Shown here: one piece after another, positions 1 to 57,310 of the stretch | How positions within the stretch are numbered: the first letter of the stretch is position 1 | Layout: each line of letters starts with the position of its first letter | Origin: Anaerolineae bacterium | Lineage (GTDB): Bacteria; Chloroflexota; Anaerolineae; Aggregatilineales; Phototrophicaceae | Length of the DNA: 57,310 nt | NCBI GenBank assembly: GCA_013360465.1 | Contig: JABWBO010000034.1 | Location: forward strand, 1 to 57,310 | Reading direction: 5' to 3' | The notes under the pieces: generated by a model | What the model was told of the DNA's origin: nothing | Database searches by the model: none | The model's input: only the letters and a program-made list of their open reading frames with translations | Program-made: the position numbers and the translations under genes

Positions 1-69
1 CGCCTTAAACCAGCGGTACGCGGTTCGATAGTGGACACCCACCTGCTTGGCATAATCGCTCAGTTTCAT
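1..69 (-). CDS. IS607-family serine recombinase TnpA, N-terminal fragment cut by the window edge
   Basis: Read leftwards from an ATG at 69-67, 23 codons are visible. The protein begins MKLSDYAKQVGV and continues with RTAYRWFKA, the MerR-like helix-turn-helix typical of the N terminus of IS607-type transposases. The catalytic serine recombinase domain and any TnpB would lie outside the window to the left. A second in-frame ATG sits two codons upstream at 75. A promoter (TTGACA at 104-99, CATACT at 82-77) places the expected transcript start almost on the start codon and there is no ribosome binding site, so the message may be leaderless. IS607 elements lack terminal inverted repeats and target duplications, so the element boundary cannot be set from this sequence. 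The family call rests on 23 residues. Confidence 0.7.
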   Translation of the reverse strand, partial: MKLSDYAKQVGVHYRTAYRWFKA

Positions 70-76
70 GTACATC

Positions 77-104
77 AGTATGCACGAAAGTACATCTTTG
101 TCAA
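77..104 (-). promoter_or_regulatory. promoter of the IS607-type tnpA
   Basis: On the minus strand a perfect TTGACA (104-99) is followed after 16 bases by CATACT (82-77). The predicted start of transcription is near 70, directly at the ATG of tnpA. GTACATC occurs twice, at 70-76 and 90-96, around the -10 region; short direct repeats of this kind could serve as recombinase binding sites, which is inference. Confidence 0.55.
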
Positions 105-144
105 TATGCGCCGCGAACGTCAATCAATACTACGGACTCTACAT

Positions 145-162
145 CTTAGAGCGCGCTCTAAG
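145..162. promoter_or_regulatory. perfect 18-base palindrome
   Basis: CTTAGAGCGCGCTCTAAG is a perfect palindrome with no loop, lying in the 168-base space between the transposase start and the 3' end of the EamA gene. With no spacer and no T-run it looks more like a protein-binding site than an intrinsic terminator. Its role is unknown. Confidence 0.4.
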
Positions 163-237
163 TCAAGACCTCAATTTCGCCCGGTTTGAATGCAGCGGCG
201 TGTCTGAGCATTTCACCGAAGTTCTCACGCAGCCGGG

Positions 238-1431
238 TCAGCCGTCGGGCGCGGCAGGCTCCTGATCGCGATCCGGGCGGCGGGGGCGGGTCTGCTCCAG
301 GTTGTCCAGGAACACCGACAGGTCCGGACCGTTGAGCGTCGTGTTCTTCAGCATCGGTAGGGGCTGCACCGGCTTGTTGTCCGCCCCCATCATCTGGCGG
401 ATCATCTCCATCTCGACGGTGGTCAGCGATTCCATCACCCGGTGTTCGTTGTCATGCTCCGGTCTGCCGAAGGCGCGGTGAAAGGCGATGCGCTGAAACT
501 GCACGTTCGCCATGTCGCGCACCAGCAGCCCATAGATGTTCAGTCCGGCGGGGCGCAGGTCTTCCGAGCGGATCAGCAGGATGCTGCCGATCAGCAGCGC
601 CACGCCGATGGACTGCGGCGGAGTCAGGCGGTCGCCCAGGATGAAGAACGCCAGCACCAGCGCCACGCCGATCTCGGCGATGGCGATGATCGCCGTGCGC
701 AAACTGCCGAAGATCGACACCGAGGCGAACATCGCCAGCCGCGAAAGCGCCGTCGTGATTCCCAGGATGAAGATCGGTCCCATGCTGGCATTCAGCGCCG
801 CTCCTTCGAGCGGCTGCCCGACCGCCGCCCACGCCATGACCACCACCACGCCCATCGTCGTCAGGATGTACAGGGTGGCGGTCGTCGGCGGCATCTCGTA
901 CAGGACGTACTGGCTGAGGATGACCGTGCCGGCGAACATCAGGGCGCTGCCGATCATCAGCCCGACGCCGAAGAAATCCAGCGGTTTGCTGCCCAGCGTG
1001 GTCAGCAGCAGCAGCGCCAGCACGGCAAGCGCCACGCGCAGCAGCGTCCGCCGGTCGATAGGTTCACCGCCGATGTGCGACATCAACAGGGCGAAGACCA
1101 GATACATGCCGTTGATCAACTGCACCATCGAGGCGTCGAGGAACTGCAAGCCGCCGTAGTAGAACAGCGAACCGATGCCGTTGACCAGCCCGACCACGAC
1201 GCAGCCGAGCAGCCCCGCCGGGTAGATGAAGATGAAGCGTCGGAAGAAGAGCAGGTAGACCAGCCAGAGCAGGGCGACGGCGACTACCGTGCGGAACGCC
1301 GCCACCGTGAACGGGTCGGCTCCGGCGAGGATCGCCTGTTTGCCGAAGATCGGCGCGACACCCAGGAAGAGCGGGGTAGCGATGGCGGCGAACGCCGCGC
1401 GGCGCAGGTCTGCGCCGTGCCGGGCAGCCAC
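238..1431 (-). CDS. EamA/DMT-family transporter with a long cytoplasmic C-terminal extension
   Basis: This is a 397-residue polytopic membrane protein with the two tandem EamA halves of the drug/metabolite transporter superfamily. About ten hydrophobic segments fill residues 10-288, including the motif GVAPIFGKQAI in the first helix and IAIAEIGVALVLAFFILGD near the end. Substrates of this family (amino acids, metabolites, drugs) cannot be predicted from sequence. Unusually, about 105 hydrophilic residues follow the last helix, rich in Arg, Asp and Pro at the end; typical members stop near 300 residues. The GTG start lies 5 bases after the stop of the upstream receiver-histidine kinase, and AAGGGG is placed 9 bases before it. 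It is the last gene of the sensory array and may be its transport output, which is inference. Confidence 0.88.
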   Translation of the reverse strand: MAARHGADLRRAAFAAIATPLFLGVAPIFGKQAILAGADPFTVAAFRTVVAVALLWLVYLLFFRRFIFIYPAGLLGCVVVGLVNGIGSLFYYGGLQFLDASMVQLINGMYLVFALLMSHIGGEPIDRRTLLRVALAVLALLLLTTLGSKPLDFFGVGLMIGSALMFAGTVILSQYVLYEMPPTTATLYILTTMGVVVVMAWAAVGQPLEGAALNASMGPIFILGITTALSRLAMFASVSIFGSLRTAIIAIAEIGVALVLAFFILGDRLTPPQSIGVALLIGSILLIRSEDLRPAGLNIYGLLVRDMANVQFQRIAFHRAFGRPEHDNEHRVMESLTTVEMEMIRQMMGADNKPVQPLPMLKNTTLNGPDLSVFLDNLEQTRPRRPDRDQEPAAPDG

Positions 1432-1436
1432 AGCGG

Positions 1437-2696
1437 TCAGCCCCTTGCGCGGGGTCGCGGCGTCGCGACGAGCGGCAGGACGATGCTGAAGGTCGTTCCC
1501 GGCGGCGCAAGCGGGTTGAAGCCGGGACTCTCGACCGCGATCTGCCCACCGTGCGCCTCGATGATGCCCTTGACGACGGCGAGTCCCAAGCCGATGCCGC
1601 CGCCGCGAAACGAAGTCTTGCTGGTGCTGTGCAGATCGGGGTTTTCGCTGGAAAAGAAGCGCTCAAAGATCGACCCGCAGTCTTCCGGCGAGATGCCGAT
1701 GCCGGTGTCGCGGAAGATCAGCCGGATGCGGTCGTTCTCCGGCTGGCAGGCGAGCGTGATGACGCCGCCGTCGGGCGTGAACTTGATGGCGTTGCTGATC
1801 AGGTTGCGGAATGCCAGCGAGAGCAGCTCCCAGTCGGCGACGACGCGCGTGTTCCACTGCGTCTTGTTGAACTGCACGGTCAGCCGCCGCTCGCCGATGG
1901 CGCGCGCGTAAACCTGCAATGCCCGTTCGGTCAGGTCGCCCAGGTTGCAGGGACCGATGGTCAGCTCGATCTGATTGGTCATGATGCGGCTGATGGTCAG
2001 AATCTCGTCGATGATGTTCTGCATCCGCAGGATCGACTCGGTCAGCCCTTCAAAGAGCATCTTGAGATTGGGGTTGCTCTGCCCCAGGCTCCGCAGTTCC
2101 GGGTTCTCTTCCAGCAGGCGGTTGTAGCCGATCACCAGGGTCAGCGGGGTGCGCAGTTCGTGGGCGGTGAGCTGGATGAAGACGTCCTTCATGCGGTCGA
2201 AGCGCTCTAACTGCCGGTTCATCCGCTCCAGATCGCGGATACGCGTTTCCAGTCGGCTGACCACCTCGCGGATGTAGCGCGTCTGTGCATCGTTGAGCGG
2301 CGCTGCATCGGTCACATCGCGCCCGCCGGTCAGGTAGAAGGCGACCCGGTCCAGCAGATGATCGATATCGATGGGCTTGGTCATATAGCCGGTGATGCCC
2401 GCCGCCTGGGTCAGCTCGCGGTGTTCCGCCAGGGTCATCGCCGTGAGGGCGACGATAGGCGTCGCAGCGAAGGGGGGGTCGGCGCGCAGCATGGTGGTGA
2501 TCTCGCGTCCGGTCAGGTCGGGCAGGTTGATGTCCACCAGGATCAGATCGGGGCGCGTCCGCCGCGCGATGTCGATGCCGTCCAGCCCGCAGTCTGCCAC
2601 CTGGACATGATAACCACCGTAGCGCAGCGCGCGTTCCACAAGCGACCGGCTGGCGGCGTCGTCCTCGATGTACAGGATGCTTTGCTGCTTGTTCAA
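1437..2696 (-). CDS. response regulator receiver-histidine kinase (REC-HisKA-HATPase)
   Basis: A 419-residue soluble protein. Residues 5-122 form a receiver domain with acidic residues EDD at 11-13, phospho-acceptor Asp55, Thr85 and Lys107. A coiled coil at about 140-168 leads to a HisKA helix with His179 in the motif TAHELRTPLT. The ATPase domain has an N box (NLISNAIKF, Asn302), a G1 box (DTGIGI, about 330) and a G2 box (GGGIGLGLAVV, about 365). All catalytic elements look intact, so it should be an active kinase whose activity is gated by an upstream phosphorylated receiver rather than by a ligand. The start is TTG, with a GGGGG run about 12 bases before it. A weak terminator-like hairpin separates it from the threonine synthase fusion upstream, so it may be expressed at a different level. 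Confidence 0.92.
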   Translation of the reverse strand: MNKQQSILYIEDDAASRSLVERALRYGGYHVQVADCGLDGIDIARRTRPDLILVDINLPDLTGREITTMLRADPPFAATPIVALTAMTLAEHRELTQAAGITGYMTKPIDIDHLLDRVAFYLTGGRDVTDAAPLNDAQTRYIREVVSRLETRIRDLERMNRQLERFDRMKDVFIQLTAHELRTPLTLVIGYNRLLEENPELRSLGQSNPNLKMLFEGLTESILRMQNIIDEILTISRIMTNQIELTIGPCNLGDLTERALQVYARAIGERRLTVQFNKTQWNTRVVADWELLSLAFRNLISNAIKFTPDGGVITLACQPENDRIRLIFRDTGIGISPEDCGSIFERFFSSENPDLHSTSKTSFRGGGIGLGLAVVKGIIEAHGGQIAVESPGFNPLAPPGTTFSIVLPLVATPRPRARG

Positions 2697-2749
2697 GGCG
2701 ACTTTACCCCCATCTTTCCATTCCCCCTGCCTAAGCCCCGGCGGGCGGC

Positions 2750-2776
2750 AAAAAAACGTTGGGAGCCACGCGGCTC
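2750..2776 (-). terminator. possible internal terminator or attenuator in the sensory array
   Basis: On the minus strand GAGCC (2776-2772), a 4-base loop and GGCTC (2767-2763) are followed after 6 bases by seven T residues (2756-2750). The stem is short and the T-run is slightly distant, so it is probably a partial terminator. It lies in the 84-base gap between the threonine synthase fusion and the receiver-kinase, the largest gap in this ten-gene array. Confidence 0.45.
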
Positions 2777-2780
2777 TTGT

Positions 2781-4484
2781 CTATTCCAGATCGTGGACGA
2801 GCGTATCGATCACATCTTCGCTGATCGCCGAGCCTTTTTGCAGCAGCAGCTTGACCTGCTCGTTGAGCCGGGCGCGTTCGCGGGCGGTCAGCTCCTTGGC
2901 GCTGATCACCACAATCGGGATGGTACACAGGTCGGGATCCGTCTTCATGGTGTCGATCACCTCGAAGCCATCGACATCCGGCATCATCAGATCGGTGATC
3001 ACCATATCGGGGAGCATCTGCCGCACCAGCTTCAGACCGCTGGCGCCGTCGTGCGCCAGCGCGACTTCGAGCGCGCCGCCCGCTTGCAGCATGCGCTTGA
3101 TCAGGCGCGCTGAATCGGCGTTGTCTTCGATCACCACCACCCGCCGCACCTGCCCTTCGATCTGATCCAGGGCAGAAACGATGCCCTCCTGCGGCACGTT
3201 GGGGATGTTGGCGCGCTCCGACAGGTCAATCGAACGCTGCCAGCGTTCGCCCAGGATTTGCGTCTCGACCGGCATGGTGTGACCGGAGCAGTTGACGACC
3301 ACCACGTCGTCGGGCTTGATCACCCCGGACTGGACCATCTTGAACAAGCCGGCGAAGGTCACGCCGGTCGCCGGTTCGACAGAAATGCCCTCGCTGCGCG
3401 CCAGGATGCGGATGGCGTTGAAGGCTTCCTCGTCGGATGCGTCGAAGAAACCGCCGCCGTACTGCTGGACGTAATCATAAAGCAGCTCGTAGGCGCGTCC
3501 CGGATTGCCGGTCGCCAGCGTGGCGATGATCGTCTGGGGATCATCCACCGGGATGGCGATGCGCTGCCCGCGCCGGAACGCCTGCACCATCGGGGCGCAG
3601 CCGGTGGACTGGATATTCGCCAGCCGGGGCATACGGTCTACCAGACCGAAATCGAGCATCTCGCGGAAACCCTTGCCGACGCCGATCGGTCCCATGCCGC
3701 CGCTGACCCCTTGCAGGAACCAGTCCGGCGTGACCCAGCGCTGCCCCTCTGCCAGCGAGTCGCCGAGCTGCTCGGCGATCTCGTAAGCGATGGTCTTCAT
3801 CGCTTCGATGGCGGCGACGCTCTTGATGCCCCGGTCAAGGAAGATGCCCTGCCGTTTGGCGAAGCGCGCGGCGAGTTCTTTGGTTTGATCGTAGGTCCCG
3901 GTGATCTTGATGACTTCTGCGCCGTACAGCGCCGCCTCGCGCATCTTGTCGCCCGGTGTCAGGCTCGGAAAGAACGCCCACAGCTTGATCCCCGCCCGCG
4001 CGCAGTAGGCGGCATAGGCGATGGCGACATTGCCGGTGCTGGCAACCACCACCGCATCGACGCCGATCTCTTTGAGCGCGGAGACGGCGACCGCCGCCTG
4101 CCGGTCCTTGAAACTGGCGGTCGGTCCCTGACGCTCATCCTTGATGTACAGGTTCTTCAAGCCGAGCATCGACGCCAGCGCCCGTGACCGGAGCAGCGGC
4201 GTACCGCCTTCGCCCATGCTGATGATATTGTCGGGGTTATAGATCGGCAGGACTTCCTTGTAGCGCCACAGCCCTTCACGCCGCCCACGCAGCGACTCCA
4301 GCCATTCCTCGACGTTGATCTGGTCCAGGTCATAGCGCGCTTCCAGCATGACTTCGCCGCAGGCTGGACAGCCCGCGACTCGCCGGTCCAACGGGACGCG
4401 GGTGCGGCAGTTGGTGCATTCAAGAGTTATGGCTTTGTTCAAAGTCCGCCGCTCAATCTCTGTCGAGGAAGCCTTTGACTTCAT
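2781..4484 (-). CDS. threonine synthase-like PLP enzyme fused to a response regulator receiver domain
   Basis: A 567-residue two-part protein. Residues 23-42 hold a CxxC...CxxC zinc-ribbon-like pair. Residues 85-415 form a fold-type II PLP enzyme of threonine synthase type: Schiff-base Lys126 in GPTASFKDRQ, the phosphate-binding loop ASTGNVAIA near 148, and the glycine-rich GVSGGMGPIGVGKGF near 259. Threonine synthase converts O-phosphohomoserine to threonine; related enzymes cannot be excluded. Residues 447-567 form a receiver domain with Glu453/Asp454, phospho-acceptor Asp498 in VITDLMMPDVDG, Ser528 and a possible Lys550. The long start overlaps the giant kinase by 32 bases; a TTG at 4442, giving MNKAITLEC, is an alternative that avoids the overlap. 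Placement in a sensor array suggests phosphorylation-controlled enzyme activity or location, which is inference. Confidence 0.9.
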   Translation of the reverse strand: MKSKASSTEIERRTLNKAITLECTNCRTRVPLDRRVAGCPACGEVMLEARYDLDQINVEEWLESLRGRREGLWRYKEVLPIYNPDNIISMGEGGTPLLRSRALASMLGLKNLYIKDERQGPTASFKDRQAAVAVSALKEIGVDAVVVASTGNVAIAYAAYCARAGIKLWAFFPSLTPGDKMREAALYGAEVIKITGTYDQTKELAARFAKRQGIFLDRGIKSVAAIEAMKTIAYEIAEQLGDSLAEGQRWVTPDWFLQGVSGGMGPIGVGKGFREMLDFGLVDRMPRLANIQSTGCAPMVQAFRRGQRIAIPVDDPQTIIATLATGNPGRAYELLYDYVQQYGGGFFDASDEEAFNAIRILARSEGISVEPATGVTFAGLFKMVQSGVIKPDDVVVVNCSGHTMPVETQILGERWQRSIDLSERANIPNVPQEGIVSALDQIEGQVRRVVVIEDNADSARLIKRMLQAGGALEVALAHDGASGLKLVRQMLPDMVITDLMMPDVDGFEVIDTMKTDPDLCTIPIVVISAKELTARERARLNEQVKLLLQKGSAISEDVIDTLVHDLE

Positions 4485-7400
4485 CCAGCAGTTCGCGATA
4501 TTCGTTGGTGGTGATATTGGATTTGAACAGCACCGCCAGGTTCATCAACTGCTGACGTTCTTCGTTGGTTAAGGCTTCGCCGGTGACGATCAGGATCGGG
4601 ATAGTAGCGGTTTCCGGGTTGTTTCGCAACTCCTGCACCACCTGGAAGCCATCCATGTCCGGCATACGCAGGTCCAGGATGATCAAGTTCGGACGGCGGC
4701 GCGCCACTATCGCGATACCTTCCATGCCGCTGCTGGCGGCGATGACCTTATAACGCCCGCTCTGCGCGAGGATCTGCTGGATCAGGCGCGAGTGTTCCGG
4801 CTGATCGTCGATGATCAGGATGCGGTCCACATGGCTTTCGATCTCGGCATCCTTGACCGCCGTGATGATGTCGTCGGGCAGGAACGGACGCTGCACGAAC
4901 CTGAACGCGCCGGCATCCAGCACCCGCTGCGCTTCGCCGGAAAGCGAAACCACGATCACCGGGATATCCAGCGTGTCGTCGCGATCCTTGAGATGCTTCA
5001 GGATGTCCCAGCCCGTGCCGTTGGCGAAGTTCACATCCATGATGATCAGGGTCGGATGCAGCCCGCTCGCCATCGCTTCCGCCTCAAGCGGGATGGTCGC
5101 CGCGAAAATCTCGAAGCCTTCCCGTGCCAGCGCCCGCCGGAATTGATCCACCATGTCGGGTGCGTCCTCGATCAGCAGGATTTGCCGCTTGCGCGTCATG
5201 ATTCGCTGGAGATCCGTGCTGGTATCGACCAGCTCGGAAGGAGGCTGCTGCATCTTCAGAGGACCGGTGACATTGCGCGAGACCAGCTTGCCGGTCTCCT
5301 TCAGTTGATCGGTTTTGCGCTTGGTCTGCTCTTCGGTGTCCACAACCGGCTCGATGGGCATGACGACCGAGAAGGTCGAGCCGATATTGACCGTAGACTG
5401 CACGAGCATCTGCCCGCCCTGCATCTCGACCAGGGATTTGGCGATGGGCAAGCCGAGACCCGTACCGCCCGCCGTGCGCGTCAGCGACGAGTCCACCTGG
5501 CGGAACGCCTCGAACAGGAGCGGAATGTCTTTTTCGGCGATGCCGATACCGGTATCGGTCACGTCGATGCGCACCAGCTTTTTGCCCGTCTCGCCGTCGC
5601 GCACCGGGTAGGCGCTGATGGTGATCGACCCTTCGCGGGTGAACTTCGATGCATTGGAGACCAGGTTGAGCAGCACCTGGCGGATGCGAAACTCATCGCC
5701 ATAGGCTTTCGGCAGGTCCGGGGCGAGATCGGCGATGATGTCGATTGCTTTGTCCTTGACCAGTCCGATGCCGATGGAACGCACGCCGTCGATCACCGTC
5801 TTGACTTCGAAGTAGTCGAACTGCAAGTCCATCTTGCCAGCGGCGATCTTCGCCTGATCCAGGATATCGTTGATCAGGTTGAGCAGGTGCATACCGCTGT
5901 TGTAGATCGTCGTCAGGTCCTGCTCCTGCATCTCCGTCAGCGCGCCGTCGATGCCTTTGAGGATTACGCGGCTGAAACCGATGATCGAGTTCAGCGGGGT
6001 GCGCAGCTCGTGACTCATGTTCGCCAGGAAGTCGCTTTTCAGGCGATCCAGCTCGCGGAGCGCATCGTTCTGTGTCTGCACGCGCTCGAGCAGCTGCTGG
6101 TTCTGCACGATGGCGGAGAGCGTCCCAGCGAGCGTCAGCAGCAGGGTCAGCGTGTCTTCATTGAAGGCATTGACTTGGTCGCTTTCTAGAAGCACCACGC
6201 CAACCAGCTGCGTGCCGGAAGTCAGCGGGACGATCATGGCGCTGCGCGCGCGCTCATCGACCGGCAGATAGCGCGTTTCGCTGGCGAGATCGTCCAACCG
6301 GACGGAGCGGCGGGAATTGGCGGCGCTGGCGATCAGATTTTGCGAGATATCCAGGCGCACCTCGCTCAATTCCGAAAGCGGCTGACCGCTTCCGGAGAGG
6401 GCGATCGGGCGCAGCATGGTGAACTCGTTCTCCTCGGAGTCGAGATACTGCTCTGGCAGATAAACAGCGACCGAAAGGGCAATCAGCGAATTTGCCAGCT
6501 CATTCGCGACGTTCTGCACCGCATGCGAAAGCGTATCGGCGCTGGCGGCTGCCGTGGTGACGTTGAACAGGAAGCCCATTTCATTCGCGCGCTGCCGCGC
6601 CTGATCGTACAACTGCGCGTTGTCGATGGCGGTCGCCACCTGACCGGCGAGCGTGGTCAGCACCAGCACGTCGTCGCCGTCGAAGGCGTTAGGGATGTTC
6701 GACTGCACGTCCAGCGCGCCCACGACCCGCCCCTTGAGGACGAGCGGGATCGCCATTTCCGAGCGCGTGTCCGGCAGGTACGGGTTCGGGCGGTGGATGA
6801 CGTGCGCGTCGGCGGTGTCGGCGGCGATAGTCGGGCGGGCGGTCGCCGTCACCTGCCCGATGACCGACTGCGATCCTTTTTGCAGCTTGTGACCGATGCT
6901 CAACAACTGCTGACCGGCGGACCCGGTGCTGGCGCGCAGACGCGCCCAGCGGTCTTCTTCGTCCATCAGGAAGATTTGAACATGGTCGTAGTCGAAGCGC
7001 TCACGGATCAGATCGACGATGCGCGGCAGCAGCACGTCGAGGTCGAGCAGCGAGCCGGCGATCTGGCTCACTTCCGAAGAGGTCACCAGCTGGCGAGAAC
7101 GCCGCTCTGCCTGACGCAGCGAGCGTGTGGCTTCCAGACGCAGCGACGCCTGTTCGGCGAAGGAGCGGTAGATGCGCTGATCACGCTCGTTGTAGCGATG
7201 CGGCTGTCCCGACCCCAGGATGAGGCAGCCGATGGAGCGCCCGCCGGCACGCAGCGGCAGGATGGCGAGCGAGCGCAGGCTTAGGCTGGCGAGACCGATG
7301 CGCTCGATTTCCGAAAGAGACGGGTCGGTCTCGGCATCATCGAGCGTGATCAGTTCCGGCGTCGCAAGCAGCCGCCAGGCGGGGAACTGCTCTTCGGTCA

Positions 7401-10400
7401 GGCTGATGCCCGCCAGATCGACAATTTCCTCGCCGGCGGCGTACCAGGTGGCGGAGATGCGCGCCAGGGCGTTGGGCACATCCCAGGCGGCGCTGACCAG
7501 ACTGACGGCGAGCGCCTGGGAGATCTGCGGTCCGAGCAGATAATCGGCGACGATCTTCAGGATGTCTTCCGGCTCTGAGGCGTCGCCCAGGGCGCGGCTG
7601 GCTTGATACAGCTTGCTCGTCTCTTCCAGGGTGGACTGGATGCGTTCGAGCAGCAGATAGTTGTCCAGGACGACCGATGCGCTGTCGGCGATGGCGCTGA
7701 GGTAGCGCCCTTCGCCCGACTGGAAGCGGCGCGGGAAGTGGTAGCCGACGAACAGCACGCCGGTGCTGGCGTCCTGCGCTTGCAGCGTCACCACAGCAAT
7801 CGCCCGTATGTTGCCGATCCTGAGCAGATCGGCTTCCAGCGGGGTGGGACGGCTGAGCGCGCGCAGATCGTCCAGGAACATGGTCGGCAGCGATATCAAG
7901 TCATGGTGTTTGAGCAGATCTTTGAAGTCCACCGGATCGGCGTCCATCGCTACGTTGAACAGCTCGACGGGTTCGCCCTCGATACTGACGTAAGCGGCGA
8001 ACATGTCCGGGTTGAGTGTGGCAAGCGAGCGCTGCAAGGCTTGGGCGATGTTCTCCTGGGAACGCGCGCGGCTGATCATGGCGGTCGCGTCGTAGAGCTG
8101 CGCCGTCTCCTGCAGGGCGGTCGTCGTGCTGCGGAACAGATAGCGGTTATCCAGCGTGACGGCGGCGCTGTCGTTGAGCGTCAGCAGGAACTGCTCGCGT
8201 TCAGGCGAGAAGTCTTCCAGGCGATCATATTCCAGGATGATCCAGCCCAGCGGAACCTGACCGCGCGTGCGCAGCGGCAGCACCGCCAGTGATTGGATGT
8301 TGCGCTTTAGAAGCGCGATGCGGACGGCATCATCCAGCTCGAAGTCCGAGGCGACATCGCGGATGAACTGCACCTTGTCCGGGTCGAGCAGCTCATCTGG
8401 CAGTGCCCACGCGCCAAGGTCGCCGCTCATGGACCGGGCGATCTCGATGCCGGCGTCATCCGGCTTGAGCAGCACGACGTAAGCTTCGCTCGGCTCCTGC
8501 GTGCTGATCTGCCCGATGATCTGATCGAGTACGTCGTCGATGGTCTCCGACTCGCTCAGGGCGCGCGATGTCTCATAGAGGGCGACCGTCTCGCGCAGGT
8601 TGGCTTCCAGCGTGCGTTCCAGGCGGCGCAAGCCGGTGATGTCCTGGAAGGCGGTGATGATCGCCGTCATCGCGCCGTCGACATCGAACAGCGGCGCGGA
8701 GGTGATCAGCAGGTCCATTTCGCTGCCATCCGCCAGCAGGATCGAGATGTCATCGCTCGATTCCGGGTCGCCGGTCTCCGCCGCTGTGCGGAACGGCAGC
8801 CCCTCGTCTGGATAGGGGGTATCCGTGCCGCTGCGCATCAGGCGGAAATTGTCCGGGCTGATGACTACGCCTTCGCTCAGCGCTTCGCCGAGAATAGAGA
8901 CTGCCTGGGCGTTGTACTGGACGACGCCGAACGTCGCGGCATCGACCACCGCGACGCCCGCCGGCAGCGTACTCAGGATGGCGCCCAGGCGCTCGCGCTC
9001 GCGCTCAGCGTCGCCGAACAGCCGTCGGTTTTCGACAGCGACGGAGATCTGTGCCGCCAGCGTCTTGATCAGCTGCTCGTCGTTCTCGTCCAAATCCGGC
9101 GCAGAGCGCGACCGTCCGACCATGACCGTGCCGATCACCTCACTGCCGCGCCGCACCGGCGTGACGAGGTGTTTCCCGTAGAGATTCAGCACCGGTTCCG
9201 GCAGTTCCGCCAGCGACGGGAAGGCGCTCGGTTCGTTGATCAGCAGGGTGCGCTTCTCCAGGAAGGCGAGGCTGATCGGGGTGCGGTCGGTCGCCAGATC
9301 GTAGAACTCGGGGCGTTCGTTGCTGCTCTGCGTGACGCCGGGCAGCCGCTGGGTGACTTTCTCCAGGATCGTACCCTGGCTGTTGACCAGCGCCAGCAGC
9401 CAGCGGTCGTACTGCGCCGGTTGAGCGACGCGGGCGAAGACTTCGCCGACGCTTTCCTCGAACGCACTGCCGACCGCCGCCGCCAGCTGACCGGCTTCCG
9501 CCAGCGCCAGCGCGCGCTGCGCCTGCACCTGCGCTTCCTGGAATGCCAGGATGCTTTCGACCGCGGCAGCGGCTTGATCGCTGACCGCCTGCGCGAAGTT
9601 GATCAGCGGTTCCGGGAAGGCGTCGGGCTGGTCGCTTTCCAGCAGGATCAAGCCGTAGAAGCGCAGACGTGAGCGCATCGGGGCGAGCAGCACCGCCCGC
9701 GACCCGCTGCGTTCCGAGAGGATGCGCACGGCGTCCCAGCCGCGCACGTCGACGCGCACGTCCGGGAAGTAGACGGCGGCTTCTTCCTCTTTGAGGATGT
9801 CCGCCAGGGGCACAGCCGCGCGCGGCAGCCGCAGCCCGACGTGAATATCCGCCTGTGCCGGTTCCGCCTGGGGCGGGTGTACGTATACACAGTCGAGATA
9901 GGCTGCCTGGTAGCTCGCGCCCGGCGCGGAAAAGACCGACAGACGGGCGATATTCGAACCGCCAGAGGCGATGCCGTTCACCGCCGCCGCGAACACGCCG
10001 GGCAGATCGCCCGCGCCGGAGATGGCGCGGCTGGCGCTGTACAGCCGCCGCGTCTCGTCCAGGGCGCTCTCGCTCTGTTCGAGCAGCCGCCGGTTTTGCA
10101 GCACCGTACTCATCTGACTGGTCAGGGCGCGGTAAACTTCGAGTTCGTCTTCGCCCAGATAGCGCGCCTCGCTGCCCAGGATGAAGAACAGGGCGATCGG
10201 CTGATTGACGCTGAACAGCGGCATGATGACGACGTGTTTGCTGCCGCGCATCCGCAGATAGTCGAAGAAAGGTCCCTGTCCATCTTCTGATTCTTGCAGC
10301 AGCACCGGGTCGCGCCGGCGCAGCGGCGAATCCTCAGAGACCGGCAGATCGATAGTCGTCGTCTCGACGATCATCTGCCCCTGTGAGGAGCGGGCTGCCA

Positions 10401-13239
10401 GCTGCACACGGGTGGGCCAGCCTGTCGCATCCAGGCTGCCGACGAACGTCCCCAGCTCGAAATCCAGAGCTTTGTCGGCGCTGGTGCTGACGGCGGCGCG
10501 CACCAGTTCCGGGATGCTGGTCGCCATGTTGATGATGCGGCTGGCGCTGTAGAGACGTTCAATTTCCGCCAGGGCGATCTCGTTCTGGCGCAGCAGCAGA
10601 CGGGCGTCGATGGCGACACCTGCCTGGTCGATCAGGGCGCTGTAGATGCGACCGTCGCGCTCGCTGAAGCTGCGGGTCTCGGCGAACTCGACGAAGAGGA
10701 TGCCGCGCCACGTGCCGCGCAAGCTGAAGGGGATCAGCACCATCGAGCGCCCGCCCATATTGCTCAGCAGCGCTCGCAGCACCTCGTCCAGCCGAGCGTC
10801 TCGCTCGGAATCGGTGACCAGCACTACCTCGGTCGGCTGCATCCCGGCGATCAGCGGGTGATCTTCGACGCGCAGCTCCAGACCACTCAGGACGACTTCA
10901 CGCGCCTCTTGAACGTCGAATTTCCAGTCGGAGACGATCTCCAGCCAGCTCGGCTTCTCGTCTGCCGGATACTCGTCGAAGATGCCGATCTGCCCGGCGA
11001 TGGCGTCGGGCATGACCGAGATGATGATCGCCTGGATGACATCATCCAGCGAGGTCGCCTCGTTCAGGTAGCGGCTCAGCTGATAGAGCGAGAAGGTCTC
11101 GGAAAGCGACGACTGAGTCTCTTCGAAGAGACGAGCGTTCTCGATGGCGATGGCGACGCGCTCGGCGACCGTCGTCATCAAGGCACGATCCGCTTCGGTG
11201 AACTTCGCGCCTTCCGCTGGCGCGGCGTCCAGCGAGCCGACCGTTTCCCCACGAATCCGGATCGGCGCGCTGATGCTTCCGGGGGGGAGTTCGCGGGGGG
11301 TTCCAGCGGTGATGCGCAGCAGATCGTAGCTGAACGCCGGCGATCCGCCGCTGACGCTCAGCGCTTCTTCCCAGGCGGTGCGGGTCAGCTGCCGGTTCAG
11401 GTTGTCGATCTGCTGATAGCGCTGGTCAGATTCGACCAGCAGGCGCACGTTCTGAATGGCGACGGCGATCTGATCGGCGATCATCTGAAAGACGCGAACC
11501 TCTTCCGGCTGGAAGGCGTTCGGCTGCGTACTCTGAATGTCGAGCGCGCCGATGATCCGGTCAACGTATTGCAGCGGGACCGCCATCTCGGCGCGGGTTT
11601 CCGGCAGCAGCGGGTTGGGACGGTGCGGCAGGGTGGTATCCGGCGTACTGGTGTCGTTGACCACGACCCATCTGCCGGTCGATGTCACCTGCCCGATGAC
11701 CGACTGCGATCCGACGGGCAGCTTGTGCCCGCGTTCCAGCAGCAGACGCCCACGTTCGCCATAGCTGTAGACCAGCACGGCGTTTTCGCTGGCGTCGTCC
11801 AGCAGGAACACCTGCGCGTGGTAGAAGCCGTATTCCTCGCAGAGCTGGCGAATGGTGCGGTTGAGCAGATCGTCGATGTCGTTGAGCGTCGCCGTCTCAC
11901 GGCTGACGCGCGCCGAAAGATCGATGTTGCGCGTGAACCGCCCGCGCTGGACTTCCAGCTCCTTCTGAAGTTCGCCCACCCGCGCCGATATTGTGCCCAG
12001 CGCGCCCAGCATCTCCTCGACATCTTCGGTGATGTTCCTGGCGGCGCTTGAAGGCAGGGTCAGGATAGTTTCCGAAGTTCCTCCTGTCGCCGCGTCCGCC
12101 GCACGGGAGGGAGCCGCCGACTCGCGCGCCATCTGGCTGGCGAGGTCGCGCATTTCAACCACCGGCTGCAGCGTGCGCCGCATGGCATAGGCGATCAGCG
12201 CGATGAGTCCCAGCGAGGCGAGCTGAATGACGACCAGCAAGCCCAGCCCCAGCAGCAGGCTGTCGCCCAGAACGGCGACTTCATCGTCGATCAGCACCGC
12301 ATACCAGGCGCGCCCGGTTTCGGCTGCGCCCAGCGGCAGAATCACCGATGAGACGATCTGCGCGCCGAAGGAGTCGCCGCTGCGCTCGACGGTGTAATCG
12401 TCTATGCCTTCAGGCAGGATTTCGACGGCAGCCGGCGCGTCGCCGTCGAAGAGGGCGCGAACGTAGTCGATCTCGCGGTTTTGGGTGTCGTAAAGCAGGC
12501 TGCCGCTGCTGTCGATGATCGCCACGCGACGCCCGGGTTCCTCGCTCACCATCAGATCGATCTGCGCCTGCATCTCGCGCAGCAGGGTGGAAGCATCAAC
12601 GTCGATCTCGATGACGCCGGCGAAGTCGAAGACGACGTTTTCCGTCGCAACGGGCGCAGCGATCCGCAGGATCGGGCGCTGGCGTTCGACGAATGTCAGC
12701 CCTGCCGCCCTTCGGAAGAACACGCCTTCCATCAACGCCTGACCTGGATCAAGATCGGCTGCGCCCGTCAGCAGGGCGTCGCCCGCCATTTCGCTCAGAC
12801 GAAGCTGCCGGTCGATCTCCACAATGCTGCTCGCGCTGAGCGCCGCCTCCGTCCAGACGGTTCCATTGAAGGTGACGTAGCGGATGCTGGTATAGGTTCC
12901 GATGTTGTCTTCCAGCAGTTCAGCGAATTCGGAGATCATCTCCGTCTGCGAGTCGATGAGCGTGGCGGAACCGGTGACCAGGGTATCGCGGGCGAAGGCG
13001 CGCACGTTGCGCCGCGAGGCGAGATCGACGGCATCGTTTTCCAGCCGGATCAAGCCGTCGCGCACGTTTTCCAGCGCGGCGGCAAGCTGAAGCCGCTGCT
13101 GTGCGATCAGGGTGGTGCGGGCGTTGAAGCGCACCAGCACCAGCGTGGCGATCCCGCCCGCCAGGGAGATCACGATAATGAACGGGACGACAAGCCGCAG
13201 GGCGCGGCGGTAGAGCGTGCGGTCGCTTGTTCTCTGCAT
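4453..13239 (-). CDS. giant membrane hybrid histidine kinase with ten GAF domains, PAS and two receivers
   Basis: 2928 residues. A membrane helix at about 16-37 and another at 327-352 bracket an extracytoplasmic Cache-like sensor. A coiled-coil/HAMP-like linker follows. Ten full-length GAF domains lie at about 450-600, 715-880, 893-1055, 1065-1235, 1245-1408, 1550-1705, 1715-1865, 1875-2040, 2053-2213 and 2217-2385, with a half-GAF at 650-705 and a PAS at 1411-1545. HisKA has His2410 in NMSHELRTPL; ATPase motifs are NLVSNASKF (about 2525), DTGIGI (2562) and GGTGLGLPIA (2591). REC1 has Asp2735 but Arg2784 in place of the conserved Lys; REC2 has Asp2856, Thr2886 and Lys2906. The ATG follows the preceding gene by 10 bases. 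It is probably the central kinase for the four upstream sensors, which is inference from operon position and shared GAF types. Confidence 0.93.
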   Translation of the reverse strand: MQRTSDRTLYRRALRLVVPFIIVISLAGGIATLVLVRFNARTTLIAQQRLQLAAALENVRDGLIRLENDAVDLASRRNVRAFARDTLVTGSATLIDSQTEMISEFAELLEDNIGTYTSIRYVTFNGTVWTEAALSASSIVEIDRQLRLSEMAGDALLTGAADLDPGQALMEGVFFRRAAGLTFVERQRPILRIAAPVATENVVFDFAGVIEIDVDASTLLREMQAQIDLMVSEEPGRRVAIIDSSGSLLYDTQNREIDYVRALFDGDAPAAVEILPEGIDDYTVERSGDSFGAQIVSSVILPLGAAETGRAWYAVLIDDEVAVLGDSLLLGLGLLVVIQLASLGLIALIAYAMRRTLQPVVEMRDLASQMARESAAPSRAADAATGGTSETILTLPSSAARNITEDVEEMLGALGTISARVGELQKELEVQRGRFTRNIDLSARVSRETATLNDIDDLLNRTIRQLCEEYGFYHAQVFLLDDASENAVLVYSYGERGRLLLERGHKLPVGSQSVIGQVTSTGRWVVVNDTSTPDTTLPHRPNPLLPETRAEMAVPLQYVDRIIGALDIQSTQPNAFQPEEVRVFQMIADQIAVAIQNVRLLVESDQRYQQIDNLNRQLTRTAWEEALSVSGGSPAFSYDLLRITAGTPRELPPGSISAPIRIRGETVGSLDAAPAEGAKFTEADRALMTTVAERVAIAIENARLFEETQSSLSETFSLYQLSRYLNEATSLDDVIQAIIISVMPDAIAGQIGIFDEYPADEKPSWLEIVSDWKFDVQEAREVVLSGLELRVEDHPLIAGMQPTEVVLVTDSERDARLDEVLRALLSNMGGRSMVLIPFSLRGTWRGILFVEFAETRSFSERDGRIYSALIDQAGVAIDARLLLRQNEIALAEIERLYSASRIINMATSIPELVRAAVSTSADKALDFELGTFVGSLDATGWPTRVQLAARSSQGQMIVETTTIDLPVSEDSPLRRRDPVLLQESEDGQGPFFDYLRMRGSKHVVIMPLFSVNQPIALFFILGSEARYLGEDELEVYRALTSQMSTVLQNRRLLEQSESALDETRRLYSASRAISGAGDLPGVFAAAVNGIASGGSNIARLSVFSAPGASYQAAYLDCVYVHPPQAEPAQADIHVGLRLPRAAVPLADILKEEEAAVYFPDVRVDVRGWDAVRILSERSGSRAVLLAPMRSRLRFYGLILLESDQPDAFPEPLINFAQAVSDQAAAAVESILAFQEAQVQAQRALALAEAGQLAAAVGSAFEESVGEVFARVAQPAQYDRWLLALVNSQGTILEKVTQRLPGVTQSSNERPEFYDLATDRTPISLAFLEKRTLLINEPSAFPSLAELPEPVLNLYGKHLVTPVRRGSEVIGTVMVGRSRSAPDLDENDEQLIKTLAAQISVAVENRRLFGDAERERERLGAILSTLPAGVAVVDAATFGVVQYNAQAVSILGEALSEGVVISPDNFRLMRSGTDTPYPDEGLPFRTAAETGDPESSDDISILLADGSEMDLLITSAPLFDVDGAMTAIITAFQDITGLRRLERTLEANLRETVALYETSRALSESETIDDVLDQIIGQISTQEPSEAYVVLLKPDDAGIEIARSMSGDLGAWALPDELLDPDKVQFIRDVASDFELDDAVRIALLKRNIQSLAVLPLRTRGQVPLGWIILEYDRLEDFSPEREQFLLTLNDSAAVTLDNRYLFRSTTTALQETAQLYDATAMISRARSQENIAQALQRSLATLNPDMFAAYVSIEGEPVELFNVAMDADPVDFKDLLKHHDLISLPTMFLDDLRALSRPTPLEADLLRIGNIRAIAVVTLQAQDASTGVLFVGYHFPRRFQSGEGRYLSAIADSASVVLDNYLLLERIQSTLEETSKLYQASRALGDASEPEDILKIVADYLLGPQISQALAVSLVSAAWDVPNALARISATWYAAGEEIVDLAGISLTEEQFPAWRLLATPELITLDDAETDPSLSEIERIGLASLSLRSLAILPLRAGGRSIGCLILGSGQPHRYNERDQRIYRSFAEQASLRLEATRSLRQAERRSRQLVTSSEVSQIAGSLLDLDVLLPRIVDLIRERFDYDHVQIFLMDEEDRWARLRASTGSAGQQLLSIGHKLQKGSQSVIGQVTATARPTIAADTADAHVIHRPNPYLPDTRSEMAIPLVLKGRVVGALDVQSNIPNAFDGDDVLVLTTLAGQVATAIDNAQLYDQARQRANEMGFLFNVTTAAASADTLSHAVQNVANELANSLIALSVAVYLPEQYLDSEENEFTMLRPIALSGSGQPLSELSEVRLDISQNLIASAANSRRSVRLDDLASETRYLPVDERARSAMIVPLTSGTQLVGVVLLESDQVNAFNEDTLTLLLTLAGTLSAIVQNQQLLERVQTQNDALRELDRLKSDFLANMSHELRTPLNSIIGFSRVILKGIDGALTEMQEQDLTTIYNSGMHLLNLINDILDQAKIAAGKMDLQFDYFEVKTVIDGVRSIGIGLVKDKAIDIIADLAPDLPKAYGDEFRIRQVLLNLVSNASKFTREGSITISAYPVRDGETGKKLVRIDVTDTGIGIAEKDIPLLFEAFRQVDSSLTRTAGGTGLGLPIAKSLVEMQGGQMLVQSTVNIGSTFSVVMPIEPVVDTEEQTKRKTDQLKETGKLVSRNVTGPLKMQQPPSELVDTSTDLQRIMTRKRQILLIEDAPDMVDQFRRALAREGFEIFAATIPLEAEAMASGLHPTLIIMDVNFANGTGWDILKHLKDRDDTLDIPVIVVSLSGEAQRVLDAGAFRFVQRPFLPDDIITAVKDAEIESHVDRILIIDDQPEHSRLIQQILAQSGRYKVIAASSGMEGIAIVARRRPNLIILDLRMPDMDGFQVVQELRNNPETATIPILIVTGEALTNEERQQLMNLAVLFKSNITTNEYRELLDEVKGFLDRD

Positions 13240-13249
13240 CGTCTACAAC

Positions 13250-15517
13250 CTACCGATCACCGTTTCCATTCACCGGGCGTGTATTGCTTTCGGCAGCGCT
13301 GCCGCCGTTCTGATCGCGCGTGGTCTCCAGGCGAATGCTGACCTGGGGCGCGCGAAGCGCCTGACCCACCTCGCGGACCGCCGTCTGCAAGATGTCATTG
13401 ATGTTGGTCTGTGCCGTCAGCTTGGCGACGATGGTGTTCACCACGCGCTCGCGTTCGGCGGTGCGCTGACTTTCCTGGAAGAGGCGGGCGTTGTCGAGGC
13501 TGAGCGCCAGACGAGCCGCCAGCTCCTTCGCCAGTTCCAGCCGGTCTTCGCTCAGTACGCCGACCGGGATTTCCCATTCGACCACGCCCAGCGTTTGACC
13601 GCGCAGCGCGATCGGCACGGCGACGGGGATGGTCTGGCGGGGTGTTGTCCCCCCGACGATCGGCTCGCCCGTCCGCAGCGCCGTCTGGCGCAGGTCGCTG
13701 AAATCCGATTCGGAGGCGACGCCCGCCTCGCGGGAGATTTCGGCGGCGCGGCGTTCCCGCATGAAATCCTGCCAGGCGCGCAGCGTCGCGGCGCGGTTGC
13801 GCTCTTCGATGTCCTGCAGGCGGCGGCTGAGATCTTCATACAGGCGGGCGTTCTGAATGGCGACGGCGATCTGATCCGACATCGTTTGAAGCACCGCCAC
13901 CTGCGCCTCGCTGAAGGCGTCGCGCTCGCGGCTCTGCACATCCAGCGCACCGATGATCGTCTCGCCGACCCGCAGCGGGACCGCCAGTTCGGCGCGCGTG
14001 TCTGGCAGAAACTCGTTGCGTTTGTGTATCTGGCTGACGGCGGTGTCGCGCGCCGTCACCACCTGCCCCTGCGATGTCACCTGCCCGATGACGCTCACCG
14101 ATCCGACGCCCAGCCGGTGACCGCGCCGCAGCAGCTCCTGACCGACCGGTCCGGTGCTGGCGCGCAGCAGGGCGTCCTGCCCGTCGGTGTCGATCAGGAA
14201 GATCTGCGCGTGGTAGATGTTGGGGAAGCGCTGGACGATCAGGTTCACCACGCTGTCCATGAGGCGCTGCAAATCGCGCTGTGTGGCGGCGAAACGGCTG
14301 ATCTCCTGTGTGGCGTTCAGGTCGCGGGTGCGCGCTTCGACGCCTGCCTGAAGCTCTGCGACCTGCCCCTGTACGTGATCGCGCAGGGTTTCGATGCCCG
14401 CCGCCAGCGCGCCGACCTCGTCGCGCCGCTTGGTTTCAAGGATGGCTGCGCTCATATCGCCGTAGGACATGCCGAGGACGGCGCGGCGCAGACGATTGAG
14501 CGAAGGAGTCACCATCTGGTTCAGCAGCAGCGCGGCGAACACCAGCAGCGCAAGCGCGCCGATCACCGCGCCGAAACGCCGGGTCAGCACGATGTTCTGC
14601 GCCTGGGCGATGACGCTTTGTGTACTCACCTGGGCGACCAGCGCCAGCGGCAGACCGCGCAGCGGGGTGAAATAGCCGATGTATTCCACGTCATCATCGG
14701 TGTTATAGAAGGCGCTGCCATCCTGCCCAGCAAGCCCGCGATCCACCGCCACCGAGCGTGAAGCGGCGAGGATGTCCGGGCGCATGCCGGCGGGGGTGAT
14801 CAGCACCTCGTTAGCGGAATACAGGAAGGTCGCAATCTGATAGATGTCCTGCCCTTCCGGCTGCCGCAGCGAGTCGAAGAAGACGCGCCGATTATCGAGA
14901 CGGGCGACCAGATAGCCGAGCGGCGATCCATCGCGCCACCGCAGAATTTCGACCAGCTCGACGATTGGCGTGAAGTTGACGTGGGCAATCGAAACGGTGC
15001 GGACTTCGCCGCGCAGCGCGGCATTCGAGCCGGAGACGTAGGCGGGGGCGCGCGCCCCTGCTGGATCGCCCGCCAGCGGCGTCGAACGCAGCGCCTGCGC
15101 CAGCAGACCTCCGTCACGGTCGATCAGGCGGATGCTTTCGAAGAGCGACGATGGCAGCAGCAGCTCCTCGCGCAGCAGCGTCGTCATCTGACTGGGCGTG
15201 ACATCGGGCAGGTTGATGGCGCTGCCGACGACGACATCGCGCAGCAGCAGCCCGTTCAGGCTGTCGATGTTGGACTCGACGAATTCGAACGCCACCTCGC
15301 TCGCCAGGTTGACCGTCCCATTGATTTCCGCCGCCTGCCGCGCCCCGGTCTCGGCGACCAGCGTCGAGGCATTGCTGAGAGCGAGTTCCACCGTCGCCTG
15401 GACGTTCGTCGCCACCGCCAGGGCGATCAGAACCACACTGACCACCACCAGGGTGAGCGTGAACTTGACCCCAAGGGACCAGGAAGTCGGATTCAGGAGA
15501 GCCGCGCCTCGGATCAT
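13250..15517 (-). CDS. Cache-HAMP-GAF sensor protein without kinase domain
   Basis: A 755-residue sensor. A membrane helix at about 18-38 and a second at 314-334 bracket a 275-residue extracytoplasmic Cache-like domain. A HAMP-like segment follows (about 335-400), then a GAF domain at 410-562 with the array signature GSVSVIGQV and LPDTRAELAVPL. A Trp-containing linker (Trp582) leads to the second half of a GAF (about 630-682, PIALRGQTLGVVEW and ALSLDNARLF). The protein ends with the first half of another GAF (690-731) and a polar tail. No HisKA, ATPase, receiver, GGDEF or other output is present, so it must signal through a partner; the giant kinase encoded 10 bases downstream is the likely one. 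ATG start with a GGGGG run about 12 bases before it. Confidence 0.88.
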   Translation of the reverse strand: MIRGAALLNPTSWSLGVKFTLTLVVVSVVLIALAVATNVQATVELALSNASTLVAETGARQAAEINGTVNLASEVAFEFVESNIDSLNGLLLRDVVVGSAINLPDVTPSQMTTLLREELLLPSSLFESIRLIDRDGGLLAQALRSTPLAGDPAGARAPAYVSGSNAALRGEVRTVSIAHVNFTPIVELVEILRWRDGSPLGYLVARLDNRRVFFDSLRQPEGQDIYQIATFLYSANEVLITPAGMRPDILAASRSVAVDRGLAGQDGSAFYNTDDDVEYIGYFTPLRGLPLALVAQVSTQSVIAQAQNIVLTRRFGAVIGALALLVFAALLLNQMVTPSLNRLRRAVLGMSYGDMSAAILETKRRDEVGALAAGIETLRDHVQGQVAELQAGVEARTRDLNATQEISRFAATQRDLQRLMDSVVNLIVQRFPNIYHAQIFLIDTDGQDALLRASTGPVGQELLRRGHRLGVGSVSVIGQVTSQGQVVTARDTAVSQIHKRNEFLPDTRAELAVPLRVGETIIGALDVQSRERDAFSEAQVAVLQTMSDQIAVAIQNARLYEDLSRRLQDIEERNRAATLRAWQDFMRERRAAEISREAGVASESDFSDLRQTALRTGEPIVGGTTPRQTIPVAVPIALRGQTLGVVEWEIPVGVLSEDRLELAKELAARLALSLDNARLFQESQRTAERERVVNTIVAKLTAQTNINDILQTAVREVGQALRAPQVSIRLETTRDQNGGSAAESNTRPVNGNGDR

Positions 15518-15523
15518 GATTCG

Positions 15524-17188
15524 CTAACCCCCATCTGCACTGAGTCGCTGGACGGCGCCGGGCTGAAGCGAAACGCGCGTGTGAGTCGCGCCCAGGGCTT
15601 CGTTGAAGGTCTCGGCAGCCAGCGCCAGCACCTGTTCGATATCGGTCGCGGTCAGCAGCAGGCTGCCGACATCGCTCGCCTTGCGTTCGCGCTGCGCCTG
15701 TGCCTGGCTTTGTTCGAAGAGACGGTTGTTTTCCAGCGCTGCGCCGAGGCGGTTGGCGACGGTGCGCACCAGTTCGGTTTCCGATTCGCTGAGCGCCCGG
15801 TCGCCGCGCACTTCGAAAGTCATCGCGCCAAGCATCTGCCCGCGATAGCTGATCGGCGCGCTGATGACCCGGCTGCCGTTGACCTGCTGTACCACGACAT
15901 CGCCATGTTCCAGCGCCGCGCGCACCGACTGAGGCAGGTCGCTGGCGGCGACGAGCGCCTGTGATGCGCCGCCTTTGAAGTCATAGCCGTAACCGGTCAC
16001 GCCCAGACCGCGCAGGTAGCGTTCCCACCCGGCGCTGGTCGTGCCCTCTGCCCGCCGCTGCACTTCCGCCAGCTGCGACCGCAGCCGCTGCGCCGCGCCC
16101 TCCTGGTCGCGCACATCCGATTCCAGCGCGGCGATCTGCCGGAACTGCGCCAGACTGCGCCCAAGCTGTGCCGCCAGGGCGCGCAGCACGTCAATTCGCG
16201 ACGCCTCCAGACCGGCGGTATCGCTGGTCTGCACATCCAGGACGCCGAGGATCGTCCCCTCGAACAGGATCGGCACGCTGACGCTGAAGCGCAGCTGGTT
16301 GATCAGATGATCGGCGGCGCGCACGTCGGTGGGACGAATGATCAAAGGCTCGATCTCGCGCAGCACCATCTGCACGACCACATCGGCATTCACATCCAGC
16401 GTCAGGACCCCGCCGCTTTCCATCAGGCGATACCGACGGACTCCGCCCGCCTTGTTGTTGAGCATGAGTACCTGGGCGACGCTGTACCCCAACTCGTCGC
16501 GCCCGATGTGCAGCACCCGATCGACAGCGTCTTCTTCATTGATGAACACCCGGTCGGTCAGGACCTGGACGGCGCGCCACTGGCTGACCAGCATGTTGGC
16601 GTCGCGCGCTACCCGCTCCGGTGTCCCGCTGAAGGCGTAGAGGAAGGCGCCGATGAGCAGCACCATCGAAATCATCGTCAGCGTCTCGTTGAGCGCCAGG
16701 TCCGCCGGGGTGAAACGTTCGATCTGGACGAGCGACGCTTGATAGAAGCCGCTCAGGATCATGCCGCCGGCGCACACCAGCCCCACCAGGATCAAGCCGC
16801 GTCGGTCGAGCAGCACGCCGCCGGCGGCGACCGCGATGATCGGGGCGACTTGCAGCAGATCGATGTGCGAAACCAGCCCCAGAGGCGAAGTCAGCCCCAC
16901 CAGACCGCCGACGAACAGATACGAAGCTGCCGTCAGCCGACCACGCTGCACGGCGAGGTAAATCAGCACCAGCGCCAGCGGCGTCAGGGTCATCGAAAGG
17001 AAGAGATAGCCATTGCCGGGGATTTCGCCGCTGTTCACCAGCGGCAGGATGACCAGCGCATACATCGCCAGCCAGATGACCGACCCCGCCAGCGTCATCG
17101 TCAGCAGGGCGCGCGCCCGCTGACGCTCGATAGCGTCGGTATAGCCGTATCTCAGGCTGAAGAGCCAGCCGATCACACGAGCGATCAT
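15524..17188 (-). CDS. polytopic membrane GAF sensor without kinase domain
   Basis: A 554-residue protein. Residues 28-185 hold about six hydrophobic helices, forming a membrane sensor or anchor of unrecognised type. A GAF domain follows at about 208-350 (VPILFEGTILGVLDVQTS near its end), then a coiled coil (350-382), a conserved Trp388 in GWERYL, a half-GAF at 440-492 (APISYRGQMLGAM and GAALENNRLF) and a terminal first-half GAF at 498-541. There is no output domain. The ATG overlaps the stop of the upstream gene in an ATGA, and the next gene begins 6 bases downstream, so translation is coupled. The architecture after the membrane part parallels its two neighbours, indicating duplication. Confidence 0.87.
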   Translation of the reverse strand: MIARVIGWLFSLRYGYTDAIERQRARALLTMTLAGSVIWLAMYALVILPLVNSGEIPGNGYLFLSMTLTPLALVLIYLAVQRGRLTAASYLFVGGLVGLTSPLGLVSHIDLLQVAPIIAVAAGGVLLDRRGLILVGLVCAGGMILSGFYQASLVQIERFTPADLALNETLTMISMVLLIGAFLYAFSGTPERVARDANMLVSQWRAVQVLTDRVFINEEDAVDRVLHIGRDELGYSVAQVLMLNNKAGGVRRYRLMESGGVLTLDVNADVVVQMVLREIEPLIIRPTDVRAADHLINQLRFSVSVPILFEGTILGVLDVQTSDTAGLEASRIDVLRALAAQLGRSLAQFRQIAALESDVRDQEGAAQRLRSQLAEVQRRAEGTTSAGWERYLRGLGVTGYGYDFKGGASQALVAASDLPQSVRAALEHGDVVVQQVNGSRVISAPISYRGQMLGAMTFEVRGDRALSESETELVRTVANRLGAALENNRLFEQSQAQAQRERKASDVGSLLLTATDIEQVLALAAETFNEALGATHTRVSLQPGAVQRLSADGG

Positions 17189-18990
17189 GCGCCTGCCCCT
17201 CCGTTACCATTACCGTTATGGGTGCCGTTCGCCGCCGGTTTGTTCTGAGCGCCGCCGTTCAGGCGCTGCATCCGCTCTGCGCCGCTTTCACCGCCCATTG
17301 CCGTATCGATGCCGCCCAGGCGGATCGAGGCATTGTCGGCGTTGAGCAGCGTCCCCAGTTCGCTCAGCGTGATGCGCAGCAGTTCATCCACCGTCGTCAC
17401 CGACTGGAACTGCGCCGCGATGGTGTTCACGCGCTGTTCTCGCTGGGCGATGCGCTGCGTCGCTTCGTAGAGGCGGGTGTTTTCCAGCGCCAAGCCCAAC
17501 CGCTCGCCCACCGTCTCGACCAGCCCGACCGTATCTTCCGCCGGAGATGCCGCATCCAGTTCGAATTCCATCGCGCCGATCACCTGCCCGCGCACCCGGA
17601 TCGGTACGGCGACCACCGATCCCTCGCCCTGCGGCTGGCGGACGGTCTGATCGCCTTGAAGCGCCTGGCGCAGCGACTGTGTCCATTCGCCCAGATGCTC
17701 CACTTTGTTGGTCCTGAAGTTGACATCGACGTTCGGAGTCCTGGTCTGATCGCCCAGGTACTCGGTCCAGGAACGCCCGGTTAGCTCGCGGTTCAGACGT
17801 TCGATTTCGCGCATGGCACCGCTCATCTGGTCGAGCAGCTGCTGATTCTCGTTCAGGCGGCGCTCCGTCTGTTCGAACAGACGGGCGTTCTCAATGGCTA
17901 CGGCGGTGATGTCGGCGAGCGACTGGAAGATGGGCAGGTCTTCATCCTTGAAAGCCTCAGCGCTTCGGCTTTGCAGGTCGAGCGCGCCGATCACCCGCTC
18001 GCCGACCAGCAGAGGGAACGCTGCCTCGATGACGGTTTCCGGCAGCAGTTCATTGCGCCGGTGTACCGTCTCGCCGGAAGCGGCGCGGGCGACGACCGAC
18101 CGCCCCGAAGCCGTCACCGTACCGATGACGCTCAGGCTGCCCACTTCCAGGCTGTGTCCGCGCGACAGCAGCAGCCTGCCGACATCGCCCGTACTCGCCG
18201 CCAGCCTGGCGCGCGAGCCGAATTCGTCGATCAGGAAGATCTGCGCGTGGTAAATGTCGGCGTAGCGGGCGATCACCTCGTTGACCGTCCGGCTCAGCAG
18301 TTCCTCCAGGGCGCTCTGACTGGCGATGCGTCGGGCGATATCGGTGGTGATGGTCGCCAGGCGCAGGCGGGCGGTTTCCGCCGCCGCGCGCACTTCCTGC
18401 CGTTCGCTGGATTGCATCCGCAGGAACATCCACAGCGCCAGCGCCGCGCCGATGACCATGATGGTGATGTCGAACAGATCTTCGAAGAGGGTGCGCGGGG
18501 GAGTCTGGGTGGGGTCGATCAGACTGCGGCGGTCCAGCCCGATCACCAGCAGGATCAAGCCGACGACGACGGCGATCAGGATGCCCCGCTCGCGGTGGGT
18601 GACGAAGCCGATCACCAGCAGCAGCAGCAAAGGCAGGGCGTCTGTGGTGGTGACAAAACCATCGCGCACCGACAGCATGACACCGCTCACCGCCCACATG
18701 GCGATGGGCAGGATGCCGGCGAGTTCCGTCCTGTCCATGCGGATGACGATCAGGCTGATAACGCCCCCGCCGTAGACGCCGAGGATCGTCAGCAGGATGA
18801 ACACATCGCCGTTCAGGGCGCGGGTGACAAAGCCCGCCGCTCCGCTCGCCATCTCCTGCAAGTCGTAGAGGAAGACGAACAGCATGATCACCAGGGTGAT
18901 GACGGCGCGCAGCCGCGCTAAATCCTGTGCCGCACGACTGACGACGTTCGAGGGCAGAAATAGTCGGTCAAAGAGAGGACGCAGCGTCAT
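17185..18990 (-). CDS. polytopic membrane GAF sensor without kinase domain, paralogue of its neighbour
   Basis: A 601-residue protein with about six membrane helices in residues 26-192, unrelated at first sight to those of the downstream paralogue. A GAF domain occupies about 215-373 with the array signature VGSLSVIGTV and VIGALDLQS. A coiled coil and Trp408 in SWTEYL lead to a half-GAF (458-510, VPIRVRGQVIGAM and LALENTRLY) and the terminal first-half GAF (515-560), followed by a Gly/Asn-rich tail of about 40 residues. No catalytic output is visible. The gene overlaps the genes on both sides by 4 bases (ATGA), a sign of translational coupling and fixed stoichiometry. Confidence 0.87.
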   Translation of the reverse strand: MTLRPLFDRLFLPSNVVSRAAQDLARLRAVITLVIMLFVFLYDLQEMASGAAGFVTRALNGDVFILLTILGVYGGGVISLIVIRMDRTELAGILPIAMWAVSGVMLSVRDGFVTTTDALPLLLLLVIGFVTHRERGILIAVVVGLILLVIGLDRRSLIDPTQTPPRTLFEDLFDITIMVIGAALALWMFLRMQSSERQEVRAAAETARLRLATITTDIARRIASQSALEELLSRTVNEVIARYADIYHAQIFLIDEFGSRARLAASTGDVGRLLLSRGHSLEVGSLSVIGTVTASGRSVVARAASGETVHRRNELLPETVIEAAFPLLVGERVIGALDLQSRSAEAFKDEDLPIFQSLADITAVAIENARLFEQTERRLNENQQLLDQMSGAMREIERLNRELTGRSWTEYLGDQTRTPNVDVNFRTNKVEHLGEWTQSLRQALQGDQTVRQPQGEGSVVAVPIRVRGQVIGAMEFELDAASPAEDTVGLVETVGERLGLALENTRLYEATQRIAQREQRVNTIAAQFQSVTTVDELLRITLSELGTLLNADNASIRLGGIDTAMGGESGAERMQRLNGGAQNKPAANGTHNGNGNGGAGA

Positions 18991-21236
18991 CGCTTTATCT
19001 CCGTCTGGCTCGTCGGCGCGTCAGAATCGGTGAGGCGCACGCGGGCGCGCCGTGCGCCCAACGCCCTGCCCAGTTCGCTGACGGCGCTGGTGACCAACCC
19101 TTCGACATCCGAGAACTGCTGGAAACGCGCCGTCACTTCGTTGACCATCGCCTCGCTTTGGGCGGCGCGCTGACTGCGCGTATAGGTGGCGGCATTTTCC
19201 AGCGCCACAGCCAGCAGGTTGACCATCTGCTGAAAGATCGCTCTGTCGGTGTCGCCATAGGCTGCTCCGGTTGGCGCGGCAATCGTCACCGTGCCCAGCC
19301 GGTGGTCGCGCGTTCGAATCGGCGCGATCATGACCGCGTTCGCGCCCGGCGTACGTCCCTCGCTCATGGTCATCATCACGCCGGTCGACCAGACCTGTCC
19401 GGCATGGGTATCCTTCAGCGCCAGCAGGGGACCATCCGCCGTAGAAATCTCGCTGTCGCCGTCTTCATAGCGCCCGACCACGCGCAGCAGCCCGTGATGT
19501 TCGTCGAACAGGGCGACGCTCATCTGATCCGTCGGCACGATGCCAACGCCGCTGGTCAGCATGACGCGCAGCACCGGTTCAGTTTCCAGCGAAGCTTGCA
19601 GCGCCTGACCGAGCGCCGCGACGGACTGCATCTGCTCCGCACGTCGGCGCGCTTCGTTGAAGAGGCGGATATTTTGCAGCCCGACCACCAGCTGCGAGGT
19701 CATCGTCTCCGCCAGTTCGACAGTCTCTGGCGAGAAGTAGCGCCCTTCCTCATAGAGGTCGAAGCCGATGGTGCCGATGAGCGCGTTCTGCACATTCAGC
19801 GGCAGGATCATGACCCCGCTCACGCCCACGCCTTTCAGCGCGGTACGCACCGACGGGGGGACGATGGGATCGGTGTCGATATTCTGTACGACCACCGCTT
19901 TGGAGGGATCGCGCAGCAGAGCGGCGATCATCGGATTGTCGCGCGTGTCGATAACCGTACCGACGGCGCCAGCATCGGGATACTCACTGAGGACAACGCT
20001 GGTGTGTCCGTCCGGTTGGATCAGCGCGACGCCGATGTGATCGATATTCAGCCCTTCCTGCATCTCGCGGATGATGTTGTCGAGGAGCTGTTTTTCGGTC
20101 TGAAAGCCGCTGATGCTGGTGGCGACGCGGTTGAGCAGCTGCAGCACGCGCACCTGCCGCGACAGCTGTTCAGCCCCCGCCTGTGATTCTTGCAGCAGGC
20201 GCTGGTTTTGCAGCACGATGTTGAGCTGGTCGGCGCTCGCCGCGTAAAGCCGGCGGTCCCGGCTGTCGAAGGCATGTGGCGTTTCGTATGCCACCGAAAC
20301 GATGTCGGCGTGCCGGTCGCTGGTCCGGGCGATGATCACGGCGTAGCTGCGGGTGCGTTCGCGCAGCAGCTCGAGCAGCGGCGCATCGGAGGATGCTGCC
20401 TGCACGTCCTCGACGAAGGTCACTTCGGTCTGTTCGCCGCTCAGCAGTTTGCCGATGCGCAGCCCTTTGATCGGGATACTGACGACCTGTTCGCCCTTAC
20501 GGGTGATGATATGCTGCACCGCCACATCTTCGCCGCCGTCGCGGCGACGGCTGACGGAGACGTGCATGATCGTATCGGCGTCTGGCGCGAGATGCGTGGA
20601 GATGGCGCGCAGCAGTTCCAGCGGGTCCTGGGCGGCGAGCAGCCCCCGGTTGAGTTCGTAGAGGGTCTGCACTTCGCCGAGCGACGATTCCGTGCGCCGC
20701 AGCAGTGCCCGGTTTTCGAAGACGACGGCGATCTGATCAGCGAGGTTGCGCAGCGCCCGCAGCGTGGGCGTGGACGTGGTCACCGGTTCCGGGTTGGACA
20801 TCATGATCAGCCCGGTCATGTTCTGCCCGACCAGCAGCGGCACGATCAGCAGCGCGGTGACGTTCTCCTGTGTCAGCTTTTCGCGTTCTTCGTCGGTCAG
20901 AAACGGGTCATCCTCGATGCGCGCCGCGTAGAGATATTCCACCGCGCCGAGCGTCTCGTAAGCCGGGTAAGTGCTGAACGGACGCAGCGTGTTGGCTGCG
21001 ACGATAGAGCTTCCGGCGCGCTGGGCGACGATGCGCAGTTTCGGCGGGTCGAGGTCCGGCTCGATCAGCGCCAGCTGCGCCTCCTGATACGCCTTTCCTC
21101 CAAAAACCACGACGGCGGAGAGTATCTCCGCCGCATCGGATGAACCGTAGATGGCGCTCGCCGCCGCGTACTGCGCCTCGGCAAGCTGGACCGTTTGATT
21201 GGAGTCGTTCGGATCAAAAGTCTCGTTCACTTCCAT
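18987..21236 (-). CDS. soluble four-GAF sensor protein without kinase domain
   Basis: A 749-residue protein without membrane segments. Four GAF-like units follow one another, at roughly 20-180, 190-355, 370-530 and 540-700, each ending in a helix of the type IVLQNQRLLQES or VVGLQNIRLFNEA that continues into a coiled coil to the next unit. It ends with the same first-half GAF tail seen in the three genes downstream (about 705-738). There is no kinase, receiver or DNA-binding domain. It overlaps the upstream receiver gene by 10 bases and the downstream sensor by 4. It probably senses small molecules in the cytoplasm and joins the membrane sensors in one complex; ligands cannot be predicted. Confidence 0.87.
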   Translation of the reverse strand: MEVNETFDPNDSNQTVQLAEAQYAAASAIYGSSDAAEILSAVVVFGGKAYQEAQLALIEPDLDPPKLRIVAQRAGSSIVAANTLRPFSTYPAYETLGAVEYLYAARIEDDPFLTDEEREKLTQENVTALLIVPLLVGQNMTGLIMMSNPEPVTTSTPTLRALRNLADQIAVVFENRALLRRTESSLGEVQTLYELNRGLLAAQDPLELLRAISTHLAPDADTIMHVSVSRRRDGGEDVAVQHIITRKGEQVVSIPIKGLRIGKLLSGEQTEVTFVEDVQAASSDAPLLELLRERTRSYAVIIARTSDRHADIVSVAYETPHAFDSRDRRLYAASADQLNIVLQNQRLLQESQAGAEQLSRQVRVLQLLNRVATSISGFQTEKQLLDNIIREMQEGLNIDHIGVALIQPDGHTSVVLSEYPDAGAVGTVIDTRDNPMIAALLRDPSKAVVVQNIDTDPIVPPSVRTALKGVGVSGVMILPLNVQNALIGTIGFDLYEEGRYFSPETVELAETMTSQLVVGLQNIRLFNEARRRAEQMQSVAALGQALQASLETEPVLRVMLTSGVGIVPTDQMSVALFDEHHGLLRVVGRYEDGDSEISTADGPLLALKDTHAGQVWSTGVMMTMSEGRTPGANAVMIAPIRTRDHRLGTVTIAAPTGAAYGDTDRAIFQQMVNLLAVALENAATYTRSQRAAQSEAMVNEVTARFQQFSDVEGLVTSAVSELGRALGARRARVRLTDSDAPTSQTEIKR

Positions 21237-21670
21237 TCCCAGACCTCCTCGCCGTTGAGCAGATGTCGAATCTGCCCAGGGAACCGGTCAGGATCGAGCG
21301 GCTTGCCCAGGAAGCCGTTGAACCCCGCTTTGCGCGCCCGCCGCATCTGCTCTTCGCTGGCTTCGGCGGTGACGGCGCAGACCATCGTATCTTTCAGGCG
21401 GGGGTTGGCGCGCAGTTTGACGAGCGCCTGGTAGCCGTCTTCGTAGGGCAGGCGGATGTCCATCAGGATGAGATCAACACGGGGGAGGGTGTCTGCGAAC
21501 TGGACGACCTGCCAGCCAGAGGTCTTCCACTCGCAGCGCTGCACGCCCATGAATGCGAGCATGCGGGCGATCAGCACGAAGTTCGGCACATTGTCTTCGA
21601 CAACGAGGACGTGCGCCTCGCTGGGTTCAATCGGCGTCCGTTGGCTGGTGCTGCTTTGCGCGTCGCTCAT
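21227..21670 (-). CDS. single-domain response regulator (CheY-like)
   Basis: A 147-residue receiver domain protein with a Ser/Thr/Gln-rich N-terminal 18 residues. Key residues are Glu25/Asp26/Asn27, phospho-acceptor Asp71 in LILMDIRLPYEDG, Thr91 and Lys123 in GFLGKPLD. There is no output domain, so it acts as a phosphorelay shuttle or through protein contact. The ATG at 21670 is preferred over more upstream starts because AGGAG lies 6 bases before it. The gene overlaps the upstream receiver gene by 44 bases and the downstream sensor by 10. Confidence 0.9.
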   Translation of the reverse strand: MSDAQSSTSQRTPIEPSEAHVLVVEDNVPNFVLIARMLAFMGVQRCEWKTSGWQVVQFADTLPRVDLILMDIRLPYEDGYQALVKLRANPRLKDTMVCAVTAEASEEQMRRARKAGFNGFLGKPLDPDRFPGQIRHLLNGEEVWEWK

Positions 21671-22043
21671 GCCCGCTCCTGATGTAAGAGAGTACTTCGT
21701 TCGGAAATCTGTCGATGTCAATTGGCTTCGAGATGTACCCGTCGCATCCCGCCGCCAAACTGCGTTCTTTGTCGCCCCGCATGACGTTTGCCGTCAGCGC
21801 GATGATCGGAACGGCGCGCAGCTGCGGAATCTCGCGCAGCGCTCTGGCGGCGCTCAATCCGTCCATTTCCGGCATGCTCAAATCCATCAGGATGATGTCG
21901 AGGGAGAGCTGACGAGCGAGGTCGATCCCTTTTCGCGCAGACTCGGCTTCGTGAACCTGAAACGCCTCATCTGAAGCCATGAGGACCCTTCGCACCAGTA
22001 TCCGGTTTTCAGGGTTGTCTTCGATGTAGAGGACCTGATGCAC
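21627..22043 (-). CDS. single-domain response regulator (CheY-like), first gene of the sensory array
   Basis: A 138-residue protein made almost entirely of one receiver domain, with Glu8/Asp9/Asn10, phospho-acceptor Asp54 in IILMDLSMPEMDG, Thr84 and Lys106 in GYISKPIDIDRF. A hydrophilic tail of about 15 residues follows. The GTG start is supported by AGGTGA 5 bases upstream. It leads the minus-strand array and is preceded by a leader of about 200 bases that contains a strong nested hairpin element. It probably accepts phosphate from one of the two kinases encoded downstream, which is inference. Confidence 0.92.
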   Translation of the reverse strand: MHQVLYIEDNPENRILVRRVLMASDEAFQVHEAESARKGIDLARQLSLDIILMDLSMPEMDGLSAARALREIPQLRAVPIIALTANVMRGDKERSLAAGCDGYISKPIDIDRFPNEVLSYIRSGHERRAKQHQPTDAD

Positions 22044-22090
22044 GGCTCACCTGTTTCAACAATAAACGAGTTGGTCAAAGAATGCCCCTC

Positions 22091-22240
22091 AGAGACTGTT
22101 TGCAAACTGCTCACCTCACCCCGTTTCGCTGCGCTCAACCGCCCCTCTCCACTTGGAGAGGGGCAGGAAACCGTCAGGTTTCCGGGGTGTCAGGTTTCCG
22201 GGGTGAGGTTGTGTGAAAACCGGCTTTGCAGACACGCTCT
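22091..22240. repeat. MITE-like nested inverted-repeat element
   Basis: Imperfect terminal inverted repeats (22091-22106 and 22225-22240, 12 of 16 positions complementary) enclose a perfect 11-base inverted repeat (ACCTCACCCCG at 22113-22123, mirrored at 22199-22209). Inside are a perfect 10-base hairpin (22141-22150 with 22155-22164, loop ACTT), a 7-base hairpin (22166-22172 with 22177-22183), and an exact tandem duplication of a 16-base unit at 22173-22188 and 22189-22204. There is no open frame. The structure fits a non-autonomous mobile repeat lying in the leader of the sensory array. Confidence 0.65.
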
Positions 22241-22382
22241 CAAACGCAGGCATCCTTCATTGTAATGCATTTAGTTTAGCACGACGATTTACGATTCCAA
22301 CCTTTTCTATGACAAATTCGGCACATCGCCGAGTTGGTGAAGGATGAATTGCGCTGACTTTCACAAAGTCGGGCAGGAATGC

Positions 22383-22412
22383 TTGACAAAAAGATTCAAA
22401 AGGGCGTATTCT
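22383..22412 (+). promoter_or_regulatory. promoter of the unknown 148-residue gene
   Basis: A perfect TTGACA (22383-22388) is separated by 18 bases from TATTCT (22407-22412). Transcription would start near 22419, giving a leader of about 60 bases with AGGAT shortly before the ATG at 22480. Confidence 0.55.
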
Positions 22413-22479
22413 GCAATTGAGTTAACCGATTTCAGGTGGTTTTCACACCTCATTGTACCGATAGCAGGATTATCGAGCC

Positions 22480-22926
22480 ATGATGCGCGCAGCCGATTTC
22501 CCCGTCCAAATCTGGGTAGAGATGCACGATCCCAACGAACGGGATGCCTGCGATGTGATCGTCAAAATGGAAAACGGGCAGTACTACGCCGCCGTTTTCG
22601 TGACGCTGCCCTATCTGGCGCGCCAGATGGACCTGAGCTACGAAATGTGCAAGGAAATCCCCTATGCGACGCCGGTGCGCTATGCCGCCCTGGAGACGCC
22701 GCATATTCTGATTTCGCGCTGCGACCGCGAGAGCATCGAAGACACCATCGACAATCTGCTGATGCTCGACGTTTTCGAGAACCTGTTCACCCAGGTGACC
22801 GAAGACGAGGATCTGCCGGACGTGGCGAATGGCAAGCGCGCGACCACCGAGGTCGCCGCTGTCGTCGTGAGCGAAGTGCTGCTGGTCGATGACCGGGACC
22901 GGATGCTCGCCACGACCGTCGCCTGA
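22480..22926 (+). CDS. uncharacterised 148-residue protein
   Basis: I do not recognise this family. The protein is acidic and soluble, with no signal peptide or membrane segment. The N-terminal 110 residues alternate short strands and helices (FPVQIWVEMHDP, CDVIVKMENGQYYAAVF, TPHILISRCDRESIEDTIDN), compatible with a small alpha/beta domain; the last 40 residues are polar and probably flexible. The open frame has codon use like its neighbours and starts ATGATG after a plausible promoter and an AGGAT ribosome site. It is divergent from the sensory array, with which it shares an intergenic region, and lies upstream of thrS, but no functional link can be read from this. Confidence 0.75.
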   Translation: MMRAADFPVQIWVEMHDPNERDACDVIVKMENGQYYAAVFVTLPYLARQMDLSYEMCKEIPYATPVRYAALETPHILISRCDRESIEDTIDNLLMLDVFENLFTQVTEDEDLPDVANGKRATTEVAAVVVSEVLLVDDRDRMLATTVA

Positions 22927-23020
22927 CGGCGACGACTTGAATTCTCACCTCAGCCACAACTGATCGTACAGCGCCGCGCCGGCAGACGGTTGAGCCGCGT
23001 CTGGCTTAACGCTTCTGGGC

Positions 23021-23041
23021 GGCGCTGCCGGGCGCAGCGCC
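23021..23041. promoter_or_regulatory. 8-base-stem hairpin just before the thrS promoter
   Basis: GGCGCTGC (23021-23028), a 5-base loop and GCAGCGCC (23034-23041) form a GC-only stem. It lies downstream of the unknown gene and directly upstream of the thrS -35 region. No T-run follows, so it could be a weak terminator for the upstream gene or simply an insulating structure. Confidence 0.35.
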
Positions 23042-23049
23042 AGTTCACC

Positions 23050-23077
23050 CTGACGCCGCCGCATTTTGCACTATAAT
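23050..23077 (+). promoter_or_regulatory. thrS promoter
   Basis: CTGACG (23050-23055) and a perfect TATAAT (23072-23077) are 16 bases apart. The predicted start near 23084 leaves a leader of about 30 bases, too short for a T-box or the operator structure known from some other thrS genes. Confidence 0.55.
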
Positions 23078-23114
23078 CACCCCCGTTCTCGAACCGAACA
23101 GGAGTCGTTCGCGC

Positions 23115-24926
23115 ATGTCCTCTGACAACCGCTATGTGGGCAGCCAACTGTACAAGATCAGGCATTCGGCTGCGCACATCATGGCGCAAGCCGTCCTTGA
23201 ACACTTCCCGGAAGCACAGATCGCCATCGGTCCGCCGATTGAAGACGGCTTCTACTATGATTTCGACCTGCCGCGCGCCCTCACCGATGAGGACCTCGCC
23301 TGGATCGAAAACCGCATGAAAGCGATCATCCGCAAGGAGGTGAGCTTCGCCGTGCGCGAAGTCTCGCCCGATGAAGCCCTGGCATTCTTCAAGGATCAGG
23401 TCTTCAAGCGCGAATTGATCGAAGACCTGGTACACGGGCGGACGGACGAAAACGGCGAGCAGATCGCCGCGCCTGCCGCTAAACTGACCTTCTACACGCA
23501 GGACACGTTTACGGACCTGTGCCGGGGTCCCCATGTCGCCAACAGCCGCGAGATCAACCCCGACGCCATCAGCGTCACTTTCAAGAAACCCGCCGGCGCG
23601 TACTGGCGCGGCGACGAAAAGCGCCCGCAGCTCACGCGCATCTATGGCACGGCGTGGGAGACGGTCGAAGCACTTCAGGACTATCTGACGCGCCTGGAAG
23701 AGGCGCGCAAGCGCGATCACCGCGTCGTCGGCGAGCGGCTCGACCTGTTCACCTTCAGCCCGCTGGTCGGCAAGGGACTGCCGCTGTGGAAGCCCAAGGG
23801 GGCGATCCTGCGCGACACGCTGGAACGCTGGCTGCGCGAGACGCAGATCGAAAACGGCTATGATCCGGTGGTCACGCCGCACATCGGCAACCTGAATCTC
23901 TACCGCACGTCCGGGCACTATCCTTATTATAAGGACAGTCAATACGCGCCGATCCAGGTCGATGACGACGAATTCCTGCTCAAGCCGATGAACTGCCCGC
24001 ACCACATCATGATCTATAAGAGCGAGATGCGCTCCTATCGCGATCTGCCGGTGCGCTATGCCGAGTTCGGCACGGTCTATCGCTATGAGCAGTCGGGTGA
24101 ACTGACCGGGCTGACGCGCGTGCGCGGCTTCACGGTCGATGACGCGCACCTGTTCGTCACGCCGGAACAGCTGGTGGACGAATTCAAGGCGGTCGTCCGG
24201 CTGATTCAGTACGTCTTCAATACGCTCGGTTTCTCCGACTTCCGGGCGCGCGTCGGCGTGCGCGATCCAAAGAGCGACAAGTATGTAGGCGGTGACGAGA
24301 ACTGGGAGAAGGCGGCGGCGGCGATCATCGAAGCCTGCGATTCCCTCGGTCTGAACTATCATGTCGCCGAAGGCGAGGCGGCGTTCTACGGACCGAAGCT
24401 CGACTTCATCTTCCGTGACGTACTCAAGCGCGAATGGCAGCTGGGCACGGTGCAGGTCGATTACAACCTGCCGGAGCGCTTCGAACTGGAATATGTCGCC
24501 GAAGACGGCACGCGCCAGCGCCCGATCATGATCCACCGCGCGCCGTTCGGCAGCATCGAACGCTTCACGGGCATCATGATCGAGCATTTCAACGGCGCTT
24601 TCCCGGTCTGGGTGTCGCCGGTGCAGGCGGTGCTGATCCCGATTGCCGACCGGCACAGCGCCTATGCCGCCGAGGTGGCGAAGCGGCTGCGCGGCATTGG
24701 CATGCGCGTCGAGGTCGATGCCGGCAAGGCGCGCATGGGCGCGAAGATCGCCGTCGCCCGTGAAAAACTGGTCCCCTATATGCTGATCGTGGGCGACAAG
24801 GACGCTGCTGCCGGCACGGTCAGCGTGCGCCTGCGGACGGATGAGGACCTGGGCGCGCTGCCCCTTGACGAGTTCGTCGAAATGGCGCGCCGGGTGATCG
24901 AAAGCAAAAGCCTGGAACTGCGTTAG
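23115..24926 (+). CDS. thrS: threonine-tRNA ligase lacking the N-terminal TGS domain
   Basis: 603 residues; E. coli ThrRS has 642. The enzyme charges tRNA-Thr with threonine in the cytoplasm. The usual N-terminal TGS domain is missing: the sequence goes straight into the editing domain with HSAAH near residue 18 and its partner DLCRGPHV near residue 135. The class II core follows, with the motif 2 region YRYEQSGELTGLTRVRGF (about 320-337), NCPHH (about 294) supplying a zinc ligand, motif 3 in RAPFGSIERFTG near 478, and an anticodon-binding domain at about 500-603. AGGAG lies 10 bases before the ATG. The gene is monocistronic with its own promoter and a hairpin repeat downstream. Confidence 0.97.
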   Translation: MSSDNRYVGSQLYKIRHSAAHIMAQAVLEHFPEAQIAIGPPIEDGFYYDFDLPRALTDEDLAWIENRMKAIIRKEVSFAVREVSPDEALAFFKDQVFKRELIEDLVHGRTDENGEQIAAPAAKLTFYTQDTFTDLCRGPHVANSREINPDAISVTFKKPAGAYWRGDEKRPQLTRIYGTAWETVEALQDYLTRLEEARKRDHRVVGERLDLFTFSPLVGKGLPLWKPKGAILRDTLERWLRETQIENGYDPVVTPHIGNLNLYRTSGHYPYYKDSQYAPIQVDDDEFLLKPMNCPHHIMIYKSEMRSYRDLPVRYAEFGTVYRYEQSGELTGLTRVRGFTVDDAHLFVTPEQLVDEFKAVVRLIQYVFNTLGFSDFRARVGVRDPKSDKYVGGDENWEKAAAAIIEACDSLGLNYHVAEGEAAFYGPKLDFIFRDVLKREWQLGTVQVDYNLPERFELEYVAEDGTRQRPIMIHRAPFGSIERFTGIMIEHFNGAFPVWVSPVQAVLIPIADRHSAYAAEVAKRLRGIGMRVEVDAGKARMGAKIAVAREKLVPYMLIVGDKDAAAGTVSVRLRTDEDLGALPLDEFVEMARRVIESKSLELR

Positions 24927-24937
24927 CGGCTAAATCG

Positions 24938-25083
24938 CGGGGATGCCCGGAACAACAAGGGGGCTTTCGAAGGAAACCTACGAACGGGAGACCCGCCGGG
25001 CCTCCCCTACGCCCGCCGCCTCGTAGGGGGGCGAGCCGTCGGCTCGCCCGTTGAGAAGATGCTTAGATTGTCGGGCATCCCCG
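24938..25083. repeat. intergenic inverted-repeat element after thrS
   Basis: A perfect 12-base inverted repeat, CGGGGATGCCCG at 24938-24949 and its complement at 25072-25083, encloses about 120 bases. Inside is a strong 9-base hairpin (GGGCGAGCC at 25029-25037, loop GTC, complement at 25041-25049). The fold resembles MITE or REP-type intergenic elements and may also end the thrS transcript, though no clear T-run is present. Confidence 0.55.
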
Positions 25084-25098
25084 ACCGAATCGGTTAGG

Positions 25099-25127
25099 TT
25101 GACACGACCGAGAGAATTACATATAGT
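25099..25127 (+). promoter_or_regulatory. near-consensus promoter of the secreted protein gene
   Basis: A perfect TTGACA (25099-25104), a 17-base spacer and TATAGT (25122-25127) make this the best promoter match in the window. Transcription would begin near 25134, about 33 bases before the ATG, with GAGGT as the ribosome site. Confidence 0.7.
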
Positions 25128-25166
25128 GTAACCGATATGTTTCTACATTTTTGAAACGAGGTCAGC

Positions 25167-25889
25167 ATGTCGAGAAGAACTGTAGTGCGGATGATCGCCT
25201 TCATGGCAGCCATCATGATCCTGTGGGTGGCGATTCCCACCACCTTCGCCGCCGGCGAAACTTTCAAAGTGATCAGCGTAGACGCTGTAGGCTGCTCCAG
25301 CGGGCAGTTCGGCATGACCGTCGAACGCGCCAATCTGGACGGCGGGACCTACACGGTCAATACCGTCGTCACCGTCGAAGGTCTCGTCTATATGAACGAA
25401 GCTGCTTCGATCTCCATCAACGGGTTTTCAGGGTGGCACATCTTCGATAATTTCACCTACGGTCCCGTCCCCAATCCCGGAACCTACCCGATTCCGTCGG
25501 GCAAGGAAATGCGCCTCGACTTTTCGCTGGAACGCCCGATTGGGACCGTTCTGTATGAGTGGACGCTGATCGTCGATGGCTGCGATACGGGCAACATCCT
25601 GTACAACGGACCGACGCCGACCGGCAGTGCCTGCAATCTCGCCGTGCCGTCCAGCGCGGTCGTCGGCGAAGCCCCGCTCGGCGCGCAGGTCTACTACGCC
25701 CCTGGCGAGATCGCCCCTGACATCGTCCTGAACCCCGGCACTTATCTCGTCATCGGGCAGGATTCAAGCGAGACCTACTACCAGGTCGTCCTGGCGTGCC
25801 AGAAGGTCTGGGTGCGCAAGGACACCATGCAGCCCAGCTATCAGGCTCCGCAGAACGGCGCACCGCTGCCGACCGGCATCGTCGGCTAA
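25167..25889 (+). CDS. secreted protein of unknown function, 240 residues
   Basis: The N terminus has a signal peptide: basic MSRRTVVR, a hydrophobic core AFMAAIMILWVAI, and a likely cleavage after TFA near residue 28. The mature protein is rich in beta-prone Thr, Val, Gly and Tyr segments and contains four cysteines, in VGCSSG, DGCDTG, SACNLA and LACQKV, which could pair as two disulphides outside the cell. No lipobox, membrane anchor or catalytic motif is seen. The family is not recognised. The gene stands alone between a near-consensus promoter and a perfect intrinsic terminator, so it is probably well expressed; a structural or envelope role would fit but is inference. Confidence 0.8.
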   Translation: MSRRTVVRMIAFMAAIMILWVAIPTTFAAGETFKVISVDAVGCSSGQFGMTVERANLDGGTYTVNTVVTVEGLVYMNEAASISINGFSGWHIFDNFTYGPVPNPGTYPIPSGKEMRLDFSLERPIGTVLYEWTLIVDGCDTGNILYNGPTPTGSACNLAVPSSAVVGEAPLGAQVYYAPGEIAPDIVLNPGTYLVIGQDSSETYYQVVLACQKVWVRKDTMQPSYQAPQNGAPLPTGIVG

Positions 25890-25911
25890 CGCGGTTTCAC
25901 CGTCCATCGAA

Positions 25912-25956
25912 AAGGGGGTCCAGGCGAACGCGCCTGGACCCCCTTCTTCTGTTTTT
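25912..25956 (+). terminator. strong intrinsic terminator
   Basis: A perfect 15-base stem (25912-25926 with 25931-25945) with loop AACG is followed by a T-rich tract ending in TTTTT (25952-25956). It closes the secreted protein gene and separates it from the convergent minus-strand genes. Confidence 0.85.
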
Positions 25957-26023
25957 GGCGCTGCCGGCTGGCGCTCACCTTTCGACGATCAGATGCAGCG
26001 CGCCCGCCGACAAGATCTCGAGT

Positions 26024-27289
26024 CTACCCCAGCCACGCCATCCAGGCGGCGAAACGCGCTTCCAACCGCGCCGCTTCCGCCAGCCCGTCGAGTCCCGCCT
26101 GTGCCCGCCCGGCGAGCTGGTTTTCATAGGCGGTGATGCGCTGCGCCATCGCCCTTTGCAGCAGCTGACTGGGCGTGAAGGCGCAGTCTGGCACGACGAT
26201 CTGGCTGATGTTGCCCTGCACTGCCTGCATGTTGCCGATTAGTTCGCGCACCGTGCTGGCGGGCAGGTTGACCACGTCCACCTGGGCGGCGTATTCCTTG
26301 AGCGCCCGGAACTGCGGTTCGACGGCTTGCAGCCAGCCCGCCGCGCCGCACGCCGCGCCGCTGCCCCGCGCCAGATTCTCCGAGATCGGCGATTCCGCTT
26401 CTTCGACGATGCGAATCTCCCACAGCGCTGCCGTCATGGCGGCGCGCGCCCCGGTCAGCGCCTCTTCCGCCTGGAACAGCACCTCCGGGTCGGTCCCCGG
26501 CGCGCCGACCAGGGCGCGCCCCCAGACCATCGTGGCGTCGAACAGGCTCAGCAGCGCGGCGCGCGTGCCGGCGATGCACGCTTCCGCCAGGCTGGGGATC
26601 GCCACGGCGCCGGAATACTCGCGGCGCAGGCGCAGCCGTTCGAGCAGCGCATTGAGGTTATCCTCAGCAAGGACTGCGTCTGGGGTCAGCGCCGTGAAGG
26701 TGTCGTAATTGTCCTGCTGAAGCGCCCACCATGTCTGAATGTCGTCGGAGCGGCATTCGGGGACCGGCGTAGCGCTCGGCTCGACGGTCGGCGCGGCGGC
26801 GATCACCGTCGGCTGTTCGCCGTTCAGGGCGGTCTCTGTATCGGCGGCGGAGGAGGGGGCGGGTGTGGGCAGCTCGGCGCTGGCGGTCGGCGGTTGGGTC
26901 GGCGCGACCGCCGAAAGCCCGGCGGCGGCGAGCGAGAAGCTGACAGGACCGCCTTCGAGGATGCCCAGCGCCCGCGCGCCGATCACCAGCGCGCCGCCGA
27001 TCGCCAGGAAGAAGACGGCGAACAGCAGCCCATTGAGCAGGGCGCCGATCAGGGCACCGATCAGCCCACCGAGATCAACGCCGCCGCCTGCCCCAGAACC
27101 CCGGCGGCGCGGACGTTCGATCTCGTCCAGCAGCTCAGCGCTTTCGGCTTCATCCTCGTAGGAGCGCAGGATGTCCATGTCGCCTTCACCCCGGTCGCGC
27201 GCCGCCGGGCTGTCGCCGAAGGCATCTTCTTCGATCGGATCCCTGAACGGACCCAGATCGTCATCTTGAGCATCGCGTCGTCTGTTCAT
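26024..27289 (-). CDS. membrane-anchored protein with Thr/Pro-rich linker and extracytoplasmic domain
   Basis: 421 residues. An acidic and basic cytoplasmic segment of about 75 residues is followed by one or two membrane helices (LIGALIGALLNGLLFAVFFL then GGALVIGARALGI, about 75-110). A low-complexity linker rich in Pro, Thr, Ala and Ser (about 120-185) leads to an extracytoplasmic helical domain of about 240 residues. No known motif is recognised. The ATG at 27289 overlaps the stop of the CPBP protease gene in an ATGA, so the two are translated together; the open frame continues upstream through the protease gene but that part is out of phase with it and is not coding. A link to the protease as substrate or partner is inference. 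Confidence 0.8.
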   Translation of the reverse strand: MNRRRDAQDDDLGPFRDPIEEDAFGDSPAARDRGEGDMDILRSYEDEAESAELLDEIERPRRRGSGAGGGVDLGGLIGALIGALLNGLLFAVFFLAIGGALVIGARALGILEGGPVSFSLAAAGLSAVAPTQPPTASAELPTPAPSSAADTETALNGEQPTVIAAAPTVEPSATPVPECRSDDIQTWWALQQDNYDTFTALTPDAVLAEDNLNALLERLRLRREYSGAVAIPSLAEACIAGTRAALLSLFDATMVWGRALVGAPGTDPEVLFQAEEALTGARAAMTAALWEIRIVEEAESPISENLARGSGAACGAAGWLQAVEPQFRALKEYAAQVDVVNLPASTVRELIGNMQAVQGNISQIVVPDCAFTPSQLLQRAMAQRITAYENQLAGRAQAGLDGLAEAARLEARFAAWMAWLG

Positions 27290-28164
27290 CCAAAATCCTC
27301 TGACACTTGCCAGTTTGTCGCCGCCCGGCGCAGCTTCAGCCGCCGACGGCTTTCCCGGTACACCGGCGCTCCATAAGCCGCCGCTATTACCAGCAGGTAG
27401 ATCAGGATCGATGCGCCTTCGACTTCCAGGGCGGGCGTGGTGCGAAAGAGCGTCGTCGGGGCGTTGCCGAGCGCATGGATGCCCACCCCCAGGAAGAGAT
27501 TGTCCGTCTTGATGTAGATGAGCGTGAACAGCACGCCGACCGCCGTCAGGGTGAGCAGATCGAGGGCGATGGCGTCGCGCGGCATGCCCAGGTAGAGGCG
27601 ATTGGGGATGTGCGCCAGCGCGAACAACCCCTGTGAGAGCGCCAGCGCCGCGCCGATGCGCACCCGCCGCCGATCTGCCAGACGTTTCAGGCGCAGGAAA
27701 AACTGAGGGAACAGGAAGCCGCGATAGGCGATCTCCTCGAAGAGCGCATTGCCGCAGAGCTGCGCGACCAGCGCCCCGATCAGCATGTATGCCCCGGCGC
27801 TGTTCCAGACGGGGGCGACTTCGACCACGCCGTAGGTGAGCAGCCCCGCCAAGGCGTGTACCGTCTGCGCCGCCAGCCATAAGCCGACGGTCAGCGCGAC
27901 GGCGGTGGGCAGGCGCGCCGGGATGATGCCGATATCCGAGAGGCGCAGATCGCCGTGACGGAGGATCAGCCATGCCACCAGCACGGTGATGAAGATCAGG
28001 TTGGTGACCAGCGAGCCGGTGACCAACCCGCCGGTCGCTGAAGCGAGCGGTTGAAACGCCCCGCCGGCGAAGAAGACGAGATTCACCACGCCCACCAGCG
28101 CGAAGTGGAGAACGATGAAGCGCAGCGGTGCGCTGTGCCGTGAGAGGCGAATCGGAGATGCCAC
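27286..28164 (-). CDS. CPBP-family intramembrane metalloprotease (CAAX prenyl protease-like)
   Basis: 292 residues with about seven membrane helices. The three motifs of the CPBP (Abi) family are present: EEIAYRG near 142, FALAHIPN near 182 and HALGN near 230. These supply the glutamates, histidines and asparagine around the metal in the membrane. Bacterial members cleave or process membrane proteins and peptides; some confer bacteriocin immunity, and the substrate here is unknown. The start is GTG with AAGGA 6 bases upstream; no ATG fits better. The stop overlaps the start of the membrane-anchored protein downstream. Confidence 0.9.
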   Translation of the reverse strand: MASPIRLSRHSAPLRFIVLHFALVGVVNLVFFAGGAFQPLASATGGLVTGSLVTNLIFITVLVAWLILRHGDLRLSDIGIIPARLPTAVALTVGLWLAAQTVHALAGLLTYGVVEVAPVWNSAGAYMLIGALVAQLCGNALFEEIAYRGFLFPQFFLRLKRLADRRRVRIGAALALSQGLFALAHIPNRLYLGMPRDAIALDLLTLTAVGVLFTLIYIKTDNLFLGVGIHALGNAPTTLFRTTPALEVEGASILIYLLVIAAAYGAPVYRESRRRLKLRRAATNWQVSEDFG

Positions 28165-28228
28165 GATGTCCTTGTGAAGACGCGGATCGTCATACGAATT
28201 CGCCCCTAATGGTACACGATTCTGCGGA

Positions 28229-28828
28229 CTAACGCACCGCCTCGCGCATCTGCCGCGCCGCCTCGCGCATCTGCTCCAGATGCGCGACTTCGTGCCGCAA
28301 ACCGAACAGGTAAGCCGTGACGGCGTTCATGGGACCGTGCTTTTTGGTGAAGTTCTCGCTCATTTCGCGCTGGATATGCAGCAGCGGCGCATCGGGCCAG
28401 GCGTCCAGGAATGCCAGGCGCATCCGCCGGCTTTCGGCGAGCCGCTGATCGACCTGGGCGCGGGTGGTGAAGCTGTGCCAGTCCGGTTCGTAGCGCAGGC
28501 GGGGTTCGCGGGCATAGGCGATTCCGCGCGCCAGGATGCTGCTGACCGCCGCCCATTCTTCGGCGCTGGCGGTGACGTGCAGCACGAGATGCGCCAGCGA
28601 CCAGCCCTGATGCTGTTCGCCTTCCGGGGCATGGGGATCGTCGGCGAGCGGGTCTTCAGGGATGAATGTCACGCCGGTGTCGTCCGCCTCGTCGAGGATG
28701 GCGTCGATCTCGTCGAGTACCGCTTCGGTGAAGCGGCGGAGATGGTCGGCGGTGGTGATCCCTTCGCGCGTCGCCCACTGCGTCAGAGTCATTTCGCCGC
28801 TGATAACCGGGGAAAAATCGGGCAGCAT
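28229..28828 (-). CDS. DinB-like four-helix-bundle protein
   Basis: 199 residues, soluble and mainly helical. The DinB-like fold is suggested by the pairing of GWSLAHLVLHVTASAEEW near 74-91 with GLRHEVAHLEQMRE near 176-189, which place His residues as the usual metal triad of this superfamily. Such proteins include thiol-dependent transferases (for example bacillithiol or mycothiol S-transferases) and many members of unknown role; no specific substrate can be assigned. The C terminus ends in a near repeat, EQMREAARQMREAVR. The ATG has AGAGGA about 13 bases upstream. Confidence 0.75.
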   Translation of the reverse strand: MLPDFSPVISGEMTLTQWATREGITTADHLRRFTEAVLDEIDAILDEADDTGVTFIPEDPLADDPHAPEGEQHQGWSLAHLVLHVTASAEEWAAVSSILARGIAYAREPRLRYEPDWHSFTTRAQVDQRLAESRRMRLAFLDAWPDAPLLHIQREMSENFTKKHGPMNAVTAYLFGLRHEVAHLEQMREAARQMREAVR

Positions 28829-28938
28829 GGGGGTTGGGTCCTCTCAGGTGAACAGATCAAACGGCGGAAGTTCCGCCTCTGATGATTGGACGCCGAACAC
28901 GGCGAATTCTTTCGTGAGAAGCAGCTCAGGGTGAGAAG

Positions 28939-29763
28939 CTACCGCCCCACCGATTGATCGCTGTCGAGCGTGACATCGCCGTCGCCATCGTCATCCAGGT
29001 TGGTCAGCGTCTCGCCCCGCAGCCCGGTTTCATTCAGGATGGTTTCGGCAGGACCGAGTGGTTCGCCGGCATTGCGGCGCGGTCTCAGACGGCGTGTCCA
29101 GGTGCGCTGGCGCGCCGCCGGGACGAAAAAGGTCAGCGCACAGTGCCGCTCTTCGACCTGATAGTTGAGCACGCAGTCGCTCATCTCCAGGAAGTCGCGC
29201 ACACAGGCAAGCTCGAAGGTCAGGTTTTCCATCCGCCAGTTGTCCGATTGACGGCTGAGCAAAGCGTTGAGCGAAGGCGGCGCGTCGCCGAATTTACGAT
29301 AGCGCACGCCGAGCGTCACCCCTTTGGGCGAAGGCGTCACCACCAGCCGCGCGCCCGGTCCCAGGGCGAACGCGCCGGAATAGAGCAGGATCAGCGCTTC
29401 TTGCAGCGTGTCGCGCCGCCCCCGCAGCCGCAGATCGTCATGGGCGTGGGCTTTGCGCGGCTGGCGCATCTCGACCGCCAGCCAGTCCAGCAGATCGCCC
29501 AGGCGGAAGACGCGCTGATCGCCGGGGATGGTCGGCGGGTCGCCGGCGCGGCAGCGGATCAGGCTGTTCCAGGCGGTGAATGTGTTGTGCACCCGCATGA
29601 TCTGCCGCACGGCGTGTTCCCGCCAGATCACCTGGGCGGCGGCATCGCTCTGCGCCGCCAGATTGACCGCCCCGACCGCCGCGTTAAGGTTCTCGACGAT
29701 GCGCCGGTACATAGTCATATTGATCGCCGCCAGGCGCTCCCACGCCCCAGCGCTCTCATCCAT
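28939..29763 (-). CDS. protein resembling a degenerate histidine kinase core
   Basis: 274 residues, soluble. Residues 15-105 are helical with RVHNTFTAWNSLI at about 57-69, where a dimerisation/phosphoacceptor helix pair would lie. Residues 108-215 follow the strand-helix order of an HATPase domain: EALILLYSGAFAL (position of the N box, without its Asn), ARLVVTPSPKGVTLGVRYRKFGDAPPS in place of the G1 region (two separate strands), and LTFELACVRDFLEMSD then LTFFVPA, which echo the end of a kinase domain. ATP-binding glycines are absent, so it is probably not a kinase. The last 60 residues are disordered and acidic. This assignment is by pattern only. AAGGA precedes the ATG by 10 bases. Confidence 0.55.
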   Translation of the reverse strand: MDESAGAWERLAAINMTMYRRIVENLNAAVGAVNLAAQSDAAAQVIWREHAVRQIMRVHNTFTAWNSLIRCRAGDPPTIPGDQRVFRLGDLLDWLAVEMRQPRKAHAHDDLRLRGRRDTLQEALILLYSGAFALGPGARLVVTPSPKGVTLGVRYRKFGDAPPSLNALLSRQSDNWRMENLTFELACVRDFLEMSDCVLNYQVEERHCALTFFVPAARQRTWTRRLRPRRNAGEPLGPAETILNETGLRGETLTNLDDDGDGDVTLDSDQSVGR

Positions 29764-29813
29764 ACCTCAGTCCTTTCGCTGACCCCTGCCGGGCACAGCG
29801 TTCAGCAGGCACA

Positions 29814-29850
29814 AAAACGCGCGGAGTCTGTCGCCAGCGCCGCGCGTTTT
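29814..29850. terminator. bidirectional terminator-like hairpin
   Basis: AAAACGCGCGG (29814-29824) pairs with CCGCGCGTTTT (29840-29850), an 11-base stem with a 15-base loop. The minus strand ends in five T residues, the plus strand in four, so it would end the minus-strand Cys-rich gene best. Confidence 0.6.
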
Positions 29851-29876
29851 CCCCCTGCCGAGTCCCGGCGCAGCAG

Positions 29877-30257
29877 TCAGGTCGGCGGCAGGTTCAACCC
29901 CGCGCCCACCGTCTCGCGCGCGCCGCGAATGGCGAAACGCGGATTCGACGTGGAAAACCGCCGTACCTCGTACAATGCCGTCTCAAAACTGGCGATCAAA
30001 TCGTCGTCGTCGCCTTTGTAGCGGCGCAGCGTTTGCGCCGCGCACGCCGCACAGCCGCGCATCGCCCGGTAACTGTCCGTCTCGCACGCCAGACAGCCGT
30101 TCATGCGCACCATCATCAGCATGAATGCCAGCGTCTCTTCGTGCTGTTCCGGCAGCGGCGCGACCCGATCAACCAGCGCCTGCCACTTCGGTCCGCGCAG
30201 TTTTCGAAGGGAGGGGATAACATAGTGCGGGAATAGAATCTCGTTGTTGGCATACAT
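29877..30257 (-). CDS. small Cys-motif protein of unknown function
   Basis: 126 residues. The centre holds two CxxC pairs close together: NGCLACETDSYRAMRGCAAC (about 54-73), followed by a helical segment with a run of acidic residues (KGDDDDLIASFETALYEV). The NGCxxC pattern recalls the AhpD/carboxymuconolactone decarboxylase fold, but the usual His after it is missing, and the second CxxC is not typical; a small metal-binding or redox protein is equally possible. The ATG start is preceded by GGGGA about 9 bases upstream. It is transcribed alone and ends at a terminator-like hairpin. Confidence 0.7.
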   Translation of the reverse strand: MYANNEILFPHYVIPSLRKLRGPKWQALVDRVAPLPEQHEETLAFMLMMVRMNGCLACETDSYRAMRGCAACAAQTLRRYKGDDDDLIASFETALYEVRRFSTSNPRFAIRGARETVGAGLNLPPT

Positions 30258-30382
30258 ACCATTTTCCCCGTCTCGCGCGCGAAGGGCAGGTTGATCGCCT
30301 CATCCCTGAACGTTAGCATATGATGAATGAGAACCATGACTCTATGGGACTATCGTACCAACCAGATCGCTAAGCGCGCGGC

Positions 30383-30412
30383 TCTACAAAAGAATGCAGT
30401 ACCTCGTATGAT
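30383..30412 (+). promoter_or_regulatory. weak promoter candidate for the lipoprotein operon
   Basis: TCTACA (30383-30388), an 18-base spacer and TATGAT (30407-30412) lie about 25 bases before the ATG at 30436. The -10 matches well and the -35 moderately. Confidence 0.4.
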
Positions 30413-30435
30413 CACTGTAACATGAATCGAGACGC

Positions 30436-31626
30436 ATGGAGATGAGAAAACTAATCCTGTTGTTGGTGCTGCTGGTCAGCGGCGGCGTTGGGGGGTGCAG
30501 CGGCGGCGCGGTGGTCTTCGCGCCGACTCCCGCCCCGGCGGATGTGTCGCCGGCGCGCTACACGCATCCCAGCGGCGCATTCTCGCTGAGCGTCCCTCGT
30601 CGATGGGCGCGCTTCGAGCAGAACACGACCACCCTCGCCAGCGTCAGTTTTTCGCCGCCCGGCGCAGATTCGCCGGCGCTGACGGTCTCGGCGCTGCGGC
30701 TCGACGCGGCGAGCGCGGCGCAGGATTTCGCCGCCCTGCTCGACCTCTATCAGACGCAGATTCGCCCCGATACCGGGAACTATAAAGAGGAAGCGCGCGA
30801 AGCGATGGGCGACGGCAGCTGGCGCTTCACCGGCTTGCGGGCGGGACCGGGCGGCGCGACGCTGGCGGTCAACACCTTCGTCGAACGCGCCGGTGAGGTG
30901 ATCGGCGTGATCGAGGTGCTGCTTCCCGAGTCGGCGGGCGGCGCTGCCTGGAACGACCTGCAGAACGCCATCAACACCTTCGAACTCAACGGCGAGGCGG
31001 CGCTCAACTCCGCGCCTCTGACGACCCTGACCTTCACCAAGGAGGCGGACCTGGCGATCCTGCACGTCGCCGCCTGGTCCACGCCGGGCGGGGCGTTCTA
31101 CATCACCGGCGAAGTCGCCAACTACGGGACGATCCCGGCGGCGGGGCTGCCCATCGAGGCGGTGCTGATCGGCGCGGATGGGGCGCAGGTGGCGGGGGCG
31201 GTCGATACCGTCATGGGCTACAGCATCCCGCCAGGAGGTTTTGCGCCCTTCAGCCTGCGCTTCGGCGAAGGACTGGCGGGTCGCGCTGCCGGTTACGCCC
31301 TCACGCTTGGAAAGGACTGGCAGCCGGCGTCCGACCCCGGTGCTCTTGGACAAGGGGCGCTGACCTGGACCGATCAGGCGGAGTTCGACGCCCTCAACCG
31401 GCTGGTCATTCGTGGGCGCGTCACCAACGCCGGGGCAGCGGTCGTCCGTCAGCCGCGCGCCTTGGCGACCGTCTTCGACAGCGCCGAAAATGTCATCAGC
31501 GCTGCCTGGATCGACCTGCCCGCCGCGCAGATCGTCCCCGGCGCAGCCGTCGATTTCGAGATCGTCATCGGCGAGTACGGTGGTGCGCCGGAAAACTACA
31601 TCATCACCGTTCAGGGGCTGCCCTGA
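30436..31626 (+). CDS. lipoprotein with PsbP/Mog1-like and FxLYD-like domains
   Basis: 396 residues. A lipoprotein signal (basic MEMRKL, hydrophobic LILLLVLLVS, lipobox ending GGC near residue 21) places it on the outer face of the membrane. After a Pro-rich stretch, residues 40-185 start with THPSGAFSLSVPRRW, the opening typical of PsbP/Mog1-like domains. Residues 200-396 contain two copies of an extracellular beta-sandwich of FxLYD type (ITGEVANYGTIPAAGLPIEA near 230 and VIRGRVTNAGAAVVRQPRAL near 325). Its binding partner is unknown. The stop overlaps the HAD gene start by one base (TGATG), so the three genes lipoprotein-HAD-Nudix form an operon. Confidence 0.82.
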   Translation: MEMRKLILLLVLLVSGGVGGCSGGAVVFAPTPAPADVSPARYTHPSGAFSLSVPRRWARFEQNTTTLASVSFSPPGADSPALTVSALRLDAASAAQDFAALLDLYQTQIRPDTGNYKEEAREAMGDGSWRFTGLRAGPGGATLAVNTFVERAGEVIGVIEVLLPESAGGAAWNDLQNAINTFELNGEAALNSAPLTTLTFTKEADLAILHVAAWSTPGGAFYITGEVANYGTIPAAGLPIEAVLIGADGAQVAGAVDTVMGYSIPPGGFAPFSLRFGEGLAGRAAGYALTLGKDWQPASDPGALGQGALTWTDQAEFDALNRLVIRGRVTNAGAAVVRQPRALATVFDSAENVISAAWIDLPAAQIVPGAAVDFEIVIGEYGGAPENYIITVQGLP

Positions 31627-32354
31627 TGCCGCTGACGCACGTCTTCTTCGATGTACACGATGTGCTGATCGACGGGCGTCAGCTTGCCGGATGCTACGCC
31701 GCCGGGGTCGGGCGGGTGCTGGCGGCGCGTTACGGCGGCAGCGCCGACGCCTGGGCGGAAGCCAACCGCCAGGTGTTCGCCGACTGGGACAGCTACTACA
31801 CCGATCTCAATCTGTCCGGCGACGAAGGGATGCGCGACTATTACGAAGGGATGTTTCGCACCACGCGGGCGCTCTTCCGGCTGACCGGCACGCCTGAACC
31901 GCCTTTCGACGAACTTCAGGCGCTTTCGCGCGAACTGCCGGGACAGGTCACTCAGGGCTGCCGGGCGCTCTACCCGGAGGTCCGCCCCGCGCTGGAAGGG
32001 CTGCGCGCCCTGGGGCTGACGCTCGGCGTGATCAGCAGCGCGCCGGAGGGGCAGATTCGTTCTTCGCTGGAACCGGTGCTTGACCTGTTCGACGGCTGGA
32101 TCAGCGGGGCGGACACCGCCGACCGCTTCGACAAGGACGAAGGGCGCTATGCCGCCGCCGCGCTGCGATCTGCCGCCGCGCCGGCGTCCTGTCTGATCGT
32201 CGATGACAAAGCCTTCGCCGTCGGGGCGGCGCGGCGCGCCGGATGGTTCAGCGTGCATTGTGTGCGCGCCGCCGGCGCGTCCGGCACGCCGGCGCACACC
32301 GTCGTACACGATCTGCTGGAGCTGATCCCGCTATGTCAGACCTTGATTCGCTGA
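31626..32354 (+). CDS. HAD-superfamily hydrolase with altered motif I
   Basis: 242 residues. The HAD fold is shown by motif I FFDVHDVL (nucleophile Asp9), an alpha-helical cap at about 20-105, motif II VISSAP near 140, the lysine segment FDKDEG near 170 and motif IV LIVDDKAFAVGAARRAG near 190. The usual second Asp of the DxD pair is His11 here, similar in position to the DxG seen in some haloacid dehalogenase-like subgroups. Activity as a small-molecule phosphatase or dehalogenase is likely but the missing general acid makes this uncertain. It is coupled to the lipoprotein upstream and overlaps the Nudix gene downstream by 22 bases. Confidence 0.85.
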   Translation: MPLTHVFFDVHDVLIDGRQLAGCYAAGVGRVLAARYGGSADAWAEANRQVFADWDSYYTDLNLSGDEGMRDYYEGMFRTTRALFRLTGTPEPPFDELQALSRELPGQVTQGCRALYPEVRPALEGLRALGLTLGVISSAPEGQIRSSLEPVLDLFDGWISGADTADRFDKDEGRYAAAALRSAAAPASCLIVDDKAFAVGAARRAGWFSVHCVRAAGASGTPAHTVVHDLLELIPLCQTLIR

Positions 32355-32995
32355 CGATCACGCTGGACGATGTGCGTCGGGCGCTGGCACTCGGCGAAGC
32401 CGTCGGCTTCGACCCGGTGCGGGCGCTGCTGCGTATGTCGCCCCATCCGCGCGCTGTGGAACCGCCGCCGGGAGTCGCCGCCCGGCAAGCTGCCGTGCTG
32501 CTGCTCCTCTTCCCCGGCGACGAGGGCGCGCTGCACTTTCCGCTGACGCGCCGGCAGGAGTACCCCGGCGTCCACAGCGGGCAGATCAGCCTGCCGGGTG
32601 GGCGGCAGGAGGTCGGCGAGACGTACATTCAGACGGCGCTGCGCGAAGCTGAGGAAGAGGTCGGCGTGCCGGCGTCGGATGTGCGGGTGATCGGGTCGCT
32701 GACGCCGTTCTACATCCCGCCCAGCAATTTCGAGATTCATCCCATCGTCGGCGCGATCAGCTACCGCCCTCCCTGGAACCTCCACGCCTATGAGGTGGCG
32801 GAACTCATCGAGACGCCGCTGGGCGTACTGTTCGACGAGGCGCTGAAGGGCGAAGAGATGATGCAGCGCGGCGATGCTGCCTTCCGCATTCACTTCTACC
32901 GCCTGGGCGAGGCGAAGGTCTGGGGCGCGACGGCGGCGATCCTGGGCGAATTTGAGGCGCGCCTGCGCTGGGTGCTGGGAACCGAACGCGGCTGA
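32333..32995 (+). CDS. Nudix hydrolase of the CoA pyrophosphatase type
   Basis: 220 residues. The Nudix box GGRQEVGETYIQTALREAEE followed by EVGV (about 93-116) has all conserved Gly, Glu and Arg residues. It is preceded by SGQISLP, which together with the box marks the NUDT7/NudL-like CoA pyrophosphatase subgroup that splits coenzyme A and its derivatives into phosphopantetheine and ADP. The ATG at 32333 gives the expected N terminus MSDLDSLTITLDDV; a longer in-frame start would only add Arg-rich residues that belong to another frame. It is the last gene of the operon and ends at a 12-base hairpin. Confidence 0.9.
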   Translation: MSDLDSLTITLDDVRRALALGEAVGFDPVRALLRMSPHPRAVEPPPGVAARQAAVLLLLFPGDEGALHFPLTRRQEYPGVHSGQISLPGGRQEVGETYIQTALREAEEEVGVPASDVRVIGSLTPFYIPPSNFEIHPIVGAISYRPPWNLHAYEVAELIETPLGVLFDEALKGEEMMQRGDAAFRIHFYRLGEAKVWGATAAILGEFEARLRWVLGTERG

Positions 32996-33001
32996 TCCAG
33001 A

Positions 33002-33028
33002 GACGGGCGATCCGCCGGATCGCCCGTC
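33002..33028. terminator. hairpin between convergent Nudix and prs genes
   Basis: GACGGGCGATCC (33002-33013), loop GCC and its exact complement (33017-33028) form a 12-base stem midway in the 47-base gap between two convergent genes. There is no T-run; it may act on both strands as a pause or RNA 3' end. Confidence 0.5.
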
Positions 33029-33042
33029 CTGACCTGCTGGCG

Positions 33043-34074
33043 CTATTCGTGGAACAGCTGACCGACGCTGCGCCCCTGGTTGGCGCGCAGGATCACCTCG
33101 CCGAGCAGCGGCGCAATCGACAGCACCTTCATGTTGGTCAGCGCCTTGCGCTTGCGTCGAGGGATGGGCAGGGTGTTGGTGGTGATGATCTCTTTGACCG
33201 GCAGCGCCGAAAGCGTTTCCAACGCTTTACCCACCAGGATGGCATGAGTGAAGGCGAGATAAACATCGCGCGCCCTCTCTTTGCGCACCAGATCGACGGC
33301 GGCGGCGATGGACCCGCCGGTCAGCACCTCGTCATCCACCAGCAGGACGTTCTTATCGCGCACATCGCCGATGACCGTCAGCGCTTCGGCGACCGAGTCA
33401 TTGCCGGTGCGCCGTTTTTCGATGATCGTCAGGGGCGCTTTGAGCTTTTCCGCCCAGTTGCGCGCCCGCTTGGCGTAGCCGAGATCAGTCGAAACGACCA
33501 CCAGGTTGTCGATCTTCTTCTCATCAACGTAATCGCTCAGCAGATGGAAGGCGGTCAGCGCGTCGCCGGGGATGCTGAAGAAGCCTTGAATTTGCCCGCT
33601 GTGCAGATCGACCGTCATGTAGCGGTCGGCGCCGACGACCTGGAGCATGTCGGCGATCATGCGGGCGGCGATGCCGACGCGCGGCTGATCCTTCTTATCC
33701 GACCGCCCGTAGGCGAGGTAGGGGACGACGACGGTGATGCGCGCCGCCGAGTCGCGCTTGATCGTGTCGATCAGGATCATCAGCTCAAAGATGCTCTCGT
33801 GAAGGGGCGAACACATGCTTTGAATGACGTAAACATCCTGCCCGCGCATACTCTCTTCCAGGCGGACGAAGATGTTCTCGTTGGGGAAGATGGTGCGCTT
33901 GAACTTGGCGAGATGCAGCCCCAGATGGCTGGCGATTTCCTTGCCGAGTTCGGTGCTGGCAGTGCCCGCCACCAGCATGATCTTGCCGTAATACTGTCCT
34001 CGTTTGTTGGCTTCTTCGGCGGTGAGTTCAGGGCTGAACTTCGTGCCGGGGACTTTTTCATGGACGTTGGACAT
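33043..34074 (-). CDS. prs: ribose-phosphate pyrophosphokinase
   Basis: 343 residues. It makes PRPP from ribose 5-phosphate and ATP for nucleotide, His and Trp synthesis. The catalytic and binding motifs are recognisable: FPNENIFVRLEESMRGQDV near 83, VDLHSGQIQGFF near 155, VVSTDLGYAKRARNWAEKL near 195 and the PRPP loop LLVDDEVLTGGS near 244. It is divergent: the usual RQDRK is RSDKK, and the PRPP loop lacks the second Asp of DDxxDTGGT. About 25 extra N-terminal residues precede the first strand. GGAGGT lies 10 bases before the ATG. It follows meaB by 46 bases and may share its transcript. Confidence 0.92.
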   Translation of the reverse strand: MSNVHEKVPGTKFSPELTAEEANKRGQYYGKIMLVAGTASTELGKEIASHLGLHLAKFKRTIFPNENIFVRLEESMRGQDVYVIQSMCSPLHESIFELMILIDTIKRDSAARITVVVPYLAYGRSDKKDQPRVGIAARMIADMLQVVGADRYMTVDLHSGQIQGFFSIPGDALTAFHLLSDYVDEKKIDNLVVVSTDLGYAKRARNWAEKLKAPLTIIEKRRTGNDSVAEALTVIGDVRDKNVLLVDDEVLTGGSIAAAVDLVRKERARDVYLAFTHAILVGKALETLSALPVKEIITTNTLPIPRRKRKALTNMKVLSIAPLLGEVILRANQGRSVGQLFHE

Positions 34075-34120
34075 GGGGTGAACGACCTCCAGAGCCTACC
34101 GGACGCGAAAGATCGCGCCC

Positions 34121-35146
34121 TTAGGGTGCAAGTGGTGTAAAAATGATCTGAGAAAGAAGCGTCTCGACCGCCCCTTGCGGGTCGATCTCCCGTGATTGAA
34201 TGCGTCCCGTCATGCCGTCGAGTGCATCAGCCGGAAGCTGCCGCAGCAGCCGTTCCATCAACGTATCCCGAAGACGTTCCTGTATCTCGATACTGAACTG
34301 CCCCTGTTCCAGCGCCGAGCGGCGCTCGCCCTGTGAAAGAAACTGCCGGTGCTGCCCGATGGCGGTGATCAGCACATCCATCCCCTGGTTGTCGCTGGCG
34401 ACCGTCTCGACGATGGGCGGCAGCCACATGCCATTGTCGGCAGTGGGCTGTGTCTCAACCGCCATCAATCGCCCGTGATGCCCGACCATGCCCGCCTGAC
34501 GGGTGGGGTGTCCCAGTTCGAGCATGGTGCGCAGCGCGCGCACCGTCTGTGCCGCGCCGGGGCGGTCGGCTTTGTTGACCACCAGCACATCGGCGATCTC
34601 CAGGATGCCTGCCTTGATCGCCTGAACCTCATCGCCCATCCCGGGCGCTTCTACGACCAGCGTGGTGTGCGCCGCCCGAACGATATCCACCTCGTTCTGA
34701 CCTGCGCCGACCGTCTCGATCAGGATGATGTCGAAGCCGGCGGCATCCAGCACGCGGGCGGCGTCGCGCGTCGCTTTGGACAGCCCGCCAAGGCTGCCGC
34801 GTGTCGCCATGCTGCGAATGAACACGCCGACGTCGCCCGCTAGATCGCGCATGCGGATGCGATCGCCGAGGATCGCCCCGCCGGTGAAGGGGCTGGTCGG
34901 ATCAACCGCCAGGATGCCGACCTGATGTCCCTGGCGGCGATATGCCTGAGTCAGCGCGTTGACCAGCGTGCTTTTACCCGTCCCCGGCGAACCGGTGACG
35001 CCGATCACCCAGGCGCGTCCTGTGTGCGGAAATAAAGCCGCGAGGGTTTCATCGACACCCTCGCGCCCATTTTCCACGCTCGTGAGCAGCCGGGCGACGG
35101 CGCGCCGCTCCCCACGCAGGATTGCCTCGACCTGGACGGTCATCAA
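34121..35146 (-). CDS. meaB: methylmalonyl-CoA mutase-associated GTPase MeaB
   Basis: 341 residues of the G3E/ArgK-type SIMIBI GTPases. The P-loop GSPGTGKST is near 54, followed by [19 protein letters not shown] near 83, [12 protein letters not shown] near 144 and NKAD near 193. MeaB gates loading of adenosylcobalamin into methylmalonyl-CoA mutase and protects it from inactivation. The gene overlaps the B12-binding protein gene upstream in an ATGA, which fits that role. The large catalytic subunit of the mutase is not in this window, so it must be encoded elsewhere. Confidence 0.95.
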
Positions 35147-35556
35147 TCCCCCTGTTTTGCCGCCGCGATCTGACGAATGAAAGTCACGATGTCGTGCGTG
35201 TTCGTTCCGGGACCAAAGATACCGCGAACGCCCATCGCTTCCAACTGCGCTTTGTCCTCGTCGGGGATGATGCCTCCGACGAGCAGCGGCACGTCGCGCA
35301 GATCGTGCTGATCCATCACTTCGCGGATGCGCGGAACCAGCGCCATATGCGCGCCGCTGAGGATGCTCAGCCCGACGACATCGACATCTTCCTGCAGGGC
35401 GGCTTCGGCGATCATCTCCGGCGTCTGGCGCAGCCCGGTATAGATGACCTCCATGCCGGCGTCGCGCAGCGCCCGTGCGATCACCTTCGCCCCTCGGTCA
35501 TGCCCATCCAGCCCCGGTTTGGCGATCAACACCCGGATGGTCTCTACGGCTGTCAT
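35143..35556 (-). CDS. stand-alone B12-binding subunit of methylmalonyl-CoA mutase type
   Basis: 137 residues, the size of one cobalamin-binding domain. The B12 signature is complete: GLDGHDRG (DxHxxG, the His that ligates cobalt) near residue 16, SILSGAH (SxL) near 64 and LLVGGIIP (GG) near 91. It is closest in type to the C-terminal domain of methylmalonyl-CoA mutase or of the small subunit of split mutases, which rearrange methylmalonyl-CoA and succinyl-CoA or related acyl-CoAs. Coupling with meaB supports this. AAGGA stands 12 bases before the ATG. Confidence 0.93.
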
Positions 35557-35625
35557 GATGCGTGGTTTCCTTCCCGTGATCTGAGCAGTTTCAGGACGTT
35601 ACGACGTCTTGAACCAGCATGTGAA

Positions 35626-35631
35626 ATTATA
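35626..35631 (-). promoter_or_regulatory. -10 element of the B12-binding/meaB operon
   Basis: A perfect TATAAT on the minus strand (35631-35626) lies about 70 bases before the ATG at 35556. No convincing -35 is visible at the right distance. The leader is too short for a cobalamin riboswitch. Confidence 0.4.
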
Positions 35632-35720
35632 ACATATGCCGTCGCCCACCCGCTAAAACGCCCGTCCTGGAATCGCGGACGACGGCTGTGTGACGGCAAG
35701 CCTCAAGTTCATAACGATGG

Positions 35721-35726
35721 TACAAT
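35721..35726 (+). promoter_or_regulatory. -10 element of the large histidine kinase gene
   Basis: TACAAT lies 37 bases before the ATG at 35764, with GAGG as ribosome site. No good -35 is found 16-18 bases upstream, so an activator may be needed. Confidence 0.35.
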
Positions 35727-35763
35727 CGAGCTATCCGCGGTGGAACCTGGGCGAGGCTTCGTT

Positions 35764-38700
35764 ATGAGCGCGACACTCAACACCAGCCGTGCATCTCGTG
35801 AGTCGCATGCGGCAGACCGGTTGGACAGCGCCGACCGCGTCGGAGTCATCCTGCTGTGGGCGAACGTCGTCGTCGCCGTCGTCGTGGCGGCGCTGGCGCT
35901 GATCAACGCCCTGAACTGGTCCGGTCAGCCCTTTCTGGGCGCGCTGACGACGCGCTCGCTGGTCGTCGATTCCACCCTCCCCGCTGACTCTGCGATATGG
36001 TCCACCCTGAGCGCCGGTTTGCAGACCGGCGACCGTCTGATCAGCCTCAACGGTGTCCCGCTGGCGACCGGCGAGGGACGCCCCGCGCTGAACGATCTGC
36101 TGAAGGCGCTGGCGGTCGGCGACCAGGTCGTTGTGGAATTCGACCGCCCGGTGCTGTCCGGCGCGGTGCGCATCAACAGCGCCGAAGACTGCGCCGATCC
36201 GGTCGATGGGCTGGCGCGCTGCACCCTGACGGCGGCGCTGGGGACCTTTCCCGGCGCAGATTTCGCGATGCTCTTCTTCGTGCCTTACCTCTCCGGCGTG
36301 ATCGCGCTGTTCGTCGGAACAGCGCTCCTGATGCTGCGCGGGCGCGCGTTGGAAGTCCGTCTGGGGGCGTCGGTCATCCTGATGTTCAGCGTCCTGGGGA
36401 CCGCCTTTTTTGACCTCAACACGTCGCAGCAGCTGACCCGCCTGTGGATTATGGGCGGGACTCTCATGGGCACGGTGCTGCTGGCGCTGGCGATGGTTTT
36501 TCCCATCCCCATGCCGATCACGCGGCGTGCGCCCTGGGTGCGCTATCTGCCCGTCCTGGTCGGCGCGCTGATGGCGGTCGCGCTGATCCTGCTGCACGAG
36601 CGCGCCAGTTCGCCCGAACAGGTCTTCCTGGCGCTCTGGCTCGCCCCCGGCACGGCGCTGCTCGGCGTGCTGCTGCTGCTGCTTTCCATGCTGCGCCGTC
36701 GCAGCCAGGCGGCATCGCAGCTCGTGCGCGATCAGGTCAACAGCCTGCTCATCGGCGCGGCGCTGGGATTGGTGATCGGTCTGGTCTGGCTGGCGAACAC
36801 CGTCCTCAGCTTGACTGCCGAGATGACCCTGCTTCCCCTGAATGCCCAGCTCGTCATGCCGCTGCTGCTCGTGCCGGTCCTCAGCGTCGCTTACGCCGTC
36901 ACCCGCCGGCGCGTCACCAACACCGACCGCGCCATCAGCCAGTCGATCACCTATACTCTGCTGCTGATCGTCCTGATCACCGGCTATGGGCTGCTGGTGC
37001 TGGCGGCGTCGCTCCTCGCCCGCGAAGCGGTCGCGCCGGATAACCCGCTGGTGATCGCCGTTGCGGTGTTCTTCATCGCCGTCCTGTTCGCGCCGGTGCG
37101 CACCCGGCTTCAGGCGCGCATCGACCGCATCTACTTCCGCCAGCGCGCCAATTACGCCGCTGCGCTGGAAGGCTTCTCGCGCGAGTTGGGCAGCCTGGGA
37201 GATGTCGAGGCAGTCGTCCCGGTGCTGCGCGCCGAGCTGGACAGGACGTTGCAGTCGAACCAGATCTTCATCTTCCTGCGCGACCCGACGGCGGGCGGCT
37301 ACTGCGCCGAAGGGACCGACATCATCTTTGCCGAGACCACCCCGCTGCTCAATATCCTGCGCCGCGCCGCCGTGATCTCGCTGGTGGCGGGGCAGGCATG
37401 GGATCGCGATGTGGTGGCGGAGCGGGCGCGTCTCTCCGTCCTGAACGCCCAGGTAATCGCCGGGCTGCTCGGTTCCGGCGGGGCGCTCAACGGTTTCATC
37501 CTGCTCGCCCCACCGCGCACCTCCGACGGCGTGTACAACTATGAAGCGCTGCGCTACCTGGAGACTCTTGCCGCCCAGGTCAGCGTCGCCTTCGAGCGCG
37601 CCCAGGTGGTCGATTCGCTGGAACAGCGCGTGCGCGAGCTGGACGTCTTCAGCCAGTTGAGCCAGGGCGTCAACTTCACGCTCGACATGGATGATCAGCT
37701 GGAGTTGATCTACGCGCAGGCCAACCGTCTGATCGGCGCGTCGCACTTCTACATCACCATGTTCGACCGTGACCTGAACGAGATGTATCACGTCTTCTTC
37801 GTCGAAAACAGCGACCGTCACGTCGAAAACGAGAACCGGCGCTGGCGGTTGGGAAATGATCTGTTCAGCGAAGTCGTGCGCACCGGGCAGCCGATCAACA
37901 TCGAGAACTACGCCGACGCGTTGGCGAACGCCGGGGTGGTCAGCGTGGTCGAAGACCGGGCGATGCGCGCCTGGGTGGGCGTTCCGCTCATCGCCACGAC
38001 GGATACCATTGGCGTACTCTCCGCCGGCACGACCGACCCCATGCGCGGCTTCAGCGTCGAGCAGGTGAAAATGCTGCGCGACATCGGGCTGCTGGCGGCG
38101 ACTTCGCTAGATAAGTCACGCCTCTTCAACGAGACGAACGAGCGCGCCCGCCAGTTAGGGGTACTCAACACCATCGCCGGCGAAATCGTCGCCGCCGAAA
38201 AGGACCTGGACCGCCTGCTCAACCTGATCACCGAGAGTTCGACGGAAATCCTCAGCGCCGAAGCCGGGTCGCTGCTGCTGATGACCGACGACGAGACCGG
38301 CGACCTGGAATTCAAGGTGGTGGTCGGCGGCGGCGGGCGCGGGCTGATCGGCGTGCGCGTCCCCGCCGGGCGCGGGCTGGTGGGCGAAGTTGCTTCGAAG
38401 GCTCGCCCGGTGATCGTCAACGACGCCTCGCGTGATCCACGCTGGGGGGGGGAATTCGCCAAGGGCGCGTTCCGCACCAACAGCGTCCTCGCCGTCCCGC
38501 TGACCACCCAGAACCGGGTGATCGGCGTGTTGGAGGTGCTGAACAAGACGCGCGCCGGCGGCTTCAGCGCCGGCGATGCTCAACTGCTGACCGCCTTCGC
38601 CAACCAGGCAGCCGTCGCTATCGAGAACGCGCGCCTCTTCCAGTTGACCGATTTCCAGCTGTCCATGCGCGTCAACGAATTGGAGACACTGGAGCGCATC

Positions 38701-39915
38701 GATGTTGAACTCAACCGCTCGCTCGACCTGCAGCGCGTCGCCGAAATCACCGTGCGTTCGGCGATGGAGACGGCGGGCGCGGCTGCCGCGCTGCTCGGTC
38801 TGGTGACCGGCGATCCGCCCTACCTGCAGGTCATCTATCAGCAGGGATATGAAGACGCCGATAAGCCGGAAGGCTCTGAGGACTGGCGCTTCCCGCTGGA
38901 TCGCGGCATCGTCGCCCGCGTCTATCGTTCCAAGCAGCCGGAACTGGTCTACGATGTGAGCATGGACCCCAACTATGTGCCCAGCCTGCGCGGGGCGATC
39001 AGCCAGACGACGCTGCCGATGCTCAGCGCCGGCGCGGTGATGGCGCTGCTGGTGCTGGAGACCAACCGCGAGCCGCGCCTGCGCCTGGCGGATCTGCCGT
39101 TCCTACAGCGGCTTGCCGAACACGCCAGCATCGCCATCGCCAACGCGCAGCTCTACGACGAAGTCGAACGCGCCAACGCCTCGAAGAGCGAATTCGTCTC
39201 CTTCGTAGCGCATGAACTCAAAAACCCGCTGACCTCGATTCAGGGCTATTCCGATTTCCTGATCAAGGGGGCGGTCGGGGCGTTGAGCGACCCGCAGGTC
39301 AATTTTGTGCGCACCATCCAGTCGAACGCGGTGCGCATGAACACGCTGGTCAGCGACCTGAACGACGTGACCAAGCTGCAAACCAACAACATGCGCATGG
39401 CGTTTGCGCCGGTCGCTTTCACCGGCGTGGTCGAAGAGACGCTGCGCCCGCTCCAGCGCATGATCGAAGAGAAGGGACAGGTGGTCGTACAGGCGATTCA
39501 GGAGGATCTGCCGCTACTCTACGCCGACGAAGGGCGCCTGATCCAGGTGTTGACCAACCTGGTCAGCAACGCCCACAAGTATTCGCCGCCGGACAGCGAA
39601 ATTCGGCTGGCGGCATGGCTGGACGATACCCTGCGCGATGCGCGCGGACGGCGGCTCGACCCCCAGGTACACATCGCCGTGACCGATCAGGGCATCGGCA
39701 TGAGTCCCGAAGACGTGCGCAGGCTGTTCACGCCCTACTTCCGCAGCGACAACCCGCTGGCGCGCGAGCAGCCGGGGACCGGCTTGGGCTTGACGATCAC
39801 GCGCGGCATCGTGGATGCGCACGGCGGCATGATCTGGGTGGAAAGCGCTCTGGGCGAAGGGACGACCTTCCACTTCAGCTGCCCGGCGGCGCTGACCGCT
39901 GAAGCCGGCGATTGA
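35764..39915 (+). CDS. PDZ-like, polytopic membrane, four-GAF histidine kinase
   Basis: 1383 residues. A membrane helix at 28-48 is followed by a PDZ-like segment (about 70-130, with GLQTGDRLISLNGVPL). Seven or eight helices fill 165-445, ending at RIDRIYFRQRANY, a junction motif of polytopic sensor kinases. Four GAF domains lie at about 460-612, 620-788, 795-958 and 970-1130. HisKA has His1150 in FVAHELKNPLTS. ATPase motifs are NLVSNAHKY (1265), DQGIGM (1308) and GTGLGLTI (1338). All catalytic boxes look intact, and there is no receiver, so it is a conventional membrane kinase needing a separate regulator, which is not adjacent. The open frame extends upstream, but the ATG at 35764 has the ribosome site and promoter. 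Confidence 0.93.
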   Translation: MSATLNTSRASRESHAADRLDSADRVGVILLWANVVVAVVVAALALINALNWSGQPFLGALTTRSLVVDSTLPADSAIWSTLSAGLQTGDRLISLNGVPLATGEGRPALNDLLKALAVGDQVVVEFDRPVLSGAVRINSAEDCADPVDGLARCTLTAALGTFPGADFAMLFFVPYLSGVIALFVGTALLMLRGRALEVRLGASVILMFSVLGTAFFDLNTSQQLTRLWIMGGTLMGTVLLALAMVFPIPMPITRRAPWVRYLPVLVGALMAVALILLHERASSPEQVFLALWLAPGTALLGVLLLLLSMLRRRSQAASQLVRDQVNSLLIGAALGLVIGLVWLANTVLSLTAEMTLLPLNAQLVMPLLLVPVLSVAYAVTRRRVTNTDRAISQSITYTLLLIVLITGYGLLVLAASLLAREAVAPDNPLVIAVAVFFIAVLFAPVRTRLQARIDRIYFRQRANYAAALEGFSRELGSLGDVEAVVPVLRAELDRTLQSNQIFIFLRDPTAGGYCAEGTDIIFAETTPLLNILRRAAVISLVAGQAWDRDVVAERARLSVLNAQVIAGLLGSGGALNGFILLAPPRTSDGVYNYEALRYLETLAAQVSVAFERAQVVDSLEQRVRELDVFSQLSQGVNFTLDMDDQLELIYAQANRLIGASHFYITMFDRDLNEMYHVFFVENSDRHVENENRRWRLGNDLFSEVVRTGQPINIENYADALANAGVVSVVEDRAMRAWVGVPLIATTDTIGVLSAGTTDPMRGFSVEQVKMLRDIGLLAATSLDKSRLFNETNERARQLGVLNTIAGEIVAAEKDLDRLLNLITESSTEILSAEAGSLLLMTDDETGDLEFKVVVGGGGRGLIGVRVPAGRGLVGEVASKARPVIVNDASRDPRWGGEFAKGAFRTNSVLAVPLTTQNRVIGVLEVLNKTRAGGFSAGDAQLLTAFANQAAVAIENARLFQLTDFQLSMRVNELETLERIDVELNRSLDLQRVAEITVRSAMETAGAAAALLGLVTGDPPYLQVIYQQGYEDADKPEGSEDWRFPLDRGIVARVYRSKQPELVYDVSMDPNYVPSLRGAISQTTLPMLSAGAVMALLVLETNREPRLRLADLPFLQRLAEHASIAIANAQLYDEVERANASKSEFVSFVAHELKNPLTSIQGYSDFLIKGAVGALSDPQVNFVRTIQSNAVRMNTLVSDLNDVTKLQTNNMRMAFAPVAFTGVVEETLRPLQRMIEEKGQVVVQAIQEDLPLLYADEGRLIQVLTNLVSNAHKYSPPDSEIRLAAWLDDTLRDARGRRLDPQVHIAVTDQGIGMSPEDVRRLFTPYFRSDNPLAREQPGTGLGLTITRGIVDAHGGMIWVESALGEGTTFHFSCPAALTAEAGD

Positions 39916-40012
39916 AGCGGGTTCTCGTACGTATGCCAAACCATAGGAGGGTAGGGAAGCGCCGCTGCGCGTCCGCCAATGATTTCTTTCGAGACTTCAC
40001 TTGAGGAACATC

Positions 40013-40564
40013 ATGTTTGTAGCAGAGCGTCTTTACACGGCTGAGGAGTTCTGGGCGCTGTCCGCAGAACTCGACCACAGCAGGTTGTACGAACTCGTGG
40101 AAGGGGTGATCGTCGAAATGCCGCGTCCGGGGCTTTTGCATGGCGCAGTGGTATCCATCATCATCTCGGTCCTGCGCGCGTTCATCGTCCCTCGCCAGTT
40201 AGGACTCGTGACGACGGAGAGCGGCTTCATCCTCCACAACGATCCGGATGTCGTGCGCGGTCCTGATGTCGCCTTTGTGGCGGCGGATCGCATTCCCGCT
40301 CCCCTGCCGGAGGGCTGGCTGCCTTTTGCGCCCGATCTGGCTGTCGAGGTCGTCTCTCCGAACGACTCCGCCGAGGACATTCAGCAAAAAATCGAGGAAT
40401 ATCTGCGGGCAGGAACGCGCGCCATCTGGGTGTTCTATCCCAAGGCGCGCGCCATCAACGTGCATCGGGGCAGCGCAGCAGTCCGCCTGTCGGAAAATGA
40501 TACGCTCGATGGCGGAGACATTCTGCCCGGTTTTACGTCGCCCATACGCGACTTCTTCCCCTAA
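40013..40564 (+). CDS. Uma2-family (DUF820) restriction-endonuclease-fold protein
   Basis: 183 residues. The Uma2 pattern is clear: YTAEEFWAL at the start, RLYELVEGVIVEMPRPG near 25-41, a PDV at about 85 (RGPDVAFV), LAVEVVSPNDSAEDIQQKI near 110-128, and GTRAIWVFYP near 135. These supply the PD-(D/E)xK-like core residues (Asp in PDV, Glu in VEVVSP, Lys in the QQKIEEY helix). The family is highly expanded in cyanobacteria and Chloroflexota and its role is unknown despite the nuclease fold. The ATG at 40013 is preferred over the TTG at 40001 because AGGA is placed before it. Confidence 0.9.
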   Translation: MFVAERLYTAEEFWALSAELDHSRLYELVEGVIVEMPRPGLLHGAVVSIIISVLRAFIVPRQLGLVTTESGFILHNDPDVVRGPDVAFVAADRIPAPLPEGWLPFAPDLAVEVVSPNDSAEDIQQKIEEYLRAGTRAIWVFYPKARAINVHRGSAAVRLSENDTLDGGDILPGFTSPIRDFFP

Positions 40565-40579
40565 GCCAAGCCCTGGGCG

Positions 40580-41680
40580 TCACTCCATCATGGCGATGAG
40601 CCGGTCGAGTTCTTCGCGCACCCGCCGCGCACCCTCTTCGACCAGGCGATAGGCGTCGCGCATCTTGATGGCGTCTTCCAGTGTGCCGGGCCACACGAAG
40701 CTAGTCGGCGGCAGATCATCCGGCGGGAGCGGCTCGCCGGGATCGTCGTTGTCGCCGTCGGGCGGCAGGATCGGTTCCGGGTCCGGCGCGGCGGCGAAGG
40801 CGACGCCGCCATTTTGCAGCGATACCCAGCCCTGTGCTGAAGGCGACTTGAGCAGGACCCAGCCGTTCACTTCCGGCGAGTAGAGGATCACCTGTTCGCC
40901 CTGGTGCAGGTCGCCGACATCCCGCCCCCAGGTGGTGGGATAGGCGCGAATGTTGACGAAATCGGACGGGATACGTTCGACCACGAACACGCCGCGTTCC
41001 GTCGCCTGGGGCAGCCTGGGGACCGTCAGCCGCCGCTGGCGGATGGCGCTCAGCCAGGGCAGCGGCTCGCGGACGCGCTGCGTCATGGTCTCCGGGGTGA
41101 AGACCTGAGCGATCCACGATTTCCAGGTCGAATTCGGGTCTTCCCAGGCGACCAGTCCATAACCCCTGGCATACCAGTACTTCTCGAAGGCGGCGGCGGT
41201 GGGTTTGCCGCCGTTATCGACATAGCCATGAAGTTCTGCCACGTTCGGCAGTTCGATGCCGCTGGCGAACTTGAAACGGTCATGCACGGCGATCAGCCGA
41301 AGCCAGGTGATCTGCTGGAAAGGCGCTTTGTCGGCGATGGGCTGTCCGTCGTTCTTCCGCCGGAAGGTCACGGTCGGAGACCGGCGAAAGGCGTCGCCGA
41401 CGCGCATCAGGCGCGGACACCACACACTGCCATACGTGTCTTTCTCGGTCAGGGTATAGACTTCGCCGTTGCCCGGAGAGGTATCGGTGCCGCGATAGAT
41501 GAAGACTTCATCTGCCCACAATTCTTCCCACTGGCTGTTCTTGACGTGGTAGAAGACCTGAAGCTCGCCATCGGTCTCGTGGTGGGTCTGCATGACCTCC
41601 GCCTGGCTGCTCCAGTTGTTGACGATTTCGTAGAGCCGCCCATCTCCGCGCAGATACTCTAATAGATCGATCCCCGCCAT
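40580..41680 (-). CDS. SH3-domain protein of unknown function
   Basis: 366 residues, without a signal peptide or membrane helix. The N-terminal 230 residues are not recognised; they are rich in Trp and aromatic residues and look globular. An SH3b-type domain lies at about 240-300 (NIRAYPTTWGRDVGDLHQGE and GWVLLKSPSAQGWVSLQNG). A Pro/Asp-rich linker and a C-terminal helix (DAIKMRDAYRLVEEGARRV) follow. SH3b domains usually bind cell wall or partner peptides, but secretion is not evident. The ATG at 41680 is chosen because GGAG lies 9 bases before it; an in-frame ATG at 41704 has no proper ribosome site. It converges with the Uma2 gene, 15 bases apart. Confidence 0.78.
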   Translation of the reverse strand: MAGIDLLEYLRGDGRLYEIVNNWSSQAEVMQTHHETDGELQVFYHVKNSQWEELWADEVFIYRGTDTSPGNGEVYTLTEKDTYGSVWCPRLMRVGDAFRRSPTVTFRRKNDGQPIADKAPFQQITWLRLIAVHDRFKFASGIELPNVAELHGYVDNGGKPTAAAFEKYWYARGYGLVAWEDPNSTWKSWIAQVFTPETMTQRVREPLPWLSAIRQRRLTVPRLPQATERGVFVVERIPSDFVNIRAYPTTWGRDVGDLHQGEQVILYSPEVNGWVLLKSPSAQGWVSLQNGGVAFAAAPDPEPILPPDGDNDDPGEPLPPDDLPPTSFVWPGTLEDAIKMRDAYRLVEEGARRVREELDRLIAMME

Positions 41681-41848
41681 CGCTTTTGGCTCCGTTGATA
41701 CCATGCCTTAAGAATGTTTGCTCAAGTGTAAACACATCATCGGGATCATGCTACATGTTGCTTCGGCAGCCGCGCGAAAAGGTAGAGAAATGTAACACCC
41801 GCCGCGCCGCACGACCCCGCTTACGACGGGAAGGAGGCGATCTCTGGC

Positions 41849-41878
41849 TTATCAGGCGCTCGGCATGTCAGGTATAAT
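41849..41878 (+). promoter_or_regulatory. promoter of the sugar epimerase operon
   Basis: TTATCA (41849-41854), an 18-base spacer and a perfect TATAAT (41873-41878) precede the ATG at 41923. The remaining part of the 242-base gap (41681-41848) holds the untranslated start region of the divergent SH3 protein gene and nothing else that I can identify. Confidence 0.55.
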
Positions 41879-41922
41879 CCGCTTTAGAAGATGTCACGAA
41901 ATCGGACAGGCTGACCCCACCC

Positions 41923-42882
41923 ATGACCATCCTCATCACCGGCGGCGCGGGCTTCATCGGCAGTCGATTGGCGCTGCGGCTTCTGGCGCAGCAGGAACCC
42001 ATCGTCATCCTCGATAACTTCAACGACTATTATGACCCGGCAATCAAACGGGCGAACATCGCGGCGCTGGGCGGTCAGGCGGCAGTCATCGAAGGCGATA
42101 CCCGTGACGAAGCCGGCATCGAGCGGCTGTTCCAGACCTACCCGATCCGCAGGGTCGCGCATCTGGCGGCGATGGCGGGGATGCGCTATTCGATGGAGCG
42201 GGGACGCCTGTATGCCGAGGTTAACACCCTGGCAACGGTCGGGCTGCTCGATGCGGCGCGCCGTCACGGCGTGGACGTTTTCGTCCTCGGCTCGACTTCT
42301 TCGGTCTACGGCAACACCGATCGCGTCCCGTTCGTAGAGGAAGATGCCGCGACGACGCCGCTGGCTCCGTATCCTGCCAGCAAACGCGCCGCCGAGCTTT
42401 TCGCCCACTCCTACCACAACCTCTACGGATTGAACGTCAACGTCCTGCGCTTCTTCAACGTCTACGGTCCGCACGGACGCCCGGACATGATGCCGCTCAA
42501 GGCGCTGGACAGCATCCTCAACGGCAGGACGATCCAGATGTACGCCGGCGGCGCGCTCCTGCGCGACTGGACCTACATCGACGACATCGTCGATGGGGTG
42601 ATCGCCGCCCTCGACCGTCCGATGGGTTTTCAGATCTACAATCTCGGCTTCGGCAGCCCGCTCAGCTTCACTGATTTCATCGGCATCTACGAAGAGCTGA
42701 CCGGCAGGAAGGCGATCACCGAGATGGTTGATGCGCCGCTCAGCGAAGCGAGCATCACCTACTGCAATAATGCGCGGGCGCGCGAACACCTCGGCTTTGC
42801 GCCGAAGATCGACATCCTCGAAGGGCTGGCGCGCACCTGGGCGTGGTATCGCCAGCGCTATCTGGAGCCTTCTGGCGGATGA
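41923..42882 (+). CDS. NAD-dependent nucleotide-sugar epimerase (UDP-glucuronate 4-epimerase-like)
   Basis: 319 residues of the extended short-chain dehydrogenase family. The NAD-binding GGAGFIGS is at the N terminus, the catalytic Ser/Thr is in LGSTSSVYG near 125, and Tyr/Lys are in YPASK near 148. The segment DNFNDYYDPAIKRANI near 32 is characteristic of UDP-glucuronate 4-epimerases, so UDP-galacturonate synthesis for surface polysaccharide is the likely role; UDP-glucose 4-epimerase or a dehydratase is possible. Its stop overlaps the ATG of the next gene (ATGA). It opens the cluster of carbohydrate genes. Confidence 0.92.
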   Translation: MTILITGGAGFIGSRLALRLLAQQEPIVILDNFNDYYDPAIKRANIAALGGQAAVIEGDTRDEAGIERLFQTYPIRRVAHLAAMAGMRYSMERGRLYAEVNTLATVGLLDAARRHGVDVFVLGSTSSVYGNTDRVPFVEEDAATTPLAPYPASKRAAELFAHSYHNLYGLNVNVLRFFNVYGPHGRPDMMPLKALDSILNGRTIQMYAGGALLRDWTYIDDIVDGVIAALDRPMGFQIYNLGFGSPLSFTDFIGIYEELTGRKAITEMVDAPLSEASITYCNNARAREHLGFAPKIDILEGLARTWAWYRQRYLEPSGG

Positions 42883-43892
42883 TGCGGCGGCTGCTGACGG
42901 GAATCGCTCTGGGCTACTGCCTGTTCGTGGTCGCGCTGATCCTCCTGCGCTTGCTGCATGTGACGAACCCGGTCGCGCTGGCGCTGTTGATCAGCCTGAC
43001 CATGTTCTTTCTGATCCCTGCCCCCCTGGCGCTGGCACTGGCGATTATGGCGCGGTCGCGTGTCGCTCAGGTGTCCGTCGCCGTCGTCTGCCTCGTCGCG
43101 CTGGCATGGCTGGGTGACGCCTTCCTCGTCATGCCGACCCTGCGCGCCAGCGGAGAACCGCTGCGCCTGCTGATCTTCAACGCCTCTGGCAAGACCGCCG
43201 TGCGCGCCGATGCCGAGCTGTGGCTGCACACTCAGCCCGCCGATGTGGTGCTGATCCAGGAGACGTTCTACGCTCCGCCCGGACCGGGCATCGAGGCGCT
43301 GCGCGAGCCTTATCCGTATCAGGCGCTTCAAGCCACCGAGCTGAATTATCGCGGCAACGCCACCCTGTCGGTCCACCCCATCGAGGCGGAAGGGCAGGAA
43401 GGCTTCAAGCCGGACAGCGTTTACACCCGCGTCGTCATCACCTTTCAGGACCAGCCGATCGCGCTTTACAACGTCAGCCTGCAAGCCCCCATCGGGGTCG
43501 GGGCGTCGAACACCCTGGCAAGCCTGTTCGCCAACTATGACACCGTTGTGCGCGATGAGCAGATCGCCGCGCTCATGGAGCGGCTGTCCCAGGAGACCCT
43601 GCCGATGATCGTCGCCGGCGAGTTTAACGTCATGGAATTCGAACCCGCCTATGATCAGTTCGCGGCGTTTTTGGGCGACAGCTTCCGCGAAGCCGGCAGC
43701 GGCTTGGGCTTCACCTTTCCCGCCGGCGGCGGCTATGCCCAGGGCTTCCTGAGACCAGTCCTCCGGCTCGATTACATCTGGCATGATCAGCACTTCCGGG
43801 CGATCAGCGCCGAAGTGCTGCCCCCGGTGAGCATCGCCGACCGCTTGCCCGTGCGCGTCGAGCTTCAGTACGTGGGCGAATCGGAATCATGA
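42879..43892 (+). CDS. membrane-anchored endonuclease/exonuclease/phosphatase-fold protein, probably inactive
   Basis: 337 residues. About three membrane helices in residues 5-85 are followed by an EEP-type domain at about 95-332. Glu128 in IQET and LDYIW near 298 match metal and core motifs. However, key catalytic positions differ: the His of the usual NxHL is Ser200 (YNVSL), GDFN is GEFN (247-250), and the His of SDH is Arg322 (ADRLPV). The protein therefore may be a pseudoenzyme facing outside, used for binding. The ATG at 42879 forms ATGA with the epimerase stop and gives MMRRLLTG, a normal start for a membrane protein; a longer start inside the epimerase gene is unlikely. Confidence 0.85.
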   Translation: MMRRLLTGIALGYCLFVVALILLRLLHVTNPVALALLISLTMFFLIPAPLALALAIMARSRVAQVSVAVVCLVALAWLGDAFLVMPTLRASGEPLRLLIFNASGKTAVRADAELWLHTQPADVVLIQETFYAPPGPGIEALREPYPYQALQATELNYRGNATLSVHPIEAEGQEGFKPDSVYTRVVITFQDQPIALYNVSLQAPIGVGASNTLASLFANYDTVVRDEQIAALMERLSQETLPMIVAGEFNVMEFEPAYDQFAAFLGDSFREAGSGLGFTFPAGGGYAQGFLRPVLRLDYIWHDQHFRAISAEVLPPVSIADRLPVRVELQYVGESES

Positions 43893-43917
43893 TCCGTTTT
43901 ATCAGGATGCGCAGACG

Positions 43918-45000
43918 ATGCATGTGTTGATGTTCGGTGTGGGTGAAAATCCGCAGACCTTCGTGCGAAACCAGATTCGCTTCCTCCAGGAGTCGGGGGC
44001 GAAGGTATCGATCTGGGAGGGAAATTCCCCGCCCCGGTTGGTCGAAAAAGCCATCGCGACCGTCGAAACTCGCTATGGCTGGACGCCGGACCTGCTGGGA
44101 AAGCGCCGGGCGCTGCTGCGCGCCGCCGATGTCTATCATTTTCAGTGGCCCCACAATCTGAGCCGGTACGTTCGTGTCATCCGCCCCTTCAACAAACCCG
44201 CTGTGCTGAGCCTGCGCGGACGCGCCATCAATATCGTCCCCTACATCCCTGGATACGAGTCCTTTGCGCGGGCGCTGCGGCAGACACTGCCTATGTGCAG
44301 CGGCTATCACTGCGTCTCGAAGGCGATCCTGCGCGAGGGTGCGCTTTTTGGGCTGGTCCCCGAACGTGCCCGCGTCATCTACACCGCTCTTGACCTAAGC
44401 TTCTTCACCCTGGCGGAAAACCCGCCCGCACCCGAACCGCTGCAAATCGTCATGATCGGCGCATTAAGCTGGTACAAGGGGTACGAATACGCCGTCTGCG
44501 CCCTGGAACGGCTGGTCAAGGAACACGGGCTGAACGCCCGGCTGGTGATCATCGGCGAGGGTGAAGATCGTGATCGCATCCGCTATACGGCGGCGGACCT
44601 GGGCGTGACGGATCGGGTGATCCTGACCGGCAAGCTGCCCCCGGACGGCGTGCGGCGGCTCCTGCACGAAAGTCACATCCTGCTGCACACCGCGCTGAGC
44701 GAGGGAATCGCCAATGCCGTCGTCGAAGGTATGGCGTGCGGGCTGCCGGTGGTCACCGCCCGGTCCGGCGGCATGGACGAAGCCGTGAGCGACGGTGTCG
44801 AAGGCTTTGTCACCCCCTCCCGCGACGTTCGGGCGATGGCGGAGGCGCTTGCCCGGCTGGCGGGCGACCCGGCGCTGTGCCGCCAGTTCGGGCTGGCGGG
44901 GCGTGAGCGCGCCCTGAAACAGTTCGCGCCAGATCGTCAGGCGGCGGAGTTCATCGACCTCTATCGGTTTGCGATTCAGAATCATGCGAGGAAGGCGTAA
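43918..45000 (+). CDS. glycosyltransferase family 4 protein
   Basis: 360 residues with a GT-B fold. The N-terminal acceptor half opens with MHVLMFGVGEN and contains VYHFQWPHN; the C-terminal donor half contains IVMIGALSWYKGYEYAV near 178, RLVIIGEGEDRDRI near 206 and the ExxxxxxxE-type nucleotide-sugar site in SEGIANAVVEGMACGLPVV near 260. It is cytoplasmic or membrane-associated and transfers a sugar to a growing glycan; donor and acceptor are unknown. The next gene starts 2 bases after the stop. Confidence 0.92.
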   Translation: MHVLMFGVGENPQTFVRNQIRFLQESGAKVSIWEGNSPPRLVEKAIATVETRYGWTPDLLGKRRALLRAADVYHFQWPHNLSRYVRVIRPFNKPAVLSLRGRAINIVPYIPGYESFARALRQTLPMCSGYHCVSKAILREGALFGLVPERARVIYTALDLSFFTLAENPPAPEPLQIVMIGALSWYKGYEYAVCALERLVKEHGLNARLVIIGEGEDRDRIRYTAADLGVTDRVILTGKLPPDGVRRLLHESHILLHTALSEGIANAVVEGMACGLPVVTARSGGMDEAVSDGVEGFVTPSRDVRAMAEALARLAGDPALCRQFGLAGRERALKQFAPDRQAAEFIDLYRFAIQNHARKA

Positions 45001-45002
45001 TC

Positions 45003-45470
45003 ATGCTGAGGGTGATCACGGTCGCCGCGCTCGACTGGCGCAGCGGGCTGGAATATGGGTTGGAGGCGGTGCATCGCCTGACCCAGCGCGGCACGCCGGC
45101 GCATTACACGATCATCGGCGCCGGCAGCTTCCTCGAAGCGGTGGTCGTGGCGCGCCGCGAGTTCGCGCTGGACGGGCAGGTGGAAATTCTGCTGAATGCC
45201 GATGAGGCACGGGTCGCCGAGCAGGTTCAGCAGGCGGAGGTCTTCCTGCTGCCGTGTGTGGCTCCCGGCGCGAGTCATGGGCTGGCGGCGGCGGTGGCGA
45301 TAGGTAAACCGGTGGTCGCCTTCGATCAGGCAGAGGTGGTCGCGGCGCTGCGCGGGTACGCAGCCGCGCGCGTCGTCCCACGCCGCGACACAGCCGCGCT
45401 GGCGGACGCGCTTTCAGCCGTCGGCGAACTGGCGCAGCGCCACATCAGCGGTGGCGAAGGCGGGGATTGA
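45003..45470 (+). CDS. stand-alone C-terminal half of a GT-B glycosyltransferase
   Basis: 155 residues that align in style with only the donor-binding half of family 4 glycosyltransferases: RVITVAALDWRSGLEYGLEA (as in the second half of its neighbour), AHYTIIGAGSF, and AEVFLLPCVAPGASHGLAAA then VAIGKPVV. The acceptor-binding half is absent, and the first Glu of the nucleotide-sugar site is replaced (GASHGLAAA). A good ribosome site (GAGGAAGG) and 2-base spacing from the full-length glycosyltransferase suggest it is expressed. It could be a decayed enzyme, or a helper subunit. Its last 57 bases overlap the convergent FkbM gene. Confidence 0.75.
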   Translation: MLRVITVAALDWRSGLEYGLEAVHRLTQRGTPAHYTIIGAGSFLEAVVVARREFALDGQVEILLNADEARVAEQVQQAEVFLLPCVAPGASHGLAAAVAIGKPVVAFDQAEVVAALRGYAAARVVPRRDTAALADALSAVGELAQRHISGGEGGD

Positions 45471-46268
45471 AGTCAGCCATTCTGGATAGGTCCAGTCTTT
45501 CGGCTGGAGCAGGATGTGGCAGCGGGCGTCGGGGATGCCGCCCAGCGGCAGGCGCTGACTCGTATGGATGTACCACGCGCTGTAGCCGACGGAATCACAC
45601 CATTTCACCAGCAGATCGATATGCTGCATCATGGTCAGGTTGGGGATCAGATGCATCTCGACCAGGAAGCGCGCTTTGCCGGTCCGGGCGATGCCAGTCG
45701 CGCCTTCCAGGACGCGCAGCTCCGCCCCTTCGACATCGATCTTGACCAGATCAGGCGCGCCGAACCGGGACATCAGCGTATCCAGCGTCACCGTCGGGAC
45801 CTGCATCGAGGTGTTGCGGCGCGCGGCGGTTTGCGCCCGCTCGCGGTAGACGCTTCCCGCGGCTCCGGTCTCATAGGTCCAGAGCGTGACTTCATCGTCG
45901 TCCCGCTGGTCGGCGAAGGCGGCGATCATGCGCACGCGCTGGATCAGGTGGTTCATGATCAGATTGTCCGCCGCAACCGAAAGCGCCAGCGGGTTGGCTT
46001 CGACCATGACGATCTCTTCAAGGGTTGACGACAGCAGCATGATCAGCGCCGCCTGCCCGATGTTCGAGCCGACATCGAACACGCGCACCGCCCGCAGCGC
46101 GCAGGCGGCGATCCAACCATAATCCATCTGCGGCGTCGGCGGCACTGCGCCTTCACGCACCCGCAGGAGCCTGCCGCCCAGAGCCGTCGTCACAATCGGT
46201 AGGGGAATGCCCAAAAGGCGGCGGTAGGCAGTCTGTGCTTTGTGGATGATCCTGGCGATGGCTGTCAT
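45414..46268 (-). CDS. FkbM-family SAM-dependent methyltransferase
   Basis: 284 residues. The SAM-binding motif VFDVGSNIGQAAL is near 63 and MVEANPLA near 88; the FkbM signature appears as VTLDTLMSRFGAPDLVKIDV followed by EGAELRVLEG near 158-187. FkbM enzymes O-methylate sugars or polyketides, and the carbohydrate context suggests methylation of a surface glycan. It starts with ATG at 46268 and its 3' end overlaps the end of the glycosyltransferase half-gene on the other strand. Confidence 0.92.
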   Translation of the reverse strand: MTAIARIIHKAQTAYRRLLGIPLPIVTTALGGRLLRVREGAVPPTPQMDYGWIAACALRAVRVFDVGSNIGQAALIMLLSSTLEEIVMVEANPLALSVAADNLIMNHLIQRVRMIAAFADQRDDDEVTLWTYETGAAGSVYRERAQTAARRNTSMQVPTVTLDTLMSRFGAPDLVKIDVEGAELRVLEGATGIARTGKARFLVEMHLIPNLTMMQHIDLLVKWCDSVGYSAWYIHTSQRLPLGGIPDARCHILLQPKDWTYPEWLTSIPAFATADVALRQFADG

Positions 46269-46299
46269 GTTCCCGCTCTCGATGCGTACTGTGAATATC

Positions 46300-46348
46300 C
46301 CTCACCCCCCGCCCCTCCCCCGGTTTATGCCGAGGCGAGGGGGTGAGG
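46300..46348. repeat. short inverted-repeat element of the CCTCACCCC type
   Basis: CCTCACCCCC (46300-46309) and its exact complement (46339-46348) enclose 29 bases. The arms resemble the inner inverted repeat of the element at 22113-22209, so they may belong to one repeat family. It lies in the 93-base gap between two minus-strand genes. Confidence 0.5.
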
Positions 46349-46361
46349 ATGGGGGAGGTCT

Positions 46362-47810
46362 CTAGCCTGCGCTGCGCAGCTGAGCGATGCTGTCGCAGGC
46401 GGGGCAGGAACCATCCGGTCGGATGATCGCATAGCCACCCTGCGGATCGCCATCGACGAAGCGGGTGAAATTGACGTTGAAGACGATGATCAGATCGACG
46501 TTGGCGGTCGTCGCCGCGATCTCGATGGCGTCACGCAGCCACTCGGCTTGTTCGGCGACGCTGGTGTTCGCGCCCCAGGCGAAGCCGTCCGGAAGCTGCC
46601 CGTAGCCGTCCGGCGACAGGTAGCCCATCTCGCTGAAACACAGCGGTGGGTTGGCGCTTCGGAAGGGGAACGCTGCGCGCTGAAGCATCAGCGGGAAGTA
46701 GTAGGTCGGGTAGTCGCCGCGCGGGTCGCCGCCCTGCAGGCGCGGCGAGATGATCCCCTCGTTGTAGTGGATGCCGATGCAGTCCGAATACTGCGCCGCG
46801 CCGGCGTTCGCCATGCCCAGATAGTAGCGGTCATCGTTCCAGACGCGGTCCAGCCCGAACGCGCCTTCCGCGCCGGTGGGCGAGGGCGCGCCGGTCACCA
46901 CCTTGACGATCGGATCGACGGCTTTGATCGCCTCGTAGGCGGCGCGCAGCAGTTCCACATAGGCGCGCGGGTCGATCTGCCCCTGGGGCCATTCACGGTC
47001 CAGGTTCATCTCGTTCCAGACCTGAATGGCATCCGGCTGAAGCGCCGCCAGTTCGCCGACGAAGGCAGCGTACTGATCGACATATTCCAGCCCACCGGCT
47101 GCCAGCTCGTCCTTCAAGCCCTTGATCGACAGGAAGGCGAAGAAACCCTGCTCGTGTGACCAGTTGATGCGGTCACGGGCGACATCGATCAGCGAGCGGT
47201 CGCCGACCACGAAGGGGATCTGCCACTTCATCCAGGTCATGCCCGCCTGACGCATCAGGGTGGCGGCGTTCTCGTCGAAGGTGTCCATCTGACCGCCGAC
47301 CGGCACAGGCAGCTCGCTGATGACGTTCGGGCGCGGCACGATGCGCGGTGGCTCCGGCGTCGGAGGGACCTGCGGTTCGGTCGTCTGCGGCGCGACCACC
47401 AGCGGCGGAGCGCTTCCATCCAGGCGGTTCAGCGTATTGGCGACGCGCAGCGGCGCGACGATCACACTGCGCGACTCGCCGTTGGTCAGCAGGACGCGCA
47501 GGCGCAGGCTGTAGATGCCATCCGCCACGATGCTGGTGTTGATGGTCGCCAGCGCGCCCCCGGTGACCGGGGTGCGGCTGGGCAGCGAGACCGGCGTCCA
47601 GATCGACGCTTCGGGGTAGCTTCCCATCTCGAAGAAGTAGGAGTTCAGCCCGCTCGGCGGGTTGACGGTCCCGAAGACGGTGAAGGTCCCTGCGACATCA
47701 TACACTGGCGGTGGAAAGTCGATGCGAATGCCGTCGTCCTGCGCCAGGGCGGGCGTGACGGCAAGCGCCAGAAACAGCGTGAAGATCAGAAGTCGTCGCA
47801 GCATACTCAT
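46362..47810 (-). CDS. secreted glycoside hydrolase-like protein with N-terminal beta domain
   Basis: 482 residues. The signal peptide (MSMLRRLLIF start, cleavage after ALA near 23) directs export. Residues 30-125 form a beta-sandwich domain beginning FPPPVYDVAG, shared with the next gene. A Pro-rich linker (about 132-165) leads to a TIM-barrel-like domain of clan A style: acid/base Glu267 in VWNEMN and a probable nucleophile Glu394 in CFSEMGYLS. This pattern recalls GH39/GH5-like enzymes; the substrate is unknown. A glycan-degrading or remodelling role outside the cell fits the neighbourhood. It lies 24 bases after the sister secreted protein and is probably co-transcribed with it. Confidence 0.8.
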   Translation of the reverse strand: MSMLRRLLIFTLFLALAVTPALAQDDGIRIDFPPPVYDVAGTFTVFGTVNPPSGLNSYFFEMGSYPEASIWTPVSLPSRTPVTGGALATINTSIVADGIYSLRLRVLLTNGESRSVIVAPLRVANTLNRLDGSAPPLVVAPQTTEPQVPPTPEPPRIVPRPNVISELPVPVGGQMDTFDENAATLMRQAGMTWMKWQIPFVVGDRSLIDVARDRINWSHEQGFFAFLSIKGLKDELAAGGLEYVDQYAAFVGELAALQPDAIQVWNEMNLDREWPQGQIDPRAYVELLRAAYEAIKAVDPIVKVVTGAPSPTGAEGAFGLDRVWNDDRYYLGMANAGAAQYSDCIGIHYNEGIISPRLQGGDPRGDYPTYYFPLMLQRAAFPFRSANPPLCFSEMGYLSPDGYGQLPDGFAWGANTSVAEQAEWLRDAIEIAATTANVDLIIVFNVNFTRFVDGDPQGGYAIIRPDGSCPACDSIAQLRSAG

Positions 47811-47834
47811 TCCTTCGTATTTGCTCAGCCGCGC

Positions 47835-49013
47835 TTACGGGCAGCTGCCCTTCTGGAGGGTGTATTCGTGCGTGCGGGCATTGTCGCCCTCGTTGTTCTC
47901 CGGGATGGCGTTGCCGGAGTCAATCGTCAGCGTGATGCGGTGCGTCTCGTTATACCACGTGCTGATCGTCAGCGGCATGTTGACGCGGAAGGTCTGACCG
48001 GGCGACAGCACCGGGAAGCCGCCGATGGTCGTGCCCTGAACGGAGCCATCCGCCGCGCGCACATCGACCAGGCTGACCGTGCCGCTGGCGATGGTGTTTT
48101 CAGAGCCGAGGTTCGCCACATCGAAGCCGACCGTGAAGGTTTGCGCGCAGTTCGGGGAACCCGGATCGAGGACGACGATGCCGGCGACCAGGTTGGCGTT
48201 CGACGCCGGGGCAGCCGTCACCGGCGCGGCGGTCGGAATTGGCGCGGCAGTCGGCGCGGGCGGCGGCGGCGGCGCGACCAGCGGCAGACCAGTCAGATCG
48301 CCCAGCGTCTCGACGATATCCGGCGACATCCAGCCCAGGCGTCCATCTGGCAGCATGACGTAGTACCAGCCGGAGCCTCGGTTGCTGATGCCGCGAATGT
48401 TGAGTTCCGTGCCGTTCGGAAGGGTCACGATGATGCGATAAGCGGTGCTGTCGCCCTCGCGTAGGTTGCCCTGCGGTGTGGTGATGCGGACGCGCGGCGT
48501 GGTGTTGACGGTCGGTTCCGGCGTGGGCGTGGCGGGGGGTGCGGGCGGCTGAGTCGCCGTCGGGACTGTCGTCGGCGTCACGGCGAACGGCGGCGGGGTG
48601 TTTTCCAGGCGGAGCGGAGTGATCGACTGCTGAACCGCCTGCCCGCCGGTGACGTTGACCGTCAGGCGCAGTTCATACAGCCCGTCCGGTGTGAGGCGGG
48701 TATCCCACGCGCCCAGCACGCCATCCACCACCGCCGAGGCGCTCGGCAGGATCGCCGGAAACCAGTCATCCGGCGTCAGCGGCTGCAAATCGCTGCCCAG
48801 GGGGCGGAACTCAATGAAATAATTGGACATATTCGGCAGATTTGCCGTGCCGCGCACCTCGAACTGTCCGCGCAGCACATATACCGGCGGGGGCCAGCTG
48901 ATATTGGCGTTCGGGTCGGCGACTACCCCCGTCTGCGGCAGAGTCTGGGCGAACGCGGGCAGCGCCAGCACAAGGGTCAGCGCCAGCGCGATGAACACAC
49001 GTCTCAAGGACAT
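47835..49013 (-). CDS. secreted protein with beta domain, SH3 domain and CARDB-like domain
   Basis: 392 residues. A signal peptide is cleaved after AFA near residue 22. Residues 38-138 form the same beta domain as in the glycosidase-like neighbour (WPPPVYVLRGQFEVRGTANL). A Pro/Thr linker is followed by an SH3-like domain (173-237, LNIRGISNRGSGWYYVML and GWMSPDIV), another Pro/Ala linker, and a CARDB-like domain at 273-390 (FTVGFDVANLGSENT, DSGNAIPENNEGDN). Such modules bind cell wall or carbohydrates. The ATG at 49013 has a perfect AGGAGG 7 bases upstream; the open frame continues upstream but is the shadow of the neighbouring gene. Confidence 0.85.
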   Translation of the reverse strand: MSLRRVFIALALTLVLALPAFAQTLPQTGVVADPNANISWPPPVYVLRGQFEVRGTANLPNMSNYFIEFRPLGSDLQPLTPDDWFPAILPSASAVVDGVLGAWDTRLTPDGLYELRLTVNVTGGQAVQQSITPLRLENTPPPFAVTPTTVPTATQPPAPPATPTPEPTVNTTPRVRITTPQGNLREGDSTAYRIIVTLPNGTELNIRGISNRGSGWYYVMLPDGRLGWMSPDIVETLGDLTGLPLVAPPPPPAPTAAPIPTAAPVTAAPASNANLVAGIVVLDPGSPNCAQTFTVGFDVANLGSENTIASGTVSLVDVRAADGSVQGTTIGGFPVLSPGQTFRVNMPLTISTWYNETHRITLTIDSGNAIPENNEGDNARTHEYTLQKGSCP

Positions 49014-49108
49014 CGCTATTCCTCCTGATTCCGTTTGAATCAGGCGTATTGTAGCGGAAAGGGTGAGGTTCGCGCTAACGCTTCCCCAACGTTCAGCCGT
49101 CTGTCCGG

Positions 49109-49954
49109 TCAGTCTTCCGTCAGCAGCAAGATGCTGTAGCGCAGCGCGGCGGCGGTGATGATCAGCGGCAGGATGAGCGGAAGCACGGTCTCGATCAGGA
49201 GTCGCCAGACGCCTTCGACGGGCAGGACGCGCGCCAGATTGATCGCCAGGAAGTAGGCTCCGGCGGTCAGCAGCGTCGCGGTGATCGCCTGCACCCGCGA
49301 CCGACTGCCCGCGCCATACATCGCCGCCAGCGCCGTCACCATCACCGGTTCGATCCACAGGCGCAGGATCGATACCGCCAGCCCGCCCAGCAGGCTCAGA
49401 CGGACCAGCACCGGGGCGCTGTCGATATGAAACTGCACGTCGTACTGGATGATCATCAGCGGCATGCTGAAGAGGACCACCGCCAGCGACATCAGCATGA
49501 GGTTTTCGACGTGCCGCCACAGCGCCGCCGACATCTTGGCATAGATGATGTGCAGGATAGGATGCGGGATGAGCAGGGTCAGCGGCAGCGTATCGTTGCG
49601 GCGCTCATCGACCACGAAGGTCGCCGCCGCGCTGCCCGATTCGATCAGGATTTGGGCGAACATGATCACGCCCACCGGCAGCAGGACCAGCGACACGGTG
49701 ACGGTGGGCATGAGCAGGGTCAGCAGCCCCGGCAGAAACAGCGAGGCGCACATAACCGCCGCCTGAAGCGCGTACAGCCGCACCAGCAGGCTGACGTTGG
49801 GCAGGAAAGTCTTCCAGGCAGTTCCCAGATGCCGCCGCACGATGGGGTTGGTACGCCGCGCCCAGACGGGCAGATGGGCATCCACTTCGAAGGAACCAGT
49901 GGCGAGGGGCTGCGCGCGAGGTTCCGGGATGACGCTCGATGTCACCTGCTGCAC
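49109..49954 (-). CDS. ABC-2-like polytopic membrane protein
   Basis: 281 residues with about seven hydrophobic helices after a 45-residue cytoplasmic N terminus. The arrangement, with VVDERRNDTLPLTLLIPHP after the second or third helix, resembles ABC-2 type permeases in which an E-R-x-x-x-T-L segment follows; no ATPase gene is adjacent. Its function is unassigned. The GTG at 49954 is preferred because AAGGAG lies 6 bases before it; an in-frame TTG at 49969 would place that site inside the gene. It is divergent from the Fur-family regulator and shares its operator region. Confidence 0.72.
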   Translation of the reverse strand: MQQVTSSVIPEPRAQPLATGSFEVDAHLPVWARRTNPIVRRHLGTAWKTFLPNVSLLVRLYALQAAVMCASLFLPGLLTLLMPTVTVSLVLLPVGVIMFAQILIESGSAAATFVVDERRNDTLPLTLLIPHPILHIIYAKMSAALWRHVENLMLMSLAVVLFSMPLMIIQYDVQFHIDSAPVLVRLSLLGGLAVSILRLWIEPVMVTALAAMYGAGSRSRVQAITATLLTAGAYFLAINLARVLPVEGVWRLLIETVLPLILPLIITAAALRYSILLLTED

Positions 49955-50022
49955 GGGACGCTCCTTCAAGACCAGGATGCTGCTTGTCTCTATCTACTAC
50001 CCGCCGGACGCCGTTTTGTTCA

Positions 50023-50048
50023 ATTGTAGCACCACGAAATGCTACAAT
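50023..50048. promoter_or_regulatory. probable operator and -10 region of the Fur-family regulator
   Basis: ATTGTAGCA (50023-50031) and its exact complement TGCTACAAT (50040-50048) are separated by 8 bases. The right arm contains the -10 element TACAAT (50043-50048) of the regulator gene, so a bound dimer would block transcription. The site lies in the 130-base gap between two divergent genes and could also control the membrane protein. Fur-family proteins bind AT-rich inverted repeats of about this size, and autoregulation is common. Confidence 0.65.
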
Positions 50049-50084
50049 AGCGTTGTAACGTACGCACACGGATTCTGCGCCACC

Positions 50085-50537
50085 ATGACTGACCCTCTCA
50101 GCCCGCGCGCGCTGCGCCTGCGCGCTTCGGGTTTCAAACTCACCCACGCCCGGCTGACTGTCCTGTCGGCGCTGGAAGCGGGCGACGGGCATATCACCTC
50201 CGCCGCGCTGCTGGAAGAAGTCGGACGGATCGACCCCGGTATCGGGCGCGCCAGCGTCTTTCGCACGCTCGATCTATTCACCCGCCTGTCGATCATCCGC
50301 CCCACCTACATGGGCGGCAGCGTCGCCCCGACCTACGTCCTGATGCCCGACGGACACCACCACCACATCATCTGCATGACCTGCAATCGGGTCTTCGAGT
50401 TCGAAGACTGCGGGCTGGATGTACTCACCCACGATCTGGAAACGCGCTTCAATATACAGATCACCGGACACCTGCTGGAGCTGTTCGGCATCTGTGCCGA
50501 CTGCAAGAACGCCCCGTTCAAGGACGAAGACGCCTGA
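50085..50537 (+). CDS. Fur-family metalloregulator
   Basis: 150 residues, the family's usual length. The N-terminal winged helix covers about 10-80 (SGFKLTHARLTVLSALEA; TSAALLEEVGRIDPGIGRAS; FRTLDLFTRLSII). The dimerisation domain carries GHHHHIICMTC near 91 with a second pair ICADCK near 140, the two CxxC typical of the structural zinc site. Fur, Zur, PerR or Nur type cannot be told apart from this. No clear ribosome site precedes the ATG. A perfect 9+9 inverted repeat overlaps its promoter. The stop overlaps the following glycosyltransferase start (TGATG), so the two are co-translated. Confidence 0.93.
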   Translation: MTDPLSPRALRLRASGFKLTHARLTVLSALEAGDGHITSAALLEEVGRIDPGIGRASVFRTLDLFTRLSIIRPTYMGGSVAPTYVLMPDGHHHHIICMTCNRVFEFEDCGLDVLTHDLETRFNIQITGHLLELFGICADCKNAPFKDEDA

Positions 50538-51682
50538 TGCACATCGCCTACAACGGCTGGTTCTGGGATCAGCCGAACACCGGCAGCGGGCAGGTGATTC
50601 GGCGGCTGCTGCCCGCCCTGCGCCGCCTCAAGCCTGACCTGAAACTGACGCTGGTCCTGCCCGCAGATGGGCGCGGCGGCGCATCTCCCGACGATCTGCC
50701 GCCGGATGTGAATGTGGTGATAGTGGGCGGGTCGCGCTCCAACCTGGGCAAGGTGTGGTTCGAGCAGCGCCTCTTCCCGACCGCCGCCGCCCGCGCCGGG
50801 GCGGATATCGCCCACGTGCCCTACTGGGGTCCGCCGCTGGCGTCGCCGATCCCGTTAGTGACCAGCGTGCTGGACGTGATCCCGCTGGCGCTGCCGGAAT
50901 ATTCGGCGGGTTTTTTCCCGCGCCTCTACACGGCGCTGGTCAGTGCCGCCGCGCGCGGCTCGACCCAGGTGATCACCATTAGCGACGCGGCGAAGACGGA
51001 GATCGTCGAGCGGCTGGCGATTCCGCCGGAGCGCATCACCACCACCCACCTCGCCGCCGACGAAGCCTATCACCCCCGCCTCGGCGCAGAGCGCGACGCC
51101 GCCGTCCGCGAGAAGTACGCCCTGCCGGACCAGTTCGTGCTGACCGGTTTCGGCTTCGACCGGCGCAAGCGGATCGACGCGGCGCTGCAAGCTTTCACAT
51201 ATGTCGCCAGAGCCGAGGGCGAAAACACGACGCTGGTGATCGCCGGGCGCGAGCCGCGCTATGCCGAGCCGATGTTCCCCGATCTGCGGGCGCTCGCCCG
51301 CGAGCTGGGCATCGAAGCGAACATTCAGTGGATCGGCTACGTGGAGGAGGCGGATAAGCCCTCGCTGCTGCGGCTGGCGAGCGTCTTCGTCTTCCCCAGC
51401 GCCTACGAGGGCTTCGGCTTGCCGGCGCTGGAGGCGATGGCGTGCGGCACGCCGGTGATCGCCAGCGACATCCCGGTCATTCAGGAGGTCGTTGGGGACG
51501 CCGCCTATCTGGTCAAGCCGGGGGATGCGCGGGCGATGGGCGGGGCGATGCTGGCGCTGCTGCTGCAAGACCCGCTGCGGCAGACGATGATCACGCGCGG
51601 TTTGGGGCGGGCGACGCGCTTCCAGTGGCGCAGGACGGCGCAGGAGACGCTCGGCGTGTACGAGCGGACGCTGGCGGGGTGA
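50537..51682 (+). CDS. glycosyltransferase family 4 protein (mannosyltransferase-like)
   Basis: 381 residues, GT-B fold. The start MHIAYNGWFWDQPNTGSGQV contains the glycine-rich acceptor loop; HVPYWGPPLASPIPLV and VITISDAAKTEIVERL are typical of family 4 mannosyl/rhamnosyltransferases such as those of the WbaZ type. The donor half has GFGFDRRKRIDAALQAF near 210, IQWIGYVEEADKPSLLRLAS near 264 and the site SAYEGFGLPALEAMACGTPV near 290-310. It is translated from an ATG overlapping the stop of the Fur-family gene, an unusual pairing that would put glycan synthesis under metal or redox control; this is inference. Confidence 0.92.
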   Translation: MHIAYNGWFWDQPNTGSGQVIRRLLPALRRLKPDLKLTLVLPADGRGGASPDDLPPDVNVVIVGGSRSNLGKVWFEQRLFPTAAARAGADIAHVPYWGPPLASPIPLVTSVLDVIPLALPEYSAGFFPRLYTALVSAAARGSTQVITISDAAKTEIVERLAIPPERITTTHLAADEAYHPRLGAERDAAVREKYALPDQFVLTGFGFDRRKRIDAALQAFTYVARAEGENTTLVIAGREPRYAEPMFPDLRALARELGIEANIQWIGYVEEADKPSLLRLASVFVFPSAYEGFGLPALEAMACGTPVIASDIPVIQEVVGDAAYLVKPGDARAMGGAMLALLLQDPLRQTMITRGLGRATRFQWRRTAQETLGVYERTLAG

Positions 51683-51697
51683 CAGCGTCTCCTTTCC

Positions 51698-51967
51698 TCA
51701 ACTAGCCTGTCGCACTGCGACAACCTGCACCTTGACGCCCAGCTTGTCCAGAAAATCGGCGCAGACATCCCAGGTGAGCGGAAACTGCGCGGTATCGGCT
51801 GCCGCCAGATAGCCGAGGATGTCGTTGAGCAGGTCAACATCTTCATCAGGTTCCAGCACGCCGTCTACAAAGGTATTCTCCGCCCAGTCGACCAGATCTG
51901 CCAGCGTGATATGCTGATTGAGATATTCCAGCAGTTTGTCGCTTACAGTCTGCCGGGTCAGAATCAT
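51698..51967 (-). CDS. small acidic protein of unknown function, 89 residues
   Basis: A short, acidic, probably all-helical protein (TVSDKLLEYLNQHITLADLV; WAENTFVDGVLEPDEDVDLL; TWDVCADFLDKLGVKVQVV). No membrane segment or metal motif is present. The helical pattern resembles small domains of unknown function found near stress or toxin-antitoxin genes, but I cannot name a family. It starts 14 bases after the secreted PD40/SH3 gene, with a GGGGGG run 7 bases before the ATG, and is probably in the same transcript. It converges with the glycosyltransferase gene, 15 bases apart. Confidence 0.65.
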   Translation of the reverse strand: MILTRQTVSDKLLEYLNQHITLADLVDWAENTFVDGVLEPDEDVDLLNDILGYLAAADTAQFPLTWDVCADFLDKLGVKVQVVAVRQAS

Positions 51968-51981
51968 GGAATCGTCCCCCC

Positions 51982-53439
51982 TCACCCCGCTATTTCCACA
52001 TACACGTCGGACCCCACCGACTCGGCGGTCCAGCCGCGCACGCCGGCGTACTCCACGAAGCGCCAGCGCACCCCCTGCGCGCACAGGTACGGATTGCCCC
52101 CGTATACCAGGACGGTGAACGTCTCGCCTTCGCCGATCTGAGTCAGCACCGGCGCATCGCGGCGCGGCGCCGATCGCAGATTGTTCGCCCCGCCGCCGGG
52201 GATGACCCGCAGCAGGTTGTTCGACCGCGTGACGGGCAGCGCCTCCGCCGGCGGACAGAACGTGGCATCCGCCCCGAACGGCGCGATGGCGCGCGACACC
52301 GGCAGGCGCTCGACCCGGAAGCGCGGCAGATCGAGGAAGCGCAGGGCTTCGTCGCGCAGGTACAGAGCGCCGTCCACCCACTTGTACGGCACGCCGCCGA
52401 TGAAGGCGAGGGTCTCGCCGCCTGCGGTGTAGGCGATCTGCACCGGCAGGGTCGTTTCGACCCCTTCCCCCTGCGCGCCCGGCAGCAGCGTTCGGCGGTT
52501 CTCGTCGTAGACCGGCGGCAGAGGACCCTGGGTCAGATCGACCGGCGTCAGCGCCAGCATAGAATCCGCCGGGTTGATGGACTCTGTCTGGGGGTCGAGC
52601 AGGTAGCGTTCCGCTTCGTCACGGTAGCCGAGCGTGAAGGTCAGCGCCGGCGATCCGTTCTGCGCCACCCAGATCGGGTAGGCTCCGTCGAGGACCTCCT
52701 GTTCGGTCGGCAGGAGGATGCGGTCGATCAGTCCGCCGTCCGCATCGTAGATCAGCACGGCGATTTCCTCGGCGATGCACACGTCGGCGGGGCTGGGCTG
52801 CACGGAACGCAGGGTGATTCCTCCCGCGCCCCAGTCGATGCTGACCGCCATATCGACGCCGCACAGGAGATCGCTGCTCAGCATCGCGATCACCCGCGTC
52901 TGCCGCGTCTCCACGTCGTAGACCACCAGCCGCTTGGGATCGACTTCGTTCCAGACGAAATCGCTCCAGGCGATCTGCCGCCCATCCGGCGACCAGAAGG
53001 CGTGCGACAGATACAAGCCGTATTCGCCGTTATTCCGCTCGGAGTCGGAGAGGTTGTTAGGCGGTGTGGTATCGACGGACACCCGCTGCGCCGTGCCGTC
53101 GGCGAGATCGCACACCCACAGATCGCCGGAGGGCGACGGCGCGAAACCTTCGCCGAGCATCCAACGTTCGTAGACGTAGAAGGCGAGCCGCCGGCGGTCG
53201 GGCGAACGCAGAAGCGGCTGCCAGGGCACGATGGCGTTATCGCTGCCGATGGCGCATCCGGTGTAGGGCGTGAGCGTCTCGGTGGAGGGGCGATAAATAT
53301 ACAGGTCGCCCTCGCTGGAGACGAACAGCGCGTCATCTGGAAAATCCTGCCGGGCGGGCTGCGCAGTGGTCGCAAGGCTGAAGAGGCTGATCAGGACGGC
53401 GGCGAATACGGCGATCAGGGCGAGACGAAAGCGAAGCAT
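51982..53439 (-). CDS. secreted PD40/WD40-like propeller protein with C-terminal SH3 domain
   Basis: 485 residues. A signal peptide (RFRLALIAVFAAVLISLFSL) ends near TTA-QPA at about 28. The body contains propeller-like repeats with short motifs such as LYIYRPSTETLTPYTG, LLRSPDRRRLAFYVYE, AFWSPDGRQIAWSDF and QIAYTAGGETLAFIGG, as in TolB/PD40 beta-propellers. Residues about 400-480 form an SH3b domain (NLRSAPRRDAPVLTQIGEGE; WRFVEYAGVRGWTAESV). It should act outside the membrane in binding; no enzyme motif is seen. AGGAG lies 10 bases before the ATG at 53439; the open frame upstream of it runs antisense to deoC and ALDH and is not coding. Confidence 0.85.
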   Translation of the reverse strand: MLRFRLALIAVFAAVLISLFSLATTAQPARQDFPDDALFVSSEGDLYIYRPSTETLTPYTGCAIGSDNAIVPWQPLLRSPDRRRLAFYVYERWMLGEGFAPSPSGDLWVCDLADGTAQRVSVDTTPPNNLSDSERNNGEYGLYLSHAFWSPDGRQIAWSDFVWNEVDPKRLVVYDVETRQTRVIAMLSSDLLCGVDMAVSIDWGAGGITLRSVQPSPADVCIAEEIAVLIYDADGGLIDRILLPTEQEVLDGAYPIWVAQNGSPALTFTLGYRDEAERYLLDPQTESINPADSMLALTPVDLTQGPLPPVYDENRRTLLPGAQGEGVETTLPVQIAYTAGGETLAFIGGVPYKWVDGALYLRDEALRFLDLPRFRVERLPVSRAIAPFGADATFCPPAEALPVTRSNNLLRVIPGGGANNLRSAPRRDAPVLTQIGEGETFTVLVYGGNPYLCAQGVRWRFVEYAGVRGWTAESVGSDVYVEIAG

Positions 53440-53540
53440 GGCGGGGTCACTCCTGGCGTGGGGTGCGGCGAAACCTGTAGCTTCGATGATACCCCCGGTC
53501 GGCGGTTCGGGCGAACGCGCCAAATCGGCGAAGGATGTTC

Positions 53541-53546
53541 TATAAT
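53541..53546 (+). promoter_or_regulatory. -10 element of the deoC-ALDH operon
   Basis: A perfect TATAAT lies 67 bases before the deoC ATG. The -35 position is not convincing. No deoxyribose-responsive operator is recognised in the 174-base divergent gap (53440-53613). Confidence 0.45.
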
Positions 53547-53613
53547 GATAGAAAACGCCGGCGTCGCAGCACACGAGCGTATCGGCTGTCCTGGATTTTG
53601 TGAGGAATATGCC

Positions 53614-54612
53614 ATGCTGTCCTTTACACCCCCAGCGCAAACCGCATTTTCTGAGAACGGCGCGGAGCCGCGCAACCCCGGCATGCCGCTCGACCTTGGG
53701 TGGGTGATGGACGCCCACGTCAACCTGAGCGCGACCGAACGCCGCGCCGCCACCCTGGGCACACGGCGCTCGGTCAAGAAGGAATGGCAGGCGGCATGGC
53801 TGCTGCGCGCCATCACCTGCATCGACCTGACCACGCTGAGCGGCGACGACACCCCCGGCAACGTCCGTCGGCTGTGCGCCAAAGCCCGCCAGCCGGTGCG
53901 CACCGACCTGCTGGAGGCGCTCGGCGTCGCCGACCTGAACATCACCACCGGTGCAGTCTGCGTCTATCACAGCCGCGTCGCCGACGCCGTTAAGGCGCTG
54001 CAAGGGACGAATATCCCGGTCGCGGCGGTCTCGACCGGCTTCCCGGCGGGGCAAAGCCCGTTCAAGCTGCGGGTGCAGGAAATCCGCGAGTCGGTGGCGG
54101 CGGGCGCGCGGGAGATCGACATCGTGATCAGCCGCGAACACGTGCTGACCGGCAGCTGGGTGGCGCTTTACGATGAGGTGCGCCAGTTCCGCGACGCCTG
54201 CGGCAGCGCACACATGAAGTCGATCCTGGCGACGGGGGAGCTGGGCACGCTGCGCAATGTCGCCCGCGCCAGCCTGGTCTGCATGATGGCGGGGTCGGAC
54301 TTCATCAAGACTTCGACGGGTAAGGAGAGCGTCAACGCCATCCTCGAAGTGGGCTTGATCATGTGCCGCATGATCCGCGCCTACCAGGAGCGGACGGGCG
54401 AGAAGATCGGCTTCAAGCCGGCGGGCGGCATTCGCACCGCCAAGCAGGTCATGAACTGGCAGATCCTCATGAAAGAGGAGCTGGGCGATGACTGGCTGTT
54501 CCCGGACCTGTTTCGCGTCGGCGCGAGCGCGCTGCTGACCGACATCGAGCGCCAGCTTTCGCACCACGTCACCGGGCGTTATGCCGCCGAACATTACATG
54601 CCGATGGGTTAG
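53614..54612 (+). CDS. deoC: deoxyribose-phosphate aldolase
   Basis: 332 residues, longer than the 220-260 of short bacterial forms and similar to the long E. coli/eukaryotic type with an N-terminal extension. It splits 2-deoxyribose 5-phosphate into acetaldehyde and glyceraldehyde 3-phosphate. Catalytic residues are visible: Asp169 in EIDIVI, the Schiff-base Lys232 in DFIKTSTGK and Lys268 in GFKPAGGIRT. GAGGA precedes the ATG by 8 bases; an earlier in-frame ATG has no such site. It is followed after 18 bases by the double aldehyde dehydrogenase, which could oxidise the acetaldehyde formed. Confidence 0.96.
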   Translation: MLSFTPPAQTAFSENGAEPRNPGMPLDLGWVMDAHVNLSATERRAATLGTRRSVKKEWQAAWLLRAITCIDLTTLSGDDTPGNVRRLCAKARQPVRTDLLEALGVADLNITTGAVCVYHSRVADAVKALQGTNIPVAAVSTGFPAGQSPFKLRVQEIRESVAAGAREIDIVISREHVLTGSWVALYDEVRQFRDACGSAHMKSILATGELGTLRNVARASLVCMMAGSDFIKTSTGKESVNAILEVGLIMCRMIRAYQERTGEKIGFKPAGGIRTAKQVMNWQILMKEELGDDWLFPDLFRVGASALLTDIERQLSHHVTGRYAAEHYMPMG

Positions 54613-54630
54613 AGGGCTGGAGGTCCGCAC

Positions 54631-57051
54631 ATGGTCACCGTTGCAGAAGTATTCAAGACGATGTCTTACGGACCCGCCCCCGAAGCGGCGGATGTGGCGA
54701 AAGCGTGGCTCGAACGGCATCAGCGCCAGTTTGAGCTGGTCATCGACAACAAATGGACCGCGCCCAAGAGCGGGAGCTACCTGGAAAGCTTCGCCCCGGC
54801 GACGGGCGAGCGCCTGGCAGCCTTTGCCGACGCCGGCGAGGCGGACATCAACGCCGCCGCCGCCGCCGCCCGCGTCGCTTTCGCCACCTGGAGCCAGACG
54901 CCGGGGCACGTGCGCGCCCGTCACCTGTACGCCATCGCCCGCGTCGTGCAGAAGCACGCTCGCCTGCTGGCGGTGCTGGAGGCGCTGGACAACGGCAAAT
55001 CGATTCGCGAGACGCGCGATCTCGACGTGCCGCTGGTCGCCCGGCATTTCTACCACCACGCCGGATGGGCGCAGCTGATGGACCGCGAACTGCACGGCTT
55101 TCAGCCGGTCGGCGTGATCGGGCAGATCATCCCCTGGAACTTCCCGCTGCTGATGCTGGCGTGGAAGGTCGCGCCGGCGCTGGCGATGGGCAACACGGTG
55201 GTGATCAAGCCTGCGCCCGCCACCACGCTTTCGGCGCTGCTCTTCGCCGAAATCCTGGTCGAGGCGGGGCTGCCGCCGGGCGTGGTCAACATCGTCACCG
55301 GCGGCGACCAGACCGGCGTGCTGATCACCGGGCATCCGGCGTTCGACAAGATCGCTTTCACCGGTTCGACCGAGGTCGGCAGGATCATCCGCCGCGCCAC
55401 CGCCGGCAGCGGCAAACGCCTGTCGCTGGAACTGGGCGGCAAATCGCCGTTCATCGTCTTCGATGACGCCGACCAAGACTCCGCCATCGAAGGGCTGGTC
55501 GATGCCATCTGGTTCAACCAGGGGCAGGTCTGCTGCGCCGGGTCGCGCCTGCTGGTGCAGGAGAGCGTCGCCGACTCCTTCCTGGCGAAGGTACGCCGCC
55601 GCATGAGTACTCTGAGGGTCGGACATTCGCTCGACAAGAGCATCGACATGGGCGCGATTGTCGACGCCCGCCAGCGCGAGACCATTGACCGCTGGGTGCA
55701 GCGCGGGCGTGCCGAGGGTGGGGACGTTTATCAGGCGGACTGCCCGCTGCCCGCTCAGGGCTGCTGGTATCCGCCGACGCTGATCACCAACGTCAGCGCG
55801 GCGTCGAGCGTGGTCACGGAAGAGATATTCGGACCGGTCGTCGTCGCCATGACCTTCCGCACGCCGAGCGAAGCCATCGCCCTGGCGAACAACACCCGCT
55901 ACGGGCTGGCGGCGAGCATCTGGAGCGAGAACGTCAACCTGGCGCTGGATGTCGCCCACAAGGTGAAAGCCGGCTCGGTGTGGGTGAACTGCACGAATCT
56001 GTTCGATGCTGCGTCCGGCTTCGGCGGCTACCGCGAGAGCGGCTATGGGCGCGAAGGCGGGCGCGAAGGCTTGCTGGAATATGTGCGCCCGGCGTGGCAG
56101 GTGCGCCCCCGCCCTGCCGCCGACCCTCCGCGCGCCGCTTTCCAGGCGAAATCAGCGCCGATACCCGCCCCGATCAACGGCAGCGCCTTCACTGCCGGTT
56201 TCCCGACCATCGACCGCACAGCGAAGCTGTTCATCGGCGGCGCGCAAAAGCGCCCGGATGGCAGCTACAGCCGCCCGATCTTCGCCGCCGATGGGCACGT
56301 CCTCGCCCAGGTCGCTGACGGCAACCGCAAGGATATCCGCGACGCGGTGGAAGCCGCCGCCAAAGCCGCGCCGGGCTGGGGCAAGAAGAACGGGCACAGC
56401 CGGGCGCAGATCGTCTACTACATCGCCGAGAACCTGAGCGCCCGCGCCGAGGAATTCGTCCAGCGGCTTGCTGCGCTGACTGACGACGCCGACTCCGCCC
56501 GCCGCGAGGTCGAAGCCGCCATCGAGCGCCTGTTCACCGCCGCCGCCTATGCCGACAAGTTCGGCGGCACGGTGCAGGAGACCACCCTGCGCGGGCTGAC
56601 CATCGCCGTGCATGAGCCGGTCGGCGTGATCGGCATCATCTGCCCGGATGAAAACCCCCTGCTGGCGTTCGTCTCGCTGATCGCCCCGGCGGTGGCGCGC
56701 GGCAACGCCGTCGTCGTCGTCCCTTCGGAACGCCACGCCGTCATCGCGGCAGATTTCTATCAGGTGTTGGAGACCTCCGACGTGCCAGACGGGGTGATCA
56801 ACATCGTCACCGGTGGGCGTGACAGCCTTGCCAAGACGCTGGCGGACCACGACGCGGTGGAATCGATGTGGTATTTCGGCGGTGCGGAAGGCAGCGCGCA
56901 GGTCGAGAAGCTTTCCGCCGGCAACATGAAGCGCACCTGGGTGGGCTATGGCATTGCCCGCGACTGGTTCGACGCCGAGCAGGGCGCAGGCGAAGAATTC
57001 CTGCACGAGGCGACTCAGGTCAAGAACATCTGGGTGCCGACTGGGGAATAA
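54631..57051 (+). CDS. ALDH16-like double-domain aldehyde dehydrogenase
   Basis: 806 residues. The first domain (about 35-490) is a complete aldehyde dehydrogenase: PWNFP with Asn170, general base Glu267 in LELGGK, catalytic Cys301 in GQVCCAGSR, and EIFGPV near 398. A linker rich in Ala and Pro (490-525) leads to a second, shorter ALDH-like domain (about 530-806) that keeps the Rossmann part (HEPVGVIGIICPDENPLL, GVINIVTGG) but lacks the catalytic Cys, the Glu and the PWN motif. This is the ALDH16 layout. With deoC upstream, conversion of acetaldehyde to acetate with NAD is the likely role. GGAGGT lies 9 bases before the ATG. Confidence 0.93.
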   Translation: MVTVAEVFKTMSYGPAPEAADVAKAWLERHQRQFELVIDNKWTAPKSGSYLESFAPATGERLAAFADAGEADINAAAAAARVAFATWSQTPGHVRARHLYAIARVVQKHARLLAVLEALDNGKSIRETRDLDVPLVARHFYHHAGWAQLMDRELHGFQPVGVIGQIIPWNFPLLMLAWKVAPALAMGNTVVIKPAPATTLSALLFAEILVEAGLPPGVVNIVTGGDQTGVLITGHPAFDKIAFTGSTEVGRIIRRATAGSGKRLSLELGGKSPFIVFDDADQDSAIEGLVDAIWFNQGQVCCAGSRLLVQESVADSFLAKVRRRMSTLRVGHSLDKSIDMGAIVDARQRETIDRWVQRGRAEGGDVYQADCPLPAQGCWYPPTLITNVSAASSVVTEEIFGPVVVAMTFRTPSEAIALANNTRYGLAASIWSENVNLALDVAHKVKAGSVWVNCTNLFDAASGFGGYRESGYGREGGREGLLEYVRPAWQVRPRPAADPPRAAFQAKSAPIPAPINGSAFTAGFPTIDRTAKLFIGGAQKRPDGSYSRPIFAADGHVLAQVADGNRKDIRDAVEAAAKAAPGWGKKNGHSRAQIVYYIAENLSARAEEFVQRLAALTDDADSARREVEAAIERLFTAAAYADKFGGTVQETTLRGLTIAVHEPVGVIGIICPDENPLLAFVSLIAPAVARGNAVVVVPSERHAVIAADFYQVLETSDVPDGVINIVTGGRDSLAKTLADHDAVESMWYFGGAEGSAQVEKLSAGNMKRTWVGYGIARDWFDAEQGAGEEFLHEATQVKNIWVPTGE

Positions 57052-57069
57052 CATCAGAGAGGGCGACCC

Positions 57070-57310
57070 GCCCGACGTTCGAAACGTCGGGCTACCCCTG
57101 AAAAGCGCGAAAAACCCCCTGGAAGGAGGTTCGACGAGCGCAGATCGTCGGATGAGCGCCTCTCGGCGGTGAGCATCCCACCGGCGCAGCCGGGTAGGCG
57201 GTCTGCCCGACGTTCGAAACGTCGGGCTACCCCTGAAAAGCGCGAGAAACCCCCTGGAAGGGGGTTCGGCGAGCGCAGATCGTCGGATGAGTGCCACTCG
57301 GCGGTGAGCA
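57070..57310. repeat. two direct copies of a 106-base structured repeat at the window edge
   Basis: A 106-base unit occupies 57070-57175 and 57205-57310 (period 135, 29-base spacer) with five differences. Each unit starts with a 10-base hairpin (GCCCGACGTT, loop CGA, complement) and carries two more stems: AACCCCC with GGGGGTT (exact in copy 2, one mismatch in copy 1) and CGACGA with TCGTCG (exact in copy 1, a G-T wobble in copy 2). The 18 bases after the ALDH stop (57052-57069) hold nothing else. More copies may follow beyond the window. Confidence 0.8.

Follow-up and report, generated by a model that had tools for sequence, protein, structure and literature searches.

What does half of a sensing domain do at the end of a sensor? 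This question is raised by four neighbouring genes in the window, i.e. the whole analysed stretch of 57,310 nucleotides from an Anaerolineae bacterium (contig JABWBO010000034.1). Their products, P0001 to P0004, are sensors without a kinase domain. An earlier note on this DNA had proposed that all four end in the beginning of a GAF domain, that three of them also carry a Trp linker with the second half of a GAF behind it, and that such conserved halves pair between chains and are not products of decay. The four ORFs had been placed correctly, all of them on the minus strand between positions 13,250 and 21,236 (Table 1). Read on that strand, a receiver protein is followed by P0004, P0003, P0002, P0001 and the large hybrid histidine kinase P0005. 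P0004 and P0003 as well as P0003 and P0002 overlap by four bases each, and a gap of six bases separates P0002 from P0001. On the 3' side of P0005 follow a threonine-synthase-like enzyme fused to a receiver and then a short receiver-HisKA-HATPase protein (positions 1437-2696, minus strand).

Table 1. Coordinates of the sensor array and its neighbours in the window (aa, residues of the encoded protein).
Feature	Position	Strand	Remarks
Stand-alone receiver-domain protein	21227..21721	(-)	upstream of P0004
P0004, first sensor of the array, 749 aa	18987..21236	(-)	three GAF stretches, no Trp module, tail at the end
P0004 C-terminal tail, aa 679-735	19032..19202	(-)	tail profile 77.1 bits
P0003, sensor, 601 aa	17185..18990	(-)	N-terminal membrane segment (hydropathy), GAF, Trp module, tail
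P0003 Trp module, aa 401-501, W408	17488..17790	(-)	compact GAF by prediction
P0003 C-terminal tail, aa 502-558	17317..17487	(-)	tail profile 74.7 bits
P0002, sensor, 554 aa	15524..17188	(-)	N-terminal membrane segment (hydropathy), GAF, Trp module, tail
P0002 Trp module, aa 381-484, W388	15737..16048	(-)	
P0002 C-terminal tail, aa 485-541	15566..15736	(-)	tail profile 62.9 bits, lowest of the four
P0001, sensor, 755 aa	13250..15517	(-)	membrane helices flanking an extracytoplasmic region (hydropathy), HAMP-like stretch (below the Pfam cut-off), GAF, Trp module, tail
P0001 Trp module, aa 575-673, W582	13499..13795	(-)	
P0001 C-terminal tail, aa 674-730	13328..13498	(-)	tail profile 82.9 bits
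P0005, multi-GAF hybrid histidine kinase, 2928 aa	4453..13239	(-)	HisKA, HATPase, two receivers; no tail
P0005 shortened Trp module, aa 615-699	11143..11397	(-)	four strands, no alpha3 (low-to-moderate-confidence model)
Threonine-synthase-like PLP enzyme fused to receiver, 567 aa	2781..4484	(-)	frequent kinase neighbour

The shared C-terminal module is present in all four proteins, but it is larger than the approximately 40 residues first proposed. It comprises about 57 residues in the order helix-helix-strand: the last helix of the preceding GAF continues into a long helix, which is followed by a second helix and a strand, for example SIRL, RVSL or RVRL. Beyond the strand there is a short, fast-changing extension of 13 to 43 residues in the four window proteins and of 3 to 72 residues (median 14) in 462 relatives, rich in G, E, A, P, S, D and N. 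The tail elements alpha1-alpha2-beta1 are homologous to the N-terminal halves of GAF domains, as seen in profile matches to PDB sequences and to internal GAF starts as well. The complete GAF sheet with its ligand-pocket half is absent, and the C-terminal pieces of the four proteins (82-106 aa) gave no match to Pfam GAF models, even with the threshold relaxed to E≤10. An AlphaFold2 model was obtained for the sensor P0003 (residues 205-565, 110-row alignment; mean pLDDT 92.9, pTM 0.73). In the predicted fold, a complete GAF leads into a helix of 66 residues, and W408 sits close to the end of that helix; a compact GAF with five strands and then the tail helices follow. The tail helices (485-530 and 534-548) are confident in this monomer, hence the disorder which the earlier note had considered did not appear. 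The strand region is unpaired (blocks at pLDDT 80-91), but an unpaired strand in a monomer model is not evidence of pairing elsewhere. Tandem-GAF structures rank top in a fold search with the whole P0003 model.

The Trp linker is found in three sensors as claimed (P0001 582 WQDFM, P0002 388 WERYL, P0003 408 WTEYL) and not in P0004; the neighbouring kinase has a variant motif (623 WEEAL). That it is followed by merely half a GAF needs revision. The stretch behind the Trp matches the second half of the Pfam GAF model only (in P0002 GAF_3 53-129), but in the P0003 model the entry helix ends just past the Trp and leads into the compact GAF. By its Pfam GAF matches and by the five strands and the helix predicted in P0003, the sensor Trp module can be classed as a GAF. 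In the window kinase and its relatives from the same order this module is shorter than in the sensors. The distance from the Trp to a conserved Pro has a median of 36 residues in 36 kinases versus 52 in 370 sensors, 60 of which are also at 36 or below. The model of the P0005 module (mean pLDDT 81.8, pTM 0.57) contains four strands, the first two in blocks at pLDDT of approximately 55-67.

We compared 460 tails with the starts of 408 internal GAFs encoded at the same loci. Typical tail residues are E17 (90%), E43 (74%) and R or K at position 26 (69%). Strand position 56 is R or Q in 73% of the tails versus F or Y in 70% of the internal starts, and it is hydrophobic in 9% of the tails versus 92% of the full GAFs. 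The strand presents a polar outward face in tails, where full GAFs have an aromatic one; positions 53, 55 and 57 are still mostly hydrophobic in tails. P0002 is the odd one among the four, with L, T and S at positions 26, 43 and 56. Among PDB sequences, ten match the tail profile over the first helices and the strand at E≤0.001, with 8w26_A as the best (59.9 bits over two stretches) and 6oap_A and 2lb5_A among the others. The best stretch ends at profile position 55 in all ten, and the second stretch of 8w26 extends to 57. Judged in part by their names, these entries are phytochrome-like GAFs. Five aligned phytochrome-type GAF starts from the PDB have E17 in three, K or R at position 26 in three and E43 in all five cases. 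Hence, these residues may reflect ancestry and the tail helices look inherited, and the polar outward strand face looks, judged from the alignments, like a change that accompanied the loss of the pocket half. In cross-validation, 460 of 460 tails and 0 of 408 internal GAF starts were assigned to the tail class, a separation that partly reflects descent from a phytochrome-type GAF and was obtained with both halves drawn across clades.

The tail is the most constrained part of the four proteins, and this constraint stops at the end of the strand. Four gene pairs from the window genome (G000) and a near relative (G006) gave a dN/dS of 0.069 in the tail (228 codons, 7 nonsynonymous differences), compared to 0.179 upstream (1898 codons), 0.164 in the Trp module or last GAF (438 codons) and 0.620 in the extension (95 codons). 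Identity among 12 P1-type orthologues is 0.69 in the tail versus 0.44 in the Trp module, and 18 of 34 invariant columns fall in the 57 tail columns of a 179-column alignment. The lack of conservation among orthologues, which the earlier note had listed as counter-evidence, was not observed; its view that the tails are not decaying agrees with these values and with the maintenance of the tail across the class. A remnant, i.e. a GAF truncated by gene fission that is now decaying or neutral, would explain the homology to the start of complete GAFs. But the low dN/dS, the class-wide persistence and the strand face turned polar leave this explanation next to no probability, and the dN/dS together with the persistence refutes it in practice.

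Furthermore, the tail is strictly terminal. Matches to the tail profile end within 70 aa of the stop in 218 of 233 cases at 60-80 bits and in 179 of 226 at 50-60 bits, and among weaker matches in 63 of 192 at 40-50 bits and 13 of 789 at 10-40 bits. Among 58 further loci, some of them from genomes used before, 41 of 44 tail-type segments were terminal, three were located in ORFs open at the end and none was internal in a closed ORF, whereas none of 78 GAF-type segments was terminal. The internal segments examined included no natural fusion of a tail with the following GAF half. In its own genome, the tail is confined to this array. A search of the whole genome with the class-wide profile gave six matches at E≤1e-6, the four of the window (bit scores in Table 1) and two at 34.7 and 33.0 bits; since the four strong matches are exactly these neighbours, their common tail is not due to chance. 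A large ORF elsewhere in the window (35122-39915, plus strand, 1597 aa) showed weak, GAF-start-like matches of 23.7 and 11.9 bits.

Tails occur in 59 of 199 sampled genomes of the class (profile at 1e-12). A query of Trp module plus tail at E≤0.001, a level that plain GAFs can reach too, matched 40 of 41 near genomes including its own. Among the loci fetched to that point, 466 ORFs of relatives, nearly all Anaerolineae, end in a tail (score of 35 bits or more, no more than 75 aa between tail end and stop, duplicates removed); 434 were long enough and 423 representatives were kept, 374 of which have the Trp. We mapped 57 clusters with 316 tail genes, 1 to 12 per cluster, and these genes are co-directional in all 57. 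A scripted Trp-module test was passed by 246 of the 316; it was failed by the first tail gene in 49 of 57 clusters versus 21 of 259 later genes, some 'first' genes being ones cut by the end of the fetched stretch. A large histidine kinase without a tail lies 3' of the tails in 41 of the 57 clusters; none was seen there in the other 16, several of which are on stretches that end early. In none of the 57 clusters does an ORF identified as a kinase by its motifs end in a tail. A second, short kinase was found further along in four maps (G003, G031, G036, G037). In 32 of the 57 clusters a threonine-synthase-like (PALP) gene follows the kinase, and a ParA-like gene was seen in 15, a count in which overlapping ORFs can hide further ones. 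Overall, these sensor arrays are class-wide, and the tail is their conserved half-GAF module in a strictly terminal position.

Several additional observations were made in these arrays. The fusion of PLP enzyme and receiver behind the hub kinase, confirmed by Pfam in the window and in L178, was also seen at L178:5070-6746, L184:4964-6640 and L188:5678-7348, and the window version retains the lysine motif TASFKDR. Periplasmic substrate-binding proteins (NMT1-like, Peripla_BP_6) are encoded within arrays at L177:13716-14687 and L187:6633-7829. Small secondary loci with tail-like matches of 57-66 bits exist apart from the main array (G264:C29:40627-44037 and G337:C7:624307-627590).

Docking or assembly is the likeliest role of such a module, with a GAF split between chains as one form of it. 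The tail would then be a GAF N-half (alpha1-alpha2-beta1) that was turned into a terminal plug joining the sensors and the hub kinase. We give this reading an even chance, which already contains the chances of its two special forms, with the Trp module or a kinase head as recipient. Kinase-less sensors with different inputs would share one terminal plug, the plug may assemble them, together with the hub kinase from the array end, into a single complex, and the signal would pass from the last GAF via the continuous helix and the plug to the kinase. What we infer here is that the chains are in contact, that the kinase is the recipient and that the signal runs in this direction; the Trp module of a neighbouring chain and, in family f9, the kinase head are candidate recipient sites.

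The conservation of the tail also fits a self-contained cap. The tail would then do no more than seal off the dimeric coiled coil at the end of each sensor homodimer, and it would bind no other protein. We consider this somewhat unlikely, because a cap need not be so constrained across paralogue types nor limited to these arrays, and the kinase-less sensors would be left without a link to the output. Nevertheless, the couplings within the tail are consistent with it. In a pooled mean-field analysis of the 423 sequences (effective number 335), 23 of the top 86 pairs lie within the tail versus 6.1 expected (12 and 27 in two lineages), and a coupling between the strand and the first helix's end appears in each lineage (529-557, z 3.1 and 4.4), though z falls to 0.9-1.1 within types at the two finest levels. 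Further pairs within the tail, 527-544 and 518-552, go down to z 1.0 and 1.4 in f9, and 527-544 is maintained within types in the window's order (z 3.8-4.8). The pairs 28-56, 26-43, 17-51 and 20-44 score 4.3-4.8 in tails versus at most 0.3 in internal GAF halves, scores that are near the top of both lists and rest partly on lineage differences. Pairing of halves between chains, as the earlier note had it, would mean that the tail strand lines up next to the final strand of a Trp module on a neighbouring chain, either the next sensor or the kinase. The gene layout argues for this form: a tail-only sensor, sensors with Trp module plus tail and a Trp-bearing kinase make the number of tails equal to that of Trp modules, an arrangement that the window shares with 17 of the 26 order-level clusters for which a kinase was mapped. 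Moreover, in a set restricted to the window's order (230 sequences, effective number 188), ten of the top 60 pairs join Trp module and tail, and the pairs M474-A554 and F476-A554, which link the last module strand to the tail strand, take ranks 3 and 5 of all pairs. These are the neighbours expected if the tail strand took the place of beta1 beside the last strand, and they would be contacts between chains because a straight helix of 46 residues makes contact within the same chain unlikely. With a division into five paralogue types, both pairs are in the top 0-0.7% of the background at three of four clustering levels, but at the finest level they drop to z 2.2 (background fraction approximately 0.22), and the strand-by-strand block within coarse types is unraised (mean z 3.39 versus 3.41 for the background), in a control that leaves the phylogeny inside types in place. 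In the pooled set, pairs between Trp module and tail are even depleted (8 of the top 86 versus 26.3 expected by share), and f9 has eight such pairs among its top 60, but different ones, with F476-A554 at z 2.2 and rank 467. Hence, paralogue and lineage structure weakens the case from the couplings, and the M474/F476-A554 pairs represent a hint of pairing between chains in the window's clade and no more. The P0003 module is predicted with first strands of its own, the f9 kinases scored no Trp module, and the first genes of 49 of 57 clusters bear the tail without this module. Altogether, we regard this form as unlikely.

An alternative recipient is the kinase itself. Kinases beside tail arrays vary in architecture; HisKA, HATPase and receiver are combined in P0005 and in the L178 kinase, and not every hub is a hybrid, since the L084 kinase showed no receiver. 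The f9 kinases are soluble and begin, after a linker, with beta4-beta5-alpha5 of a GAF. In the PAS/GAF fold, beta1 adjoins the last strand, and for this reason the halves on tail and kinase head would fit together into one pocketless GAF between chains. Exactly this half is present in 17 kinases, entered as 20 ORFs because three pairs stem from overlapping loci (72-122 bits), with 13 invariant columns in a 15-row alignment; Pfam matched profile positions 98-133 only, and the domains behind the head vary. This head and the order-level couplings are what speaks for pairing of halves between chains; the compact P0003 module, the pooled depletion and the tails of the first genes speak against a pairing with the Trp-linked part. 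However, heads above 90 bits occur in 9 of 199 class genomes, all of family f9, and at 1e-10 the head is matched in 24 genomes, versus tails in 59 of 199. In six other families (f17, f104, f126, f15, f91, f119), kinases near tails begin differently, as judged from their first 260 residues, and a good match to the head is lacking in the window's genome (best E 0.001). We regard the kinase-borne half as unlikely, too.

The f9 kinases have a second peculiarity: for all 17 with the head, a ParA-like gene lies in the kinase's own locus or in one that overlaps it. A ParA/MinD-like ATPase of approximately 261 aa is encoded before the kinase in f9 and some other arrays (L178:971-1813, L184:93-878, L181:4056-4844). 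A basic kinase start, M-[SP]-K-K ... R-L-x-x-L-F, was found by pattern in 9 of 41 listed kinases and by eye in several more with an over-extended or variable ORF start; none of the listed membrane kinases matches it. Kinases encoded next to the ATPase show a tendency towards this basic start, and the peptide could be a partner of the ATPase.

A wider view, which we put forward tentatively and with considerable doubt, is that the Anaerolineae sensor arrays run on a GAF split between chains, with the N-half borne by interchangeable sensors, the C-half socket elsewhere and ParA positioning in some families. The tail strand of one chain would be inserted next to the final strand of a C-half socket in a second chain; this socket might be the Trp module in the window's order, supplied by the following sensor or by the kinase, and the N-terminal kinase head in f9. 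The reassembled pocketless GAF could serve as a universal plug and socket that transmits a signal from helix to helix, and in some families a ParA-type ATPase may position the array via the basic N-terminal kinase peptide. If true, an open-ended set of receptors would be wired to one kinase without couplers of the CheW/CheA type, half of a very common sensing domain would be a standard connector, and terminal half-domains, usually dismissed as truncations, could be conserved working parts. The tail provides a sharp sequence marker for locating such arrays in the class.

A literature search found no description of such a tail or of such arrays; a search on split or partial GAF gave matches only on psychiatry and a seaweed. 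Among known systems, the closest are GAFs of the phytochrome/cyanobacteriochrome type (PF01590/PF13185), the first helices and strand of which match the tail profile; in contrast to them, the tail consists of alpha1-alpha2-beta1 only and has no pocket half behind. Plant ethylene receptors differ from the tail sensors in being eukaryotic, in their complete GAF and in having kinase-type domains on the receptor, and we know of no terminal half-GAF among them. They are GAF-bearing and found in high-mass complexes, and some of the associated mass is assigned to the GAF segment (PMC2799528). Chemosensory MCP-CheW-CheA arrays resemble the tail arrays in that many kinase-less receptors stand beside one main kinase. 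The ParA/MinD-like ATPase gene in some tail arrays is a further likeness, to chemosensory arrays with ParC/ParP positioning (PMC5706961). Pfam gave no MCP, CheW or CheA match in P0001-P0004, P0005 or the L084 and L178 kinases. Compared to chemosensory arrays, the tail arrays combine a GAF-based chain with a HisKA kinase.
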